Of a DNA stretch of 64,000 nucleotides, positions 1 through 64,000 are shown piece after piece (within the stretch, counting starts at the first letter, position 1; each line of letters starts with the position of its first letter). The notes beneath the pieces are model-generated. The model had not been told where the DNA came from and searched no databases. It saw only the letters and a list, made by a program, of their open reading frames with translations. The DNA is from Verrucomicrobiaceae bacterium E54 (GTDB lineage Bacteria > Verrucomicrobiota > Verrucomicrobiia > Verrucomicrobiales > Akkermansiaceae): positions 1 through 64,000 of the forward strand of contig JAKZES010000014.1 in assembly GCA_022548915.1 (NCBI GenBank), read 5' to 3'. A program made the translations under genes and the position numbers.

Positions 1-1
1 C

Positions 2-565
2 AGCTTCAACGGGGCGCGAGCGCTGCACGCCGTCGGCACCGAGCTGCGAACTGGAGGCATCTTATCCCATGCTGGGCCCGAGTTCTGGCACTCCGCCCAA
101 GTGAGCCGCTTTCTAGCGTCGCCCCAATTTGCCGCTTTGTCCCGAGAGGCTAGAAGCTTGGCCCCAAGGAGGATACCTGGGCCAACTGTTCCCGCCTACC
201 ATGTGAAGAACTTCACAGGAGGAAAGTATGTAAACCGCCAAGTCTCAGGGGATGAAATTTTCTACAAGTATCATGGTGTAAACAACCGGACGGGGAAAAC
301 GAACAACTACCTGACCAACAAGAAACACACTTCTGAACAAGCTCTTCGCAACGATCTAGCCATTCTGGATGAATGGGGAATCACCATTGATCGGGTGACG
401 ACGTTCAAGCCTGCCAGAGGAACTTGGATTAGTGAGGGAACGGCAGCGCGGCAGGTTGGTGATCTGACAGGAGAGATTAGAGCAGGTGGAGGTTATCAAG
501 GGCTGATTGATGTTCCAAACCTCCCTAATTCCACAGTAATTAAAACCGATCTTCTAGGATGGTGA
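2..565 (+). CDS. C-terminal end of a probable polymorphic (contact-dependent/Rhs-like) toxin, partial
   Basis: The frame is open from the first bases of the window to the stop at 563-565, so this is the 3' end of a longer gene whose start lies outside. A GTG at 101 could be an internal start, but there is no reason to prefer it. A Pro/Arg-rich linker (about residues 48-62 of the visible part) is followed by a roughly 125-residue tail with YKYHGV, a GTWISEGTAA segment and a GGGYQ segment near the end. That order resembles ADP-ribosyltransferase-like toxin tips of bacterial polymorphic toxins, but this is inferred from pattern only. The tail is less GC-rich than the 5' part, as expected for exchangeable toxin tips. 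The small overlapping gene downstream fits a cognate immunity gene. The delivery system is not visible. Confidence 0.5.
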   Translation, partial: SFNGARALHAVGTELRTGGILSHAGPEFWHSAQVSRFLASPQFAALSREARSLAPRRIPGPTVPAYHVKNFTGGKYVNRQVSGDEIFYKYHGVNNRTGKTNNYLTNKKHTSEQALRNDLAILDEWGITIDRVTTFKPARGTWISEGTAARQVGDLTGEIRAGGGYQGLIDVPNLPNSTVIKTDLLGW

Positions 566-816
566 TGAAGGAGAGCGTAGTAAAATTGACGACGAATCTG
601 TTGGATTCCGCTTTGTCGAGAGACACGGAACAGGGGCTGGTTGTGTTCCGAAAAGCTCTTGAATTGTTGGGTGAGGCTGGCTCGGAAGCTGAGATTCTGA
701 GTGTTCTAGAAAAACTGAACAAAGCTCTGGTTGGCATCGAAGCCCACGGTTACCTGACATCGGAGGAGTTCGGGTGGGTGAAAGAATTGCGGGAGATTGA
801 GGAAGCTGGAGTATGA
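565..816 (+). CDS. Small probable immunity protein of the upstream toxin
   Basis: An 83-residue (or 85 if the ATG at 559 is used) acidic, Leu-rich, probably all-helical protein without signal peptide or membrane segment. The ATG at 565 overlaps the toxin stop as TGATG, a typical translational-coupling arrangement, so I prefer it over 559. No family was recognised. The call rests on context: a small cytosolic acidic protein directly overlapping the end of a toxin-tip gene, with base composition like the toxin tail. Alternative: an unrelated small orphan protein. Confidence 0.5.
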   Translation: MKESVVKLTTNLLDSALSRDTEQGLVVFRKALELLGEAGSEAEILSVLEKLNKALVGIEAHGYLTSEEFGWVKELREIEEAGV

Positions 817-1233
817 TGAGAGAGCTTCCACTACGACTACTGCTTGCGAGGTTGCTGTTCGCAGTAGATAGTTGCAGTCAATAGCAATGTGCGTGCCATC
901 CTATTTCCATGCCAAGTTTCCGATCGAAGCTTCTCGTGTGCAGTGGCCCCGAAGGTGCTTGCCGTCTTATCATTCCGAACGTTTCAACACCTGGCCCCTC
1001 TCCCAATCCTGTGCTGTCCCGGCCAGTCCAGACCCGCGCCTTGAATTCCATCTTTCAGGCAGCGCATCAGTCCTTCACGCCGGTAAGAAACGCGACTTGT
1101 CCGATGATGTTGGTTGCGATCATGGTCAACGGACTTCGGGCTGTCAAAGTAGTTGGCTTGTAAAAGCCCGGCATCGGTGCTGTCAATTCGCCCTTGATGC
1201 TCGCCGCCTTCGGCCCTAGGCCCCTCGGCGCCG
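817..1233. other. Intergenic stretch between the toxin/immunity pair and prfC
   Basis: No gene could be supported here. Short open frames exist on both strands (for example minus strand across 984-1322, plus strand 872-1219), but they overlap each other, have no recognisable family and look like chance frames in a GC-rich region. Decayed toxin-cassette or mobile-element DNA is possible. I see no clear promoter, tRNA or terminator. Confidence 0.4.
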
Positions 1234-2853
1234 ATGTCCAATGCCGAGCTCCAACGCGAAGTGGCCCGCCGCCGCTCGTTCGCGATCATTTCCCACCCGG
1301 ATGCGGGGAAAACGACCCTCACCGAGAAGTTCCTGCTCTACGGTGGGGCGCTCCAGCTTGCCGGCAGCGTGACCGCCCGCAAGAACCAGCGCGCGACCAC
1401 CTCCGACTGGATGGAGCTCGAGAAACAGCGGGGGATCTCGGTCAGCTCGACGGTCCTCCAGTTCGATTACAAGGACCGGGTCATCAACATCCTCGACACC
1501 CCCGGCCACAAGGACTTCTCGGAGGACACCTACCGCGTGCTGACGGCGGTGGACGCGGCCGTGATGGTGGTCGATGCGGGCAAGGGCATCGAGAGCCAGA
1601 CCCGCAAGCTCTTCGAGGTCTGCCGGAAGCGTGGGGTGCCGATCTTCACCTTCATGAACAAGCTCGACCGTCCGGCCCGGCCGCCGCTCGAACTGCTCGA
1701 CGAACTGGAAAGCGTGCTCGGGATCGATGCCATCCCGCTCAACTGGCCGCTCGGTGACGGCCCGCGTTTCCGGGGCGTGTTCGATCGCGAGGAGAAGCAG
1801 GTCCACCTTTTCGAGCGCACCCCAGGCGGCGCCTTCCGCGCGCCGGAGTCGGTGAACGACATCTCGGATCCCATCGTCCGCGAGAAGCTCGACTCCGATG
1901 TGTATGACCAGGTGACCGAGGAACTCGAGCTGCTGGAAGGGGCGGGTGCCGGGTTTGACTACGAAGCGGTCGCCGCCGGCGAGTTGACGCCGGTCTTCTT
2001 TGGCAGCGCCGCCAACAACTTCGGTGTTCAACTCCTGCTCGACCGGTTCATCGAGCTGGCTCCGCCGCCGGCATCGCGCACCAGCAATGGCGAGGAGGTG
2101 GCGCCGACCTCCGAGGACTTCTCGGCCTTCGTGTTCAAGATTCAGGCCAACATGAATCCGAAGCACCGCGACCGGGTCAGCTTCATCCGCATCGTCAGCG
2201 GGCGTTTCGAGCGCGACATGAACGTCATCCACACCCGCACCGGGGAAAAGGTCCGCCTGTCGAACTCGATGCGGCTTTTCGCGCAGGACCGCGAGACCGT
2301 GGACGACGCCTTTGCCGGTGATGTCGCCGGTCTGGTCGGCAATCACGACTTCCTCATCGGTGACACGCTGTCGTCGAACAAGGACATCGCCTTCGATGAG
2401 ATTCCGCGTTTCGCCCCGGAGTGCTTCGCCTACCTGCACAATGCCAGCACCGCGAAGTTCAAGCGCTTCCGGGCCGGCCTGGCGCAGATGCTCAAGGAGG
2501 GGGTGGTGATGGAGTTCCAACCGCTCGACACCACCGGGGCCTACGTCCCGCTGCTGGGCGCGGTCGGTCCACTGCAGTTCGAGGTGCTCCAGCACCGGCT
2601 GCAGGGCGAGTATGACGCCGAGACCCGGATCGAGCACGCCTCGTGGGGATTCTCCAGGTGGATGCGGAAGAAGGAGGGCGAGACCACACCCGAGGACCTG
2701 CCCGAGCTTTCGATGGATGTGAAACTGGTGCGGGACCTTCACGGGCATCTGGTCGCGCTCATCCCCAGCGAGTGGACGCTTGGCACCTTTACGGAAAAGA
2801 ACGCCGACTGGGAGATCAGCGACTCACCATTCCCGCCGCCGGTGGAGCCGTGA
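1234..2853 (+). CDS. prfC: Peptide chain release factor 3 (RF3)
   Basis: 539 aa, the usual RF3 length. This translational GTPase recycles RF1/RF2 from the ribosome after termination. The G domain is complete: P-loop HPDAGKTTLTE (about residues 21-31), the switch II motif DTPGHKDFSEDTYR and the base-recognition NKLD. SDWMELEKQRGISV follows the P-loop, as in RF3 rather than EF-G. The C-terminal part (GPLQFEVLQHRL) matches the RF3 domain III region. The start ATG directly gives the expected N-terminus (ELQREVARRRSFAIISHPDAG). It appears monocistronic, and no strong Shine-Dalgarno sequence is seen upstream. Confidence 0.97.
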   Translation: MSNAELQREVARRRSFAIISHPDAGKTTLTEKFLLYGGALQLAGSVTARKNQRATTSDWMELEKQRGISVSSTVLQFDYKDRVINILDTPGHKDFSEDTYRVLTAVDAAVMVVDAGKGIESQTRKLFEVCRKRGVPIFTFMNKLDRPARPPLELLDELESVLGIDAIPLNWPLGDGPRFRGVFDREEKQVHLFERTPGGAFRAPESVNDISDPIVREKLDSDVYDQVTEELELLEGAGAGFDYEAVAAGELTPVFFGSAANNFGVQLLLDRFIELAPPPASRTSNGEEVAPTSEDFSAFVFKIQANMNPKHRDRVSFIRIVSGRFERDMNVIHTRTGEKVRLSNSMRLFAQDRETVDDAFAGDVAGLVGNHDFLIGDTLSSNKDIAFDEIPRFAPECFAYLHNASTAKFKRFRAGLAQMLKEGVVMEFQPLDTTGAYVPLLGAVGPLQFEVLQHRLQGEYDAETRIEHASWGFSRWMRKKEGETTPEDLPELSMDVKLVRDLHGHLVALIPSEWTLGTFTEKNADWEISDSPFPPPVEP

Positions 2854-3053
2854 GCGGAGCGTGTGTCCGGGAGGGAAGATTCCGGCGATGCCGATGAGCA
2901 TGGCGGGGTCCGTGTTCGACAGCGGGGCTCCGTTCCATGAGGTGTTCTCCCAGATCGTGTTCTTGGCATAGAGAGGGGGCTTCAACGAAGAGGAAGATGT
3001 ATTCTTCGCCCGGGTTGCCGCCAGCCAGCTCGGCGGATCCTTCGTGAACCGGA
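2854..3053. other. Intergenic, possible remnant of coding sequence on the minus strand
   Basis: On the minus strand, two frames each carry a short protein-like segment (one reading KDPPSWLAA and later SNTDPAMLIGIAGIFPP, another reading NPGEEYIFLFVEAP), as if a gene had been broken by small indels. No family was recognised, and this may be chance. Confidence 0.2.
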
Positions 3054-3380
3054 TCACGGGTTGCCGTCGACCGCCGGAAACCTTTTCAGCAGGTCGGCGA
3101 AATAGTCGGGGCCGAGATCCTTGAAAAGATCGCGGGCGTCGCCGGAGAAGGGCAGCGATTCCGGGTTCCATTCGGTGGGGGAGGCCCCGCGGCCGGCCCG
3201 GATGGAACTCACGCTGATGCCGCTCGGCGTGCTGACGTAGCCGGGGGCTGCCGGTGATGAGGTCGAGCAGGATGCGGCCATCAGCATGCCCCCCGCGCAG
3301 GCGGCAAGCGCGGCCAGACGGACCGGAAGGAATCGGGTCGGGGGTTGCGAGACAACCGCGTGGGAAGCGGGGGAGTTCAT
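3054..3380 (-). CDS. Small probable lipoprotein of unknown function
   Basis: 108 aa from the ATG at 3380; the frame is open for 26 further codons upstream, but those lack signal-like sequence. The N-terminus has positive residues, then a hydrophobic stretch LAALAACAGGMLM ending in AASC, a weak lipobox, followed by a Ser/Pro/Ala-rich linker. The mature part is short and ends in a helical DLFKDLGPDYFADLLKRF segment. I do not recognise a family. It lies alone between prfC and ligA, convergent with prfC. Envelope location is inferred from the lipobox only. Confidence 0.5.
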   Translation of the reverse strand: MNSPASHAVVSQPPTRFLPVRLAALAACAGGMLMAASCSTSSPAAPGYVSTPSGISVSSIRAGRGASPTEWNPESLPFSGDARDLFKDLGPDYFADLLKRFPAVDGNP

Positions 3381-3601
3381 CAGGGGAGGGTGTGTGTTTC
3401 CGGTGGGGATCCGGTGGCCGGGAGTGATTCCCGACGCGCCAAAGCTAGCATGATCCAAGTTGAAGAATATTACGTGATCGGGTGTAAGTCACTAAGCACG
3501 TGCACTCGCTGCATGGAAGCTTCGCTTCAGCGTTTGCGGGAGCCCGCGACCGGTAGTGAAAGGCACCCGCCGCCGAGGAGAATCTGGCGGGATGTCACGC
3601 T

Positions 3602-5911
<2,310 letters not shown>

Positions 5912-5975
5912 TCAAGCGTCGTGTTGGGAAATGGGAAGCATGATGGACCTGATGAACCGGTTGAACGGAATCCTT

Positions 5976-7436
5976 CTACTTCGGCGCGACGTCCGTTCTT
6001 CGAATGAGCGGCTTGCGCGGGCCCTCATCGAAAAAGCGGGCACCACTCCCCACGCAATCCATGTCGCCAAGCTCCCTGCGTGCCCGGGTAATGCGCTGCT
6101 GAAGGGCGTCGACGACCCCGGGGTGGGCGCCGGCCTGGTCGGTCGTTTCACCGGGGTCGGCGTCGAGGTCGTAGAGTCGCACCTCGGGGATCGCTTCAAG
6201 CATGCGTCCCCACCAGCCGGTGCCGGGCGGGTTGGCCGGCCGCGGAAGGACGAGCTTCCACTTTCCGCTGCGAACTCCCGTCAGCAGGCAGCCGGAGTAG
6301 TAGAGGTATTCGTCGCGCGGGCTTTGGTCGGCCTTGCCGGTGAGAAAGGCGGAGGCGTCGACGCCGTCGAGCGTCGCGGATGGAAGCCTGGCCCCGGCGA
6401 GGGAGGCGAAGGTGGGAAGCAGGTCCATGGTGGTGAGGATGTCGTCGGAGACCCGACCGGCCGGGATCCTGCCGGGCCAGCGGATGAGGAAGGGGACCCG
6501 GCAGCCGCCTTCCCACGCACTCATCTTCCAGCCACGCAGGGGGGCGGCCGACCCGCTGTGGTCGCGGGGGATGAAGGGCTTGCCCCCGGGTTTCATGCCA
6601 CGGGTGGTCTCGATCCAGGGGCCGTTGTCGGAGGTGAAGACGATGAGCGTGTCCGCATCGAGGTCGAGTCGCTTCAGGGCGGCCAGGATTTCGCCGTAGG
6701 ACGCGTCGATTTCCTCGATCGTGTCGCCGTAGGGGCCGTAGGCGGACTTGCCCTTGAACTCCGGGGACGCCCCCACCGGGATGTGCGGCAGGTTGTGGGC
6801 GAGGTAGAGAAAGAAGGGTTGCTCGCGCTGCTTTTCGATCCAGGTAATGGCCTCCCGGGTGTAGTCGCGGGTGATGGTGTCCCAGCTCTCGACGGCTTGG
6901 ACCAACACCTCCTCGTTGCGGAAGATCGGGCTGCGGAACTTCGTGTCTTTGACGAAGACGGTGTAGCCGTTGAAGAGCGGTGTTCCGTAGAAATGATCGA
7001 AGCCCTGGGCATTGGGCATGGTGCTGCGGTCGAAGCCGCCCGGATCTCCCTTCTTGTTCTCGGTCAGGTGCCACTTGCCGATCAGGGCCGTGGCGTAGCC
7101 GGCGTCCCTGAGGACTTCCGCCATGGTGACCTCCTTCGGGTGGGGAACGGTATGCAGGCGCTTGATGTTGCCCGGTTCCCCGACCCGGATCGGGTAGCAA
7201 CCCGTCATCAGGGCGGCTCGCGAGACCCCGCACACCGGCTGGGCGTAGAAGTTCGTGAGCTTCATTCCTTCCGCCGCCATTTGGTCGAGATGGGGGGTCT
7301 TGATGCGCTTCGATCCGAAGCAGCCGAGGTCCTCGTAGCCCTGGTCGTCGGTGAAGATGACGATGACATTCGGCTGCCTTGCCCGGGCGGCGGAAACGGC
7401 GAGCAGGGCGAGGGTGGCGAAGAGGAGAAGTCTCAT
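5976..7436 (-). CDS. Secreted sulfatase (arylsulfatase family)
   Basis: 486 aa from the ATG at 7436, which gives a clean signal peptide (MRLLLFATLALLAVSAARA). It is a formylglycine-dependent sulfatase of the alkaline-phosphatase superfamily, probably acting on sulfated polysaccharide in the periplasm or outside. Metal-binding start IFTDDQGYEDLGCFG, active-site segment PVCGVSRAALMTGCYP, later GKWHL and DNGPW motifs, and the C-terminal YDLDADPGET are all visible. The modified cysteine motif reads C-G-V-S-R, with Val where Pro or Ala is usual. The gene is divergent from the DUF1549 gene and could share its 160-bp control region. The exact substrate cannot be read from the sequence. Confidence 0.9.
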   Translation of the reverse strand: MRLLLFATLALLAVSAARARQPNVIVIFTDDQGYEDLGCFGSKRIKTPHLDQMAAEGMKLTNFYAQPVCGVSRAALMTGCYPIRVGEPGNIKRLHTVPHPKEVTMAEVLRDAGYATALIGKWHLTENKKGDPGGFDRSTMPNAQGFDHFYGTPLFNGYTVFVKDTKFRSPIFRNEEVLVQAVESWDTITRDYTREAITWIEKQREQPFFLYLAHNLPHIPVGASPEFKGKSAYGPYGDTIEEIDASYGEILAALKRLDLDADTLIVFTSDNGPWIETTRGMKPGGKPFIPRDHSGSAAPLRGWKMSAWEGGCRVPFLIRWPGRIPAGRVSDDILTTMDLLPTFASLAGARLPSATLDGVDASAFLTGKADQSPRDEYLYYSGCLLTGVRSGKWKLVLPRPANPPGTGWWGRMLEAIPEVRLYDLDADPGETTDQAGAHPGVVDALQQRITRARRELGDMDCVGSGARFFDEGPRKPLIRRTDVAPK

Positions 7437-7599
7437 GTTCCAGGGGACGAGGTCCTTTCTACGGGGAGGTCCCGAGGATTCTCGCAGTGGGAGGGCGGGC
7501 TCGACCGACGGAATTCGTGCGGTGAAAGGTGTTCCTGCGTGACGGGGTAGGGGAGGGAATGTAGTTTTTCCCCTGATCCCGGCGTCGCCGGTACTGCCC

Positions 7600-10041
7600 A
7601 TGAAACACGCCCGACTGTCCTTCTTCGTCTCGATCGCCTTTCCGGCGGTGGTGGCCGGGCAGGCGACCGTGCCGGACTTCGTGACCGAGGTGAAGCCCCT
7701 GCTCGAGCAGCACTGCGTGCGCTGCCACCAGGAGGACAAGGTGAAGGGCGGGTTGCGGATGGACAACAAGGAGGATTTCTTCGATGGCGGCAGCGATGAG
7801 GACTTCATTCCCGGGGATGTTGCCGGCAGTGGCGTGACCCGCCGCATCCTGCTGCGGCCGATCGACGAGGGCTACATGCCGGACAAGGGCCGCGTGCTCG
7901 AGAAGGAGGAGGTCGATGTGATCGTGGCCTGGGTCGCCGGTGGCGCGCCATGGCCGGACGGGGTGACGCTGAGCGCGCGTGAACCGGCTCCGGTTCCGCG
8001 GGCGCCGATGCCGGAGCGGGCTCCGAAGGATGCTGCGGACGCGTCCCGCATGCTGGATGGCCTGGTGGGGCACATTCTGGAGTCGGAGCGGATCACGCCG
8101 ACGCCGCCGATCGATGAGCTCGCCTTGCTGCGCCGGACGACCGTCGATCTGATCGGACGCATCCCGACGAATGAGGAGATCGACGAATACCTGGCGTGGC
8201 CCGCGGGAACGAGGCGCGACCAGCTCGTCGGGAAGCTGCTCGAGGATCCGCGCTTCGCCGACCGCTGGTCGGTGTTCTTCGCCGACATGCTTCGCATCCG
8301 CTCGAACCAGCCCGCGGCGAACCTCTGGCTCGGCTGGGTCCACCGCGCGCTGCGCGAGGGCAAGCCCTACGACGAAATGGTGCGCGAGATGATCGCGTCC
8401 TCCGGTCGGCCGGGAAGCATGCCGGCGGTCGGTTTCCTGCTCGCCGAGCAGGCCAATGCGCTCGAACTTGGGGCGGTGACCTCGCAGGTTTTTCTCGGCG
8501 TGCAGATCGGCTGCGCGATGTGCCACGACCATCCCTACGACGACTGGGAGCAGGAGGACTTCTACGACTTCGCCGCCTTCTTCGGGAAGACTCGCACGGT
8601 GGGGCGCCGCGACCGTGGCTCCAACTACGTGACCGAAGCCGGGGACACGACCGTGATGTGGCCGCCCGAAGACAAGGCGGGCGATGCGAAGCGCAGGCCG
8701 GTGGATGCCCACTATCCCTTTGAGCTGGTCGAGTTCGAGGAAACCCCGGATTACATCCGGCGGTTGGAGAAGCTGCGGGCCGGAGGAAAGCCCGGAGCGG
8801 ACGAGGCGGTCGCCGAAGCGGAGATCGAGGATCTGCTCGATGCGATCGATGAGAAGACGGGGGACTCGGTCTTGGATGAGGCGCTGAAGGAAAGCCGCCA
8901 GCTGCAGGTGGAGAAGGATCTGTATCGGACCAGCGAGCTGCGCGCCCGCCTCGCGGACCGGATCACCGATCCCCGGAATCCGTATTTCGCCAAGGCCTTC
9001 GTCAACCGGATGTGGGCGGAGCTGATCGGCCACGGCTTTGTCGAGCCGCTCGACAATTTTTCGGCCTACAACGACCCGGTCCACGTTTCGGCCATGGAAT
9101 TTCTCGCCCAGGAGTTCATCGCCGGCGGCTACGACATCAAGTCGCTGATCCGGATGATCGTCGGCAGTGAAGCCTATCGCCGGAGCGTGGCTCCGATCGG
9201 CACCACCGCCAGCGACCGCGAGCACGCCGAGCGCTTGTTCGCGGCGGCCCCCGCACGGCGGATGCTGGGAGAAACCCTCTACGACAGCATCGTGATCGCC
9301 GGGCATCTGCAGAAGCCGAAGTGGCCGGCCGGCGCGAACCTGCGCACCGAGACCTACCAGGTCCGGGTGCCCGTCGGCACCGAGGATCTCCCCGAAGGCG
9401 AAAGCGCCTCGTCGGGGGCGGCACCGATGATGGCGGGCATGCCGACGAAGCGGACCGATGGCTATGATTTGGAAACGACCCTCGAGCTGGACTTCGAGAG
9501 CCTGCAAAAGCAGCAGAGCCAGGCCGAGTTGATCGCGATGCGGGAGGCGGAGGACCAGCGCCTCGCGGAGCGCGAGCGGGCGATGGCGATGCAGGAAACC
9601 AACCGGACCCGGACGATTTACGAGACCCGCACGGAGACCCGTGAGGTGGATGACAACCCGGTCTTCGGTTCCGCCCTGCGGATGGCGAGCCCCGCGCCGC
9701 CGGCGCACTTTCTGCGGGTCTTCGGTCAGCCGTCGCGCGAGGGGCTCGGCGAATTCCGCGAGGACGATGCCTCGATGCGCCAGCAACTGATGATGATCAA
9801 CGGTCGCCTGACCAACGAAGCAGCGAGGGTCGGTCCCTTCGAACCGATGCATCGGGCGCTCGAGGAGAGCCACGAGCAGGCGGTAAAGTTGGCCTACCGC
9901 GAAATCCTGACCCGCCTGCCCGATGATCGCGAGATGCAGATGGCGCTCAAGCTTCTGGCGGCCGAAGGCGACCCCGCCGAGCACATGGCCGATCTCCGCT
10001 GGGCTCTGCTCAACAGCCACGAATTCCGTTTCATCCCGTGA
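7600..10041 (+). CDS. DUF1549/DUF1553 protein with planctomycete-type cytochrome c domain
   Basis: 813 aa with an N-terminal signal peptide. A short cytochrome-type domain follows, with HCVRCH at C39/C42/H43 (CxxCH haem-attachment motif) and the GGLRMD segment typical of PSCyt1 domains. A DUF1549 region (DELALLRRTTVDLIGRIPTNEEID, then DPRFADRW) contains a second CxxCH (IGCAMCHDHPYDDW), and a DUF1553 region follows (FAKAFVNRMWAELIGHGFVEPLDNF). Such proteins are abundant in Planctomycetes and Verrucomicrobia, nearly always beside DUF1501 genes, as here. Their reaction is unknown, but the haem motifs imply extracytoplasmic redox chemistry. First gene of the chain 7600-20813. Confidence 0.9.
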   Translation: MKHARLSFFVSIAFPAVVAGQATVPDFVTEVKPLLEQHCVRCHQEDKVKGGLRMDNKEDFFDGGSDEDFIPGDVAGSGVTRRILLRPIDEGYMPDKGRVLEKEEVDVIVAWVAGGAPWPDGVTLSAREPAPVPRAPMPERAPKDAADASRMLDGLVGHILESERITPTPPIDELALLRRTTVDLIGRIPTNEEIDEYLAWPAGTRRDQLVGKLLEDPRFADRWSVFFADMLRIRSNQPAANLWLGWVHRALREGKPYDEMVREMIASSGRPGSMPAVGFLLAEQANALELGAVTSQVFLGVQIGCAMCHDHPYDDWEQEDFYDFAAFFGKTRTVGRRDRGSNYVTEAGDTTVMWPPEDKAGDAKRRPVDAHYPFELVEFEETPDYIRRLEKLRAGGKPGADEAVAEAEIEDLLDAIDEKTGDSVLDEALKESRQLQVEKDLYRTSELRARLADRITDPRNPYFAKAFVNRMWAELIGHGFVEPLDNFSAYNDPVHVSAMEFLAQEFIAGGYDIKSLIRMIVGSEAYRRSVAPIGTTASDREHAERLFAAAPARRMLGETLYDSIVIAGHLQKPKWPAGANLRTETYQVRVPVGTEDLPEGESASSGAAPMMAGMPTKRTDGYDLETTLELDFESLQKQQSQAELIAMREAEDQRLAERERAMAMQETNRTRTIYETRTETREVDDNPVFGSALRMASPAPPAHFLRVFGQPSREGLGEFREDDASMRQQLMMINGRLTNEAARVGPFEPMHRALEESHEQAVKLAYREILTRLPDDREMQMALKLLAAEGDPAEHMADLRWALLNSHEFRFIP

Positions 10042-10153
10042 AGTCCCGTGAATCCATGGGCATGGGTGTTGCCAAGTGCTCCCACCTCCTGTTCTTCCAT
10101 CGACAATCTGAAATCTGAAATCCCAGATCTGAAATCCCCAACCTTCACCGACC
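10042..10153. repeat. Intergenic spacer with short direct repeats
   Basis: Contains a run of near-identical units of the form AATCTGAAATC / GATCTGAAATCCC (about 10105-10140) just before the DUF1501 start. Short AT-richer repeats of this kind contrast with the GC-rich flanks and may be a degenerate interspersed element. Confidence 0.4.
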
Positions 10154-11416
10154 ATGTCCGGATGCACCGACTACCACATGACCCGCCGCCGCATGCTCGG
10201 CATGGTGGGTGCCAGCATGATGGGGATGCCCATCAGCCGCCTGCTTGCCGACATCGACAGCTCGCGCAAGGGCAGTGCCGACCATGTGATCCTGTTCTGG
10301 AACAGCGGAGGCATGAGCCACCTGGACACCTGGGATCCCAAGCCCGGCCGCAAGGTCCAGGGCGAGTTCGAGCCGATCAAGACCTCGGTCGACGGGATGG
10401 AGATCAGCGAGATCTTCCCGCAGCTCGCGAAGCAAATGCACGACGCGGCCCTGCTGCGCTCCATCGCCGGAGTGAATGGTGACCACGGCCGGGCGCAGTA
10501 CGAACTGCAGACGGGTTTCAATCAGACGCCGAACCTCGTGCACCCCGGGCTGGGCTCGATCGTCGTCCACGAAATGGAGCCGCTCGGCGACCTTCCGGCC
10601 TTTGTCAGCATCAGTGGCCAGGCATCGAAGGCCGGCTACCTCGGCCAGCGCTGCGAGGCCTACTTCGTGGGCCGTCCGGGCGACAAGGATCCGTATCTCG
10701 CCTTTCCGGAGGGCATTCATCACGAACGCGGCATGAAGCGGCTCGAGATCCTCGCGGAGATGAACGCGCGGCATTCGGCATCGACCGGATGCCCGGAGTT
10801 CCAGGCGACCGAGGTCGCCCTGCGCGAAGCGGTGAAGCTGATGGAGAGCCCGGCGCTCAAGGCCTTCGAGATCGACGACGAAAAGCCGGAAACCATCCAG
10901 CGCTACGGCGACACCGAGTTCGGTCGCGGTGCACTGCTCGCCCGCCGACTGGTGGAGAAGGGGGTCCGCTTCGTGCAGGTGAATCGTGGAGGGTTCGACA
11001 ACCACGGGGGCATCTTCGACGCCATGCGGGCGCATGGTGCGGTGATGGACCCCGCCATCGCCTCGCTCATCTCGGACCTGCGGGCGAATGGCAAGCTGAG
11101 CCGCACGCTGGTGATCGTGCTGAGCGAATTCGGCAGGACGCCGCGGATCAACGGCAACGGCGGCCGCGACCACCATGCCCGCTGTTTCAGCGCGCTGATG
11201 GCCGGAGGCGGGCTGAAGGGCGGATCCATCGTCGGGGCATCCGATCCCGACGGCATGGTGCCGGCCGAACGCCCGATCCAGGTCGCCGACATCCACGCGA
11301 CGGTTTGCCATGCCCTGGGCATCGCGCCGGATCGTGAAGTCATTTCCCCCCAAGGCCGACCGATGCGTCTGGTGCGCAAGGAGGCTCAACCGATCAAGGA
11401 ACTGTTCCCCGCATGA
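10154..11416 (+). CDS. DUF1501 domain protein, Tat-exported
   Basis: 420 aa. The N-terminus carries a twin-arginine-like motif (MTRRRMLGMVGASMMG; the ATG at 10178 is an alternative start giving a more compact signal). The body matches the DUF1501 family, which has an alkaline phosphatase/sulfatase-like fold: FWNSGGMSHLDTWDPK near the N-terminus, NRGGFDNHGG, and the signature LSEFGRTPRINGNGGRDHH toward the C-terminus. These proteins are the obligate partner of DUF1549 cytochrome-type proteins, and the two probably act together outside the cytoplasm. The enzymatic role is not established. It overlaps the next gene by 4 bp (ATGA), so coupled translation is likely. Confidence 0.9.
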   Translation: MSGCTDYHMTRRRMLGMVGASMMGMPISRLLADIDSSRKGSADHVILFWNSGGMSHLDTWDPKPGRKVQGEFEPIKTSVDGMEISEIFPQLAKQMHDAALLRSIAGVNGDHGRAQYELQTGFNQTPNLVHPGLGSIVVHEMEPLGDLPAFVSISGQASKAGYLGQRCEAYFVGRPGDKDPYLAFPEGIHHERGMKRLEILAEMNARHSASTGCPEFQATEVALREAVKLMESPALKAFEIDDEKPETIQRYGDTEFGRGALLARRLVEKGVRFVQVNRGGFDNHGGIFDAMRAHGAVMDPAIASLISDLRANGKLSRTLVIVLSEFGRTPRINGNGGRDHHARCFSALMAGGGLKGGSIVGASDPDGMVPAERPIQVADIHATVCHALGIAPDREVISPQGRPMRLVRKEAQPIKELFPA

Positions 11417-13590
11417 GCTTGAGCAGGTTCGTTCCGCTGCGTGCGGGATGGTTGCTGGCACTGGCGTTGCTCGTCCTGCCGCCTGGTTTCGCGCAGGAGC
11501 GGGGTTCGGTGGTCGAGGATCGGGCGGCGAGGAAGTTGCTGCAGGCCGGCGATGTGCGGATGGAGCTGGGCGAGACGAAGAAGGCGGTCGAAGTCTGGGA
11601 ATCGGTGATCGACCGCTATCCGCGCAGCCCGATTCGCTTTCAGGCGCATCTGCGGGTCGCCGATTTCCTGCTCGAGGAGGAGCGGGCCCACGATCGGGCG
11701 CGCCAGCATTACGAGGCGGCAGCGGTCGAGGCAAACGGCGATGAGGATCTGCGGGTGCGGGCGCTGCTGATGAGTGGCGTGTGCCATTTCGAGTCGGCCC
11801 AGTATGGTCATTGCTTCAAGGTGATGCGTTCCCTGATCCAGGGCTTTCCCGGACGAACGGAAGTCAACGACGCCCATTACTACATCGGGCTGAGTCATTT
11901 CAAACAAGGCCACTACGGCCGCGCGATCGAGGCGCTCGACAAGGTGGGAACCGCGGTGGGCGCGGATGGCCCGACCGTTGCCAAGGTCGAAGCCGGCCGG
12001 CGCCTGCATGTGCGCATCGACGACCAGGACCTGGCGATCCTGCCGCGGGGTGAGGCGGTGATGGTGCGCTGCACGAGCAGCAGTGGTGACGAAGAAAGCG
12101 TGGCGTGTCATCCGGTCGGCCGGGAAGTGAAGGTCGCGCTTGGCAGCCTGGCGACCGCCTTGGCAAATCCGGAGAAGGGCAATGGAATTCTGGAGGTTCG
12201 GGGAGGCGATGAGGTGATGGTCGAGTACATCGATGCGCATGCGGCTGAGCGCGCCCAGGATGTGCCACGACGGCATCAGGTGACGGTGGTCGGAACGGGT
12301 CGGGCCCGGATCACCGATGGCGGCTACGAGCAGGACCTGCGGGCCGCCGTCCTGGGCAAGGCCGTGCATCTTGAGGTGACGGATGCCGATCTGGATACCG
12401 GTCCCGGGCCGCAGGCACTTGAAGCGAAGCTCGAAGTCTGGCGGAAGCGAACTGCCGACGAGATCGACGAGGAACTCGCGCGGCGGGTTGCGGCGGGTGA
12501 AGCGGCGGAGGGGCCGGAAGGGGAAGACTTGCGATCAAAGATCGATCCCGGGGTGGCGGTTCGATCGGAAGCGGTGAGCTTGACCGAGTCCGATGAGCCC
12601 GGGGTCTTCAGGGCGTCTGTCGCGATTGGAGGCGATCGCGGACTTGAGGCGGAGCCGGGTCAGTGGCTGCGGCTCGTCTATCAGGACGAGGAGCACTTCG
12701 GTGAGGGCTCGCTCGAATGCCGGGCCGAGGCGCGGGTGATCGAGGGCAATCTCGGAGACATGCGCGTCAGTCGGTCGGACATCAGCGACGAGGATCTGCG
12801 TTTGAAGACCCAGCTGCGCACGGCCGGGGCGCTGACGCGGGTGGGCGGGCAGTACGACGACTTCGGGCTGCACGAGCAGGCGATGGCGAAATACCGTGAG
12901 GCCTTGCAGGTCTGCGAGGAACTGCTGGGTGACGCCCGCAAGGAAGGCGGCAAGCTGCTCGAGGAAACCTACGTCGAGTTGTGGCGGATCTACTTCGCGA
13001 TGGACGAGCTCGATCTCGCCTTGAGCATGAGTCGTCTGCTCCAGAAGGAATTTCCCGAGAGCACCTATGTCGATGAGGCGATGCTCCAGCAGGCTCATGT
13101 CGAGCGCGAGCGGGAGGACTGGAACCGGGCGATCCAGCTTTACTCGGGGATCGTTTCCATGCGCGAGAGCAAGTTTCGGGGGGATGCCCAGTTCGCGATC
13201 GGCGAGTGCTACGAAGCGATGGCGCTCAAGGCATCTGGCGGGCGTGGCGACGGGTATTTCGAGAAGGCTTTCGTGGCCTACAAAAAGGTCTACGAGGAGT
13301 TTCCCGATTCCAGCAAGGTCGGTGAGGCCGTTTCCAAGATGGCATCCTTCTATTACCAGAAGCAGGACTACGAACGTGCGGTGGACGTCTTCGAGAACGT
13401 GCTCGCCGACTATCCGGACGCGGCCTTTCTCGACGTGATTCTCTTCAATCACGGCCGTTGCCTCTACAAGCTCGGCCGCAAGAGCGAGGCGCGGGGCCGC
13501 TTCGAGCAGATCATCCAGGATTTTCCCGAGAGCGATGTCGCCGCCGAGTCGGTGAAGATTGTCGAGGCCCTGAAGAAAGGAGGCTTTTGA
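11413..13590 (+). CDS. Secreted TPR / beta-domain / TPR protein
   Basis: 725 aa with signal peptide (cleavage near GFAQE, residue about 27). Three parts: N-terminal tetratricopeptide-like helices (about 30-190); a middle beta-rich section (about 192-460) with two copies of a module built around DxDL motifs (RIDDQDLAIL; EVTDADLDTG) and ending in GVFRASV-type strands; and C-terminal TPRs (about 465-725) with YbgF-like repeats (AVDVFENVLADYPDAAFLD). The same architecture recurs, much enlarged, in the next gene, so the two are paralogues and probably partners on the cell surface or in the periplasm. No enzymatic motif. The start overlaps the DUF1501 stop (ATGA). Confidence 0.8.
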   Translation: MSLSRFVPLRAGWLLALALLVLPPGFAQERGSVVEDRAARKLLQAGDVRMELGETKKAVEVWESVIDRYPRSPIRFQAHLRVADFLLEEERAHDRARQHYEAAAVEANGDEDLRVRALLMSGVCHFESAQYGHCFKVMRSLIQGFPGRTEVNDAHYYIGLSHFKQGHYGRAIEALDKVGTAVGADGPTVAKVEAGRRLHVRIDDQDLAILPRGEAVMVRCTSSSGDEESVACHPVGREVKVALGSLATALANPEKGNGILEVRGGDEVMVEYIDAHAAERAQDVPRRHQVTVVGTGRARITDGGYEQDLRAAVLGKAVHLEVTDADLDTGPGPQALEAKLEVWRKRTADEIDEELARRVAAGEAAEGPEGEDLRSKIDPGVAVRSEAVSLTESDEPGVFRASVAIGGDRGLEAEPGQWLRLVYQDEEHFGEGSLECRAEARVIEGNLGDMRVSRSDISDEDLRLKTQLRTAGALTRVGGQYDDFGLHEQAMAKYREALQVCEELLGDARKEGGKLLEETYVELWRIYFAMDELDLALSMSRLLQKEFPESTYVDEAMLQQAHVEREREDWNRAIQLYSGIVSMRESKFRGDAQFAIGECYEAMALKASGGRGDGYFEKAFVAYKKVYEEFPDSSKVGEAVSKMASFYYQKQDYERAVDVFENVLADYPDAAFLDVILFNHGRCLYKLGRKSEARGRFEQIIQDFPESDVAAESVKIVEALKKGGF

Positions 13591-16500
13591 TGAGGGGGGT
13601 TCTCGATCAATTGGTCCGCCCGGTGCCAAAGCCTGAAGGGCTTTCAGATACCAGCCCAGGGCAACGCCCTGGGTGTGAGGTTGGAGGAAATCCGCAGGCT
13701 GAAGGCCTGCCACATGCGGGGAGCGAACGGTCTCGCGGGTCTTCAGCCCGCCAATATGGGTCCACATCGATTCCCAGGGCGTTGCCCTGGGCTGTGTTCT
13801 TCGGGGACCTTCGGCCCCTGAGTTGTTTGATCGCGATCATCGTTCTTCACTCCGCCGTATCCGCCGCCGACGTGGATGATCTGGAGGCCAAACTCAGGGA
13901 TCATCTAACCGACAGCCCCGAGGCGGCGGAGCTGATGCTCGAATTGCTCAGCGAGCGCGAGGCGAACGAGGACGTGTTCGGGGTCATCAAGACGGCCGGT
14001 GATTTCGTCCGCGCTCAGGCAGGGCACCCGCGGCGTGCCGAGGTGATGGTGCGTCTGATGGAGGGTCATGCCGCCGGCGCGCGACATGCGGATGTGGTGG
14101 CCACGGGGAAGCGCTTCCTTGAGTTGTTTGCGGATGATCCGTCCGCACCGCGGGCGCATCGGGCGATGGCGGAAGCCTTCGAGGAACTGGGACGCCCTGC
14201 AGAGGCGGCGGGCCACTGGGCGGCACTGGGCTTGAAGGGCGATCCACTGATGGTGAAGCGTGCCCTGGATGGATTCGACCGCGCGGAGAATGCCCAGGCG
14301 GCGCGTGAAGGAGCGGAGTTCGCGGCCGCGGTTTTGGGCAACAAGCCATCGGAGCCATGGTCGATTTCCGCGGCCTTGAAGGGGATGGAGTTGGCCCATC
14401 GCGCCGAGCAGTGGGAAACGGGTGCGGAAATGGGTCGGTCGGTATCGGCCGCGAAGGGTGATCCGGCACTGAAGCGACAGCTCTGGTTCCGGCTTGGAGA
14501 GTTCGAATCGAGGCGGGGTCGCCATCAGGAAGCCGCCGCAGCGATGGAGGGGGCGCTGGATGCAGACGATCGGGAGCACTGGGCGGGCTTCCTTCGGGAG
14601 TTGGCCGCCGCCGGGGCCGATGCCTCGGTTCTGGCCGCCAAGGCCCGCGAAGTGGCGAAGATTTTGCCGGGCGATCCGGTTGCCCATGAAGCGGCCGTGC
14701 GGGCATTCGATGCCTATGTCGGGGGCGATCAGGCGGCAAAGGGGCTGGCTTTCGCCGAAGCGAAGATGGCAGGCGGCGATTACTCTCATGATCTTGTCCG
14801 TCGCTATGTCGAGGCCTGCGGTGACGATCATGGAAGGGCCGAGGGATTCCTGCGCGGGCAGGTGGGCAAACAGGCCGGAAGCGGTGCTGCGTTGAGGGAG
14901 GTATTGGCCGTCGATCTCTATCAGCACCGGATCAAGGACGCCGGCAAGTCCCGCGCGATGGCGCTTGAGTGGCTTTCCAAGTCGCCCAGCGCTCAGGGAG
15001 CCGATCGCATTGTGGCATGCCTGATCGATCAGGCAGCCGACGAGGGAGAGGTGAACGCTGATCTTGCGGCAATCATCGAGAGTGGTCGACGGGGTGCACA
15101 CCTCGAGGGCTATTGGCAGGCATTGTGGCGGTGGCGGAGCGAGGATCCCGCGCGCCGCAAGCTCATCGACAATGCCAGGAGGAACTTCGAGCGCGATCCG
15201 GTGGTGCGGCTTTGGTCGCGTGCGTGGAAGGGTCACCAGGAGGGGGCGCGGGCCTGCGACGAACTGCTCAAGCAGTCGCTTTCCTCCGAGCAGAAGAAGT
15301 GGGTGATGCGCCGCAAGGCCCACCTGCATCGTCATGAGCTGGGCGACAAGGTCCGCCAGCGTTCGCATGAGGCGTTTCGCGACTACTGCAAGGCCTACCC
15401 GAAGGATCGCAAGGCGGCGGAGGCGTGGCTCGAGGCGGCGGTTTATGGTGACGATGCCGCCAAGCTGGAAGCGGCCCGGCACATGCTTTCCTTCGCACCC
15501 TATGCGGCCCATCCGGATACCCGGGTGCGGGTGGTGGAGGTGGGGGATGCCGCTCATCGCAGGAAGGCCGCCGAGTGGGCCGGAAAGTGTGCGGAGCTTG
15601 CCGGGTCGCCGGGTTGGCACGCCGCCCGGATCGGACGGCTGCTGGCGGATGTGGAGCTGGAGGCGGATGCGCGTCGATGGTGGAGCCGGCAGTATGAACT
15701 GGGGCCCGACGAACACGGCGGGGTCGATTCACTGATTCACCTCACCGGCACCATGGAGGAGGACGAGGCCGTGGCGAAACTGGAGGAGGCCTTCCAGCGT
15801 TCGGACACGGTGCACGGACCGATCGCCATGGCTCTGGCGGACCGGGCCTTTCGGGCCGGGGATCTGTCCTCCTTCGCCAAGTGGACGAAGGCGACCCGCG
15901 AGCGTCAGGATGCGCGTCCGTTCCAGGATTGGCACGTCGGCGAATGGCCGGCTCGTGGCTGGATGGAGCACGCGGTGAAGTCCTCCGAGATGCCGGATGG
16001 GGACAAGGCGAAGGTCTATGCCGCCATTTCAAAACTCCGGATCGGGCGAATCAGCGCCGAGGCGGGTGCCCGGCTGGCATTGCTCGAGGAGCCTTCATGG
16101 GAACGCATCACGAATCTCCAGCAGGCGATCCGGGGTGCGGACCGGCACCATGAGTCGTGGACCCGGCTCTACGACCGGGCGCTGGAGGCGATCCGCCGCC
16201 GGGACATGACGCTCGCCGCGGCGATCCTCAACGGCATGCTCCATTCGGTGGGTGGTGTGGATGAGAAGGAGATGGAAAAGGCGCGTGCCCGTCTCCGGAC
16301 CGCCTACGCCAGCATGGGCAGCCTCGGATCGGACATTCCCGAGGACAGCCCGATCGCGCCGCTTCTGGAGGTGGTCCTCAATCTGCGGCTGGGAGAAAGC
16401 GACAAGGCGGAACAGGCCTACTTCCAGCGCCGTGCGCTGTTCGACAAGCATGTGGCGGAGCTGCCGATCGAGTTGCTGCTTTTCGCCGCCGAGACGCACA

Positions 16501-19500
16501 TCGAACTGGGTGACGAGAGCGATCACGAACGTGCCGAGGAAATGCTTCGCGGATGGCTGGTCCGCAATGGGGAGTCCGAACAGGTGGCGAGCCGCGACAA
16601 GGCCCGCATTCAGCTCCTGCTCGCGCGCAACTACCTTGCGTCCCAGCGCTACGATGTGGCGCGGGCCGAGTACAACACGCTGTTGCAGCTTTATCCGGAT
16701 GAGGCCGAAACCATCGACGCGAAGTTCGGCATCGGTGAAACCTATCTGGCGCAGGGGATCGAAGACCAGGCCCTGGAAATCTTCGAGGACCTCGCGGCCA
16801 GTGGCGATCCACGCGTGGCGATCCGTGCCGACTTCATGCGGGGGCTGGTGGCAATCCGCCTCGACGAGCCGGACGAGGCACGTCGCATTTTCCTGACGGT
16901 GCTGGAGAAGGTGCCGGAGATCGATCTGGCGGATTCCACGCTCTACCACCTCGCCGAAGTCTATGGCATCGAGCAGCGCTACCTCGCGCAGCTCGAGACC
17001 TTGAGAACGGTCGGGCGGCTGGGTCGCGAATCGCAGCGTTGGCTGACGCCGGGCAAGGCGCTGGCGGTGGTGGTGCAGGATCCGGATCTGGGCATCAGCC
17101 GTGGCGAGATGAAGCTGCCGGTGCGGGTGACCACCGATCCCGGCGGTGACGTCGAGGATTCCTTCCTCCTGAGCGGTGGCGCGGGTCGCGGCATCTTCCT
17201 CGCCGACATCCCGTCGGTGCTCGGGGTGGCCGAACCCAACGACGGCATTCTGCAGGTCACGGGCGGTGACCTGATCCGCGTGGACTACCCCGCTGAGTTC
17301 AAGGAGCAGTTCAAGAATCAGATTCTCGAAGGATCACGCATTCGCATTGCCACCGATGGCCGTCTGGAGGTGGCGAGTCGGACACTCGAAGAGGATGAGG
17401 AAGAGAGCTTCACCGACACGCTTCGCAAGGAGGAGGAAGAGACGCCGACGCTGGCGGATCAGCGCCCGGTGAACCAGGTCAAGCCGGGCAACCTGATCCA
17501 CGTGCGGGTGACCGACGGCGACCAGGACCGCACCGAGCAACCCGACGAGGTGGCGGTCAAGCTGGCGACGAGCAGTGGTGACGTGGTTCGCGTGCCGGTC
17601 CGCGAGCGCTCGGCGCACGGCGGGGTCTTCGTCGGGGCGATTCCGACCGGGGAACTGCCGGCGGGGGCGCGGGCCAGCGACACGGCGATCGACCACAGCC
17701 CGCTGATGGCGATCGACCAGCGGCGCGAGTCGAGCTGGCGCAGCACGCTGGATGGCGCGGCACCCAAGAGCCTGACCGTCGACATGAAGGAGCCGCGGGT
17801 GGTCGAAAGTGTCCGGCTGGAGTCGCCGCGGGAGGACTCCGAGATGCCGATCGAGCTGAGCTTGCACGCCAGCCACGACGGACGTTTCTGGTACAAGCTC
17901 GCCGAGCATCCGTCGATCGAAGCCGTGCCGCTGCCCCGGTCGGAAATGAAGGGAATGGTGCGGCGGGTGTTCGAGGCTCCGAAGGACAAGCTGCCCGAGA
18001 ACGTTTCGTGGGCGGATCTGGCCAAGGTGCTGGAGGCCTTCGAGCCGGTGGAGGAAGCGGTGGTCGAGGAACTTTCGTGGCAGCCGCCGGTGGAGGGAGA
18101 CAAGGTGCACCTGGTCGTGTGGTCCGGGCCCCTGGTCCAGCCGCGGGCGGGCGCGCTCCGTTTTTCGATCGAAGGCCAGCACACCGCCCTGATGTTCGAC
18201 GGTCGGCTCGAGTTGCCCGTCGGCCAGGGGGGGCGCAGCGTGGACGTCCACGCGGCGAAGGGCATTCATGAATTGGTGGTCGTTTCGATGGTTCCAGCGG
18301 GAGAGCAGGCGGCCCGGGCGAGCCGGGCGCGGGAAAACCGCCGCAGCGCGAACGTGCATCTGGCGCCCTTCGTCGCCGAAGACTTCGACCTGACAACGGT
18401 GGCCGGCCTGGAGCGGGTGACCGGTCCCATAGGTGGCCCGCTGGTCCGCGACGGCGCCGCATGGATCCTGAAGCAGGCACCGCTCGAGCTGCGGCACCTG
18501 CGGTGGGAGTTCACCCAGTTCAATGGAGCGGGTGTTTCGGTGAACCACATGACGGTCGCGGGCGGGGGGGCGACGCACATTCCGACCGAAGAAGACGTGC
18601 TCGAGCTCGCCGGAAACGAAACCCTGGAACTCGCTCCAGGCGATCAGGTCACGATTTCCTACCTCGACGAAATCGGGGCGGACGGGCTGAACCGGAACCG
18701 CCTGCTCGAGGGGAGCCTGACGGCGACCTACGGCGACGGTCGCGTGACTCCGATCACCTATTCGTTTAGCCGGGGTGGATCCGGAGAAGTGGGGCGCCAG
18801 CGCCACGAGTTGCTGCGGATCGAGCCCGGCGACCGGATCGTGGCCGAGGTCGTCGACTACGATCTGGATCGAAGCATCAAGCGCGACGAGGTGGAAGTGG
18901 AGGTCGAGGCGCCCGACGGCACGCGCACGGTGCTGACGGCGACGGAGACCGGCCCGACGACCGGCGTCTTCCTTGCCGAAGTCGAGACCTCGGCCGAGGC
19001 GGCCGAGGGAGCGATCCAGGTCGCGCCGGGGGAGCGGGTGTTCCTCCGCTACCGCGACGAGCAGAACAACTTCCCCGGGCACGCCTACGTCCGGGAGTCC
19101 TACGTGATCGTCAATGACGCCAGTGCCGGATCCATGCGGGTGATCGCTTCGGGTGCGCTGCCGGGGCAGTCACCGGCGATGACGCCGGAGCAGGTCGCGG
19201 GCGACGGTCCGGTCGAGGTCAGCCTCAGGCTTCCACTCACGATCGAAGTGATCGATCCGGACCGGGCACTCCACACCGGCAGCCGGATCGAGGTGGACGT
19301 CGAGAGCAGCCAGGGGACCCGTGCCCGGATCGAGTGTGCCCTTTCCACCGACCATTCCCCGGGTCTGGCCATTCAGGACGATTCGCTCAATCCGGCGCTG
19401 CAGGCCGGTCGCTTCGTCGGGCAGATCCCGCTGGCTCTCGGTGATGTGGAAAGCGTGGCCGTCGAGCCCGCGGATGAATCCGGTGGCGGGGAGGCGGCGA

Positions 19501-20813
19501 TCCTCAACGTCCAGGGCAACGACACGGTGACGGCCGGTTATGCGGACGAGCGTCGGCCGGACGCGGAAGTCGTGTCGATGACGAGCGAGGCGGTTTTCCG
19601 GACGCGGGGCAGTCTGGAGGTGCTGGACGAGGGCTACGAGGAGGCGGTCGAAGGAGTCTTCCTCGGCAAGCGGCTCTACCTTCAGGTCGAGGATCCGGAT
19701 CTCGACATCACGCCCGGCCGCGACATTGCGCTGGTGCGGGTGCGCTCGGAAAGCGGCGAGGAGGAAACGCTCGAGCTGAGCGAAACCCTCAGCCACAGCG
19801 GCGTGTTCAACGCCTCGTTCCCGCTGGTCGCCGCCTCGAAGCCGACACCCGGCAATCCCGAGGGCGGCGTGGAGTGCTTCTTCGGCGACACCCTGACCGT
19901 CGGCTACCTCGACAATGTCATGCAGCGACCCGACGGCACGCCGGTGGTCGAGCTGCAGGTCGCCGTGGCGATGGGTGTCGATGGATCGGCGCTGGCCTTC
20001 AGCAAGAACTTCCGCGACGAGGACCTGGCGATCCAGACGCAGTTCCATGTCGCCGAGTGCCACTTCGAGTTGTTCAAGAGCCATCGCGCGCTCGAGCAGG
20101 AAGAGGAGGCCATGGTTGAACTCGAGGCGGGTCGCAAGGTGCTGCAGGAGCTTCGCGAGGATTTTCCGGATCCAAAGTATGCGCCGCGTGTCTTCTACCT
20201 GCTCGGGCAGTTCGCCCAGGAGCTGGAGGACTGGGAAGAAGCGGTGAGCGCCTACCGGACCGTGGTGCGCAACCACCCGCAGCATTCGCTGGCGCCCGAG
20301 GCGCTCTACAAGATGGGGCAGTGCCACGAGGAGGCCGGTCAGCTCGACGAGGCGCTCGAGGACTACGCCACCCTCGCCGCCACCTATCCGAAGAGCCCGC
20401 TCATCGCCAACGTCATGCTGCGGATCAGCGAACACTTCTATCAGAAGGAGGACTTCCCGGTCGCGGCCAGCGTCGGCCGCAAGTTCCTCGAGCGATTCCC
20501 AACCCACGAGTGGGCGCCCAAGATGGCCTTCCGGGTCGGGCAGGCCCTTTACAAGAACGAGGAGTTCGGCAACGCCGCCGAGGCCTTCGACGAGTTCACC
20601 AAGCGCTTTCCCGACGAGGAGCTGACCTCCCAGGGCCTGTTCTGGTCCGGCGAAAGCTACCGCATGGCCGGCAACATCCCCGAAGCCTTCCGCCGCTACA
20701 ACCGTTGCCGCTGGGACTTCCCGGAAAGCGAGGCGGCGAAGTACTCACGCGGCCGCCTGGCATTGCCGGAGCTGCTTTCCGAGTTCGACCGGCAGGCGGA
20801 TCTGGGCGATTGA
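13590..20813 (+). CDS. Giant secreted TPR / repeated beta-domain protein (2407 aa)
   Basis: The ATG at 13590 overlaps the previous stop (TGATG) and has a strong Shine-Dalgarno sequence (aaaggagg, 13576-13583), so it is the likely start. Codons 13-76 are an inverted-repeat element, and the signal-peptide core (LSCLIAIIVLHSAVSAAD) begins only at about residue 76. Then come about 1040 residues of TPR-like helices, followed by at least four beta modules with the DPDLD pattern (VVQDPDLGI about 1150, RVTDGDQDR about 1300, VVDYDLDRS about 1750, VEDPDLDIT about 2030). Between them lie a discoidin/CBM32-like segment (about 1367-1445) and a PA14-like segment (about 1497-1573). The C-terminal TPRs (about 2140-2407) resemble those of the preceding paralogue. 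Probably a cell-surface scaffold or polysaccharide-binding protein; the function is unknown. Confidence 0.8.
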   Translation: MRGVLDQLVRPVPKPEGLSDTSPGQRPGCEVGGNPQAEGLPHAGSERSRGSSARQYGSTSIPRALPWAVFFGDLRPLSCLIAIIVLHSAVSAADVDDLEAKLRDHLTDSPEAAELMLELLSEREANEDVFGVIKTAGDFVRAQAGHPRRAEVMVRLMEGHAAGARHADVVATGKRFLELFADDPSAPRAHRAMAEAFEELGRPAEAAGHWAALGLKGDPLMVKRALDGFDRAENAQAAREGAEFAAAVLGNKPSEPWSISAALKGMELAHRAEQWETGAEMGRSVSAAKGDPALKRQLWFRLGEFESRRGRHQEAAAAMEGALDADDREHWAGFLRELAAAGADASVLAAKAREVAKILPGDPVAHEAAVRAFDAYVGGDQAAKGLAFAEAKMAGGDYSHDLVRRYVEACGDDHGRAEGFLRGQVGKQAGSGAALREVLAVDLYQHRIKDAGKSRAMALEWLSKSPSAQGADRIVACLIDQAADEGEVNADLAAIIESGRRGAHLEGYWQALWRWRSEDPARRKLIDNARRNFERDPVVRLWSRAWKGHQEGARACDELLKQSLSSEQKKWVMRRKAHLHRHELGDKVRQRSHEAFRDYCKAYPKDRKAAEAWLEAAVYGDDAAKLEAARHMLSFAPYAAHPDTRVRVVEVGDAAHRRKAAEWAGKCAELAGSPGWHAARIGRLLADVELEADARRWWSRQYELGPDEHGGVDSLIHLTGTMEEDEAVAKLEEAFQRSDTVHGPIAMALADRAFRAGDLSSFAKWTKATRERQDARPFQDWHVGEWPARGWMEHAVKSSEMPDGDKAKVYAAISKLRIGRISAEAGARLALLEEPSWERITNLQQAIRGADRHHESWTRLYDRALEAIRRRDMTLAAAILNGMLHSVGGVDEKEMEKARARLRTAYASMGSLGSDIPEDSPIAPLLEVVLNLRLGESDKAEQAYFQRRALFDKHVAELPIELLLFAAETHIELGDESDHERAEEMLRGWLVRNGESEQVASRDKARIQLLLARNYLASQRYDVARAEYNTLLQLYPDEAETIDAKFGIGETYLAQGIEDQALEIFEDLAASGDPRVAIRADFMRGLVAIRLDEPDEARRIFLTVLEKVPEIDLADSTLYHLAEVYGIEQRYLAQLETLRTVGRLGRESQRWLTPGKALAVVVQDPDLGISRGEMKLPVRVTTDPGGDVEDSFLLSGGAGRGIFLADIPSVLGVAEPNDGILQVTGGDLIRVDYPAEFKEQFKNQILEGSRIRIATDGRLEVASRTLEEDEEESFTDTLRKEEEETPTLADQRPVNQVKPGNLIHVRVTDGDQDRTEQPDEVAVKLATSSGDVVRVPVRERSAHGGVFVGAIPTGELPAGARASDTAIDHSPLMAIDQRRESSWRSTLDGAAPKSLTVDMKEPRVVESVRLESPREDSEMPIELSLHASHDGRFWYKLAEHPSIEAVPLPRSEMKGMVRRVFEAPKDKLPENVSWADLAKVLEAFEPVEEAVVEELSWQPPVEGDKVHLVVWSGPLVQPRAGALRFSIEGQHTALMFDGRLELPVGQGGRSVDVHAAKGIHELVVVSMVPAGEQAARASRARENRRSANVHLAPFVAEDFDLTTVAGLERVTGPIGGPLVRDGAAWILKQAPLELRHLRWEFTQFNGAGVSVNHMTVAGGGATHIPTEEDVLELAGNETLELAPGDQVTISYLDEIGADGLNRNRLLEGSLTATYGDGRVTPITYSFSRGGSGEVGRQRHELLRIEPGDRIVAEVVDYDLDRSIKRDEVEVEVEAPDGTRTVLTATETGPTTGVFLAEVETSAEAAEGAIQVAPGERVFLRYRDEQNNFPGHAYVRESYVIVNDASAGSMRVIASGALPGQSPAMTPEQVAGDGPVEVSLRLPLTIEVIDPDRALHTGSRIEVDVESSQGTRARIECALSTDHSPGLAIQDDSLNPALQAGRFVGQIPLALGDVESVAVEPADESGGGEAAILNVQGNDTVTAGYADERRPDAEVVSMTSEAVFRTRGSLEVLDEGYEEAVEGVFLGKRLYLQVEDPDLDITPGRDIALVRVRSESGEEETLELSETLSHSGVFNASFPLVAASKPTPGNPEGGVECFFGDTLTVGYLDNVMQRPDGTPVVELQVAVAMGVDGSALAFSKNFRDEDLAIQTQFHVAECHFELFKSHRALEQEEEAMVELEAGRKVLQELREDFPDPKYAPRVFYLLGQFAQELEDWEEAVSAYRTVVRNHPQHSLAPEALYKMGQCHEEAGQLDEALEDYATLAATYPKSPLIANVMLRISEHFYQKEDFPVAASVGRKFLERFPTHEWAPKMAFRVGQALYKNEEFGNAAEAFDEFTKRFPDEELTSQGLFWSGESYRMAGNIPEAFRRYNRCRWDFPESEAAKYSRGRLALPELLSEFDRQADLGD
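13626..13820. repeat. REPIN-like inverted-repeat element inside the coding start of the 2407-aa protein
   Basis: Contains two short palindromes that are exact reverse complements of each other: cccagggcaacgccctggg (13655-13673) and cccagggcgttgccctggg (13773-13791). They are flanked by further small hairpins: AAAGCC/GGCTTT at 13628-13644, CAGGC/GCCTG near 13695-13710, and GGGG/CCCC at 13803-13818. It is read in frame as about 65 residues rich in Gly, Pro, Ser and Arg. Confidence 0.85.
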
Positions 20814-21128
20814 GGTCGGAATCGGACGAGGGCCGCTCGGAAGCCGGTGGAGGCAGTCGAAGCAACGAGCAGCTTGAGTGGTTGTGCATCACGATTAGTG
20901 TGTGTGAGTAAAAAATCCGAATTGAATGCTTGCAAATTTCCCCATCGTGAGGAATTTTCAGCTCGCTTTGCCGAGAAGAAACCCGGGGAGCGGTAACTCC
21001 CCGGGTCTTTTCGTCCGCCTTTTCCAAGGAAATGTATGGTCGTTCGCCAGCATCGTAATCTTGGGTGACGCCGGATCAAGAACCAACCCGTCGAGCGGAG
21101 CGAGCGGGTCCAACCCCAATACGAACCA
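20814..21128. other. Intergenic region between the giant TPR gene and the restriction island
   Basis: No gene could be supported. The region is AT-richer around 20890-20960 than its flanks, carries one strong terminator hairpin (listed separately) and, at about 21088-21112, a weaker GC hairpin. It marks the boundary of the accessory island. A promoter for the DUF3892/hsdS/hsdM unit should lie here, but I cannot point to a convincing one. Confidence 0.5.
20981..21011 (+). terminator. Rho-independent terminator after the DUF1549-to-TPR chain
   Basis: A perfect 10-bp stem, ACCCGGGGAG (20981-20990) with CTCCCCGGGT (20997-21006), has a 6-nt loop and is followed by CTTTTC. It lies 170 bp after the TPR stop, with no gene between. 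Confidence 0.8.
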
Positions 21129-21416
21129 ATGGCCATTGAAGTCCAAATTCGCTGCATCAACAAAACCGACCGCCACAGTGCCCACGAGCGTATTTCCCAC
21201 GTTGGAGGCACCAACCCTGATGGAAATCGCTGGAAACTCACCCTCGACGACGCCATTGCCGGCATCGAAGCAGGCAAGTGGAGTTTCTACGTGATGGAGG
21301 CCGGCACCAAGGTCCGCGTCATCATCGCCATCAGTGCGAGCGGCCGGAAATACCTGAAAACCGAGAACGACGGCGAGCAGCCCAACAATCTGCTGAGTCT
21401 CCAGGAGTGTCCGTAG
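21129..21416 (+). CDS. DUF3892 family protein
   Basis: 95 aa, cytosolic. It matches the DUF3892 pattern from end to end: [14 protein letters not shown] near residue 20, a [15 protein letters not shown] segment, [20 protein letters not shown] near the C-terminus. DUF3892 proteins are small and of unknown biochemical role, often found in accessory regions. Only 12 bp separate it from the following half-size hsdS gene, so it is probably the first gene of the restriction-system transcript. Confidence 0.8.
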
Positions 21417-21428
21417 TGGCGAGTCCCC

Positions 21429-22016
21429 ATGCCGACGTTTCCACTCAAAGACTTGGCAACCATCCGCATGGGGGTGACCCTGCGGGGTCGGGACGCCACC
21501 CGTCACGATCCCGCGGGACCCTATCGGCTGATCCAGATAAGCGACCTTGACGATGCCGGAGCGTTTCGAAACCGGGACTTCGTCCGGATTACGCCGCGAG
21601 AATCCTTCAACCGTGAACTGCTGTTGCGCTCCGGCGACCTGATCTTCCCCAATCGCGGCAGTCGGACGACGGCGGCAGTCTTCGACGACAGCGATCTTCC
21701 GGCTTTGGTCGGGCCGCAATTCTTCATCATCCGGCCAGTTTCCGACGAAATTCTCGGGGCCTATCTGGCGTGGATGCTGCGCACCCGCGAGGCCTTCTCC
21801 TACTTCGACGCCAACCGACGGGGGAGCAACGTGCTGACCCTTCAAAAGCCTGCGCTTGAGGCGTTCGAATTGCCGGTTCCCCCGCTTGAGGTTCAGCATG
21901 CCATCGTTGAAATCGACCGCCTCGGACACCTCGCCTCCGCTCTCGAATCCCGCCTCGCCGTCCTACGCTCCCTTCACCTAGAACAATCCTTACTCCAACG
22001 AGCCAAGCTCCCCTGA
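21429..22016 (+). CDS. Half-size type I restriction specificity subunit (HsdS-like, one target-recognition domain)
   Basis: 195 aa, less than half of a normal HsdS. It contains one target-recognition domain (residues about 1-150, with GDLIFPNRGSRTTAAVF and LTLQKPALEAFELPVPPLEVQHAIVEI), then one conserved helix (AIVEIDRLGHLASALESRL). The protein ends cleanly after the helix, with hsdM starting 3 bp later, so it seems a designed half-subunit rather than a broken gene. Single-TRD S proteins can dimerise to recognise palindromic sites or replace one half of HsdS. A complete two-TRD HsdS is encoded at 25170. Confidence 0.8.
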   Translation: MPTFPLKDLATIRMGVTLRGRDATRHDPAGPYRLIQISDLDDAGAFRNRDFVRITPRESFNRELLLRSGDLIFPNRGSRTTAAVFDDSDLPALVGPQFFIIRPVSDEILGAYLAWMLRTREAFSYFDANRRGSNVLTLQKPALEAFELPVPPLEVQHAIVEIDRLGHLASALESRLAVLRSLHLEQSLLQRAKLP

Positions 22017-22019
22017 CCC

Positions 22020-23516
22020 ATGGCCAAGCCCATTCACAACCAAGCCGAAATCAACGAGGCCGCCTGGCGCGCCTGCGACACCTTCCGTGGCCTCGTCGAT
22101 GCCGAGAACTACCGGAACTACATCCTCGTGATGCTGTTCTGGAAGTACGCCTCCGACGTCTGGCGCGACCACCGCGACCGCTACATGAAGGAATACGACG
22201 GTGACGAGGTCCGCGTGCAGCGCCGGCTCTCCCGCGAACGCTTCCAGCTCCCCGAGGGCGCCGATTTCTACTCGCTCTACGAGCAGCGCAGCCGCACCGA
22301 CATCGGGGAAAAGATGAACATCGCCCTGGCCGAAATCGAGGAGGCCAACAAGGCCAAGCTCGAAGGGGTCTTCCGCGAGGTCGACTTCAACTCCGAATCG
22401 AAGCTCGGCGAAACACGCGACCGCAATCCGAAGCTCAAGCAGCTGCTCGAGGACTTCGCCGACAAGCGGCTCGACCTTCGCCCGTCGGTCGTCGGCTCGG
22501 AGGACGTCATCGGCAACGTCTATGAATACCTTCTGGAACGCTTCGCCTCGGACGCCGGGAAAAAGGCCGGCGAGTTCTACACCCCGGCCCAAGTCTCGCG
22601 CCTCATCGCCCGCATCCTCGATCCGAAGAAGGGCGACACGATTTGCGACCCGGCCTGCGGCTCCGGCTCGCTGCTCATCCAGGTCGGCCGTCAGGCGGAC
22701 GAGCGGGACTTCGCCCTCTTCGGTCAGGAAATGAACGGCACCACCCACGCCCTGTGCCGGATGAACATGTTCCTTCACGGCATGGACAGGTTCGAGATCA
22801 AGTGGGGCGACACGCTGCGCAACCCGCGCCTCGTCGAGGGCGACCAGCTCATGAAATTCGACATCGTCGTCGCCAATCCGCCCTTCTCGCTCGACAAGTG
22901 GGGACAGGACGCGGCCGGGGCTGACCCTTACGTAAGGTACCACCGCGGCATCCCGCCGAAGTCGAAAGGCGACTACGCCTTCATCACCCACATGATCGAG
23001 ACCGCCCGCGAGGGCACCGGAAAGGTCGGCGTGGTCGTGCCCCACGGCGTCCTCTTCCGCGGCGCTGCCGAGGGCAAGATCCGCAAGGCGCTGATCGAGG
23101 AGAACCTCCTCGAAGCCGTCATCGGCCTGCCCGCCAACCTGTTCTTCGGTACCGGCATCCCCGCCGCCATCCTGATCTTCAACAAGGGCAAGACCCATGG
23201 CGACGTCCTCTTCATCGACGCCTCCCGCGAGTTCAAGGATGCCAAGAACCAGAACGTCCTGACGGAGGAGCACCTCGACAAGATCGTCGCCACCTACCGC
23301 GCCTTCGAGACGGTGGACAAGTACGCCTACCGCGCCACCCCGCAGGAACTCGCTGACAACGATTTCAACCTCAACATCCCGCGCTACGTCGATACCTTCG
23401 AGGAAGAGGAGGAGATCGACCTCGACGCGGTGAAGACGGAAATCAACACCCTGGAAGCTGAACTTGCCGCCGTTCGGGAGAAAATGAAGTCCCATTTGGA
23501 TCAAATTGGACTCTAA
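22020..23516 (+). CDS. hsdM: Type I restriction-modification system methyltransferase subunit HsdM
   Basis: 498 aa. This is the N6-adenine methyltransferase that protects host DNA and forms the M2S core with HsdS. The N-terminal HsdM helical domain (CDTFRGLVDAENYRNYILVMLFWKYASD) is followed by the AdoMet-binding segment GEFYTPAQVSRLI ... DPACGSGSLL (about residues 183-216) and the catalytic NPPF (about residue 285). The C-terminal tail (EEEEEIDLDAVKTEI) is the usual HsdS-contact helix. Translation is nearly contiguous with the upstream half-HsdS. Confidence 0.95.
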   Translation: MAKPIHNQAEINEAAWRACDTFRGLVDAENYRNYILVMLFWKYASDVWRDHRDRYMKEYDGDEVRVQRRLSRERFQLPEGADFYSLYEQRSRTDIGEKMNIALAEIEEANKAKLEGVFREVDFNSESKLGETRDRNPKLKQLLEDFADKRLDLRPSVVGSEDVIGNVYEYLLERFASDAGKKAGEFYTPAQVSRLIARILDPKKGDTICDPACGSGSLLIQVGRQADERDFALFGQEMNGTTHALCRMNMFLHGMDRFEIKWGDTLRNPRLVEGDQLMKFDIVVANPPFSLDKWGQDAAGADPYVRYHRGIPPKSKGDYAFITHMIETAREGTGKVGVVVPHGVLFRGAAEGKIRKALIEENLLEAVIGLPANLFFGTGIPAAILIFNKGKTHGDVLFIDASREFKDAKNQNVLTEEHLDKIVATYRAFETVDKYAYRATPQELADNDFNLNIPRYVDTFEEEEEIDLDAVKTEINTLEAELAAVREKMKSHLDQIGL

Positions 23517-23558
23517 ATGCTACTTGAAATACCCGTTCCGGGTGTTTAGAATAGCATT
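23516..23558. promoter_or_regulatory. Long palindrome overlapping the promoter of the NTase/winged-helix cassette (probable operator)
   Basis: Arms AATGCTA (23516-23522) and TAGCATT (23552-23558) pair outside, and AAATACCCG (23527-23535) with CGGGTGTTT (23539-23547) inside, around a 3-nt centre at 23536-23538. There is one G-T mismatch and a 4-nt internal loop. The dyad exactly brackets the -35 and -10 elements, as expected for autoregulation, perhaps by the winged-helix protein of the pair (inference). Confidence 0.65.
23524..23552 (+). promoter_or_regulatory. Internal sigma70-type promoter for the NTase/winged-helix pair
   Basis: TTGAAA (23524-23529), exactly 17 bp, then TAGAAT (23547-23552); close to the TTGACA/TATAAT consensus with optimal spacing. 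A start site would fall near 23558-23560, only a few bases before the ATG at 23564, so the message would be leaderless or nearly so. Confidence 0.7.
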
Positions 23559-23563
23559 AAAGA

Positions 23564-24160
23564 ATGAAAAAGCTCGATTCAACACTTCTCGACGAAGCCC
23601 TGAATCTCCTCGCCGAGCTGACATCAGACCACCCGCCACAGCACTGGGTGGTCTGCGGCGGCTCGTCGTTGTTGGCGCTTGGGCTGGTCAGTCGCGACAA
23701 AACCCGCGACGTGGACGTCCTAGCCCGCGCCGAGACTGATGGCTTGGTCAACGCCAGACCACTGCCTGACTGGCTCTACAAGGCAGCCGAGGAAGTCGGT
23801 AGCCAATTGGGGCTCTTGGAAAATTGGTTCAACACGGGACCATCCGACGACTCCTTTTTCCGCTTTGGATTCCCCGAAGGGATGGCAGCCCGCCTGATCC
23901 CGCGCGACTACGGCCCAGATGGAAATCTGCGCATCAGCTTCATCAGCCGCTACGATCAGATCTTTTTCAAGCTCTACGCCACGGCGGATTCAGACGCCGG
24001 ACGGCACTATGAGGATCTGCAGGATCTCCAGCCGACGGCTGAGGAGCTGCTTGCCGCCGCTCGCTGGACCCGCACCCAAGATCCCTCGGAAGGATTCCTC
24101 TTCGTCCTGGGAGGGGTCCTCAAGGCACTCGGTCATGAACCCCTCCTTGCACAACTTTAG
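23564..24160 (+). CDS. Nucleotidyltransferase-fold protein (DUF6036/AbiEii-like), putative toxin
   Basis: 198 aa, cytosolic. Nucleotidyltransferase core: VVCGGSSLLALGL (about residues 29-41), then DKTRDVDVLAR, which provides the paired acidic residues of the GS...DxD metal site, and a later ISFISRYDQIFFKL segment. Proteins of this type act as nucleotidyltransferase toxins (AbiEii/MenT class) or minimal nucleotidyltransferases. The next gene overlaps by 26 bp and encodes a winged-helix protein, the fold used by AbiEi antitoxins, although here the order is enzyme first. The pair has its own promoter in the gap after hsdM. Substrate and toxicity are inferred, not shown. Confidence 0.7.
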   Translation: MKKLDSTLLDEALNLLAELTSDHPPQHWVVCGGSSLLALGLVSRDKTRDVDVLARAETDGLVNARPLPDWLYKAAEEVGSQLGLLENWFNTGPSDDSFFRFGFPEGMAARLIPRDYGPDGNLRISFISRYDQIFFKLYATADSDAGRHYEDLQDLQPTAEELLAAARWTRTQDPSEGFLFVLGGVLKALGHEPLLAQL

Positions 24161-25157
24161 GGAAAGCCTGCAACAGCGGCTTCTCGACTTCCTCTGGCGG
24201 CAATGGTCCGCTCTGGGAGTGGCGGGCTATGCCCGCAGCGAGGACCCGTGGTTGATCGACCCTGAGGCCTTGCTGCTTTTCTCCACCCACATCGCCCGCC
24301 ACGACAGCCGCCTCTTCGACGAGATCCTCGACTGGCTCCACATCAACGGCAGCTGGATCAACCTGGGAAGGCTGGGAAGCCTGCATAAGGACGAACAGCT
24401 GGGCGATTCCGCCGTCCTCGCCGCCATCGCCGATCTCGTCTCGCGGGATTCCACCAACCAGAAGTGGAAGCTCCTCATCCGCCGGGTCGAGAAAGGGGAG
24501 TCCCCGGGCAGTACCATGGTTCGGCGGCTGTTTCCATCCATCCCGGTTCTCAAGGAACCGGATCCGGTCTTCCTCAGGCACGGCTTGGAGCGCGGCAGCA
24601 TCGAGCTCCGCGAGATGAGCCAGTCACCGCGGCCCGACCAACCCGCCACCTTCCTTTTCAAGCTCCGTGCCCTCTTCGGGGTGCAAGCCAGGGCGGAAGT
24701 CATGGCCTGGATGCTGGCCCACGAGAAGGGACACCCTGCGGAGATTGCCCGCCAAACCGGCTATTACCGCCGCAGCATCCAGAACGTCCTCAACGACCTC
24801 ACGGCGTCCGGCCACATTGGCTCCATGCGCGTGGGCAGGGAAAAGACCTTCTACATTCTCCGCCCCGACGAATGGCGCTTCCTGCTCACCTGGCCGAATG
24901 CGGAGACCTTCCCGCGATGGGTCAGCTGGGCTCCCTTGTTCCACGCGCTGCAAACCTTCCTCGATGCCCTCGGAAAGCCCGGCCTTGAGGAAAAGTCGGA
25001 GAATTTCCAGGCCATCCAGCTCCGCGAAGTGCTCAGGCAGGCATTTCCGTCGCTCTCACGCGCCTCCGCCACCCATGGCTGGGCCTCCACCCCCGATCTT
25101 CGTGGAACGGCCATCATCCCGTCGCTCCTCGCCGATCTGGATGCCCTCCTCGGCTAA
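24135..25157 (+). CDS. Winged-helix DNA-binding protein, putative antitoxin/regulator partner of the nucleotidyltransferase
   Basis: 340 aa from the ATG at 24135, inside the end of the preceding gene. The N-terminal half is helical and unrecognised (LLDFLWRQWSALG, LDWLHINGSW). The middle (about residues 175-235) is a clear winged helix-turn-helix: ARAEVMAWMLAHEKGHPAEIARQTGYYRRSIQNVLNDLTASGHI followed by a wing with GREKTFYIL. The C-terminal portion is Trp-rich and helical. Known AbiEi-type antitoxins combine an N-terminal winged helix with a C-terminal domain; here the order differs, so this would be a distinct type. Likely binds the palindrome upstream of the pair. Confidence 0.65.
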   Translation: MNPSLHNFRESLQQRLLDFLWRQWSALGVAGYARSEDPWLIDPEALLLFSTHIARHDSRLFDEILDWLHINGSWINLGRLGSLHKDEQLGDSAVLAAIADLVSRDSTNQKWKLLIRRVEKGESPGSTMVRRLFPSIPVLKEPDPVFLRHGLERGSIELREMSQSPRPDQPATFLFKLRALFGVQARAEVMAWMLAHEKGHPAEIARQTGYYRRSIQNVLNDLTASGHIGSMRVGREKTFYILRPDEWRFLLTWPNAETFPRWVSWAPLFHALQTFLDALGKPGLEEKSENFQAIQLREVLRQAFPSLSRASATHGWASTPDLRGTAIIPSLLADLDALLG

Positions 25158-25169
25158 TCTCCCATCGCC

Positions 25170-26462
25170 ATGCCCAAGCTCTCTCTCAACGCTTCGAAGA
25201 AAACCAAGCAGACCGCTGCGGGAGAGATTCCCGTGGATTGGGAGTGCGCGAAGCTAGAAAGGTTAATAGATAAACTCGAAGCTGGTGTGAGTGTTTCTGG
25301 TAGTGACCGACCTGCTGCTCGTAACGAGCAAGGAGTTCTTAAAGTCAGTGCCGTCAGCGATGGGCGTTTTCTACCCGATGAGAACAAGGCTATCGAAACA
25401 TCCGAGATTTTGCGGGCTAGGCTTCGCCCTCGAGTTGGTGCCATTCTAGTGAGTCGCAGTAATTCTCCGGAACTTGTCGGTGAATCAGCGTTAATCAAAG
25501 AAACACCAGGTAACTTGTTCCTCCCAGACAAACTTTGGCAAGTCCGGCTACTCAAAAATGCCAACGCAAGCGAAGAATGGCTATCTCAGGTACTTCGATT
25601 GCCGACAATACGGTTAGAAATGCGCAACCGAGCCTCTGGCACCAGTCAGAGTATGAAAAATATTTCAAAGTCTGCATTTCTAGGTATCCACGTAGCCCTT
25701 CCTCCACTCCCCGAGCAACGCAAGATCGCAGACATCCTCACCACCTGGGACGAGGCCCTCGAAAAGCTCGACGCCCTCATCGCCGCCAAGGACCGCCGCA
25801 AGAAGGCGCTCATGCTGCAGCTTCTCACGGGCAGGAAGCGCGTTGCCGGAGCAACGGGAGAATGGCGAACGACGACGCTCGCGCAGGTGCTCGAGCCGAC
25901 GCCGCGCCCGACTCCGAAACCCTCCAAACCATTTCTGGCCGCCGGCATCCGTAGCCACGGCCGGGGGGTGTTCCTGAAGCCTGACTTCATCCCTGCCGAC
26001 ATCGCTCTCGACGAACTCTACGAGATCAAGTCGGGCGACCTGATCGTCAACATCACCTTCGCCTGGGAGGGAGCCGCAGCGATCGTATCCGATGAAGCCG
26101 ATGGAGCCTTGGTTTCCCATCGCTTTCCGACCTTCTCGTTCAGAGCCGGCAAAGCCTCCCGTGCCTTCTTCCGCCACTACATCCGAACCAAGCGCTTCGT
26201 CTTCGATTGCGGACTCGCTTCGCCGGGCGGTGCCGGGCGGAACCGGGTGCTCAGCAAGACTGCATTTCTCAAGATCGGCCTCATGCTCCCACCCATCGAG
26301 GAGCAGGAAGCCATCGGTGAGATCCTCGACACCTGCGACGCCGAACTTACCCTCCTCCGCCGCCAACGCGACGCCCTCGACCTCCAGAAGCGCGGCCTCA
26401 TGCAGCGCCTCCTCACCGGCAAGATCCGGGTGGCGGTGGATGAACCGGTTGCATCGCCATGA
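25170..26462 (+). CDS. hsdS: Type I restriction-modification specificity subunit HsdS
   Basis: 430 aa with the full two-TRD layout: TRD1 (about 20-165), central conserved helix (LPEQRKIADILTTWDEALEKLDALIAAKDRRKKALMLQLLTG), TRD2 (about 230-375), distal helix with the same pattern (IEEQEAIGEILDTCDAELTLLRRQRDALDLQKRGLMQRLLTGKIRV, quoted in parts). It determines the DNA target of HsdM and HsdR. DNA for TRD1 (about 25250-25700) is visibly less GC-rich than the conserved helices and TRD2, suggesting TRD1 was exchanged recently. It is separated from hsdM by the NTase/winged-helix pair. Confidence 0.93.
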   Translation: MPKLSLNASKKTKQTAAGEIPVDWECAKLERLIDKLEAGVSVSGSDRPAARNEQGVLKVSAVSDGRFLPDENKAIETSEILRARLRPRVGAILVSRSNSPELVGESALIKETPGNLFLPDKLWQVRLLKNANASEEWLSQVLRLPTIRLEMRNRASGTSQSMKNISKSAFLGIHVALPPLPEQRKIADILTTWDEALEKLDALIAAKDRRKKALMLQLLTGRKRVAGATGEWRTTTLAQVLEPTPRPTPKPSKPFLAAGIRSHGRGVFLKPDFIPADIALDELYEIKSGDLIVNITFAWEGAAAIVSDEADGALVSHRFPTFSFRAGKASRAFFRHYIRTKRFVFDCGLASPGGAGRNRVLSKTAFLKIGLMLPPIEEQEAIGEILDTCDAELTLLRRQRDALDLQKRGLMQRLLTGKIRVAVDEPVASP

Positions 26463-26914
26463 ACGCCTGCGATTCCATATCATCCGGCCTGTCTCATGCC
26501 CCTTCAGGGCATGGGGTTGTGGTATGGTTCGTGGTCCCGGGGCATCGTCGGCCTGCGGCCTCCTCAGCCCCGGGCTGGAATCTACCGACCCTTCGGGCCG
26601 GTGCCCGGGTGCGATGCACCCGCCCGGAGACGTCATGCGCCCCCAACGGCGACCTCGATGCGATCCCGCAAGCCCGATGCGCCCCCAACGGCGACCTCGA
26701 TTCCACCCCACAAACCCGGCGCGCCCTCAACGGCGACCGCGATTTCACTCCGCAAATCCGGTGCGCCCCCAACGGGGGCCGGGAATCCAGCCCGGGGCTG
26801 AGCGAAGCGATGCCCCGGGTTGCGTTACCACCGGATTTCCCGCGCCCTGAAGGGGCGCGAGAAAGGTCCGCCCCGCCCTTGTCCCCAGCCTCCACCTGAA
26901 ACCCTCCGCGGCCG
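26463..26914. repeat. REP-type repeat array next to the RAYT transposase gene
   Basis: This 452-bp gene-free stretch is built from repeats. Two long imperfect inverted arms (26492-26582 and 26782-26862) share blocks such as CCCGGGGCATCG and CAGCCCCGGGCTGGA in opposite orientation. Between them lies a 42-bp tandem repeat (starts at 26635, 26677, 26719 and 26761) with the common core CCAACGGCGACC that decays in the last copy. Small GC hairpins (cccttcaggg, cgggccggtgcccg) occur in the arms. No spacers are present, so it is not CRISPR. Confidence 0.85.
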
Positions 26915-27367
26915 ATGCCTCAATCGCTCTCCAAGCTCTACATCCACCTCGTATTCTCAACGAAGAACCGCGACCGCATCCTGTCGGCCGAGGACGGCCC
27001 GGACCTGCATGCCTACATGGGCGGCACTCTGAACGGCCTGAAATGCATCCCGGTCGAGATCAACACGGAACCCGACCACGCCCACCTCCTCTTTCTTCTA
27101 TCTCGCACGGTTGCCCTGAGTGACGTCGTCGGTGCCGTCAAGAAGAGCGCCACCGAATGGCTTCGCGCCCGAGGCCCGGTTTATCGCGGTTTCCATTGGC
27201 AAAGCGGCTACGGTGCCTTCTCCGTGAGCGAGTCCAACCGGGATTCGGTCCGCGACTACATCCGCAACCAGCGCGAACACCAACGCACCCGGACCTTCCA
27301 GGAAGAATACCGTGCGCTACTGGAGAAATACCGCATCGACTACGACGAGCGCTATGTCTGGGATTGA
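26915..27367 (+). CDS. REP-associated tyrosine transposase (RAYT, IS200/IS605 TnpA-like)
   Basis: 150 aa, full-length for a Y1 HUH single-strand transposase. The HUH motif reads DHAHLL (H55, H57), and the catalytic tyrosine lies in VRDYIRNQREH (Y115, with Q119). The C-terminus EEYRALLEKYRIDYDERYVWD (in parts) matches a common subgroup that lacks TnpB. RAYT proteins cleave and move REP/REPIN palindromes; the repeat array directly upstream is the expected companion. No terminal ends of a complete IS are evident and there is no TnpB gene, so this is better read as a domesticated RAYT than as an IS200/605 element. Confidence 0.9.
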   Translation: MPQSLSKLYIHLVFSTKNRDRILSAEDGPDLHAYMGGTLNGLKCIPVEINTEPDHAHLLFLLSRTVALSDVVGAVKKSATEWLRARGPVYRGFHWQSGYGAFSVSESNRDSVRDYIRNQREHQRTRTFQEEYRALLEKYRIDYDERYVWD

Positions 27368-27383
27368 ACCATCCTCCAGCACC

Positions 27384-28703
27384 ATGAACGAAGACCTTCA
27401 AGCCCTCCTTGCAGCAAAGTCGGAATGGAGCTCCCTCCAGCCCCTCCAGCCCGATCGTGAGAAGCGCCTGTGGCAGAAGCTCCGCCTAGAATGGAACTAC
27501 CACTCGAACCACATCGAGGGCAACACGCTGACCTACGGTGAAACCGAGCTGTTGCTGCTCCACGATCAGACGCACGGCACCCACGACATCCGCGAGTATG
27601 TCGAGATGAAAGCCCACGATCTGGGCATCGAGCACCTGCGGAAGCTTGCCGCCGATCCTGAGCGGGGTCTCTCGGAGACCGACATCCGGGACCTGAACGA
27701 GATCATCCTCAAGGAGCCATTCTGGAAACCCACGGAAACGGCAGATGGTCAGCCGACTCGCAAGCAGATCATTCCTGGAGAATACAAGACGACGCCGAAC
27801 AACGTTCGCACAGCGACTGGCGAAGTTTTTGAGTTCGCCGCGCCCAACGAAGTCCCGGCGAAAATGAAGGCGCTGGTGGACTGGCTCTGGACGGAGCTTG
27901 AGGGGCCGATGGAAGACATCGCGATGGTGGCAGCGAAGCTTCACCACGATTTCGTCCTCATTCATCCTTTCGATGACGGCAACGGCCGGGTGGCGCGTAT
28001 GTTGGTCAACTACCTGCTGTTGCGGTCCGGATACCCGCCGATCATCATTCCGACCGAAGAGAAGAAGGCCTACCTCGCAGCGCTGCGCATGGCGGACGCC
28101 GGGGATCTTGCGGAGTTGGTGAACTACCTCAGAGACCGCGTCCGTGCGTCGCTCGAATTGGCAATCCGAGCCGGGAACGGAGAAAACATTGAGGAGCCGA
28201 GCGATGTGGAAAAACAGGTGGCGCTGTTTGTAAAAGGTGAATTGGCAGGGAACAAAGAAGGAGACATGCCGACCAAGGAAAATCTCGGCTACCTCTCAGA
28301 GATCAGTTTTCAGCCGTTCATCAAGGAGCTTGAGCGTAAGATGGAAGGGTTGAAGCCGATGTTTTCGAAATATGAGGTCGTTACCGAGAATCTAAGAGGA
28401 GCGGCTTCTACGGGAGCTGGAGTGTCGCAATCCGACATCAGCTTCCAGGTTCCGGGTGGACAAATCCTCATGACGTTCCGATTCATTCGATACCTGGGCG
28501 AAGCCGCGACACCCTTCGATCATGAAACCACGGTGGGGGTCCATTTCCCTCCGAAAAAATATACGATCACTCACGATGGTAACGTCCTTGTTTCCAAGCC
28601 CTATTCCGATCCCGTTCTGACCGAGGAGATCGACAACGTAACCTCCCGGATTCTTGCGAAGACCTTCGGGGTTGTTCGCGGCAAGGCGAGTCCGCGGACA
28701 TAG
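27384..28703 (+). CDS. Fic family protein (class II, self-inhibited AMPylase type)
   Basis: 439 aa from the ATG at 27384. The Fic core motif HPFDDGNGRVAR (starting at H194) has the catalytic His and all phosphate-binding residues intact, predicting NMP (usually AMP) transfer onto a target hydroxyl. Upstream, SNHIEGN (residues 41-47) matches the (S/T)xxxE(G/N) inhibitory helix of class II Fic proteins, so activity is held off in cis. A C-terminal roughly 150-residue part (about 285-439) is unrecognised and less GC-rich than the Fic domain. It sits between hsdS and hsdR, a place where Fic and other accessory genes are common in type I systems. Cellular target unknown. Confidence 0.92.
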   Translation: MNEDLQALLAAKSEWSSLQPLQPDREKRLWQKLRLEWNYHSNHIEGNTLTYGETELLLLHDQTHGTHDIREYVEMKAHDLGIEHLRKLAADPERGLSETDIRDLNEIILKEPFWKPTETADGQPTRKQIIPGEYKTTPNNVRTATGEVFEFAAPNEVPAKMKALVDWLWTELEGPMEDIAMVAAKLHHDFVLIHPFDDGNGRVARMLVNYLLLRSGYPPIIIPTEEKKAYLAALRMADAGDLAELVNYLRDRVRASLELAIRAGNGENIEEPSDVEKQVALFVKGELAGNKEGDMPTKENLGYLSEISFQPFIKELERKMEGLKPMFSKYEVVTENLRGAASTGAGVSQSDISFQVPGGQILMTFRFIRYLGEAATPFDHETTVGVHFPPKKYTITHDGNVLVSKPYSDPVLTEEIDNVTSRILAKTFGVVRGKASPRT

Positions 28704-29214
28704 AAACCTCAGGTATCTTCAGGAACTGACGCAACAAGCCAACCATGGAAGGACGCATCATCGGCCTCGAATTCCCCAACGACCACCCCGGCTATCCCAT
28801 TTCAGGGAAGGGCCCCGTGGGCGCTTGTCACCGGAGTGGAACCTTTGGATCGGTCGGAGTGCCCACCGGACACCTGAGCGGGGTACCCCGCGACGCCATG
28901 GAGACGACTTTCAATGTTGGCAGGCGGAGAGAAGATTGCCCGGAGATGTTGCAAAAGCCAAGCTTCGAGTGGTGTCTCACCGACGAGCCCCCTTTTTGCA
29001 ACGCGCGGGTCGGGGCTTGCTTCGAAAGCCCCAATCATTATTCTGAATCCAACAGACCCGCCACGCCTCTTTGCAATGCGCACCAGGGCGGGTGCTTTAC
29101 TTCATGGGCTTTTGCCCTTCCGTTCCATTCCTCCAGAATACACCCGCCACGCCTCTCCACGATGCGCAACTTGGCGGGTATTTTTTTGCCCATGAGCAGC
29201 GAATCCCAGCAGTG
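28704..29214. other. Spacer between Fic gene and hsdR with hairpin repeats
   Basis: No convincing gene; an open frame from 28745 begins plausibly (MEGRIIGLEFPNDHPGYP) but continues as repeat-derived, Cys/Pro-rich sequence, so it may be a small gene truncated by repeats. From 28987 on, three related hairpins occur: GCCCC/GGGGC at 28987-29016, ACCCGCC/GGCGGGT at 29056-29093, and ACCCGCC/GGCGGGT at 29142-29179. All contain a GCAA(C/T)GCGC or ATGCGCA core in the loop. Confidence 0.6.
29142..29187 (+). terminator. Terminator-like hairpin immediately upstream of hsdR
   Basis: A 7-bp stem ACCCGCC (29142-29148) / GGCGGGT (29173-29179) with a 24-nt loop that can form extra CGC/GCG pairs is followed directly by ATTTTTTTG. 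Because hsdR starts at 29215 in the same direction, it could end the Fic transcript or attenuate hsdR expression. Confidence 0.55.
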
Positions 29215-32200
29215 ATGACCCCCGACTTCAAAGAGGCCCCGATCAGCCAGATCCCCGCGCTGCGGCTGCTCCAGCAACTCGGCTACAGCTACCTCGGCCC
29301 CGAGGAGGTGGCGGTCGAGCGGAAGGGGAAGCTGGGACGGGTGCTGTTGGAAGGCGTCCTGACCAAGCAGCTCCGCCGTCTGAACCGGATCTCTTTCAAG
29401 GGCAAGGAAGTCGCTTTCTCGGAGGAGAACCTGGCCAAGGCCATCGAGGCGCTGCGTGACCTGCCGCCCGAGGGCATCGTCAAGACCAGCGAGAAGGCCT
29501 ATGACCTGCTCACGCTTGGCAAGAGCCTCGACCAGGAGATCGAGGGCGAGACGAAGGGATTCACGCTGCGCTACATCGACTGGGAAAATCCGCGCAACAA
29601 CACCTTCCACGTCACGGCCGAATATGAGGTCGAGCGCACCGGCAGCCACGACACCCGGCGGCCGGACATCGTCGGCTTCGTCAACGGCATCCCGTTTTTC
29701 GTCATCGAGTGCAAGCGGCCCGACCAGAAGCATTCCCTGGAGCAGGCGGTCAACCAGAACGTCCGCAACCAGAAGGAGGACGAGATCCCGCACCTGTTCC
29801 ACTACGCACAGCTCGTCCTGGCCCTCAACAAGAATGAGGGGAGCTACGCAACGACCGGAACCCAGGCGAAGTTCTGGGCGAAGTGGCGCGATATCCACGA
29901 CGTGAGCGATGCGGTGCGGGCGGCGGTCAACAGCCCGGTCCGCCCCGAAGAACACGTGAAGCTCTTCAAGGGGATGTTCGCCTTCGCCAAGGCCGACTTC
30001 GAGGAGCAAGCGATGGGCGGGAGGGAGCCGACCGGTCAGGATTTCCTCCTGTGGTCGCTGTGCCGGCCCGAGCGCCTCATCGAGCTGGCCCGGCAATTCA
30101 TCCTCTACGACGAGGGCGGGGCGGTGAAGAAGATCGCCCGCTATCAGCAGTATTTCGCGATCCGGAGCACTCTTGAGCGGGTCCGCCAGCGTGACCGGCA
30201 CGGACGGCGCAAGGGCGGGGTCATCTGGCAGACACAGGGGTCGGGGAAGTCGCTGGCGATGGTCTTGCTTGGCAAGGCTTTGGCGCTGGAAAAGAGCATC
30301 CCCAATGCCCGGATCGTCATCGTCACGGACCGCATCGATCTCGACGAGCAGATCTGGAAGACCTTCCACCAGTGCGGCAAGGACCCGGTGCAGGCCAAGA
30401 CGGGTCCGCACCTGGTCGAGTTGCTCAAGGATCCGCACGTCAGCGTGATCACCACCCTGATCCAGAAGTTCGGCGCGGCGGCCAAGGACTCCAAGAGCTT
30501 CAAGGTGGAGGACGACAACCTGTTCGTGCTCATCGACGAGAGCCACCGTAGCCACTACGGCGAGGCGAACTTGCGGATGCAGAAGGCGCTACCGAATGCT
30601 TGCTACATCGGCTTCACCGGCACCCCGCTGATGAAGAAGGAGAAGAGCACCGCCGACAAGTTCGGCGGCTTCATCAAGGAGGCGACCTACACGATCCGCG
30701 ATGCCGTCGAGGACAAGGCCGTTGTGCCGCTCCTGTATGAGGGTCGCCACGTCCTCCAGGAAGTGAACACCAAGGCAGTCGACAAGATGTTCGACGCCAT
30801 GTGCGAGGGCCTCACCGATGAGCAACGGGCCGACCTGAAGCGCAAGTTCTCCGCCAAGGACGAACTGAACCGCCTGCAAAGCCGGATGTATATCATCGCC
30901 TGGGACATCTCACAGCACTTCTCCAAAGAGTGGCTGGGCACGGAGTTCAAGGGGCAGGTCACCGCACCGGGGAAACGGGAGGCACTGATGTTGAAGGGTT
31001 TCCTCGATCAGTTCGGCAAGGTGACCAGCGAGGTGATCATTTCCGGTCCCGGCGAGATTGAGAACCCAGAGGAACACCAGCAGGAAGAGAAGGACGAGAG
31101 CATCGAGCTTTTCTGGAAGGCGATGATGGCCAAGTACGGTTCCGAGAAGGAATACAACCGGCAGATCATCGAGGCCTTCAAGAAGAAGGAGGAGCCACAC
31201 CTGCTCATCGTCGTCGACAAGCTCCTGACCGGCTTCGATGCACCGCGGAACGTCGTCTTGTACATCGCCCGGAGCCTCAAGGAGCACAACCTGCTCCAAG
31301 CCATCGCCCGGGTGAACCGTCTGCACCCCGGCAAGGACTTCGGCTACATCATCGACTACTACGGAGTCGTCACCCAGCTCCACGATGCGCTGGAACTCTA
31401 CAGCAGCCTCGAAGGGAAGTTCGACGAGGAGGACTTGGAAGGCGCCCTGACGGTGATCGACGAGGAGATCAAGAAGCTCCCCGCGCTCCACGATGCCTTG
31501 TGGGATCTCTTCAAGGAGGTGAAGAACAAGAAGGACGAGGAGGCCTTCGAGCTCGCTCTGGAGGACAAGGACAAGCGCGACGAGTTCTACACCCGCCTGT
31601 CAAAGTTCACGCGGTTGCTCAAGATGGCGCTGTCGAGCATCCACTGGATCACCGACACGCCGCAGGCGAAGGTCGACCGCTACAAGCGGGAGGCCGCGTT
31701 TTTCCAGAAGCTCCGGGCCAGCGTGAAGCTGCGCTATGCCGAGGAGATCGACTACCGGGACTACGAGAAGCAGATCCAGAAGATGCTCAACACCTACGTC
31801 CAGGCCGACGAGGTGATCCAGATCGTCGATCCGGTGAACATCTTCGAACGGGAGGCTTTCAAGGCCGAGGTGGAAAAGGCGCAGAGCACCCGCGCCAAGG
31901 CCGACACCATCGCCAACCGGACGAAGAAGACGATCACCGAGAAGATGGACGAAGATCCGTTCTTCTACCGGCGGTTCTCCCAGCTCCTGCAGCAGGTCAT
32001 CGATGAATACCGCGCCGAGCGGATCAGCGATGCCGAGTACCTGCGCCGGGTCACGGAGGTCATGGAGCAGGTCCGGGATGGAAAGTCCAAGGAAGGTCCG
32101 GAGATCCTCAAGGAGCGGGACCTCTCCCGTGCCCTGTTCGGCGCGCTGAAGGACAAGATGGCCACGGGTCAGGGCGGCCTGCATGAGGATCCGGCGCAAT

Positions 32201-32463
32201 ACAAGACCCGGAACGATCCCGAGTCCGTGACCTTCGAGCAGGTGATGGCGGAAGCGGCCTGCGAGATGGAGGACATCATCCGCCGCCACGCCGTCGTGCG
32301 CTGGCGCGAGAACCAAGACGCCCAGAACCGGATGCGGAACGACCTCGACGATTTCTTCGTCGAGCTGCAGGGGGAGAAGGGCATCTCGCTGAGCTGGGAT
32401 CAGGTCGACGCCATCGTGGATGCCGTCCTCGGTATCGCGATCAACCGCCGGGACGATGTCTAA
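29215..32463 (+). CDS. hsdR: Type I restriction-modification system endonuclease/translocase subunit HsdR
   Basis: 1082 aa from the ATG at 29215 (preceded by GTG at 29212; upstream in-frame sequence is repeat-derived, so longer starts are unlikely). N-terminal PD-(D/E)xK nuclease: RPDIVGF (about residue 149) and FFVIECKRPDQ (ECK about 164). SF2 motor: Walker A TQGSGKSLAMV (about 339-349), IVTDRIDLDEQ, DESHRSHYG (about 440), GFTGTPL, and LLTGFDAP. The C-terminal helical region contacts M2S. It should translocate and cut unmethylated DNA with HsdM/HsdS. Its stop overlaps the following gene by 8 bp. Confidence 0.95.
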   Translation: MTPDFKEAPISQIPALRLLQQLGYSYLGPEEVAVERKGKLGRVLLEGVLTKQLRRLNRISFKGKEVAFSEENLAKAIEALRDLPPEGIVKTSEKAYDLLTLGKSLDQEIEGETKGFTLRYIDWENPRNNTFHVTAEYEVERTGSHDTRRPDIVGFVNGIPFFVIECKRPDQKHSLEQAVNQNVRNQKEDEIPHLFHYAQLVLALNKNEGSYATTGTQAKFWAKWRDIHDVSDAVRAAVNSPVRPEEHVKLFKGMFAFAKADFEEQAMGGREPTGQDFLLWSLCRPERLIELARQFILYDEGGAVKKIARYQQYFAIRSTLERVRQRDRHGRRKGGVIWQTQGSGKSLAMVLLGKALALEKSIPNARIVIVTDRIDLDEQIWKTFHQCGKDPVQAKTGPHLVELLKDPHVSVITTLIQKFGAAAKDSKSFKVEDDNLFVLIDESHRSHYGEANLRMQKALPNACYIGFTGTPLMKKEKSTADKFGGFIKEATYTIRDAVEDKAVVPLLYEGRHVLQEVNTKAVDKMFDAMCEGLTDEQRADLKRKFSAKDELNRLQSRMYIIAWDISQHFSKEWLGTEFKGQVTAPGKREALMLKGFLDQFGKVTSEVIISGPGEIENPEEHQQEEKDESIELFWKAMMAKYGSEKEYNRQIIEAFKKKEEPHLLIVVDKLLTGFDAPRNVVLYIARSLKEHNLLQAIARVNRLHPGKDFGYIIDYYGVVTQLHDALELYSSLEGKFDEEDLEGALTVIDEEIKKLPALHDALWDLFKEVKNKKDEEAFELALEDKDKRDEFYTRLSKFTRLLKMALSSIHWITDTPQAKVDRYKREAAFFQKLRASVKLRYAEEIDYRDYEKQIQKMLNTYVQADEVIQIVDPVNIFEREAFKAEVEKAQSTRAKADTIANRTKKTITEKMDEDPFFYRRFSQLLQQVIDEYRAERISDAEYLRRVTEVMEQVRDGKSKEGPEILKERDLSRALFGALKDKMATGQGGLHEDPAQYKTRNDPESVTFEQVMAEAACEMEDIIRRHAVVRWRENQDAQNRMRNDLDDFFVELQGEKGISLSWDQVDAIVDAVLGIAINRRDDV

Positions 32464-33157
32464 GGTCCGGACGCTGGAGACTCCCGCCGGCCCCGCTGTG
32501 CTGAAGCGAACGGGCCGCACAACCCTTGCGATCAGCGTGCTGCCGGACGGGACGCTCGAACTGACGGCGCCCCTGGACTCCGAAGAGTCCTCCATCCGGG
32601 AGAAGGTCGGCAAGCGAACCAAGTGGATCGAGCGCCAGCGGAAAGCCTTCGCCGACATGAACGCGACCCGGATGCCCCGGCGCTACGTCACCGGTGCGAC
32701 CCACCGCTACCTTGGGAAGCAGTATCGCCTGAAGATCTTGGCCGGCGAACGAGGCTCCGTCCTGCTGAAGGGTGTCTACTTCCATGTGGTATCCACCTCG
32801 GGCAGTCAGGACGAGATCCGGGGCTTGCTGGATGCGTGGTTCCGGGAAAAGGCGAGGCAGCAGTTCACGCGCCGGCTCGGGGGATGGCGTCCGTGGTGTC
32901 AGCGTAACCAGCTTCCCGAGCCCAAGCTGGTGCTACGGCGCATGCCGAAGCGCTGGGGAAGCGCTGGGAGGAACGGTCGCATCGCCCTGAACCCCGAGCT
33001 GATTCACGCCCCTTCCGCCTGCATCGACTACGTGATTGCTCACGAGATTTGCCATCTCAAGCACCCCGACCATAGCCCAGCGTTCTTTCGACTGCTTTCG
33101 GCAATGGTTCCGGGTTGGGAAGCGATTAAACTTCGTTTGGAGAGGTTTCAGGCTTGA
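32456..33157 (+). CDS. YgjP-like (M48/DUF45) metallopeptidase-type protein
   Basis: 233 aa from the ATG at 32456, overlapping the hsdR stop. C-terminal zinc-site motif AHEICHLKHPDHSPAFFRLLS (HExxH about residue 195, third ligand in the HPDHSPAFF segment) and the conserved MPKRWGSA and RIALNPELIHAP segments identify the YgjP/DUF45 family. Such genes are frequently fused to or placed after hsdR in type I operons; their role there is not established, with proteolytic control of HsdR one possibility. The N-terminal half (VLKRTGRTTLAISVLPDG) is the usual beta-rich part of the family. Confidence 0.88.
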   Translation: MSKVRTLETPAGPAVLKRTGRTTLAISVLPDGTLELTAPLDSEESSIREKVGKRTKWIERQRKAFADMNATRMPRRYVTGATHRYLGKQYRLKILAGERGSVLLKGVYFHVVSTSGSQDEIRGLLDAWFREKARQQFTRRLGGWRPWCQRNQLPEPKLVLRRMPKRWGSAGRNGRIALNPELIHAPSACIDYVIAHEICHLKHPDHSPAFFRLLSAMVPGWEAIKLRLERFQA

Positions 33158-33197
33158 TGAGGCTGGAGGAGGATTGGCGTTGCGGAATCGGTTGCCA

Positions 33198-33635
33198 CTA
33201 CGCCTCGAGCAGACATAGATCCAATCCGTCGAACTGGGTGAAGGCCTTGTCGGCGGTGACCAACTGGAACCCGGCGCGGACGGCGAAGGCGGCGAGATAG
33301 GCGTCCATCCAGAGTTTCGGGGAAGGGGTGTTGCGGGAGGCGAACGTCTTCCACGTTTCCTCGATTCCCGCGGGCTCGGGTGCGAAAGCGATTCGGTCAT
33401 CGCCAAGGAAGGTTTCATAGGCTTTCCAAGCTTCGGCGTTGCTTGCGGGCGGGAGTGAGTAGCCACCCATCACCCCGTTCATCGTGAGCAAGCGAACCAG
33501 CGCTTGCTGGGTAGGGCGGCAGAAGCGGATGGTGTCGCTGCCGGTTTGCTGCTCCATCCAGGCCATCGCTCCCGCATGACCCGTGTGTCCGCGGACGGAC
33601 ACGGCAAACCACACGTTAGCGTCGGGCAGCTTCAT
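33198..33635 (-). CDS. vapC: PIN-domain toxin of a VapBC system
   Basis: 145 aa PIN-domain RNase-type toxin. Acidic residues of the PIN site: D5 (MKLPDANVWFAVS), the Asp of LWMDAYLAAFA (about 110) and the Asp of LVTADKAF (about 128). The CRPTQQALVRLLT segment is characteristic of a VapC subgroup in which the second acidic position is not conserved. It is expected to cleave RNA (often tRNA) when free of antitoxin. It overlaps vapB by 20 bp and is convergent with the metallopeptidase gene. Confidence 0.88.
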   Translation of the reverse strand: MKLPDANVWFAVSVRGHTGHAGAMAWMEQQTGSDTIRFCRPTQQALVRLLTMNGVMGGYSLPPASNAEAWKAYETFLGDDRIAFAPEPAGIEETWKTFASRNTPSPKLWMDAYLAAFAVRAGFQLVTADKAFTQFDGLDLCLLEA

Positions 33636-33900
33636 CGGCTTCTCGCATCCACTCGACTTCCTGTTGCGCGAGAAGATCGTGAATCCTCTCCGGCGTCAGT
33701 TCGTCCTCCGGATTGGCCGGTGGCTTGCCCTCGAAGAGGGGAAGCTTCACCCGGTTCCCGGGCTTCCTGGGAGGGTCGGGCTGCTCCAGCCCTCGACGGA
33801 CGACTTCAGTGGCGACATCCCGGAGCTTTCGTCCCTCGCGTGCCGCCCGGACCTTCATCTCGCGCACGAGTTCTTCCGGCAGGTCGAGGGTGGTCTTCAT
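33616..33900 (-). CDS. vapB: Ribbon-helix-helix antitoxin of a VapBC system
   Basis: 94 aa. The N-terminal ribbon-helix-helix (MKTTLDLPEELVREMKVRAA, then DVATEVVRRGL) binds DNA, and a C-terminal acidic, Pro-rich tail (residues about 42-94) would wrap the VapC toxin. The order antitoxin then toxin with a 20-bp overlap is standard. On the minus strand a TTGACG box at 33935-33930 lies at a position suitable for a -35 element, with only a weak -10 near the start codon, so the promoter is uncertain. Confidence 0.85.
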   Translation of the reverse strand: MKTTLDLPEELVREMKVRAAREGRKLRDVATEVVRRGLEQPDPPRKPGNRVKLPLFEGKPPANPEDELTPERIHDLLAQQEVEWMREADEAARR

Positions 33901-34048
33901 GGAGGAAACTTTCCAGCTTTCTGGTTTTCCGTCAAGGCATGACCTCGGTCTGGCGCGCTGTGCCGAACTTAACCCATCCTTGCAGTTGATTCGAAAAACC
34001 CTTCGGGTGGCTGGCGTTCTAAGTCAGGCTCTTTCATCCCCAAGCATC

Positions 34049-34756
34049 ATGACGTTTCCTCTAGCCAGTATCAGCGAGTTCTTCCAAAGCGGCGCCTCCG
34101 GCCTGCTGCTGGAAGGCGGCATCTTCATGTGGCCGATCCTGATCATGCTGGTCGTCGCACTGGCGGTGATCATCGAGCGCTACCGCAGCCTGAGGATGCT
34201 GGACGACGATCCCTCCGAACTTCGCGAGGAGGTGCTGGAAATGCTTTCGGAGGACCGGGTGGAGGAGGCGCTCGAACGCTGCGACTCCGCGCAGGGCCCG
34301 GTCCCGGCGATCCTTGCGAACGGCCTGCGCAAGTATCTGGTATTGCGGCGCCTCAACTACGACCCCGCGCAGCTCGAGAATCAGGTAATCAAGAGCATGG
34401 AGAACTACGGCGTGCACATCGTGGCCGCGCTCGAGAAGCACCTGCCGATCCTCGCCACGGTCGCCAGCGTGGCCCCGATGCTCGGATTCCTCGGCACGGT
34501 GCAGGGCATGGTCGTCGCCTTCGGTGACATTGAGGCGAACGTCGGCCAGCAGAACATCGTGCAGGCCGCCGCTTCCGGAATCCGCATCGCTCTGCTGACG
34601 ACCTGCTTCGGCCTGATTGTGGGGATTCCCGCCTACCTCGCCTTCAACTACTTCACCGGAATCATCAACAGCTTCGTGCTGCAGGTCGAATCATCCGCCG
34701 CCGAACTCATCGAGGTGGTGACCCTGCGCCTGACGCTCCAGCAGGAGGACTCATGA
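34049..34756 (+). CDS. exbB: MotA/TolQ/ExbB family proton channel protein
   Basis: 235 aa from the ATG at 34049 with three membrane segments: GGIFMWPILIMLVVALAVIIE (about residues 23-43), ILATVASVAPMLGFLGTVQGMV (about 134-155) and IRIALLTTCFGLIVGIPAYLAF (about 175-196). The conserved P-x-L-G-x-L-G-T-V signature is present. It forms a proton-driven stator with the ExbD-type proteins downstream. There is no TonB gene in the operon, so it probably energises something other than canonical TonB transport. It overlaps the next gene by 4 bp. Confidence 0.92.
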   Translation: MTFPLASISEFFQSGASGLLLEGGIFMWPILIMLVVALAVIIERYRSLRMLDDDPSELREEVLEMLSEDRVEEALERCDSAQGPVPAILANGLRKYLVLRRLNYDPAQLENQVIKSMENYGVHIVAALEKHLPILATVASVAPMLGFLGTVQGMVVAFGDIEANVGQQNIVQAAASGIRIALLTTCFGLIVGIPAYLAFNYFTGIINSFVLQVESSAAELIEVVTLRLTLQQEDS

Positions 34757-35175
34757 AGCTGAAACGAGGAAAGCTTCTGGTCGATCCGCCGGGTAGTGCC
34801 AGCTCGGACATCGCCTTCATTCTGATCATCTTCTTCCTGGTCTGCGCGTCGGTGCAGCCGGAAGACGGGCAGGATCAGCGACTACCGCGCGCCGAGCCAC
34901 AGGCGGATGAACGCAAGCAGTCGAAGAACCTCGAAGTGTCGATCACGGCCAACAGCATCGTCCTCAACGGCGCACCGTTGGATGAGGCAAGCTTTCCTGC
35001 CCGGCTGGCGGAGGAACTGGCCGAAAGGAAGCGCGAGGAGGAGCGGGTGGTCGTTCTCAAGAGTGCGCCCAAAACGCCCTACACCCGGTGGATTGCGGTT
35101 TCGCAGGTGATCGATCAGGCAGGGGGATTGCTCACCCTGGAAGTGGCGGAGGAGAAAAGCATCCAGGTCCGATGA
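34753..35175 (+). CDS. exbD: ExbD/TolR-like biopolymer transport protein (first copy)
   Basis: 140 aa: a single membrane anchor SDIAFILIIFFLVCASV (about residues 18-34) with the functionally key Asp at its start (D19), then a periplasmic domain (about 60-140) of ExbD type ending in AGGLLTLEVAEE. A GGAGG Shine-Dalgarno sequence lies just upstream and the start overlaps exbB (ATGA). It likely forms a heterodimer with the second ExbD encoded next. Confidence 0.9.
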   Translation: MKLKRGKLLVDPPGSASSDIAFILIIFFLVCASVQPEDGQDQRLPRAEPQADERKQSKNLEVSITANSIVLNGAPLDEASFPARLAEELAERKREEERVVVLKSAPKTPYTRWIAVSQVIDQAGGLLTLEVAEEKSIQVR

Positions 35176-35582
35176 TCATCCAGCGCCGTCAGCTCACTGC
35201 CACGATCCCGACCTTCGCGATGGGGGACATCGGCTTCCTGCTGCTGATCTTTTTCGTGATTCTCGCCCGGGTTCAGAACGACAGCCACATCCAGTGGGTC
35301 CCCGCGCAGGTTGAGGAGGTCGAGCCGGCGGCGGCTGCCCGGGCCAGCGTGGCGATCGACAGCGGGATGAAGATCTACCTCGACGGACGCGAGACCTCCG
35401 CCGATTCACTGGCAGGCCAGCTCGAGACCATTCTCGGCGACGCTCCGGAAGGCTCCCGCCGCGTCCATCTGAAGGTCCACAAGGACACGCCCGCCGAGCG
35501 CTTCGAGCCGGTGATCGAGGCGATCAGCGAAGCCGGCGGCGACTTGACCCACATTCTCGAAACCAAGGAATCCGAACGATGA
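35172..35582 (+). CDS. exbD: ExbD/TolR-like biopolymer transport protein (second copy)
   Basis: 136 aa from the ATG at 35172, which overlaps the preceding stop. Anchor GDIGFLLLIFFVILARV (about residues 18-34) again has the conserved Asp; the periplasmic part (about 55-136) has the ExbD-like DGRETSADSLAGQLE and ISEAGGDLTHIL segments. The sequence differs clearly from the first copy, consistent with a heteromeric stator. It overlaps the next gene (ATGA). Confidence 0.9.
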   Translation: MIIQRRQLTATIPTFAMGDIGFLLLIFFVILARVQNDSHIQWVPAQVEEVEPAAAARASVAIDSGMKIYLDGRETSADSLAGQLETILGDAPEGSRRVHLKVHKDTPAERFEPVIEAISEAGGDLTHILETKESER

Positions 35583-36031
35583 GCGAAGAATCCCAACCCC
35601 CTCTTGCCAGCACCCGGAGCGAGCTTCGGAACCTGCGCAACCACTCCGGGGCCACGGTGGCCGAACTGAAAGCCTTCCTTGCGGAGATGAAGGGGAGGAG
35701 TCCCCAGGAGATGCTCGGGATGGTGACCGGCAACCGCCTGTTTCGCGCCATCGTCCAGTCCCTCATCCTGATCGTGGCGATCCTTTTCGTCTTCACGGTG
35801 ATCCCCTACCTGACGCGTGAATCGGAACCGGCACCCGAGGCCACGGAAACGGCAGAGGCTGCCCAAACACCCCCGGCCGCCGCCGAAGAGGTGCCTGAGC
35901 CTGCGGTGATGGAAGCGCCGGCAGGGCCGGATGCGTTGGAGACCCTGGGGGTTGGTGAGGAGATCAAGGCACCGCCGAACGTGAATCCACTCGAAAGCGA
36001 CACCGGCAACTTCCTCGAGGAACTCGACTGA
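35579..36031 (+). CDS. Single-pass membrane protein of the ExbBD operon, function unknown
   Basis: 150 aa. Helical cytoplasmic N-terminus (about 1-58), one membrane segment AIVQSLILIVAILFVFTVIPYL (about 57-78), then an Ala/Pro/Glu-rich, probably disordered periplasmic tail. Low-complexity Pro/Glu-rich tails after a membrane anchor recall the TonB periplasmic linker, but there is no TonB C-terminal domain, so it could be a reduced coupling partner of the ExbBD complex (inference from layout). Confidence 0.65.
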   Translation: MSEESQPPLASTRSELRNLRNHSGATVAELKAFLAEMKGRSPQEMLGMVTGNRLFRAIVQSLILIVAILFVFTVIPYLTRESEPAPEATETAEAAQTPPAAAEEVPEPAVMEAPAGPDALETLGVGEEIKAPPNVNPLESDTGNFLEELD

Positions 36032-36064
36032 GCCCAACTTGCTGAAGGCGATGAATCTGCGAAT

Positions 36065-36130
36065 GGAGGTCAGACACGCCTGTCTGACAGAAACCCGATT
36101 AACGCCGGCAGACAGGAGTGTCTGACCTCC
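36065..36130. repeat. Inverted-repeat element abutting the DUF4159 gene start
   Basis: Two 22-bp arms (36065-36086 and 36109-36130) are reverse complements with one mismatch; core TCAGACAC...CTGTCTG and CAGACAG...GTGTCTGA, 22-nt centre. It occupies the space where the ribosome binding site of the next gene would be. Confidence 0.85.
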
Positions 36131-36138
36131 TCCGTGTC

Positions 36139-37545
36139 ATGAATCCGCGCACCTATCTATCCACGAATCGGAAGCCGCTGCTTGGTGTCGCGGCGTCGGG
36201 GGTGTGGCTGCTCGCGTGGCTCGACGCCTGGGCTTTCTTCGTTGCTCCGATCTGGCTGCTGTTCGGGATCTTCACCACAGGCTTGGTGGTCGCGGGTGTG
36301 GCGGTGGTGCGTGCGCGCCGTCTGCCGAAGTGGAAGCAGCGGGCGGTGTGGAGCCTGTCGATCTTTTCCGTCTGGCAGTTTCTCGTCTACCTGACCCACA
36401 TCCTCGGAGCGGATGAGTGGTCACGGCGCTTCGAGTGGCTGGGGGTCTTCGTGGTCTTTTTCACTGGACTCGCGTGGGTCGTGTGGTGGGTGCACGGTGC
36501 GACCCGCGACGAGCGGGATGGCTCGGGTAAGCGGATCTGGAACCCGCTCAATCTCTCGGCGTGGTACTATGCCTGTCGGAGTCCGAAGCTGCGTCAGTCG
36601 CTGGCGACCATTCTCTCCTACGGTTTCTGTTTTTGCCTGTGTTTTCTGGTCATCAGCCAGTTCCGCGGTTGCTCGATCTATGAGAGTCCCGCCGGAGGAG
36701 GGGAGGTGGCGCAGCTCCAGCAGGTGGTGAAGATCCAGAAGGTCGAGCGCCGCAAGTACGTGATCAACCCCTTCAGCAGCGTCGTTTTCAACCCGCCGCC
36801 GATCAACGAGATCAAGCTGCAGCTGCTCGAGGTCACCGAGCACCTCTACAAGGTCGGGCAGGGCAAGGGCGACGGGGCCGGTTTCTCGAAGGGAACGAAG
36901 CGCGGGAAGGTGCGTTTCATTCGTCTGAAATACGACGGCGGCGACTGGGATCAGGACATGAATCGGGGTTCGGACCTGAACCTCCTGACCGAATACGGCG
37001 TGCGCACCGGACACCCCGTGAGCGACCGGCCCGAGCCGATGGAAATCATGCGCCTAAGGAGCTTTCCCGCACGGAAGAGCCCGCCGCTGGTCTACATGAC
37101 CGGCCAGCGGGGGATCCAGGTGAGCTCGGCGGAGATCAAGGTGCTGCGCCATTACCTCACGGATCAGCACGGGATGCTCTTCGGGGACAATGGCGGCAGT
37201 CCGGGCTGGGGAAGCCAGTTCATCGACATGATGCGCCGCGTCCTGCCTCGCGTGGAGCCGATCTCCCTGTATCTCGACCACCCGATCCACCGGGCGCCCT
37301 ATCCGCTGCCCAAGCTGCCCTACGTCGCGAAGCACGGGCGCTCTGATGCCCTCGGGTGGGTCGTGGACGGACGACTGGTTGCCTACTATCATCCCGGGGA
37401 TATCGGCGACGCGTGGGCGGACGGTCACTCCGGCGTGCCGCGGGAAATCTGGGAATCCTGCTACCAACTCGGGGTGAATGTGATTTTCTACGCCCACGTC
37501 GAGTATGACCGGTGGTTGAATGCGACGAAGGAGGACGAGGAATGA
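36139..37545 (+). CDS. Membrane protein with C-terminal DUF4159 domain
   Basis: 468 aa from the ATG at 36139; an earlier GTG at 36118 lies inside the inverted repeat and is less likely. About four N-terminal membrane segments (VAASGVWLLAWLDAWAFFVAPIWLLFGIF, then two more near 70-125, and FCFCLCFLVISQF about 165-180). The C-terminal half (about 255-460) is DUF4159: RGKVRFIRLKYDGGDWDQD, NLLTEYGVRTG, PPLVYMTGQRG, LRHYLTDQHGMLFGDN. DUF4159 is glutamine-amidotransferase-like in fold but of unknown role, often with ExbBD and VWA/MoxR clusters. It is followed by a TPR gene whose start overlaps its stop. Confidence 0.88.
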   Translation: MNPRTYLSTNRKPLLGVAASGVWLLAWLDAWAFFVAPIWLLFGIFTTGLVVAGVAVVRARRLPKWKQRAVWSLSIFSVWQFLVYLTHILGADEWSRRFEWLGVFVVFFTGLAWVVWWVHGATRDERDGSGKRIWNPLNLSAWYYACRSPKLRQSLATILSYGFCFCLCFLVISQFRGCSIYESPAGGGEVAQLQQVVKIQKVERRKYVINPFSSVVFNPPPINEIKLQLLEVTEHLYKVGQGKGDGAGFSKGTKRGKVRFIRLKYDGGDWDQDMNRGSDLNLLTEYGVRTGHPVSDRPEPMEIMRLRSFPARKSPPLVYMTGQRGIQVSSAEIKVLRHYLTDQHGMLFGDNGGSPGWGSQFIDMMRRVLPRVEPISLYLDHPIHRAPYPLPKLPYVAKHGRSDALGWVVDGRLVAYYHPGDIGDAWADGHSGVPREIWESCYQLGVNVIFYAHVEYDRWLNATKEDEE

Positions 37546-39149
37546 ATCGAAGATCCAACGGTGACCGGTGGCGGCAGTTTTCTGACCGCAGAGGCGCAGA
37601 GGTCACAGAGTGCTTGTGCAAATCCATGGGGACGGATTTCCAGAATTCCAATATCTCTGCGTTCTCCGCGCCTCTGCGGTTCATCGTCTGTCTATGGCTT
37701 TCGGTGATGCTGCTTACGGTGCCAGCGGCGGCCGGGCTGTCCGACCTCGAGCAGATCGACCTCAAGAGCTACGAGGCGATGAGGGAGGTCGAGCGCTACC
37801 AGATGAAGGTGGCGGAAAAGCATTACCTGAAGGGCAGCTTCGAGATCGCGCTGGCCGAGTATGAGAAGTTTCTCACGCTCTACGAGAAGAGCCCCGGGGC
37901 GCCCTACGCGCAGCTGATGTGGAGCCACTCGCTGATGAAGCTCAAGAAGCCGCAGACCGCGCTGCGCGACGGGTTTCAGTCGGTGATCGACTACTGGCCC
38001 GAGAGTCACGAAGCGACGCTGGCGGCCTACTGCATGGCCGATGCCTACAAGCGGATGGGCAAGGTGAAGGAGGCGACGGCGTCCTTCCGCCTGATCCTCG
38101 ACGACTACCCGGATCACGCGATTGCCACCCGCGCCCGGCTTGACCTGCTGGCCTACGCCAAGCTTCACCAGAATGACGAGGAGGTGCTGCGCATCCTGCG
38201 GGAGTTCACCTTCGAGCTCAAGCGGACGGAAAAGAACGCGCAGGCCTGCCTCGATGCCTCCCGCGAACTCGCCAGCATGCATTTCTACTCCCAGGAGTTC
38301 GAGCAGGGACGCAAGGCTCTGGCGACGTCCTACGAGGACGGGGAACTCGACAAGCAGGTTCGCGAGATGACGGTTGCGACCATCGGGCACCTGTGGAAGG
38401 AGGAGAAGACCCGGTCCGACGCCCGCAAACTGGCCGACCAGATCATCGCCAGCCTGCGGCAGTCACCCGAACTGACGAGTGGCGTGCTCTACCGGATCGG
38501 CAGCCTGCATGCGATGGTGGGTCGCCCGGACCAGGTCTGGAAGATCTACGACGAGATCGCCAAGGCGCATGGCACCGATGATGCGCTGCGTGGGAACCGG
38601 GCGAGTTGGCTGCTGGCGCGCGACAAGCGCGACGAGGCCCGTCGTTGGTATGAGCGCTTCGAGAACGTGGTTGAAGGGAAGCGTCACCTCGTGGGCATGG
38701 CGATGGAGGAGGGGAATATCCCTTTGGCGCTCGAGATTTATCGCCAACTCCTCGAACTCGATGGCGAGCGAGCCAGCGAATACCAGTGGGCGATCGCCGG
38801 CTGCTACGAGAAGCAGGGCGAGTGGAAGAAGGCGATCGCGATCTACCGGATGATCGATGACTTCCCGAAGAACCATTTCGCGATGGCAGCCTGCCACCGG
38901 AAGCTCAAGGAATACGACGAGGCCATCCTGCTCTACCAGCAGACCAAGGTGATCGACGGAGTCGCCCCGCGGGCCTCGATTGAAATCGCCTTCACCCACG
39001 AGGAGGCCGGCGAAAAGGAGAAGGCCATCAGAACATTCCAGCTTACCTGCAAGCGCTATCCGAAGGCGGCCGAAGCCGCCCGCGCCCACGCCCACCTTCA
39101 GGAGAAATACAACATCCACGTCACCCTCGGCGGGGCGGAGGAGAAGTAG
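37542..39149 (+). CDS. Secreted TPR protein with repeat-derived N-terminus
   Basis: 535 aa from the ATG at 37542, which overlaps the previous stop (ATGA) and has a strong Shine-Dalgarno sequence (aaggagg, 37528-37534). Codons 15-46 are exactly a 96-bp inverted-repeat element. The signal-peptide core (FIVCLWLSVMLLTVPAAAG) follows at about residues 46-65. The mature part is a chain of TPR helices (for example AEKHYLKGSFEIALAEYEKFL, ALEIYRQLLELDGERASEYQWA in parts) through to residue 530. Periplasmic scaffolding role inferred, last gene of the exbB operon. Confidence 0.85.
   Translation: MNRRSNGDRWRQFSDRRGAEVTECLCKSMGTDFQNSNISAFSAPLRFIVCLWLSVMLLTVPAAAGLSDLEQIDLKSYEAMREVERYQMKVAEKHYLKGSFEIALAEYEKFLTLYEKSPGAPYAQLMWSHSLMKLKKPQTALRDGFQSVIDYWPESHEATLAAYCMADAYKRMGKVKEATASFRLILDDYPDHAIATRARLDLLAYAKLHQNDEEVLRILREFTFELKRTEKNAQACLDASRELASMHFYSQEFEQGRKALATSYEDGELDKQVREMTVATIGHLWKEEKTRSDARKLADQIIASLRQSPELTSGVLYRIGSLHAMVGRPDQVWKIYDEIAKAHGTDDALRGNRASWLLARDKRDEARRWYERFENVVEGKRHLVGMAMEEGNIPLALEIYRQLLELDGERASEYQWAIAGCYEKQGEWKKAIAIYRMIDDFPKNHFAMAACHRKLKEYDEAILLYQQTKVIDGVAPRASIEIAFTHEEAGEKEKAIRTFQLTCKRYPKAAEAARAHAHLQEKYNIHVTLGGAEEK
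37585..37680. repeat. Inverted-repeat element inside the coding start of the 535-aa TPR protein
   Basis: Arms of 26 bp (37585-37610 and 37655-37680) share ACCGCAGAGGCGC in opposite orientation with a few mismatches. An inner hairpin AAATCC (37620-37625) / GGATTT (37634-37639) lies in the centre. The total of 96 bp keeps the reading frame. Confidence 0.88.
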
Positions 39150-39217
39150 TCGTTTCCGCCTATCCGTCGCCTGGGCTTTGAGTCATACTTCCACCCGCAA
39201 CTCCGCCCCTGTCTGCC

Positions 39218-40096
39218 ATGTCCCGCCTCATGAACCGCCGCTCCGTCCTCAAGCGAACCACCGCCCTTGCTGCCGGTTTCGGCATCAGTCCCGCTCTGGC
39301 CGAGGCGCTTGCTGCCTGGAAAGACCGCGAGTTCAAGATCGGCGCGTGCGACTGGTCGATCGGCTGCCGGGCCGACTTGAAGGCCTTTGATGTGGCCAAG
39401 GAGATCGGTCTCGATGGTGTGCAGGTCAGCCTCGGCACCGAGGCGGACGACATGCAGTTGCGGCAGCCGGAGATCCAGAAGGCTTATCTGGATGCGTCGA
39501 AGCGCACCGGTGTCGAGATCGCCTCGCTGGCGATCGGCACCCTCAATGCCATTCCCTACAAGTCCGACCCGCGCACCATCCCGTGGGTCAGCGGATCGAT
39601 CGACGCCTGCAAGGCGCTGGGGCGCGAAGTCGTACTGCTCGCCTTCTTTGGGGCCGGGGATTTGAAAGGCGACAAGAAGGGCACCGATGAAGTGATCCGC
39701 CGGCTGAAGGATGTGGCACCCAAGGCCGAGAAGGCTGGCGTCACCCTGGGCATTGAATCCTGGCTCAGCGGTGAGGAGCACATGCACATCATCGACAGTG
39801 TCGGGTCACCGGCGGTGAAGGTTTACTACGATGTTGCGAACTCCAACAAGATGGGCTACGACATCTACTCGGAGATCCGCTGGCTTGGAAAAAAGGGCCA
39901 GATCTGCGAGGTCCACATGAAGGAGAACGGCGCGTTGCTCGGCGAGGGAGTGGTCGATTTCAACAAGGTGCGTGCCGCCATCGAGGACTGCGGCTACACC
40001 GGGTGGATGCAGATCGAGGGCGCCATCCCGAAGGGAGCCGAGATGGTTCCCAGTTACAAGAGCAACCTCAAGCTCCTGCGCTCGCTGTTCGGATAG
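39218..40096 (+). CDS. Tat-exported sugar phosphate isomerase/epimerase-type TIM barrel
   Basis: 292 aa. N-terminal twin-arginine signal (MNRRSVLKRTTALAAGFG), then a xylose-isomerase-like TIM barrel: FKIGACDWSIG, KEIGLDGVQVSLG, LAIGTLN, KAGVTLGIESW, VYYDVANSNKMGYD, ICEVHMKENG, GWMQIEGA. The conserved Glu (IES), Asp (YYD), His (VHM) and Glu (IEG) could coordinate a metal. Exported members of this family are common in Planctomycetes and Verrucomicrobia and probably act on sugars in the periplasm. The substrate is unknown. It is separated by 68 bp from the TPR gene. Confidence 0.88.
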   Translation: MSRLMNRRSVLKRTTALAAGFGISPALAEALAAWKDREFKIGACDWSIGCRADLKAFDVAKEIGLDGVQVSLGTEADDMQLRQPEIQKAYLDASKRTGVEIASLAIGTLNAIPYKSDPRTIPWVSGSIDACKALGREVVLLAFFGAGDLKGDKKGTDEVIRRLKDVAPKAEKAGVTLGIESWLSGEEHMHIIDSVGSPAVKVYYDVANSNKMGYDIYSEIRWLGKKGQICEVHMKENGALLGEGVVDFNKVRAAIEDCGYTGWMQIEGAIPKGAEMVPSYKSNLKLLRSLFG

Positions 40097-40120
40097 CGGG
40101 AAGGCCTGAGCGCCCTTGAT

Positions 40121-41047
40121 TCAGGGGGTGGGTTTCGCCTCTTCCCGGATGCGGTTGGCCAGGCGCCCGACCTCCCAAGGATCCGCCCCGTGCTCGCGTG
40201 CCAGCGCCAGATCATCCCGCGCGGCATCGAGGTCCCCGAGCAGTGCCCGAGCTTGGGCGCGATCGACCAACAGTTTGGCATCCGGTCGCTGCAGATGAAT
40301 GCGCCGGTCCAGTTCAACGACCGCCGCCTTCAAGTCCTGCGTGCCGCCGTCCGGATCTCCGGCTCCCAGTCGCAGGCGGGCGCGGCGGATCCACCATGAG
40401 CTCTTCAGGCGCGACTTCGCCAGTTCGGTCTCGATGACCGGTGCGGCTTCGTCGAGATGGCCGGCATCCAGCGCGGCATCCACCCAGGCATTGCGAAGGA
40501 CGATGCTTTTCAGAGCCTCGTGCCCGGCTTTCAGTCCCGCCAGGCGGTCGGCGGGCCGTCCCAGACGCTCCTCGATCCGGCTCCGCAGCAGATACCAGTC
40601 GACCATTCCCTCCGGATCTTCCTGGAAGGCGTTCCGGCATGCCGCCAACGCGGCGTCCGTCCGGCCCTGCTCCAGTTCCCACTCCGACTTCAGGATCCAC
40701 CCCGCGGCCCGTTCCCGGCCGGGTTGCGCCAGTTCGACGGCCCGCTGGATCATGTCCATCGCCTCGGGGCACTTCCCCCGGGCCCACAGGACCCGGGCCA
40801 GGGACTCGGTGTCGGCGATCGACTGCGGGTGCTTGCCCAGCACGAGTCGCAGATCGGCCTCGGCCTGTGCGTGCATTCCGAGTGCCCGGTATTCGGTCGC
40901 CCGGCGGCTGAGCAACTCCACGTTCTCCGGGTCCATCTCGAGTTGCGCCGTCAACTCCGCGACCACCTCCTCGGGGCCATGGTGCCCCGCCACTTCCGCG
41001 GCAAGCAGCAGCAGGCATCCCCCGATCGTTGCCAGCGGGCGCATCAC
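40121..41047 (-). CDS. Secreted TPR protein
   Basis: 308 aa with a short signal peptide (MMRPLATIGGCLLLLAAEVAG; the second Met at 41044 is an equally possible start). TPR-type repeats are clear: ELTAQLEMDPENVELLSRRATEYRALGMHAQAEADLRLVLGKHP in parts, and more to about residue 280. It may bind its operon partners. It overlaps the phosphatase gene by 4 bp, so it is the last gene of the five-gene minus-strand operon; convergent with the TIM-barrel gene. Confidence 0.82.
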   Translation of the reverse strand: MMRPLATIGGCLLLLAAEVAGHHGPEEVVAELTAQLEMDPENVELLSRRATEYRALGMHAQAEADLRLVLGKHPQSIADTESLARVLWARGKCPEAMDMIQRAVELAQPGRERAAGWILKSEWELEQGRTDAALAACRNAFQEDPEGMVDWYLLRSRIEERLGRPADRLAGLKAGHEALKSIVLRNAWVDAALDAGHLDEAAPVIETELAKSRLKSSWWIRRARLRLGAGDPDGGTQDLKAAVVELDRRIHLQRPDAKLLVDRAQARALLGDLDAARDDLALAREHGADPWEVGRLANRIREEAKPTP

Positions 41048-43029
41048 TTGCGGGTCTTCACGAGGAAGGGATCCAGGGTGAAGTCGCTGCTGTTGAGGTT
41101 GCCGTTGTGTCCCTCGATGGCGATGACATTGCGGCCCTTGCGGAACACACCCTTCGACTTGGCGAGGGAAAAGAATCGGAACTCTCCCTTGGCTTCGTGA
41201 AGATGGAAGCCCCGGGCCGATTCGCCCCGGCCGCGGTCGACTCCGACCCGCAGGACTTCCTTGCCATTGAGGTAGGCGATGAAGGCGTCGTCGTAGCTCA
41301 CCGCGAGGCCGATCCGGTCGACGGTGGAGAGGTCGTCCAACTCGAACTCCTTGCGGACATAGACCACCTTGTAGTGGTCCTTCATGTCATCGAGGACGGT
41401 CTTGTCATCCTTGTCGCCGTAGCCGAATCCCGCCGGCCCGCGCGTCCATGAGCTGTCATCGAAATCCGGTGTCGCCCATTCCTTGTCCGGCGCCTCCTTG
41501 GCCGCCCGGTAGGCCCACTCGGCTCCGCGCGGGATCATCACTTCATGTTGTGGCGGCATCTTCAGGCCCTTGTGAGCCTGCTCGTTGACCGGTTGTGCCG
41601 GCTCCGGCTGCCAGGGGTTGGCGATTCTGGTCTGCTCGACCACGCCGGCCTTCTCGATCTGGAAAAGATCCCGGCGCTCGCCGTGCTTGTCGATCATCAC
41701 GCCGACCAGGGTGTTGCCGTCGATCTGCACGAGGGCCGAGCCATGCTCGACCAGGATCCGCCGCATCACCGGGCAGGTGCCCCGGCGTCCGATTCCCGCC
41801 CCACCGTTTCCGGTCACGACCTGCACGGTTCCATTGTGAGGCTGCAATCCCTCGCTCTTGCGGTAGGCTCCATCGCCTTCGGGGTCGCCGTCGCCATCGT
41901 CGAAGATCACGCCTTTGGCCGTGGTCGGGGTGTCGTAGGCACCGTCCATCAGCATCGACCGCTCCCAGATGTGCGAGTGTCCGGTGAAGACGACATCCAC
42001 GCCGCCCGCCTCGAGGATCGGCATGATGTGCTCCCGCATTTCGATCAACTGCCCCTCCTTGTCACTGTCGTGGGTGCCCTTGGTGTAGGGCGGGTGATGC
42101 CAGAACGCCACCAGCCAGTCCGCCTGGGTCTGCTCGAGGTCGGCCCGCAGCCATTTCGCCATGGCACCGGTCGGCTTGCGGTCGAGGTCGTGCGAGTCGA
42201 GCGAGATGAAGTGCACCTTGCCGTAGTCGAAGGAATAGTAGGCCTCGGTGCCGGAGGGCACCCCGCCGGCCTCGCCCCTGGTCGGGCAGATGTAGCCGTC
42301 ATAGTACGGCCCGATTCCGTCCTTGCCCTTGGATGTGGCCCCTTCGTGGTTGCCCATCGCTGGCCAGCACACGGTGTTGCGCAGGGTCGGGTCGTAGACC
42401 GCAAAAAAATTGTTCGAGAACTCCGGATCCGTGCCGCTGCCGTAGGCCATGTCACCGACATGGAGGTAGAGATCGAGTTGCCGGTCCCCCAGGGCCTTGA
42501 GCATTCCCTCGTAAACCTGTCGTTGGGCATCGCCTCCGGTTCCCGAATCGCCGACCACCCAGAACAACACCCCGGTCTCCGTCCCCGGAGCCGGATGAGT
42601 CCGGAACCGGTAGCTCGGATCGGGCGGCGTCATGCGCGTGTCGCCGTCGAAGATCGCATAGTGGTAGGTCCGGCCACCCTCAAGGCCCTTCAGGGTCACC
42701 TCGTACTGGCGGACCGTTTCCCGGGCGCTTTGCTGCGGATTGCCCTGGAACAGGTCCGGGCCCTTCGGGATTTCCGGATCGCCGGATTGGCCAGGCAGAC
42801 GTCGAACGATCATGTCACCCGTCGCAGCCTCCCGGTCCAGTGCGCCCGCCGCCTCGCCGAAGCGGACGACAGGATTCATGGCCCGGTCGGTACGCCAGAC
42901 GAGGCGGATCGACTCGTGAGTCGCCATTTGCACGTAGGGGGCCCGCTCGAAATCCTGCGCTGGCGCGGCAATGGATGCCGAACCCCCGATCAGGGCCAGC
43001 GTGAGGGTTCCGAGATAGGTTCGCATCAT
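41044..43029 (-). CDS. Secreted purple acid phosphatase-type metallophosphoesterase
   Basis: 661 aa with signal peptide (MMRTYLGTLTLALIGGSASIAAPA). An N-terminal fibronectin-like PAP domain (APYVQMATHESIRLVWRT, to residue about 145) precedes the catalytic domain with all five purple acid phosphatase motifs: VVGDSG (about 157), GDMAYG (GDxxY, about 195), GNHE (about 226), WHHPPYTKGTH (about 309) and GHSHIWER (about 347). A C-terminal roughly 160-residue beta-sandwich with YRAAKEAPDKEWATPDFDDSSW (in parts) looks like a galactose-binding-like domain. Probably hydrolyses phosphate esters in the periplasm. Confidence 0.92.
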   Translation of the reverse strand: MMRTYLGTLTLALIGGSASIAAPAQDFERAPYVQMATHESIRLVWRTDRAMNPVVRFGEAAGALDREAATGDMIVRRLPGQSGDPEIPKGPDLFQGNPQQSARETVRQYEVTLKGLEGGRTYHYAIFDGDTRMTPPDPSYRFRTHPAPGTETGVLFWVVGDSGTGGDAQRQVYEGMLKALGDRQLDLYLHVGDMAYGSGTDPEFSNNFFAVYDPTLRNTVCWPAMGNHEGATSKGKDGIGPYYDGYICPTRGEAGGVPSGTEAYYSFDYGKVHFISLDSHDLDRKPTGAMAKWLRADLEQTQADWLVAFWHHPPYTKGTHDSDKEGQLIEMREHIMPILEAGGVDVVFTGHSHIWERSMLMDGAYDTPTTAKGVIFDDGDGDPEGDGAYRKSEGLQPHNGTVQVVTGNGGAGIGRRGTCPVMRRILVEHGSALVQIDGNTLVGVMIDKHGERRDLFQIEKAGVVEQTRIANPWQPEPAQPVNEQAHKGLKMPPQHEVMIPRGAEWAYRAAKEAPDKEWATPDFDDSSWTRGPAGFGYGDKDDKTVLDDMKDHYKVVYVRKEFELDDLSTVDRIGLAVSYDDAFIAYLNGKEVLRVGVDRGRGESARGFHLHEAKGEFRFFSLAKSKGVFRKGRNVIAIEGHNGNLNSSDFTLDPFLVKTRK

Positions 43030-43083
43030 GTTGCTTGAGGGTTTTCCGCCCGATGGAAGCGCCAGCAGGAGGGGATGTCCATT

Positions 43084-45804
43084 CTATCGAGAATTCATCT
43101 CCTCCTTGATGGAGTCGCGAAGGGCTTCCGCCTCGTCGAGTTCCTTGGTGCGCAGGCTCATGCCGCCGGCCTTTCCCAGTTCCGCCTGGAAGACCACCTC
43201 GGCGTCGGCCAGCGCCTTTTCCCATTCCTGAAGGGCCATGTAGACCCGGGCGCGTGCCCGGAGGTGGGGGAGGCTGTACTTCGGCTCGGGGAGCTTCCGG
43301 CCCTTTTCGTCGACCGCTTCGGGGTCGTAAGGCGGAGCCAGCGACATGATGCGCTGCTCGGCGGCCTCGATGTCGCCGCGTTTCAGGGCTTCCATGACGA
43401 ATTGCTCGTCGAGCAGGTGAATGGTGTCGGGAAACACCGAGGAGACGTTGCCGACCTCGGAGGTGAGATTCGTGAGGATGCGACCCTGTTTGTCGACCAG
43501 CACGGCGCAGGCCTCGTCGTCCAGCATGCCGAGTCGGTGAACCAAGGGGTTGTTCATTCCGCCGGGGATCTCGAGGATGGGATGATCCCATTGGGTTTCG
43601 CTGTTCCGCACCTTGATGTCCTCGAGGACGGCCTGTTCGTCCGCCTTCCCGAGCATGGCGACCCGGAGGTCCACATCGGGGCGCTGCAAGGCATAGCCGG
43701 GAAAGTTCCTGAGGATCCTCGAGGGAGAGGGAGGGCGGGTGTCTTCACGATCGTTGCCACGCCACGTTCCAGGCTGCGCCAGCAGGATGGCGGTGTAGTC
43801 GGCTTCGAGATCCTCGGGGATCCGGAAGGTCTTTCCGTCGGAGGTGGCGAGTTCCAGCTTCAGCATGCGCCGGGCTTCCTCGATCGATCCCTTGGTCATC
43901 TCGTTCTTCAGGCGCCGCCCGAACGACCAACCGGCGGTGAACGGCACGTGAAACATCCAGTAGTCATGGTAGCGGCTCAGCAGGAATGAGGAGAAAAGCC
44001 ACATCGACGGGTATTCGGTGTGGCCCGCGAGGATGACGGACCGGAAGCGTTCGTAGCGTGCCTCGTCCGCCACATCCAGTGACAGCAGCGCCGCCACCGC
44101 AAGAACGGGACCGGGGGCCGACGCACCGCCTTGCCCGGCGACGAAGGCATCGATGACCTTTCCCGGATCGGCATCCGGATTCCGCAGAGCCTGACGGGTC
44201 AGGCAGAATCGTGGGATCACATCGGTGCCTTCCGGGTAGCCGGCCGCCATCGCGAGCTGCGCCTCGGCGACGGCCGCTTCAAAGAACGCGGGATCAAAGT
44301 CCGTCTTCCAGAGGCCAAGCAGGGCAATCATGAGCCGGTTCCTCACGATCCACAGGTCGGGGGCGTCCGGATAATCCTTCAGCGCCTTGCGGCAAAGGTC
44401 ATGCATCTTCCGGTAGCCGGCCCGGATCTCGGCCACACTCGAATGATAGCGTTGCGGCGGCGCGATCAGGCAGTCTTGGATTGCGACCAAAGTCTCTTCC
44501 GGGACGGAGCCGGCACCGCGTTCAAGTGGCGTGACTTTTCCTCCCATGGCAGCGGCCTTGAGTTCGGGAGGTCGGGTCGGATCGAGGGCGCCCTCGGGAT
44601 CAAAGATCAGGAAGTCCCCGGTCATCAGGGCGGAAAGATGCTGGGCATAGTCATCGCGACTCCAACTGCGGATCAGGGTGCGCCGGAAGGACTCGGTCTG
44701 GGGCTTGAGATCCTCGCTGGGTTTGATGCTGCCGAGCGTTTCCTCCAGCTCTTCCGGCGTCAGCGGCGTGGGCTTGGGCGACGACTCACGCATCATCATC
44801 GCCACCTGGCCGGTGGGGGCCACCCGCATGTTGAGGGGGTCGACCCGTGCGTAGGCGCGGTACATCGGGTTCTCCCGGCCTCCCGGGAAATGCAGGCAGG
44901 GCCAGCCGGCGCCGAGTCGACGGATGATGGATTCGCCGGCGTCGGGCAGGTCGTCCAGATTCATGCTGATCAGCTCAAGGCGGCCATCGATCCGTTCGTG
45001 ATCGACCTTCTGGGCCGCCGCCAGATCGGCGATGTACTGCAGGGCCCTCGGGTCTTCCTTTGACCAGAAAATGACCATCGAGGAATGCCCGAGACCGTCC
45101 ATGGGGAAGCATGCCGTCTTGCCGTCCGACCTCTGGAAGTGACCGACGAAGGGAACCCCGAAGACCTGCCCGCCGAGGTGGTCCCTGAGAAAGGTGATCA
45201 TTTCGAGATCGGCGGAGTAATTCTCGGCGATGATTTGCCGCAGATCATTGACGAGACGGGTGTCGCCGATCTCAAGGGCCATCACCATGGTGGTTCGAAG
45301 GGCCTTCGGTCCTGCGGGCGTGCCAACATAGCGGTCGATAAATCGCCGGAGGGCGGCGGAGCGGTCGCCCGTGCCGTCGCTTCTCTTTGCCTGCTCCACC
45401 TGCGACAGAAGCAGATCGGCCTCGAGCCGTAACTCGGCGAACTCGTCGGGTGCCTTGACCAGTTCCCGGCAGGTCTCGATCAGGTCCTCCCGGTATTGGT
45501 TGTCGTCGTCGAGGGCGACGAGCCGCTGGCGGGCGCGGAACAGAAACTCAAGGGTCGACCAGCGGGTGGCCTCGCTCTTGCCTTCCTCCAGTCGTTTCTC
45601 GGCGTCGCGGATCACGCGACGCACGGCCAGGCGCTGACGCGCGACGGAACCGGCATCCTCCGAGGAGAGTAGTGCCTCCTCGAACTCCTCCAGACCGGCG
45701 TCAGGGGGCTCGCTTGCCGCGGCAGGAGCGGCATGGAGCACGGCAAGGGCGAGGCAGAAGATGCCCAGACGAATGGCATGAATGACGTGGCTCCGGCGGT
45801 GCAT
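43084..45804 (-). CDS. Large secreted protein with degenerate thioredoxin-like domain, paralogue of the upstream gene
   Basis: 906 aa with signal peptide (LGIFCLALAVLHAAPAAASE). N-terminal helical part (about 30-210) with TPR-like character; a middle part (about 225-340) with the pattern of TlpA/redoxin domains (SSMVIFWSKEDPRALQYI, LISMNLDD, PTGQVAMMM). The CxxC site is replaced by Ser-Lys-Glu-Asp, so no thiol redox activity is expected. The C-terminal half is helical and ends in TPR-like YMALQEWEKALADAE. The preceding gene encodes a clear paralogue (shared LAVRRVIRD, LEFLFRA, GRENxxYxAYA, PPYDPEAV). Function unknown; conserved tandem duplication suggests a structural partnership. Confidence 0.7.
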   Translation of the reverse strand: MHRRSHVIHAIRLGIFCLALAVLHAAPAAASEPPDAGLEEFEEALLSSEDAGSVARQRLAVRRVIRDAEKRLEEGKSEATRWSTLEFLFRARQRLVALDDDNQYREDLIETCRELVKAPDEFAELRLEADLLLSQVEQAKRSDGTGDRSAALRRFIDRYVGTPAGPKALRTTMVMALEIGDTRLVNDLRQIIAENYSADLEMITFLRDHLGGQVFGVPFVGHFQRSDGKTACFPMDGLGHSSMVIFWSKEDPRALQYIADLAAAQKVDHERIDGRLELISMNLDDLPDAGESIIRRLGAGWPCLHFPGGRENPMYRAYARVDPLNMRVAPTGQVAMMMRESSPKPTPLTPEELEETLGSIKPSEDLKPQTESFRRTLIRSWSRDDYAQHLSALMTGDFLIFDPEGALDPTRPPELKAAAMGGKVTPLERGAGSVPEETLVAIQDCLIAPPQRYHSSVAEIRAGYRKMHDLCRKALKDYPDAPDLWIVRNRLMIALLGLWKTDFDPAFFEAAVAEAQLAMAAGYPEGTDVIPRFCLTRQALRNPDADPGKVIDAFVAGQGGASAPGPVLAVAALLSLDVADEARYERFRSVILAGHTEYPSMWLFSSFLLSRYHDYWMFHVPFTAGWSFGRRLKNEMTKGSIEEARRMLKLELATSDGKTFRIPEDLEADYTAILLAQPGTWRGNDREDTRPPSPSRILRNFPGYALQRPDVDLRVAMLGKADEQAVLEDIKVRNSETQWDHPILEIPGGMNNPLVHRLGMLDDEACAVLVDKQGRILTNLTSEVGNVSSVFPDTIHLLDEQFVMEALKRGDIEAAEQRIMSLAPPYDPEAVDEKGRKLPEPKYSLPHLRARARVYMALQEWEKALADAEVVFQAELGKAGGMSLRTKELDEAEALRDSIKEEMNSR

Positions 45805-45806
45805 CC

Positions 45807-48512
45807 CTAGCGAGTCTCTTCGATCTGTTGCTTGATCTCCTCGCGCAGGGCCTCATCTGCCTCGAGTTGGTCGGTGCGGAGGCTCATGCCGCCATCCTTG
45901 CTGAGCTGTTGGGAGCAGATCTCCTCGGCGTCGGCCAGGGCCTTGTCCCAATCCTCCATGGCCATGTAGACGCGGGCGCGTGCCCGCAGGTGGGAGAGTG
46001 CATAATTGGGCTTCCTCAGCTTGCGGCCGCGGTCATCCACCGCCTCGGGATCGTAGGGTGGCGCGAGGGAGAAGATGAAGTCCCTGGCGGCATCAAATTT
46101 GCCCTCTTCCAGCAGGGCATCGACCTTCAGGGCGTCCTGGTGGGTCACCACATTGACGAGAGTGCTGCCACTGCGGTCGGAATGCGTGGCCAGACCGGAG
46201 ATGGCGGCGAGAATCCGGCCCTGCTTGTCCACCAGCACGGAGTTCACGTCGCGAGTGGTGGAGAGCATGCCGAGCCGGTGCACCAGCGGGTTGTCGAGGC
46301 CGCCCGGCAGGCTCAGCATCATGCCGGGGATTTCAATGTCGTTGCCCTTGTGGTCCTTGATGACGCCGGGGTGCGGTTCGTCGTCGAAGACGGCCAAGGC
46401 CGTTTGGACATCCCCGCTCGGACGGGCGTCCGCGAATGCCGTGAAGCCGGAAATGGTACGCACGGGCGACGGGGGGAGGCCGTCGTCGCGGTTGCTGCTC
46501 CAAGGGCCGGGGTTGGAGAAGAAGATGGCGGTGTAGTCGGCGCTGAGATCCCCGGGAATGCGGAAGGACTTTCCATCCGCCGTGCGCAGGTCGGCCTTCA
46601 ACATGCGGTGGGCGTCTTCCGGATCGCCCTTGGTCTGGAAGTAGCCCTCGCGCCGGCCATAGGACCAGCCGGCGGTGAAGGGCACCTGGAAGAGCCAGTA
46701 GTGATGATGGCGGTCGAGGAGGAAGGCGGTGAAAATCCACATCATCGGATCTTCCGTATGCTGCTTGAGGATGACTTCGCGAAACTCCTCGAAGCGAAGG
46801 CGCTCGGCCACGTCCAAGGCCAGCATGGATGCCGCGGCGAGCCCCGGGCCGGGTGCCTTTTCCCCGCCGGATTCGGCCACAAACCGGTCCAGCACCTGGC
46901 GCGTGTCGGCTTCCGGATCGCGCAAGGCTTCGCGGGCGAGACAAAAGCGGGCGACGAGGTCACAGCCCTCGGGATAGCCTGTGGCGACGGCCGCCCGGGC
47001 TTCCTCAAACGCGGCTTCGAGTTGGCCGAGGTCACCGCCGACTTTCCAGAGTCCGAGCAGGGCCACGATCAGGCGGTTCCTGACGATCCACAGGTCCGGG
47101 GCGTCGGGGTGGTCCACCACGGCCTTGCGGCCCAGCTCCACGGCCTTGCGGTAGTGGGAAAGAATCTCCTCGTGGGGAATGAGGTAGCGTGTCGGTGGGG
47201 CGACAAAGCATTCCTGAATCGCCTGCAGAGTTGCCTCGGGAACGCTCTGTCCCGTGCGCGGGAGCATCTTGCCCGCGGAGACGGCCTTGAGCTCGGGCGG
47301 ACGGGCCGGGTCGATCCCGCCCGCCGGATCAAACACCAGGAAATCCCCGGCACTCAGCGAGCTGAGCTGGGCGCAATAGTCGGGCTGGGTCCATTGACGT
47401 GCGAAGGCGGAACCGAAGGTGCGGTCGAAGTCGACCGATCCGTCCTCCGTGAGCTTGGTGCGGCCGACGCCTTCCATGATCAGCGCGGCCTGGCCGGTGG
47501 AACTGACCCGCATGGCCAGCGGATCCCGGCTGGCATAGGCCTTGTAGATCGAGTTTTCCCGGCCGCCTGGAAGATGCAGGCATTGCCAGTCGGCGCCAAA
47601 GCCGCGGATGATGGACTCTCCGGCGTCGGGCAGGCCGTCCAGATTGAAGCTCAGGATTTCCATCCGGCCCGGGAGCTGATCCTTGACCTTGAGGGTCGCC
47701 TCCGCGAGTCCCTTGGCATGGGCAAGTCCCTCGCCTTCCCTCGACCAGAACAGCACCATGGTCGAACGGCCGAAGGTGTCCATCGGGAGGCGCACGAGCT
47801 TGCCATCGGAGCGCTTGAAACTGCCGGCGAATGGAACCCCAAGCACCTGCCCGCCCAGCTTGTCGCGCTGGAACTGGATCATCTCGTGATCGGCCGCGTA
47901 GTGGACGGCGATGAGTTCGCGGAGATCCGCGACCAACTTGACGTCGCCCAGTTCGAGAGCCATCACCATCGCCACGCGCAGCACCTTGGCTCCCTCCTTG
48001 GTTTCAATGTAGCGCTCGATGAGCGGCCGAAGCGCCGCCGCGCGTTCCTCGTCGCTGGCTCCGCTCTTGGCGAGTTCGGTCTGGGAAAGCAGGAGGTCGG
48101 CCTGGAACTTCAAGTGCGCATACTCGTCCGGCGCCTTGACCAGTTCGGCGCAGGTTTTCATCAGGGCCGCCCGGTGCTTGGAATCATCGTCCATCGCGAT
48201 GAGCTGCTGCTGCGCCCGGAACAGGAACTCGAGCGCGAGAAAGCGCTCCGGTTTGCCGGCGTGGGCCTCGATGAGTAACTCGGTGTCACGAATCACGCGG
48301 CGCACCGCGAGCCGCTTGCGGGCGTCCGACGAGGCGTCCGTGGCTTCGACCAGCGCCTGTTCGAGCTCGGTGATGGTCGCTTCGGTGATGGCCTCCTCGC
48401 CCGATGCCCGTGGCAGGCCCAGGAAAAGCGTCGCGAGGATGCCGAGGGCGAGCACGACGAGGCGTGGCGGAACCAGGATGGCGCTCATGGCAGGTGAGGG
48501 TCTGGAAAGCAT
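45807..48512 (-). CDS. Large secreted protein with degenerate thioredoxin-like domain
   Basis: 901 aa from the ATG at 48512, which overlaps the preceding stop (TGATG); the ATG at 48488 is the alternative and also gives a signal peptide (LVVLALGILATLFLGLPRASG). Same plan as the following paralogue: helical N-terminus, thioredoxin-like middle (TMVLFWSREGEGLAHA, ILSFNLDGLPDAGES, STGQAALIMEG) without a CxxC pair, and a long helical C-terminus with IFSLAPPYDPEAVDDRGRKL (in parts). The two genes are only 2 bp apart. No other family was recognised. Confidence 0.7.
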   Translation of the reverse strand: MLSRPSPAMSAILVPPRLVVLALGILATLFLGLPRASGEEAITEATITELEQALVEATDASSDARKRLAVRRVIRDTELLIEAHAGKPERFLALEFLFRAQQQLIAMDDDSKHRAALMKTCAELVKAPDEYAHLKFQADLLLSQTELAKSGASDEERAAALRPLIERYIETKEGAKVLRVAMVMALELGDVKLVADLRELIAVHYAADHEMIQFQRDKLGGQVLGVPFAGSFKRSDGKLVRLPMDTFGRSTMVLFWSREGEGLAHAKGLAEATLKVKDQLPGRMEILSFNLDGLPDAGESIIRGFGADWQCLHLPGGRENSIYKAYASRDPLAMRVSSTGQAALIMEGVGRTKLTEDGSVDFDRTFGSAFARQWTQPDYCAQLSSLSAGDFLVFDPAGGIDPARPPELKAVSAGKMLPRTGQSVPEATLQAIQECFVAPPTRYLIPHEEILSHYRKAVELGRKAVVDHPDAPDLWIVRNRLIVALLGLWKVGGDLGQLEAAFEEARAAVATGYPEGCDLVARFCLAREALRDPEADTRQVLDRFVAESGGEKAPGPGLAAASMLALDVAERLRFEEFREVILKQHTEDPMMWIFTAFLLDRHHHYWLFQVPFTAGWSYGRREGYFQTKGDPEDAHRMLKADLRTADGKSFRIPGDLSADYTAIFFSNPGPWSSNRDDGLPPSPVRTISGFTAFADARPSGDVQTALAVFDDEPHPGVIKDHKGNDIEIPGMMLSLPGGLDNPLVHRLGMLSTTRDVNSVLVDKQGRILAAISGLATHSDRSGSTLVNVVTHQDALKVDALLEEGKFDAARDFIFSLAPPYDPEAVDDRGRKLRKPNYALSHLRARARVYMAMEDWDKALADAEEICSQQLSKDGGMSLRTDQLEADEALREEIKQQIEETR

Positions 48513-50425
48513 CACTGCACCGGCTTGATCTGCCAGTTCTTGATGCTGACTCCGCGATTGGGAACCCGGGCGGTCACGCTGATCGTGTTGCGACCCTCGG
48601 ACAGCGTCACCTTCGTCGGCTCGGAGGTCTGCCAAAGGCCCTTGGTGTAGGGCATCGCGAAGGGAGTGGGCTCGTCACGGTTGATCCGGACGAGGACCTC
48701 GAGGTCGGGGGAGACGGTCGCGGCCTGCGCGGTGAGCTCGTACTCTCCCGCGGCCGGGACTTCGACGCGGTACTTGAACAACTCGGGGCGCTGGCCCAGG
48801 CGGCTGTAGTGGAGTTGGTAGCCGTCTTCCCAGCTTTCCAGGAAAAGGATGCGGTCGCTGGGCTTGCGGGGCGAGTAGCAGGCCACGGCGGGAATGGTGA
48901 TGATCCCGTCGTCGGCCACCGTGATTTCCTTGAACTCATCCGGAATCTCGATGTCCTCGCCTTCCTCGTCGCCGATCAGGTTGTCGGACTCGCCGAGTTC
49001 CATGCCTCCCACCAATTCAAGCGCTTCGACCTCGGCCTTCTTGACGATGATCTGCTTCTTGACGAAGGCGAGGCTGTTCCAGAAGCCGCCACCCTTGCCA
49101 TAGCTGCCGTTCGATAGCGCGGTGTCCGGCTCATCGTAGGCGTCTCCGATCCACTGGGCACGACGCACGAGTTGATAATCCTCCTCGAACTCACGAGCCT
49201 GGGAATCGAGCAGGAAATCCAGGCCGCCCCACGGTCCGCACCAGGCCATCGACCACCAGGCCCCGAGGCAGATCACCCAGCCGTCGGGCGTCCAGTGGTT
49301 CATCGCGCCGTGACCGGTCTGGGTCGACTGTCGTGAAGGAATCCCGAAGGCGCGGGTGGAGAAGCGGCCGTAGTAGGCGCGGCGACCGCAGATGCCGCCG
49401 AGCGCGATGTGCTGCTGGCCGGGTGTGCCCAGGGCGGGGTCGTCGGTGGGGCTGCAATAGGGCACGTCGCTCTTCACGATGCGGATGTAGCGCCACTTGT
49501 AATCGTCCATGCGGATGTGGTCCGGGCGGTAGACACGCAGCATCTGGCGGAACCACGCGAGGTCCTCGTTGCTGTAGGGATCGTTGGCGATGAAGCGGCA
49601 TTCCCAGGTATTCATTTCGGGGAAGGCGGGATCGAGTTCGCCATCGAGATAGGCCTTCTCATAGTGCAGGTAGCGGGGGATCTGCTTGATGTTGGCATTC
49701 GCGCTGAAGACGGTGGCATGGATGCCGGCCCTGCCCTCCTCGCCGCCGGTGCTTTCGGCGTTGAGCCACGGCATCTGGATCGCCATGCCCAGTGCCAGCC
49801 GCTGGAAGATGGTGCCGCGCTCGCGGGCGCGCTCGCTGGCATCGAGGATGGCGGTGTAGACCTCCATCATCTCGCCGTATTCACCGCCGTTGGCCCCGCC
49901 GGCCTCGAGCACCTGGCGCATCAGGGCGTCGTCGGCGAAGAAGTCGTCGAGCAGCTTCTTGTGCTTGTCACCTTTCTGGGCGAATTCGGCGAGGCCACGG
50001 GGCGTGGCATGGGTGAGCACGGCGATCCGCATCAGTTTCGAATCAAGGGCATCCGAGGCGAGGGTCGGAGCCAGGTCTTCCAGCAGGGCACCGGCGGCAT
50101 CGAGGGAGGCACTCTCGGTCTGCTCGCGCAATTCCTCGATGGCCTTCCGCTCAGCGGGCGGGGTGTCATCGTTGACCCCGGAGATCCCGTCCCAGGTCTT
50201 CCGGAGCCCCATGAAGCGCGACCTCCTGGCCTCATCAATCCCGGGCAGGGCGGCAACCACCTCCGCCCGAAGTGATTCCAGTTCCTTGGTGTAGTTTTCG
50301 TGAAGTTCGCTGCCGCGGGTGCTGAGCGGGATTTCTTCCTGATTCCGGGCCCCGGCGGCCGGGATCAGGACGATGACGGTCGCCGCCAGTGCGGTGGCAG
50401 GGGACAGGTGCTTGTGGAATTGCAT
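48512..50425 (-). CDS. Secreted transglutaminase-like protein
   Basis: 637 aa with signal peptide (ALAATVIVLIPAAGA). N-terminal helical part (about 40-190). In the middle, GGICGRRAYYGRFSTRAFGIPSR (in parts, Cys about 351) followed by TGHGAMNHWTPDGWV (His about 378) matches the Cys-His layout of transglutaminase-like cysteine proteases (GxCxxxA ... GIPxR ... HxWxxW), so protein cross-linking or peptidase activity is inferred. A C-terminal beta-sandwich (about 535-637; FKYRVEVPAAGEYELTAQA, NTISVTARVPNRG) resembles carbohydrate-binding modules. First gene of the minus-strand operon 50425-40121. Confidence 0.65.
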   Translation of the reverse strand: MQFHKHLSPATALAATVIVLIPAAGARNQEEIPLSTRGSELHENYTKELESLRAEVVAALPGIDEARRSRFMGLRKTWDGISGVNDDTPPAERKAIEELREQTESASLDAAGALLEDLAPTLASDALDSKLMRIAVLTHATPRGLAEFAQKGDKHKKLLDDFFADDALMRQVLEAGGANGGEYGEMMEVYTAILDASERARERGTIFQRLALGMAIQMPWLNAESTGGEEGRAGIHATVFSANANIKQIPRYLHYEKAYLDGELDPAFPEMNTWECRFIANDPYSNEDLAWFRQMLRVYRPDHIRMDDYKWRYIRIVKSDVPYCSPTDDPALGTPGQQHIALGGICGRRAYYGRFSTRAFGIPSRQSTQTGHGAMNHWTPDGWVICLGAWWSMAWCGPWGGLDFLLDSQAREFEEDYQLVRRAQWIGDAYDEPDTALSNGSYGKGGGFWNSLAFVKKQIIVKKAEVEALELVGGMELGESDNLIGDEEGEDIEIPDEFKEITVADDGIITIPAVACYSPRKPSDRILFLESWEDGYQLHYSRLGQRPELFKYRVEVPAAGEYELTAQAATVSPDLEVLVRINRDEPTPFAMPYTKGLWQTSEPTKVTLSEGRNTISVTARVPNRGVSIKNWQIKPVQ

Positions 50426-50695
50426 GAGAGCGCAGTGTGGCCCTCTGTAACGTGCCGGAGCAGGTTCCTCTTTCGCCGGGAAATCTGTCCACGAGTATGC
50501 CGGTCGGCCGATGTTGCCATCTGTCTGGTTAACAGCCCGGTGAGGGGCACCGGATGCGTGTCGGTATTCGTAGCCGCTTCCGGGTGGAACCTCGGTCGAT
50601 CCGCAGGGGCGCGCAAGCAGGTTGCAGAGAAGGTCCAGCAGCTCGCTGTCAGATTTCAGCCTTCAAATTCTGGGTGGGCACGGTAGCCTTTCCCC
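50426..50695. promoter_or_regulatory. Divergent control region
   Basis: 270 bp between the minus-strand transglutaminase-like operon and the plus-strand secreted-protein pair. Both operons should start here, but no promoter pair stands out well enough to place boxes. Confidence 0.35.
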
Positions 50696-52006
50696 ATGAC
50701 CCTGAGACCGCCGGTGGCAAAGTTTCACAATCGTTGCTTCGTGGTGGTTTCAGTCATGATTTTGGGGTGCGGCAAACTGGTGCCGGCCCGTGGAGACGTA
50801 ACCGATCCGGTTGGCTACACCACTCTTGAAGCAGTGCCGGGGGAGCAGCGGGTCCTGCCCTTGGGCCTCTACCGGATGGACGGGATTCGAGTCCCTGTTT
50901 CGGCCGTGAGTGGCAATGTAATCAGTCTCGCTTGGGCGGTCAGTGAGGAGAATGTGTCCCGCCTGGGGTCGTGCTTTCTCCAGGTGCGGGAAGGGCTTCG
51001 AGAGGGAGTGTCCATGCGCGTGGCCGCGATCTCCGGCGCCTCGCTCACCACCCGGTTTGATCCAATGGGAATGATCCAGGCGGGAGACATGCTTGAGGTC
51101 ATTTCGGAACGGACCGTGGGCGGCATCATGTCGCGCGCGACCCAGGCCGAGATCAATTGGGGAACCGACCCGGAGAATTCGGACCTCATCGGTATCTGGA
51201 ATCCCCAACTTCAGGAAACCACCACCCTGTTTGCCAAGGAGGGAGTGGGTTGGGTCGATGCTGAGGACGCCGCCGCGGGAGACCGGTCGGCTACCGTCGT
51301 TCCTCATCCCTGTCCGCTACTTTACACGCGCCGGGGGGACGAGATCCTCTCCTTTCTTGTTGTAGGCGCCGTTCCGATGCCCTCAAGGCAGCGTTATTTT
51401 CGAGTTTGGACCGGTCGGAATTTTCTCAGCATGGGGGTCAATCCATTGGAGGGAAGTGTGGCTGACTATTTCCAGAGTGCCGGAGTGTTCGACATCCAGT
51501 CGGGCCGATCCGCTCCCGCTTCCGATGTGATCCGCATCCACGATTGGCAGAGCGGTGTCAGTCCCTTCTTCTATCGCGCCTCCTCGTCCGGGTCCGGTTT
51601 CGAATGGCGAGAGATCGGGCAGTCCGGACCGGCCTCGGCATATCCGGTTGAACTTTTTGAAGCTCTGGAGTTCCACCGCAGGGGAGTATCGAAGTTTGTC
51701 AGATTCGAGGGTTTCACGATTCCCACGAGTCTGGGCCCGGCAGCCTCGACACCGCTTGCCAGAAGCTCAGCTCCGGCGGGTGTTGAAGGGGCGGAATTGA
51801 TCGACGTGAAATCGCGAGATTCGGGCATTCGGGTCGAATGGTATTCGGAGCCGGGAGTTGCCTATCGCGTGCAGTGGAGTGCCGCTTCCTATCGGGGGTG
51901 GGAGGATTGGAGTCCGACGGTCACCGCCGAGGGAGAGCGTTGCTGGGTCGACTGTGAGCGGCGCCCGGGCGGCCTGATCCGGATCATTGAAGAAACAGAG
52001 TCATGA
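50696..52006 (+). CDS. Secreted protein of TIGR02597-like type
   Basis: 436 aa with signal peptide (CFVVVSVMILGCGKLVPARG). The mature N-terminus begins TDPVGYTTLEAVPGEQRVLPLGLYR, the typical opening of a Verrucomicrobia-specific secreted family (TIGR02597), and an FTIPTSLG segment occurs near residue 340. The last about 70 residues (SRDSGIRVEWYSEPGVAYRVQW) look like a fibronectin/beta-sandwich tail. No catalytic motif; function unknown, probably cell surface. The stop overlaps the next start (ATGA). Confidence 0.65.
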   Translation: MTLRPPVAKFHNRCFVVVSVMILGCGKLVPARGDVTDPVGYTTLEAVPGEQRVLPLGLYRMDGIRVPVSAVSGNVISLAWAVSEENVSRLGSCFLQVREGLREGVSMRVAAISGASLTTRFDPMGMIQAGDMLEVISERTVGGIMSRATQAEINWGTDPENSDLIGIWNPQLQETTTLFAKEGVGWVDAEDAAAGDRSATVVPHPCPLLYTRRGDEILSFLVVGAVPMPSRQRYFRVWTGRNFLSMGVNPLEGSVADYFQSAGVFDIQSGRSAPASDVIRIHDWQSGVSPFFYRASSSGSGFEWREIGQSGPASAYPVELFEALEFHRRGVSKFVRFEGFTIPTSLGPAASTPLARSSAPAGVEGAELIDVKSRDSGIRVEWYSEPGVAYRVQWSAASYRGWEDWSPTVTAEGERCWVDCERRPGGLIRIIEETES

Positions 52007-52926
52007 AAGTACGAAACTTGCTGGTGGCAGTCCTTCTCGGCACCCTGGGGCAGGCCTTGGCAGCGGACCTCATTCTTTCCAATCTCGGCGAAGACTTTGG
52101 ACCTGCCTCACTGTTTGAGGCCTCGGGAATGCCGCTCGATGAAGGGGACTTGATTCAAATTGTCATCTTCCCCGGATTGAATTCGTCCGAGATCGAGCAG
52201 CTTGCAGAGGAAGGAGTCGAAAGCGTGATGGCAGCTTCGGCTCCGCTTGGCAGTACGGCCGTCGGGGTGGGGGCAACCGGCAACAACGGGGGCTTTGAGT
52301 CGGTGGTGCAGACGCCTGCGGGCACGGAGGTGGCTGGACTCCATTTGCTGATCTTCAACGCGCCCCAAGCAGCGGATGCCGATGAATTTTCCTTGCTCCG
52401 GCTCCCCGGGGTGGTTCCAGAGGATGAAGTCGGCGGTTTCGAGGGTTTTTACACCCGGCATCTCGGTGAAGCCTCCGTTGTCTTCGGGGGAGAGTCGGAA
52501 GGCGGCTTTTCGACATTGCCGGCTACGGTGAGGTCGGACTTCGAATACTGGATCGCCCACGAGATGCCTGAAGGCACGCCTGCAGCAGACCTGCTCGAGA
52601 CCGCCGATCCGGATTTCGACGGTCGTTCGAACTTGTTGGAGTATGGGACAGGAAGTTCTGCTGCTTTCGCCGATTTCTCGCCGATTCTTCGATTGGAACG
52701 TCGTGTCACCGGGATCCATGTTCGTTACCTCCGCCGGATGGACGACCCCACGCTGCGGGTCTTCGCCGAGTCGACATCCTCGCTGGCCGGCTGGCAACCA
52801 CTGGATGCTAACGAAGAAATCTCCGCCGATGACGTGCCCAGGGGCTTCGAATGGGTGGAGCAACTTCTCTCGGATGGGTCTGGCCCGGTCTTTGCTCGCG
52901 TGAAGGTGGAGCGCTTGGAAGAGTAG
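52003..52926 (+). CDS. Secreted protein of unknown function
   Basis: 307 aa with signal peptide (LLVAVLLGTLGQALAAD). Beta-rich N-terminal part (about 20-155) with Gly/Ser-rich loops; the C-terminal part begins DFEYWIAHEMPEG and contains DPDFDGRSNLLEYGTGS, the linker-type motif (D-x-D-x-D-x-x-N-L-x-E-Y-x-x-G) found near the C-terminus of many Verrucomicrobia surface proteins, probably a calcium-binding loop. Coupled to the upstream gene by a 4-bp overlap. Convergent with the toroid gene. Confidence 0.6.
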   Translation: MKVRNLLVAVLLGTLGQALAADLILSNLGEDFGPASLFEASGMPLDEGDLIQIVIFPGLNSSEIEQLAEEGVESVMAASAPLGSTAVGVGATGNNGGFESVVQTPAGTEVAGLHLLIFNAPQAADADEFSLLRLPGVVPEDEVGGFEGFYTRHLGEASVVFGGESEGGFSTLPATVRSDFEYWIAHEMPEGTPAADLLETADPDFDGRSNLLEYGTGSSAAFADFSPILRLERRVTGIHVRYLRRMDDPTLRVFAESTSSLAGWQPLDANEEISADDVPRGFEWVEQLLSDGSGPVFARVKVERLEE

Positions 52927-52941
52927 GAGAACTGAATCGGC

Positions 52942-54084
52942 CTACTCCTGATACACCGGGATGTAGCGGTGCGGCGTGCCGAGGATGATGATGGCCATCG
53001 GCGTGGTGTGGGGGTAGGGCTTCTTGGGATTTTCCCACGAGCCGTTGGGCTGCTGCAGGGCGATGAGGGCGTCGCGGATCTGGGGATACCACTTGGCGTA
53101 GTGCTCGTCGCCGGCCTGCACCATGGCCTGGATGGCGTAGTAGTGGGCGTAGTAGTAGTAGCCGATCTCCTCGCGGTTGAAGACCTTGGGGCTGTTCTCG
53201 AGGTAGCGGACCGCGGCCTGCACCCACTCGGTGTCGCGCATGCCGCACAGCTGGGCGGCGTAGGCACCGCCAGCGGTGCAGGCGAGGGTCGAGCCGCCGC
53301 TGCCCTGGTAGCCGAAGCCACCGGTCTTCTCGTTCCAGACCTGGTCCCGCAGGTAGCCGACGACCCGGTCGATGGTCTCGGTCGGGACGAGGACTCCGGC
53401 CTGACGAGCCGAAGCGAGGGAGACGAAGACCATGGCTGTGACCGAGGTGTCCTGACCGCAATCCGGACGCGCATGGTAGCGCCAGCCCCCCAACGGACTC
53501 TGCGCCCGGAGAATGACCTGCACGGCCCGTTCCAGCTGCAACTGGATGCGGGCGTTGTCTTCGTTGTTCGCGGTCATGCCCCAGAGTTCCGAGAGGCACA
53601 GGGTGTAGAGCCCGTGTTCATACATCCCGGGCATGTATCCGGTGGATGACTCCTCGGCCTTCTTGAGCAGGTATTCCTTGGCGCGGTCGAGCGCCGCCCC
53701 GTAGCGGCCGAAGCCGGGGAAGTGGCCCTTCACCATGAAGGCCATGAGCCCGAGCGAAGTGCCGGCCGTGGAGAAGGTGCCGTCTTCCCTGGCCCACGAG
53801 CCGTCCTGCCGCTGCGTGTTGATCAGGAATTGCAGACCCCGCTCGATGGCGAGGTCGGCCGCCTCGGTCAGCTCGGGGGCTTCGGTCCCGGCAGGAGGCT
53901 CGGGGTCGCTTTGAGCGTGCACGGGCGAGAGGAGGGAGAAGCACCCAAATACCCAAGCACCCAAACACCCAAAGAATGACGAAGGACGAAATCCGAATGT
54001 TAGGCGGGACGCACGCCAGAACTCGAACTTGGGAATTTCGGATTTCATTGGGTGTTTGGGTTCTTGGTCATTCGGATTTTTCAT
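52942..54084 (-). CDS. Secreted alpha/alpha-toroid (prenyltransferase/squalene cyclase-like) repeat protein
   Basis: 380 aa from the ATG at 54084, which overlaps the upstream stop (ATGA); no strong Shine-Dalgarno sequence, and another ATG at 54048 lies inside the same repeat. The first about 50 residues, including most of the signal peptide (FFGCLGAWVFGCFSLLSPVHAQ, in parts), are encoded by an inverted-repeat element. The mature part has repeated toroid motifs: LQFLINTQRQDGSWAREDGTF, TSLGLMAFM, DTSVTAMVFVSL, ALIALQQPNGSW. No DxDD cyclase motif is visible, so catalysis is doubtful; similar secreted proteins occur at the end of MoxR/VWA operons. Confidence 0.75.
   Translation of the reverse strand: MKNPNDQEPKHPMKSEIPKFEFWRASRLTFGFRPSSFFGCLGAWVFGCFSLLSPVHAQSDPEPPAGTEAPELTEAADLAIERGLQFLINTQRQDGSWAREDGTFSTAGTSLGLMAFMVKGHFPGFGRYGAALDRAKEYLLKKAEESSTGYMPGMYEHGLYTLCLSELWGMTANNEDNARIQLQLERAVQVILRAQSPLGGWRYHARPDCGQDTSVTAMVFVSLASARQAGVLVPTETIDRVVGYLRDQVWNEKTGGFGYQGSGGSTLACTAGGAYAAQLCGMRDTEWVQAAVRYLENSPKVFNREEIGYYYYAHYYAIQAMVQAGDEHYAKWYPQIRDALIALQQPNGSWENPKKPYPHTTPMAIIILGTPHRYIPVYQE
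53941..54084. repeat. Inverted-repeat element forming the N-terminus of the toroid protein
   Basis: Pairs of exact inverted blocks: cccaaacaccca (53960-53971) with tgggtgtttggg (54049-54060), and GAAATCCGA (53988-53996) with TCGGATTTC (54038-54046). CACCCAAATACCCAAGCACC precedes them as short direct repeats. On the minus strand it is read as the start and signal core of the toroid protein. Confidence 0.85.
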
Positions 54085-57000
54085 TTCGCGACGCGTTCGT
54101 AGTAGTTCTTGAGCGTGGCGCGGTACTCGAGCGGCAGTTCGCGGGCGAAGTTCTGGTTCAAGGCGGCGCGGTTGCGTTCGCCGAGGATCTCCCACTCGGA
54201 TTCCTTGTCGCCGGGCGCCTCACCACTGACGAAATCCGCGACGAAGCCGCTGATCTCCGTCTCATAGAGGTCGTTGGTTTCGGACTCGGTCAGCACATCG
54301 CTGTCGCTGGCCGACGGGGGAGGTGGGGCAGTGTTGAGGATCAGAGCCCATTGGATGATGAAGTGGCGAAGGCCTCGGTCGGCCGCGATCTGGGCCTGGG
54401 TGGCGTCGCCCTTGCGCGAGGACTTGAGGGCCGTCGCCGCGGTCTTGATCTGGTCATGAGCGATCGCCACGGCCGGGTCTCCCATTTCGCCCTCGCGGAA
54501 AGCTTCAAGCTTCGCGGCGAGGCTCTCCTGATCGGGAGCGAGGGCGGCGAGGTACTGGTCCGCCGCACCATGGGTCCGGCGGAGCAGTTGACGGTTCTTG
54601 CTGGCCACGTCGAGCACATCAATCAGCCGGTGAAGTTCGGGCGGCTCGGCATTGGTGACCGGAGTGGAAGGCAGGCCGGTGAGCATTTCGATGATGACGC
54701 CCATCTGGCCTCCGACCGCCCGGAGGGCGCTCTCCGCGGCGGTCATGGCATCGGCGGCATCCTGTCCCGCTTTGATGAGTTGCGCCGCTTCCTTCATCGA
54801 CGAAGCCGGGGCCTGAAAATCGATGCTCAGGTCAAGGTCCTCGAGTCTGTCGCGGGTCTTTTCGTCGAGCCGTTCGAAATCGACCTTGCCGGCGACTTCG
54901 GACAGGACGCGACAGAAAGCGTCCACGTCGGAGGTGAGTGCCTGCTGTTTGGCAGCGGCATCATCCGGCTGCTCTTCACGCAGCTGGCGCTGGCGGAAGG
55001 CGAAGAACTCCGCGTCGGACTGGGCGTTGTTGAGGTATTCGACGATCTCGGCGACGTAGCCGGTCTGGACCGCGATCTCGCCGACCAGCCCCTGAACCTT
55101 GGCCAGCGACTCGACGGCGATCTCCTGGATCTCGGCGGCGTCCTCGGCATCGCCGTCCTCCATCGCCAGCAGGGCGTCCTCGACGTCGGATGCGGCGAAA
55201 ACCAGCGGGGTTCCCACGTCGAGACGGGCGGCGACCAGGTCGAGCGATGGGGCGATGTCGCTGAGGCAGGTGAGCAGGTTGTTCTGGGGAGCAAGCAGCG
55301 CTTCGAGGTCTTGCTCGTCCGCCTCCTGGGTCGCGGCGATCAGGTCGTTCTGCCCGCCGACGACATCGGCCATGCCCGCGGTCGCCTTGGCCACCGATTG
55401 CCGGAAGCCGATCAGGGCCTGCAGCTTGTTGAGCTGGCCGAGCTGGGCCTCGGCGATCTCGCGCGCTTCGGCGAGGGCATTGGCGGCGTCTTCCTGCGGC
55501 TCGAGAGCCTCTTCGCCCTTCTTCGCCTCGAGCTGGGTTGCGGCCGACTTCATCGCCCGGTGGACGGCATCGAGCCGGTTGATCAAGGGAAGGGCCGCCT
55601 TGGGCGGGCCTTCGTCGCCCTGTGCCAACTCGGCGCGGAAAAGCTCCACCTCCTCGATCATGGCGAGCTGGTCGTCGAGCAGGCCCGGCGGGTTCTTTTC
55701 GTCGAGAGCGGCTTCCTCGGTCTGCTCGAGCAGGGCGATCTGCCGGGCCTCGAACTGCTCGAGCACGCCGAGGCGGTTGGTGGCGTCGGAGACATCGGCG
55801 GAAACGCCCAGGGACATCTGTGCCAGTTCCACCGACCAGACTTCAAGAATGGCGGCGAAGTCGTTCAAGGCCGTCAAAGCATCGGTCTGCGCGGTCACCA
55901 CTGCATCCCGATCCTTGTTCTGCAGGGCGGTGAGCGCGTCGGCCATCGAGGCCTCCGCCTGCAGGCGTCGCTCGTCACTGGGTGGCTCCGGCATCAGGGT
56001 GAGATCGAAGAGACCGGCGCGGGGTGCGGGGATCGAGGGGAGGGCGGCCAGCACCAGTTGGTCACGCAGTCGGGACTGCCGTCCGGCAAAGGCCTCGCTC
56101 AGTTCTCCGGCGTTCTTGATCTCGTCGGCCAGCGATGTCTGGGCGGTGATGATGGAATCCACCCGTTCCCGCAGATCGCGCAGCTGGGCATACTGCGAAC
56201 CGCTGCGCATGGTGAATTCCGCCTCCAGCAGGGGACGGATCAGGGGATAGGAGCCCACGGCGGCCTCGATGACCTTGCCGTCGCGGGTGAGCGTGGCCAC
56301 CTTCCGGATCGATTCGCTCAAGGCACCCGTCCGCAGGGCGTGGATGCGGCGGTTCAGGCCCAGCACGTGCAGTGCCTTCTCGTCATAGCGCATGTGGGCA
56401 TCGAGTTGATCCAGAAGTTCATCGGTCCAGGTGGCCACCTCCTCGTGGGCCGCGGCGAGGGCTTCGGCCTGCTCCGGCGTGGCGGTGAGCAGTTGCAGCC
56501 GCAGGCGGGCCAGTTCGTCGGCCAGCATGTTCGTTTCGCGGGCGAAGACCTCACGGGCGGCGTCGATGCCGCGTCGCATGACCAGTTCGCCCAGTTCCCG
56601 CGCGGCCTTGTTGACGGCGGCGATGGAGGGCTGCGGGTCGCGGGTTCCGGTGCCCACCTGGCCGCGCAGCAAGTCGGCGGCTCCGGCGACATCCTCGGTG
56701 GCGATGGTGCGGAGTTCGTCGCGCACCAGCCCGAGCATGTCGCTCTCGACCGCATCGCTGACCTGGTTGGCCGCCAGGTCGTCGAGCAGGGCCTGCACCT
56801 GATCGGAGGTATTGACGAGTTGCTCGCGGACCATTTCCTGCCGGATCGCCTCGAGTTGGCAGGTCGGCAGGTAGGAATCGGCCCGGGGATCGAGCCCGAG
56901 AACCAGCTCATGGGCGGCGCGCTCCTGGCGGTAGAGGTTGCGCACGCGGGTGAGCAGCCGCTCCATCTGCTTGGTGATGCCGGCGAGGTAGTCCTCGCGG

Positions 57001-58493
57001 GAGAGGAAGGTGATGCGGCGGGACTCGGTGCGCGCGCGGTGCGTGCCGTCTTCGCCGGGGTAGTTGTCGGCCACCTCGACGACGAAGGAAACCGAGTCGC
57101 CGATCTGCAGGTCGGGGAGTTCCTCGCGGTAGTCCCAGTCGAGCTTCTGCTCGCCCTCGCCGCTGACGGGCTGGGGGAGCTTGACGACCTTCTCCGGGCG
57201 TCGGTTGACCCGGTAGGTGATGGTCGTGGTGCCGATGCCGTGGTCGTCCTGGGCGCGAACGATGAGCTCCAGCGGGCGGCCGAGCATGGCGTCCAGGTTC
57301 GACTCTGGCGCGACCAGTTCGATCCGGGGCGCCTGGTCCGATGCCACCTGAAGGAAATAGCGTGGGCTGGTGAAGTCGAAGCCGTGCTCATCCTCGATCC
57401 ACGAGAAGCTGTAGCCCCGCGAGGCCGAGGCGGATTCGGAAAGCGAGAGCGTGCGGCCGTCGTCACCGACCGTGAGCGGCAGGTCTTCGGCGCCGTCGCG
57501 ATGGAGCGTGGCCTCGCGGATCGGGGTGTCGAGCGTCAGGTGCCAGCGGACCGCGGTTTCCTCGGGCACGGTGAGGGTGAGTGCTTCGACCGTCTCGGTC
57601 TCGCGATCGATGTAGTCGGGAAAGTCGAGGTCCACCTTGACCTCCGCGAGGCGGGGCGCGGGAATCACCCGCACCTGCCGCCAGTCGCTGCGTGCATCGC
57701 CGGCCCGGACGCGGTAGGTGAAATTTCGCGAGGCCGAGGCGATCTCGTAGGTGCAGCGTCCGTCGATCACCTCGAGCTCGATTTCGCGGGGCCGTCCCTC
57801 GCCGGTTTGGAGGGCGATGAGGGCGCTTTCCGGGACCGAGCCTGAGAGGCCGATCTCGATGCTCGCCGCCGCGCCTTCCTTGAGCACGAGATCACCTTCC
57901 CCGAGCTCGATGCGGGTGTCGGTCGGGTAGTCGATCGCCAGCCACGGCGTGAACATGCGTCCGATTCCGGCGGCGAGGAAGGAACCGTTGAGCACGGCAA
58001 TCACGGCCAGTACCGCGACGACTCCAAGGGCGATCCGCAAGGGGAAGCTGAGATCCCGCAGCGTGACCACCTCCCGTGGGGGAATGTCCTGGGCGGCCTG
58101 TTCGGCGAGGCTTTGGGCCGCCTCCCACATGGCCGGGGAGGTGCCGGGAGCGGCGCCGCTTTTCTCGAACTGCACCGCCGTGACCAGCAGGCTGTCCATG
58201 CCGCCCCGGTGGTCTTCGACCTGCCGTGCGATGCGGGTGGCGTTGAAGCTCCGCAGTCGCGACCAGCCGTGACGCCAGGCCTGGCGCAGTGCGACGCCCA
58301 GCAGGATCACCGCAAGGCCCGCCCGCGCCCAGCCGGGAAGGAAGGTGTAGCGGTCGATGATGATGGCGATCAGGAACAGCGGCACGAACCAGCGGGCGAA
58401 GGCCAGCAGGCCGCCGAGCAAATGCTTGCGCTGCATCCGCATCCAGACGGCGCGAAGGCAGTGGGTCAGGGCACTGGGATTGGATTCGCTCAT
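54081..58493 (-). CDS. Large DUF4175-like membrane protein with long coiled-coil region
   Basis: 1470 aa from the ATG at 58493, which overlaps the previous stop (TGATG). Two N-terminal membrane segments (FARWFVPLFLIAIIIDRYTF and AGLAVILLGVAL, about 28-65) and one at about 155-180 (IALGVVAVLAVIAVLNGSFL). A periplasmic stretch of immunoglobulin-like beta domains follows (about 190-480; VKVDLDFPDYIDRETET, DDHGIGTTTITYRV), then about 900 residues of acidic, Ala/Glu/Leu-rich helix, probably coiled coil. DUF4175-type proteins belong to MoxR-linked operons; a chaperone or envelope-integrity role is inferred. Confidence 0.78.
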   Translation of the reverse strand: MSESNPSALTHCLRAVWMRMQRKHLLGGLLAFARWFVPLFLIAIIIDRYTFLPGWARAGLAVILLGVALRQAWRHGWSRLRSFNATRIARQVEDHRGGMDSLLVTAVQFEKSGAAPGTSPAMWEAAQSLAEQAAQDIPPREVVTLRDLSFPLRIALGVVAVLAVIAVLNGSFLAAGIGRMFTPWLAIDYPTDTRIELGEGDLVLKEGAAASIEIGLSGSVPESALIALQTGEGRPREIELEVIDGRCTYEIASASRNFTYRVRAGDARSDWRQVRVIPAPRLAEVKVDLDFPDYIDRETETVEALTLTVPEETAVRWHLTLDTPIREATLHRDGAEDLPLTVGDDGRTLSLSESASASRGYSFSWIEDEHGFDFTSPRYFLQVASDQAPRIELVAPESNLDAMLGRPLELIVRAQDDHGIGTTTITYRVNRRPEKVVKLPQPVSGEGEQKLDWDYREELPDLQIGDSVSFVVEVADNYPGEDGTHRARTESRRITFLSREDYLAGITKQMERLLTRVRNLYRQERAAHELVLGLDPRADSYLPTCQLEAIRQEMVREQLVNTSDQVQALLDDLAANQVSDAVESDMLGLVRDELRTIATEDVAGAADLLRGQVGTGTRDPQPSIAAVNKAARELGELVMRRGIDAAREVFARETNMLADELARLRLQLLTATPEQAEALAAAHEEVATWTDELLDQLDAHMRYDEKALHVLGLNRRIHALRTGALSESIRKVATLTRDGKVIEAAVGSYPLIRPLLEAEFTMRSGSQYAQLRDLRERVDSIITAQTSLADEIKNAGELSEAFAGRQSRLRDQLVLAALPSIPAPRAGLFDLTLMPEPPSDERRLQAEASMADALTALQNKDRDAVVTAQTDALTALNDFAAILEVWSVELAQMSLGVSADVSDATNRLGVLEQFEARQIALLEQTEEAALDEKNPPGLLDDQLAMIEEVELFRAELAQGDEGPPKAALPLINRLDAVHRAMKSAATQLEAKKGEEALEPQEDAANALAEAREIAEAQLGQLNKLQALIGFRQSVAKATAGMADVVGGQNDLIAATQEADEQDLEALLAPQNNLLTCLSDIAPSLDLVAARLDVGTPLVFAASDVEDALLAMEDGDAEDAAEIQEIAVESLAKVQGLVGEIAVQTGYVAEIVEYLNNAQSDAEFFAFRQRQLREEQPDDAAAKQQALTSDVDAFCRVLSEVAGKVDFERLDEKTRDRLEDLDLSIDFQAPASSMKEAAQLIKAGQDAADAMTAAESALRAVGGQMGVIIEMLTGLPSTPVTNAEPPELHRLIDVLDVASKNRQLLRRTHGAADQYLAALAPDQESLAAKLEAFREGEMGDPAVAIAHDQIKTAATALKSSRKGDATQAQIAADRGLRHFIIQWALILNTAPPPPSASDSDVLTESETNDLYETEISGFVADFVSGEAPGDKESEWEILGERNRAALNQNFARELPLEYRATLKNYYERVAK

Positions 58494-60862
58494 CAGGTCA
58501 GGTCGTGTCGTCGGCGCAGCAGCCATTCCATCCCGAGGAGGCCGACCAGCAGGACGGCCACCAGGGCGTTGTCCCACAGCGGGCGCTCGGAGCGGACCGT
58601 GGTCGTGATCGGTTCGTCATCCACCAGACCGCCGAGCCTTGGCAGGTCGCGCACGCCCAGCACCTGTCCTCCGGTCAGTTGGGCGATGCGTTGCAGGCCT
58701 GGGAGCTGCATGTTGGTGTCGGCCAGTTCCTCGTTCACGACCGCCACCTGGAACTCGGTGGTGTTGGAAACCTCGCGGTCGTCCTCGTTGGCCTCGAGGC
58801 GGTAGCGGCCGGGCACCGGCGCGGTGAAGTAGCCCTCGTAAAGGCCGGGCGAAGTGCGGTCCGGTTGGAGGCGCACGCGTTCGGTCAGGGCGTTGTCGCC
58901 GACGCCCCTGACCGTGATCTCGAAGGACGGCTGGACGACCGATTCGAAGTCCTCGTCGAGCACGTGGGCGTAGAGCCGCGTCTGTTCGCCGTCGCGGTAG
59001 GTCGAGCGGTCCGTCTCGAGGCGGATGCGCTTGTGCTCGCCCATCAGGCGCGAAAGCGTGAGGAACTGGATGCACTGCGACCAGACGCGCCAGTGGTACT
59101 TGTCACCGGTCTTGAAGCGCAGGCGCCAGAGGCGGTCGGTGGCGAGCGACAGGCACTTGCCGGTGCCGTAGCGCTGCCAGGCCACCATCGGGTAGCGCTG
59201 CGAGCCGCCGCTGGCATCGGAAAGCGTGGCCAGCACGGTGGCGCCCGGTTTGGCGCCGATCAGCGGCGGCAGGTGGTCGAGCGGGGCGACGCGACTCCAG
59301 ATGCGATCGTTCTCCTCGGTTGAATTCTCAAGCAGCATGACCATGCTACTACGTCCCTCGGAGGTGAGCACCGGGTAGGTGGATTCCGGCGTGATCTCCC
59401 ACTCGCTGTCCGGATCGAAACGCACCGGCAGCATGGTCTCGACGGGGGTGTCGGCGAAGGAGGCGGGGGTGTGCATCGGCCCGCAGAGCACCAGCAGCGA
59501 GCCGCCGCGGTCGCGGATGAGCTCCTCGAGCAGGCCGAGTTCCTCGGGTGTGAAAAACGCGGCGTCGACGTCGCCGAGGATGACCAGGTCGTACTGGAAC
59601 GCATCCTCGCGCTTCGAGGGGAAGCGCTCGATGTGCTCGGGCGAGTTGCGAGCGAACTCGGGGCCGGCGCACGACGAGATGAAGGTGGTGTCGAGGCGAG
59701 GGTCGCGCTTGAGGATCGCGGAGAGGTAACGGAACTCCCATCGGTTGTTGCCCTCGATGTAGAGCACCTTCACCTTCTCGTTGACCACCCGGATGGTACG
59801 GTCGACGCGGTTGTTCGTCACCGAGACCTCGTCGTCGAAGGGCTCGATCGCCACCTCGATGCGGGCCGCGCCCTTCTCGTAGATGTCGACGTTGAAATCA
59901 ACGTCCTCGAACTGCAGGCCACCCTCGAAGCGCACCCGCTTTTGCGAGACCTGGCGATCATTGAGCCGGACCGTGAGCCTCGCGGTGCGCTTCTCGTAGC
60001 CCTTCGAGAGCAACTGCACCTTGACCGGCACGCGGTCGCCGGAGAAGGCGACCTCCTGCATGACGATGTTGCGGATCGACACGTCGTCGGGTTCCTCGAG
60101 CCCGATGGGCACCGGAAAGACCGGGATCCCGCGCGCGCCGAGATCCCGCAAGACGGCCTCGGTGCGTTGCGAGGAGGCGTTGTCGATGCCGTCGGTGAGC
60201 ATCACGATGCCGGCCGGCGCGGTGGCACCCGACTTGGCCACGCTTTCCAGCGACGCGGCGATGGAGGTGGTCGGCTCCGAGGGCGTGAGTCCGGCGAGAT
60301 CATCCACGGTGACCGTATTGGCGTCGCTGACGATCTGCGGTGAACGGCCGAAGCTGTGGTAGCTGATGTCGAGCGAGTCACCCAGTCCCTCGAAGACCGC
60401 CTGCGCCGAGTCGGTGAGGATGCCGCGGGCGAGGTCCAGCCGCGACGCGGAAAGGATGGCCTGCCGCTGGTCGGCGTCGAGCCCCATCACCACGTGGTCC
60501 GGTTCGGATTCATCCTCGGCGAGCATGCCCAGCGCGGCCGCGGCGTCGGCGACGTCCTCCGAGTTCTTGCGCGGGTCCTGCATCGACATGCTCTCGGAGA
60601 CGTCGATCAGCACCGGCAGGGTGCGCGCCTGGGTGTGGGTCTCGCGGACCACGCGGGTCGGCTCGAAAAGCGAGGCAACGATCAGCGCCAGCGCGATCAG
60701 GCGGGCCGCGCCGAGGAGAATCCTCAGCCAGACCGGCAGCCCCCACGAGCGGCGGTAGAGGAAGAGCGTGAGCAGCACCACCGCGGCGAAGGCCGCGATC
60801 ATGAGCGGTGCGGGCAACGGGCGGGCCCAGAAGAAGTCGTCGAATCCGGCGGCGATGATCAT
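58493..60862 (-). CDS. Membrane protein with VWA and glutamine-amidotransferase-like domains
   Basis: 789 aa. Two N-terminal membrane segments (LMIAAFAAVVLLTLFLY, RLIALALIVASLF). VWA domain (about 80-255): LPVLIDVSESMS gives the D-x-S-x-S metal site, and IVMLTDGIDN comes later. Class I glutamine-amidotransferase-like domain (about 355-600; VLYIEGNNRWEFRYL, LVILGDVDAAFFTPEELGLLEELI in parts, LLVLCGP) without an obvious catalytic Cys triad. A final membrane segment (NALVAVLLVGLLGMEWLLRRR) anchors the C-terminus. Such proteins accompany BatA/DUF58 and presumably work with the MoxR ATPase. 4 bp after the BatA-type gene. Confidence 0.85.
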   Translation of the reverse strand: MIIAAGFDDFFWARPLPAPLMIAAFAAVVLLTLFLYRRSWGLPVWLRILLGAARLIALALIVASLFEPTRVVRETHTQARTLPVLIDVSESMSMQDPRKNSEDVADAAAALGMLAEDESEPDHVVMGLDADQRQAILSASRLDLARGILTDSAQAVFEGLGDSLDISYHSFGRSPQIVSDANTVTVDDLAGLTPSEPTTSIAASLESVAKSGATAPAGIVMLTDGIDNASSQRTEAVLRDLGARGIPVFPVPIGLEEPDDVSIRNIVMQEVAFSGDRVPVKVQLLSKGYEKRTARLTVRLNDRQVSQKRVRFEGGLQFEDVDFNVDIYEKGAARIEVAIEPFDDEVSVTNNRVDRTIRVVNEKVKVLYIEGNNRWEFRYLSAILKRDPRLDTTFISSCAGPEFARNSPEHIERFPSKREDAFQYDLVILGDVDAAFFTPEELGLLEELIRDRGGSLLVLCGPMHTPASFADTPVETMLPVRFDPDSEWEITPESTYPVLTSEGRSSMVMLLENSTEENDRIWSRVAPLDHLPPLIGAKPGATVLATLSDASGGSQRYPMVAWQRYGTGKCLSLATDRLWRLRFKTGDKYHWRVWSQCIQFLTLSRLMGEHKRIRLETDRSTYRDGEQTRLYAHVLDEDFESVVQPSFEITVRGVGDNALTERVRLQPDRTSPGLYEGYFTAPVPGRYRLEANEDDREVSNTTEFQVAVVNEELADTNMQLPGLQRIAQLTGGQVLGVRDLPRLGGLVDDEPITTTVRSERPLWDNALVAVLLVGLLGMEWLLRRRHDLT

Positions 60863-60866
60863 GGCT

Positions 60867-63029
60867 TCAGGCCTCCTGCGGCACGGGGTTGACGGGTTGG
60901 TCCTTGCGGCGGCGGGCCCGCGTCAGCAGGCGGTTGGCGAACAGCGCCTCGATCACCAGGAAGGCGAGGCCGGCCATCATGAAGACGCGCCACGCGGAGC
61001 GGCCGGTGCGGGTCGTGCCGATCGCCGCGGCGAGTTCGGCATCGCCGGTGACGACGTCGAGGCCGAGGCCTTCGAGATTGGCACGGAGTTCGGCCTCGGG
61101 CAGGCAGGCGACCTCCGACTCCCGCGGGTCGACATTCACCGCGATCGGCAGGCCGGCCGCCTGGACGCTGACACGGGCGGTGTAGTAGCCCGCCTCGGGT
61201 GCCTCTTCGAGAAGCGCGACGAACTGCCCGCCGACTTCGCGGACCGGCACGGTGATCGTTTCCCCGGAGGGCGTGTCGAAGACCGCATCGCTGGCATCGG
61301 GCTGTTCGACGTAGGTCAGCGTGAGCGAGTCGCCGACGATTCTCGGGCGCTCGAATTCGCGGCCCGAGAGGTAGGTCACGATCTGCTGCATGACCATCGG
61401 AAAGACCGGGGTCAGCGCCATGTTGTTCCACGCGGTGTCGGCGGTCGTGGTGAACATGAAGACCTGGCCGCGGCCCAGCGATTGCTCGAGAAGCACGGGC
61501 AGCCCGCTTCCGGCCAGCTGCAGTATGGGAAAGGCCGAGGCGCGGGGGCTGACCTCGAACTGACGAAGGATTCGGGTCTCGCTGAAGAGGTCTTCCGGCA
61601 GCGAGAGCAGCGGCAGGCACACCGTGTGGTCGGGCATCTCCGGATCGAGCGGCTTGCCGGCACCGAGGGCGTCGCTGGTGTCGACGCGGCTGCCGATTTC
61701 ACCGGGAAGCAAGGGGTTGGCGCCGCTCGCGGCGAGCTTGTTCCAGGCGGCGGGCTTGACGTTGTCGCCGCCGAACCAGACCAGGCCGCTGCCCTTGCGA
61801 ACGAAGCGCTCGAGCTGGGCGGCCTGCTCCTCGGTGATCTCGGGCACGTCGGCGAAAATGATCACGTCAACCTCTTCGAGGTTCTCGGCCGGGAGCGACA
61901 ACCACGGCACCGCGCGCACCACGTAGTCCTCGCCTTGCACGCCGTCGGCCCGCGCCAGCAGCGCGGCCGTCACCACCCGGCCGGCATCCCCGGTCGAGCC
62001 GTCGACGCAGAGCACCGAGACGCGGTCGCGCACCACCGCCACGGTGCGCCGGACGTTGTCCGCGGCCAGGCCGTCGCCGGTGATCTCGGCGGTGATCCCG
62101 GTCGCGCCCGGATTGTGGAAGGGGACGAAAAGGGACACGGTTTCCGACGCGCCGACCGCGATCAGCGGGATGTTCTTGCGGTCGATCTCGACGCCGTCGA
62201 CGCGGCATTGCACCTCGATGTTGGAAGCGGCGGCCGGCCCGCAGTTCCGCACGGTGGCCTGGTAGCGGGCGGTGGTCCCCTTGCGCAGCACCCCCTGAAC
62301 CAGCTCGAGGCCGGTCACGGCAAGGTTGGCGGCCTCGCCCGGAACCGGAACGACGAAGACCTGCGCCTGTGTGCCGAGGTCGGCGAGGGCCTTCCGGAGC
62401 TGGGCGGAAGGCTGCTTCCAGTCGGTCGCCTGGCCGTCGGTGATCAGGTAGACCTCCTTCTGCGGCGCCTCCATGTCGGTCACCAGGTCGGCGAGGAATT
62501 TCGGCGCGCTGCCGAGTTCGAGGGCGCCGGGTCCGGCATCCAGCTCCTGCAGCGCCTGCTCGAAGCGCTCTTCGTCGTAGGCCATGTTGCGCAGGATCAC
62601 CCGATGCTGGTCGCCGAGCATCACCAGGGTGACCGGGTCGCCCGGATGCATCTCGCCGCGGATCACCTCGACGCGCTTCAGCGCCTCGTCGAAGCGGCTG
62701 GTGCCGGCACCCGCCTCGCCCATGCTGAAGGACGAGTCGATGGCGATGACCACGCCGGCCCGCCGCTCGCCCGGCAGCCACGAGGCATCACCGGTCCATG
62801 CCGGCCGGGAAAGTGCCAGCACGAGCAGCAGCAGTGCCACGCAGCGCAGGATGAGCAGCAGCAGGTCGCGCAGGCGGATCTGGCGCGAGCGGACCCGGAC
62901 GTTGCGGTTGAGGAACTGCATCGCCGCCCAGTCGGTCCGCTTGACCTTCTGGCGGTTGAGCAGGTGGGCGAGGATCGGCAGGGCGATCCCGAGTCCGGCG
63001 AGCAGCAGCCATGGATTGAGGAAGCTCAT
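60867..63029 (-). CDS. BatA-type membrane protein with VWA domain
   Basis: 720 aa. N-terminal double-membrane BatA domain (FLNPWLLLAGLGIALPILAHLLNR, in parts; LLLLILRCVALLLLVLALSRP), VWA domain with MIDAS GVVIAIDSSFSMGEAG (about 92-107) and YLITDGQATD (about 195), a CARDB-like beta domain (TARYQATVRNCGPAAASNIEV), a glutamine-amidotransferase-like part (DVIIFADVPEITEEQ), and a last membrane segment (AWRVFMMAGLAFLVIEALF). It overlaps the DUF58 gene by 4 bp; both probably anchor a MoxR-dependent complex at the inner membrane. Confidence 0.9.
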   Translation of the reverse strand: MSFLNPWLLLAGLGIALPILAHLLNRQKVKRTDWAAMQFLNRNVRVRSRQIRLRDLLLLILRCVALLLLVLALSRPAWTGDASWLPGERRAGVVIAIDSSFSMGEAGAGTSRFDEALKRVEVIRGEMHPGDPVTLVMLGDQHRVILRNMAYDEERFEQALQELDAGPGALELGSAPKFLADLVTDMEAPQKEVYLITDGQATDWKQPSAQLRKALADLGTQAQVFVVPVPGEAANLAVTGLELVQGVLRKGTTARYQATVRNCGPAAASNIEVQCRVDGVEIDRKNIPLIAVGASETVSLFVPFHNPGATGITAEITGDGLAADNVRRTVAVVRDRVSVLCVDGSTGDAGRVVTAALLARADGVQGEDYVVRAVPWLSLPAENLEEVDVIIFADVPEITEEQAAQLERFVRKGSGLVWFGGDNVKPAAWNKLAASGANPLLPGEIGSRVDTSDALGAGKPLDPEMPDHTVCLPLLSLPEDLFSETRILRQFEVSPRASAFPILQLAGSGLPVLLEQSLGRGQVFMFTTTADTAWNNMALTPVFPMVMQQIVTYLSGREFERPRIVGDSLTLTYVEQPDASDAVFDTPSGETITVPVREVGGQFVALLEEAPEAGYYTARVSVQAAGLPIAVNVDPRESEVACLPEAELRANLEGLGLDVVTGDAELAAAIGTTRTGRSAWRVFMMAGLAFLVIEALFANRLLTRARRRKDQPVNPVPQEA

Positions 63030-63955
63030 GGTCGTGCGGCTCCGGCGGATCCTCCGTTCATGGTTTCCTGCCTTTCGTGGAAGAATTCACTCAGGAAGGC
63101 ATCGAGTGGGCGCGAGGTGTCCACCAGGGCGTAGTCGATGTGGCTGGCAATGCAGCCGGCCTTCAGCGCCTCGCAGTGTTCCTCGAACCGACCGAGGTAA
63201 TCCTCCCGGATGCGGTCGGGTTGGGTGGTCACGGGTTCCTCCTGCTCGAGCCCGTCGAAGCGCCAGAGGCCGTCGAACGGGAACTGGATCTCGTAGGGAT
63301 CAAGCGTGTGGAGGACGAGGACGTTGTGGCCGTCGTGGCGAAGGTGGTCGAGGCCGCCCAGCACGTCGTCGACGCCGGTGAGCAGGTCGGAAATGACGAT
63401 CACGAACGAGCGGCGCTTCACCATCACGGCGATGTCGTGAAGTTGTTTGGCGAGCGTGGTGCGCGGCACCGACTTCGTTTCCCGCAGCAGGCGGTCGATC
63501 TGCAGCAGGATGCCCATGGTCGACCGCGGCGGGAGATAGGCCCGGACCTCGGAGTCGAAGACCGACAGGCCCACCGAGTCGCGTTGCTTGAGGACGATGT
63601 AGGCGAGGCCTGCCGCCAGGAACTTGGCATACTCGAGTTTGCTGACCTTGCCCGAGGCGTAGGTCATCGAGGCGCTGGCGTCGATGAGCAGGTGGCAGTC
63701 GAAGTTGGTCTCCGCCTCGTAGAGCTTGGTGTAGTAGCGCTCGGTGCGGCCGAACACGCGCCAGTCGATGTCCCGGATCGGATCGCCCGGGGTGTACTGG
63801 CGGTGGTGGGCGAACTCGGTGCTGAACCCCTTGAGCGGACTGCGGTGACTGCCGACGCGCAGTCCTTCCACCAACTCGCGGGCGATCAACTCGAGGTCCC
63901 CGAGGCGCTGGAGGGTCTCGGGGTCGAGGTAGTAGGTTTCGGGAAGATGCTCCAC
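63026..63955 (-). CDS. DUF58 family protein (MoxR-associated)
   Basis: 309 aa. DUF58 hallmark GFSTEFAHHRQYTPGDPIRDIDWRVFGRTERYYTKLYEAE (in parts, about 43-82), with a VWA-like metal site LLIDASASMTYAS (about 89-101) and FVIVISDLL later. No membrane segment. DUF58 proteins are adaptor partners of MoxR AAA ATPases, whose gene is normally directly upstream; here that would be beyond the right edge. First gene of the visible minus-strand operon running to 52942. Confidence 0.92.
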   Translation of the reverse strand: MEHLPETYYLDPETLQRLGDLELIARELVEGLRVGSHRSPLKGFSTEFAHHRQYTPGDPIRDIDWRVFGRTERYYTKLYEAETNFDCHLLIDASASMTYASGKVSKLEYAKFLAAGLAYIVLKQRDSVGLSVFDSEVRAYLPPRSTMGILLQIDRLLRETKSVPRTTLAKQLHDIAVMVKRRSFVIVISDLLTGVDDVLGGLDHLRHDGHNVLVLHTLDPYEIQFPFDGLWRFDGLEQEEPVTTQPDRIREDYLGRFEEHCEALKAGCIASHIDYALVDTSRPLDAFLSEFFHERQETMNGGSAGAARP

Positions 63956-64000
63956 GTTCGAGTGAAGAGTTCAGAATTGAGAGTTCAGAAAACCGGAACG
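63956..64000. repeat. Short direct-repeat spacer at window edge
   Basis: AGAGTTCAGAA occurs twice (about 63964 and 63980) upstream of the DUF58 gene. It is too short to classify. Confidence 0.3.

Follow-up and report, generated by a model that had tools for sequence, protein, structure and literature searches.

A giant-TPR operon of PVC bacteria that probably encodes a proton-driven trans-envelope machine

Introduction

What do a small and a giant exported TPR protein, encoded directly behind a DUF1549–DUF1501 gene pair, do together? This question is raised by the stretch of DNA analyzed here (hereafter the window), which comprises positions 1–64,000 of the forward strand of contig JAKZES010000014.1 from Verrucomicrobiaceae bacterium E54 (GCA_022548915.1). 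To our knowledge, there is no settled account of how large polysaccharides enter planctomycetes and verrucomicrobia. The initial annotation of the window had proposed a surface machine in which giant scaffolds organize haem-linked DUF1549/DUF1501 enzymes on a (sulfated) polysaccharide. Uptake of large polysaccharides by these bacteria has been described as a phenomenon (the accessible part of PMC5520146).

Gene organization of the window and of a second locus

The four genes had been described as tightly linked, with the last three overlapping, and their coordinates agree. All lie on the plus strand: a gene with DUF1549 (PSCyt2), PSCyt1, and DUF1553 (PSD1) matches in Pfam (7600–10041), a DUF1501 gene (10154–11416; Pfam E = 7.3e-104), the gene of the small protein (11413–13590; 725 aa), and that of the giant (13590–20813). 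The DUF1501 and small genes overlap by 4 nt, and the small and giant genes by 1 nt. The haem link claimed for the DUF1549 protein is matched by two CxxCH motifs found in a motif scan, and the N-terminus of the DUF1501 protein carries a Tat-like RR. The sulfatase gene noted as divergent is also present, on the minus strand within ORF 5976–7847. The genome as a whole contains 15 DUF1549 and 18 DUF1501 matches.

A second locus of this genome lies on contig C111, where the genes of a TPR protein (584 aa), a small protein (792 aa), and two giants (2621 and 2460 aa) are followed by genes for MotA/ExbB, two ExbD proteins, a one-TM protein of 152 aa, and a membrane protein with DUF4159 (Pfam). Using the proteins of this locus as queries, we located the corresponding motor genes of the window, which again lie on the plus strand. 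They encode an ExbB/TolQ-type motor subunit (34049–34756; MotA_ExbB E = 1.8e-25), two ExbD/TolR-type subunits (34753–35175 and 35175–35582; ExbD E = 2.1e-16 and 3.9e-15, respectively), a one-TM "link" protein recognized by alignment, which has a Pro/Glu-rich tail and lacks the TonB-like His (35579–36031), a membrane protein with a C-terminal DUF4159 (36139–37545; E = 5e-32), and a third exported TPR protein, TPRa (37542–39149).

The giant and ExbB genes of the window are separated by an island of 13.2 kb (20814–34048), in which Pfam detected a type I restriction-modification system, Fic, a YgjP-like metallopeptidase, and a PIN/RHH pair. In genome G319 of the same genus, the stop codon of the giant is directly followed by ExbB, and the two genes are contiguous also in G394, G393, and locus L198. 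The island is therefore an insertion into the operon, and it may have inactivated the window's copy.

The restriction/Fic/PIN island was inserted precisely at a junction between neighboring genes of this conserved operon. In G393 and G394, which share the gene order of the window (type III, see below), the type III genes are likewise separated, here after DUF1501, suggesting repeated insertion into the type III operon; Dam- and ParB-like frames were seen by eye nearby in G394.

Conservation and gene orders

A profile built from the beta part of the small protein (A2) matched 29 of the 387 genomes of the phylum, some of them by beta modules only. Within the genus, the small protein was found in 9 of 18 genomes, weak beta matches counted, and some genomes possess two loci. 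Annotation covered 29 loci whose small gene was either complete or cut; four of them (in G341, G382, G318, and G201) were dropped for short contigs. ExbB was the next gene after the TPR, small, and giant genes in 23 of the 25 loci with enough sequence (23 of 26 if G382 is counted as a miss), and DUF4159 followed in all 21 of these 23 loci in which it was reachable (20 annotated loci and G319a). The two misses, G253 and G329, belong to one genus and keep TPRa, small, and giant without a neighboring ExbB. A further genome scan returned 80 loci, 66 of them non-duplicate. The chain included a giant in 55 and TPRa in 54 of the 66, with most misses at contig ends, and ExbB was next in 18 of the 19 further non-duplicate loci having at least 1.5 kb beyond the chain. 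As deposited, the loci are labeled Verrucomicrobia, Kiritimatiellae, Lentisphaerae, Planctomycetota (by label only), and a few odd ones. Frames of the small and giant types, some of them split, also occur in the cultured Rubritalea profundi SAORIC-165 (L197).

At the expected place of ExbB, G329 (L083:20232–32101; the G253 locus is L084) has unrelated genes, for an M18 peptidase and ketosynthases. DUF4159 alone proved too broad as a marker of the system, being present in 157 of the 387 genomes. An Akkermansia mucin-use locus was considered as the same system and was rejected; the small-size "g2" genomes listed for the family lack the small protein.

The patchy, accessory distribution of the small protein argues against one rival explanation, in which the operon would serve a Tol-Pal-like housekeeping function, the motor and the TPR proteins tethering or constricting the outer membrane and the sugar-type domains binding peptidoglycan or LPS. 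Such a role would be consistent with the scores of the TPR parts against the YbgF/CpoB model, which at 110 and 150 bits exceed its cut-off, although this is a general TPR match, and with the occurrence of PVC motor clusters in species without TolA/TonB, as reported in the accessible part of PMC12204202. On balance, we consider a housekeeping function unlikely.

The genes occur in three orders: TPRa–small–giant–ExbB... (type I), giant–TPRa–small–ExbB... (type II), and small–giant–ExbB...–TPRa (type III), the last being that of the window. In a midpoint-rooted FastTree phylogeny of 72 small proteins, each of the three orders formed its own clade (support 1.0 for types I and III and 0.90 for type II), with four unknown and one odd order label inside clade I. 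Type I loci have a ninth gene after DUF4159, which has no Pfam match and is homologous in all seven loci compared.

No shared theme of carbohydrate-related neighbors emerged from the 71 flanking frames scanned out of 111, the scan having omitted 14 frames longer than 900 aa and 26 others that looked spurious or were already operon members. No TonB-dependent outer-membrane receptor was present among the 25 listed families of the flanking-gene tally. Some operons lie beside a second motor cluster (L060:8373–15230, minus strand; L063; L075), made up of a TPR protein, a long ExbB, an ExbD, and a protein whose repeats weakly resemble those of squalene-hopene cyclase.

Motor residues and the link protein

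The residues expected of a proton-driven motor are strictly conserved: two threonine columns in the ExbB TM helices are invariant in 26 of 26 aligned sequences, and all 48 ExbD sequences carry the TM Asp (39 were matched by pattern, the other 9 identified by eye). In most loci the TM helix of the link protein has the form ..[STA]xxxH...TS.., and the His is present in 18 of 20 aligned proteins. The link proteins of the window and of G319b lack this His, which makes TonB-like coupling doubtful in type III. Since the link protein of the second locus gave no Pfam match, it carries no known C-terminal force-transducing domain; specifically, neither TonB_C nor a TolA C-terminal domain was found on it by Pfam. 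In the alignment, the link proteins have a C-terminal tail rich in Pro and Glu. No vWA family was detected among the operon proteins scanned with Pfam, and most link proteins are short. The DUF4159 protein of the type II locus in G015 (L067:2784–4850) has an N-terminal FHA domain.

A single ExbB with two unlike ExbD proteins and large TPR proteins is also what surface adhesion or gliding of the Agl-Glt kind would call for. In the Agl-Glt machine of Myxococcus, TPR proteins and adhesins at the surface are moved over the substrate by one MotA-type and two TolR-type proteins, and the CBM32/PA14 and S-layer modules predicted in the giant (see below) could be adhesin parts. No motility gene, however, was present among the top families of the 71 flanking proteins, and surface adhesion or gliding appears to us an improbable function.

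Domain structure of the small and giant proteins

The small protein as modeled by AlphaFold2 from 49 sequences (mean pLDDT 87.9) consists of a TPR part (residues 30–180), two Ig-like beta sandwiches (residues 190–301 and 311–443; 11980–12741, plus strand), and a second TPR part (residues 460–722). Pfam found TPR-type models only, and the Foldseek matches were TPR proteins, including the Campylobacter flagellar scaffold 9hmf_K. A sequence search with the beta part against solved structures returned nothing credible (best E = 0.16).

The giant (~2400 aa) has a long helical N-terminal part, a beta region, and a C-terminal TPR part, so that the layout of TPR, beta, and TPR proposed for the two exported proteins is indeed common to both. 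Its beta module is homologous to that of the small protein, as had been supposed, according to A2 profile matches at 17052–17381, 19488–19721, and 19641–19976 (E = 7e-5 to 3.5e-8). The sequence signature given for the module fared less well. The D-x-D-L-D motif occurs once in the small protein and twice in the giant, counts that were matched in 31 of 2000 and 4 of 2000 shuffles, respectively, but the other modules read DQDLA, DPDLG, DGDQD, and DPDRA at this position; similarly, GVF or GIF strands follow the motif in some modules but not in all.

The start of the giant is uncertain, because residues ~4–66 of the ORF, ahead of the signal peptide, are encoded by a pair of 19-bp palindromic, REP-like elements in inverted orientation (13655–13791). 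The sole other exact pair of this palindrome in the genome is on contig C205.

Pfam recognized TPR and a sub-threshold F5/8C match in the giant, and of 40 giant beta regions only 13 gave an F5_F8_type_C match. The predicted model of residues 1120–2150 (pLDDT 80.2, pTM 0.62) was more informative. Comparison with VIA, in whose list a missing vWA or other fold carries no evidential weight, assigned a CBM32/F5-8C-type fold (17658–18563, plus strand; Z = 17.2, 121 residues, rmsd 1.8 Å) spread over model residues 239–540. It is interrupted by a PA14-like domain (17943–18404, plus strand; model residues 334–487) resembling Cea1A (5a3l; Z = 12.9, 149 residues, 3.7 Å). The discoidin-like and PA14-like segments of the initial annotation are thus recovered in the predicted structure. 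Ig-like modules of the S-layer type lie on both sides, a first one at 17037–17384 and others at 19119–19973 (plus strand). For the latter, VIA aligned 218 residues with the S-layer Ig pair of 8c8k (Z = 13.1, rmsd 7.7 Å), the best Foldseek row for the beta region was the Nitrosopumilus S-layer protein 8c8m (E = 5.3e-23), and the Nitrosopumilus S-layer was the sole PDB sequence match of the profile (E = 1.1e-7). The NCBIfam model of an anammox S-layer protein matched residues 1963–2111 weakly (E = 8.9e-9). A match of the module to a known domain of unrelated function had been named as a result that would speak against the proposed machine; the module does match a known domain, the S-layer-type Ig domain, but this is a structural module, and its function is not an unrelated one.

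These matches raise the alternative that the TPR/beta proteins form an S-layer or a cell-wall-like coat, which the motor genes would help to export or assemble. Against this, the long TPR arms at both ends point to the binding of partners rather than to a lattice, and the accessible part of PMC11153153 describes S-layer proteins as Ig-domain arrays and mentions no TPR arms. The closeness of the beta modules to the Nitrosopumilus S-layer protein and the anammox model notwithstanding, we regard a coat as very unlikely. The predicted structures support the view that the giants are scaffold proteins with sugar-binding-type folds.

In a whole-genome search, two further proteins of the genome (at C222:65287–65568 and C226:16010–16258) scored higher against the anammox S-layer model than did the giant. 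Frames of 5146–6349 codons that carry the Ig-like module occur in same-genus genomes without the small gene (G387:C6:143085, G391:C6:91227, G178:C6:370845, G392:C64:170116, and G251:C1:137121).

Linkage of the DUF1549/DUF1501 and sulfatase genes

The DUF1549–DUF1501 pair lies directly upstream of the operon in the window, G319b, L196, and L198. The DUF1549 orthologs of G319, L196, and L198 are 53–54% identical to that of the window, and the DUF1501 orthologs beside the operon in G319b, L196, and L198 are 75–77% identical. DUF1501 orthologs were also compared in G319, G393, G394, and G408 (75–78% identity). In G394, a member of the type III clade, there is no pair in the ~1 kb upstream of the small gene, and the same DUF1549–DUF1501 pair is encoded on another contig. 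The pair of G393 is also on another contig, the type III locus of this genome being cut by the contig end. Even when unlinked, the DUF1501 ortholog is present in all four type III genomes of the genus and in none of the 14 genomes without type III (search at an E cut-off of 1e-90, with five genomes as positive controls). This association (Fisher P = 3e-4, ignoring the relatedness of the genomes) indicates that the DUF1549–DUF1501 pair is a real partner of type III.

Beyond this clade, DUF1501 and DUF1549 genes were beside the operon in only 3 of the 33 non-duplicate loci with at least 5 kb upstream, one of which (L134) is not orthologous; the pair is therefore not a partner of the system at large. 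We had considered L134, which bears a Kiritimatiellia label, as an independent DUF1501 link and rejected it, its DUF1501 and DUF1549 proteins being 37% and 32% identical to those of the window, respectively. The coupling proposed in the initial annotation thus holds as co-inheritance in the type III clade, whereas the phylum-wide partners are ExbB, the two ExbD, the one-TM protein, and DUF4159. The best reading is that DUF1549 and DUF1501 are accessories of a subtype.

The sulfatase gene is not a conserved neighbor of type III loci, and the suggestion that the polysaccharide is sulfated gains no support from it. A divergent sulfatase-like frame lies ~2 kb upstream of the DUF1549–DUF1501 pair in G393 (L202), and another lies ~11 kb from the TPR gene of the second locus. 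We dropped the sulfatase as a part of the system, an idea that is weak rather than excluded. In G393, a partial second copy of the DUF1501 3' end (L202:10007–10255) lies 0.9 kb after the full gene, as if it were the target of an integrating element.

Proposed machine

The synteny and the motor residues lead us to the reading that a PMF-driven motor works with TPR scaffolds. The genes described here probably make up a single operon, now interrupted, for a trans-envelope machine of PVC bacteria that would be driven by protons like Ton, Tol, and Agl, with giant TPR scaffolds, a system by which large molecules may be moved or held at the cell envelope. ExbB and the two different ExbD proteins would form a 5:2-type motor in the inner membrane, on which the one-TM link protein would dock like TonB or TolA where the His is present, with the DUF4159 protein as a membrane base. 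The three exported TPR proteins would build a periplasmic scaffold, the giant being its long arm: its helical solenoid may bind partners near the motor, and on its S-layer-type Ig stalk the CBM32/PA14-like head would be held toward a glycan located at the outer membrane or outside it. The arm would then be pulled or cycled by proton flow, whereby a large substrate would be imported, held, or moved. The dihaem DUF1549 protein of type III and its DUF1501 enzyme, exported by Tat, would have this substrate as their target. The predicted CBM32/PA14 head suggests a glycan, from which we infer glycan handling; this explanation is weakest where it names a glycan as the substrate and gives the work a direction.

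A bolder version, which we hold to be rather doubtful, is a PVC-wide glycan winch powered by protons. In it, the ExbB–ExbD–ExbD motor would drive a ~260-kDa TPR/Ig arm spanning the periplasm, the CBM32/PA14 head would grip a polysaccharide and draw it through the outer membrane, and in one clade the glycan so captured would be processed by DUF1549/DUF1501. If true, the winch would let cells take up whole polysaccharides with neither SusCD nor TonB_C proteins.

More generally, the operon offers a concrete, deletable candidate for polysaccharide uptake, in which a motor is tied by synteny to giant scaffolds of a sugar-binding type. It also extends the set of 5:2 motor systems, and it gives DUF1549 and DUF1501, unknown families that are strongly multiplied in this genome, a machine partner supported by co-occurrence. 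Our literature search found no paper joining DUF4159 with ExbB, DUF1501 with DUF1549, or these two with TPR, and this long and widespread gene set is apparently undescribed so far.

Comparison with known systems

With Ton and Tol-Pal, the operon shares an ExbB/ExbD-type motor with conserved Thr and Asp and, in most loci, a His-bearing one-TM protein, but it differs in having no TonB_C or TolA C-terminal domain on the link protein, in its two ExbD, and in its giant exported TPR proteins and DUF4159. DUF1549–DUF1501 pairs of PVC bacteria have the same two Pfam-domain genes adjacent with DUF1549 first, and among them the machine is linked to the orthologous pair only. NmSLP and Kustd1514, two S-layer proteins, resemble the giant in the sequence and fold of the Ig-like module but, as far as we know, have neither TPR arms nor CBM32/PA14 nor linked motor genes.

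The flagellar proteins PflA and PflB of Campylobacter are alike in surrounding a proton-driven motor with a TPR superhelix and a beta sandwich. According to the accessible part of PMC12222027, PflA combines these two elements and scaffolds the stator motors, which indicates that proteins of this build can scaffold proton motors. PflA and PflB serve the flagellar MotAB, however, and are far smaller; the likeness is one of fold.

Close counterparts are the PVC motor clusters of PMC12204202 (2025). In the accessible part of that paper, their genes encode a TPR protein, a TolQ-like protein, two dissimilar TolR-like proteins, and a TM transducer that bears a TonB-like His motif and ends in vWA; a role in force transduction is proposed for them, and AglRQS is named there as a motor. 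The present operon has in place of the vWA transducer a short protein without vWA, then DUF4159, and adds two further exported TPR proteins, including the giants. Neither DUF4159 nor the word "giant" was found in the available text of PMC12204202. As far as that text goes, the lack of a detected vWA and the addition of giants, DUF4159, and, in one clade, DUF1549/DUF1501 set the operon apart from those clusters.

Follow-up and report, generated by a model that had tools for sequence, protein, structure and literature searches.

A palindromic repeat in frame at the start of a verrucomicrobial toroid gene and its probable takeover of the export signal

We analysed a 64,000-nucleotide stretch of the genome of Verrucomicrobiaceae bacterium E54 (the window), in which the gene for a putatively exported toroid protein begins with a palindromic repeat. 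The features at this locus are as follows.

54081..58577, minus strand: 1498-aa gene upstream of the toroid gene; its TGA overlaps the toroid ATG
52942..54084, minus strand: toroid gene (ATG 54084, stop 52942), of a family predicted to be exported
52942..53913, minus strand: mature alpha/alpha-toroid protein, distantly squalene-cyclase-like
53914..54084, minus strand: predicted signal peptide of 57 codons, cleavage expected after SPVHA (from charge, hydropathy and c-region comparison)
53935..53976, minus strand: repeat-encoded part of the h-region, FFGCLGAWVFGCFS
53914..53934, minus strand: host-encoded end of the h-region and c-region, LLSPVHA, without similarity to other repeat copies; xxA/Q (slash, cleavage) is conserved in orthologues
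53937..54079, minus strand: palindromic repeat element (covariance-model match at 53940-54077, 21-mer scan, alignment, fold z -8.3)
53938..53983: inverted arm 1, T/G-rich on the coding strand, encoding the hydrophobic core
54037..54082: inverted arm 2, A/C-rich on the coding strand, encoding the polar n-region

The toroid start codon sits within the stop codon of the upstream gene (ATGA, 54081-54084). This overlap is common to the syntenic orthologues in three other genomes (G002, G031 and G033), and its retention there supports ATG 54084 as the start, from which we infer that translation begins. The toroid gene is probably translationally coupled to the preceding 1498-aa gene. A 1289-aa open frame on the plus strand (53976-57845), antisense to the 1498-aa gene, is probably a GC-rich shadow frame.

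The repeat lies in frame after about codon 3 of the toroid gene and encodes residues 4 to about 50. It is an imperfect palindrome of ~140 bp that contains the direct units CACCCAAATACCCAAGCACCCAAACACCC and folds at -62.1 kcal/mol, compared with -35.0 +/- 3.3 kcal/mol in dinucleotide shuffles. Other copies were found stepwise, two by DNA search and two more by pattern search, and a covariance model built from five repeat copies gives seven clear loci in the genome (E <= 1e-10): C55 (the window), C111, C200, C207, C244, C199 and C9. Judged by open reading frames and stop and start positions, the six non-window copies are all intergenic, and the window copy is the sole clear one within a reading frame in its own genome. 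At the right end the other copies finish in TTCGTCATTC or a close variant, and the window copy is without a terminal TTCGTCATTC. Weak matches to the model in the same genome (C222, C209, C233, C110 and C243) resemble other palindrome families and were left uncounted. Three such sites (L057, L059 and L060, on C209, C110 and C243) belong to other families of similar architecture that lie at gene borders and have text-like units, CCAATGTCCAA and GGAACTTGGAACTT.

As a palindrome of ~100-200 bp that is non-autonomous, has several dispersed copies and is inserted in frame in a protein gene, the element is MITE-like or RPE-like. We rejected an identity with GTAG/CGTC REPs, which are tagged palindromes of 20-40 bp with a RAYT gene, as the element measures ~140-150 bp; a CGTC motif is present near its ends. 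No transposase that would mobilise the element was found, and copies with divergent flanks have no target-site duplication that is clear by eye. The genome has 17 PF01797 matches, one of them a RAYT-type (Y1_Tnp) transposase gene in the window (26927-27271, plus strand) with no element copy nearby. No copy adjoins 16 loci with Y1_Tnp matches or lies within 1.5 kb of the scanned Y1_Tnp genes; a link to RAYT transposases was thus sought and not found. The dispersed copies suggest that the element is or was mobile, and the insert in the toroid gene would have arisen by transposition. In two other genomes (G413 and G000), copies occur in the same tol/exb-type operon with different junctions, which fits independent insertion.

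Read on the minus strand from ATG 54084, the element yields MKNPNDQEPKHPMKSEIPKFEFWRASRLTFGFRPSSFFGCLGAWVFGCFS, followed by host LLSPVHAQ. In a sliding scan, window 21-mers match the other copies at 17-19 of 21 positions through GGGTGCTTCTCCC and then drop to background, whereas no 21-mer from the signal-coding DNA of 26 orthologues matches the repeat copies at more than 16 positions. This difference indicates that the element encodes the polar, basic n-region and the FFGCLGAWVFGCFS part of the hydrophobic core, and that the host supplies LLSPVHA/Q with the cleavage motif. An earlier note on this DNA had proposed that the element does more than lengthen the n-region and supplies the signal itself, and the scan bears this out for what is, on sequence grounds, a predicted export signal. 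The same note assigned the whole core to the direct repeats and the adjoining inverted arm; both units and arms are present, but the last two leucines of the core it quoted belong to the host. The right junction is fuzzy by a few codons: TGC TTC TCC is compatible with the repeat and also with native signals, CFSGIMPLVAQ among them.

The composite peptide has the properties expected of a Sec signal. Net charge before the core is +3, as in a Sec n-region, and the cleavage motif VHA/Q has small residues at -3 and -1, in line with xxA/Q of the orthologues. Core hydrophobicity (KD12 1.92; GES12 2.25) falls within the range of 26 native signals (1.78-2.93 and 1.42-2.45, respectively), near the low end on the Kyte-Doolittle scale yet above the native mean on GES. 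The n-region is long (~36 residues), which counts against the takeover proposed below. A lipoprotein is unlikely, since position -2 is F in both FFGC and VFGC and hydrophobic residues follow the Cys. Based on these properties, the toroid protein is predicted to be exported by Sec and cleaved.

To see what the repeat may have replaced, we turn to the orthologues. About 30 of them, from genome collections, carry ordinary signals, mostly of 20-30 residues, and signal peptides are predicted in all those examined. The earlier note would be contradicted by orthologues that have the same signal in genomes free of the repeat. Instead, where the repeat is absent the orthologues carry other signals of the ordinary kind, and the only other orthologue with a repeat-made signal, from the metagenome-assembled genome LJ.19, comes from a genome with the repeat elsewhere. 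Among the orthologues compared, a core from the window's element is thus used only by the window and LJ.19. In G002 and G031, n-regions are lengthened by a different palindromic segment and the native cores are kept. This GACATTCCTGTCG-type segment (L013, 1370-1445, in G002; L014 in G031) follows the shared ATGA start, ahead of the native core, and encodes RGQRHSCRW...MTGMSWPRK or similar; the G002 segment is palindromic with z -6.0, and a search for it as a candidate repeat family, with one exact pattern, hit once per genome. In G006 (L015, 1280-1465), an apparent relic signal frame (VKNLLYAFLAFVGCCLHSLPLAAQVDAG...) directly follows the upstream gene's stop, and a second start with a signal comes after it. 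The junction at the start of the toroid gene seems to be a repeated insertion target.

Based on this data, we propose that a repeat insertion at the start of the toroid gene took over its export signal, and we consider this very probable overall. A non-autonomous palindromic repeat of ~140-150 bp would have entered a Sec-exported toroid gene just behind its first codons, such that translation from the original ATG now passes through the repeat. Its A/C-rich left arm would provide the charged, polar n-region, and its T/G-rich right arm the hydrophobic core, which would now run into the former c-region (PVHA/Q), with the ancestral core lost or overwritten. The earlier note had called this a signal born from a non-coding repeat. 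The repeat-made core stands, but in a family by all predictions already exported the event is a takeover of an existing signal rather than the birth of export, and the idea has a partial precedent (Delihas 2007).

The second case comes from the LJ.19 orthologue (L090, JALRFY010000131.1), whose signal reads MKNPKHETLERPRAPDTSNVEAGPASFLGCLAAWVVCHSRTAWLFGCFSLLSPSHAQ. The covariance model matches this site at E 1e-6, although the site was not used to build the model. Four further loci of the LJ.19 genome hold copies of the repeat, which is absent from the three orthologue genomes without this signal that we checked. The LJ.19 palindrome has decayed (z -1.4), yet the reading frame has stayed open and still encodes a hydrophobic core, as selection acting on the protein signal would predict. 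A chimeric join behind the arrangement in the window is unlikely, as LJ.19 shows one of the same kind. The two signals share similar left (ATGAAAAATCCGAA) and right (GGGTGYTTCTCCCTSCTCTC) edges, and might descend from one ancient insertion lost elsewhere, a history compatible with the proposed function of the repeat. We regard such a history as unlikely. In the mature-domain tree the window pairs with another orthologue (L089; 99/99), and a clade of the window and LJ.19 is rejected by an AU test (p-AU 0.0003). In addition, the window copy has kept its strong palindrome, and a single origin would call for many independent losses and regains. Upstream-gene identity gives no sign of a closer link between the two either. 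The insertions look parallel or exchanged.

The signals of G002 and G031 raise the question of whether the window element too is only a 5' spacer that lengthens the n-region in front of a native core. Both keep such cores behind palindromic, repeat-like insertions, and the window's CFS..P..AQ resembles native CISSTVPLHAQ and CFSGIMPLVAQ. We find this improbable since the match to other copies runs through the DNA for FFGCLGAWVFGCFS at values that no native signal reaches, and LLSPVHAQ, which alone is left outside the element, is too short for an h-region. Even less credible is an element that serves as a 5' leader, with translation starting downstream (for example, at a GTG in SPVHA) and a cytosolic product; where repeats coincide with annotated N-termini they are often not translated (PMC3733652), but no downstream start leaves a signal in a family whose examined members all have one, several orthologues have their ATG at the same place over the upstream stop, and the LJ.19 frame has outlived its palindrome.

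Takeover of the signal by a repeat may not be confined to the toroid family. Two proteins unrelated to it and predicted to be exported have repeat-encoded cores. In the first example, an FGE-sulfatase-domain protein (Pfam; L063, G300) has the core FGFPWVLGCLGISAFLVLC inside a copy of a similar repeat. In the second (L078, G026), the core LLISLVIGICSLVIL comes from a related CCAATGACC palindrome. Homologues of both carry ordinary signals. Additionally, a prepilin-type protein (L080, 1546-2289, G037) has a leader, before the G/FTLVE methylation motif, that is encoded by a GACGAATGACGAG-type palindrome, and in L082 (G033) the n-region is repeat-encoded. Counting LJ.19, sequence comparison suggests no fewer than three further takeovers of this kind among related bacteria; the four proteins were found through searches with the element or its peptide and therefore speak to recurrence, not frequency. 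Other inspected long-frame matches of the phylum profile search (L194, L205, L207, L210 and L217) have no obvious repeat.

Base composition offers a reason for this recurrence. T-rich codons favour hydrophobic residues. When the left arm of a palindrome is A/C-rich, its right arm is T/G-rich whichever strand is read, and translation tends to run from polar to hydrophobic in either orientation. Across 66 translations (11 copies, two orientations, three frames), which are not independent as they are fixed by the palindrome and by shared ancestry, hydrophobicity is higher in the right half in every case, with mean Kyte-Doolittle values of -1.54 for the first half and +0.37 for the second. The best 14-residue window starts past 40% of the length in 64 of the 66, and 25 of the 66 frames are open, compared with 8% after shuffling. 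The base skew of the arms is the likely explanation for repeat-encoded signals, and by the same asymmetry insertions would tend to be tolerated and kept as working signals. More tentatively, palindromes with skewed arms may act across Verrucomicrobiota as ready-made, orientation-independent export signals that repeatedly replace native ones at gene starts, a generalization that could well prove too broad.

Parts of this picture have precedents in other systems. In Yersinia, residues 1-30 of the predicted 41-residue signal of YPO1552 come from the RU-2/YPAL repeat (Delihas 2007, PMC2759123; reviewed in PMC2229807), and signals are predicted as well for related proteins that lack it (PMC2759123). 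This too is a small palindromic mobile repeat that makes part of a predicted signal peptide, but the 168 bp Yersinia repeat belongs to another phylum and is apparently unrelated; beyond that case, the toroid gene has ~30 syntenic orthologues that show the replaced state, the event is seen more than once, and base composition may account for it. Rickettsia palindromic elements (Ogata et al. 2000; in-frame fusions are covered in PMC10969869, a MITE review, and PMC2229807) are likewise palindromes, of ~105-150 bp, in frame in protein genes and also intergenic. Unrelated genes carry them, and neither review presents them as a source of signals, whereas here the insert would be the targeting signal of an exported protein. 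Intragenic GTAG/CGTC REPs, reported in the verrucomicrobium Opitutus terrae, are also dispersed palindromes, mostly intergenic with some at ORF N-termini (PMC3733652), but they are units of 20-40 bp, many thought to be untranslated at N-termini, and the present element is a single palindrome of ~150 bp. Finally, a study of how Enterobacterales gain and lose signals described insertions and deletions of whole signals among orthologues and, using ISEScan, found no transposable elements near such N-termini (PMC5952966); here, in contrast, a repeat is the apparent donor. In the open-access literature, the idea of a repeat-made signal is not new; the toroid gene is a well-supported and recurring form of it, to which the present analysis adds the replacement seen against many orthologues, its recurrence and the likely explanation by arm skew.

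The toroid locus brings together a donor (the dispersed repeat), the ancestral state (the syntenic orthologues) and another lineage that has kept the signal while its palindrome decayed. Signal peptides turn over fast and, to our knowledge, the source of a new one is rarely seen. The locus suggests a simple rule, by which a selfish repeat with skewed arms, reading polar then hydrophobic both ways, can arrive as a working export signal.

A short palindrome clearly of the same type also occurs in another family of the phylum (L192, G150:C67:23548-23637). Its frame has only 88 residues, so it is probably intergenic, and its presence there indicates that the element type is wider than this genus.
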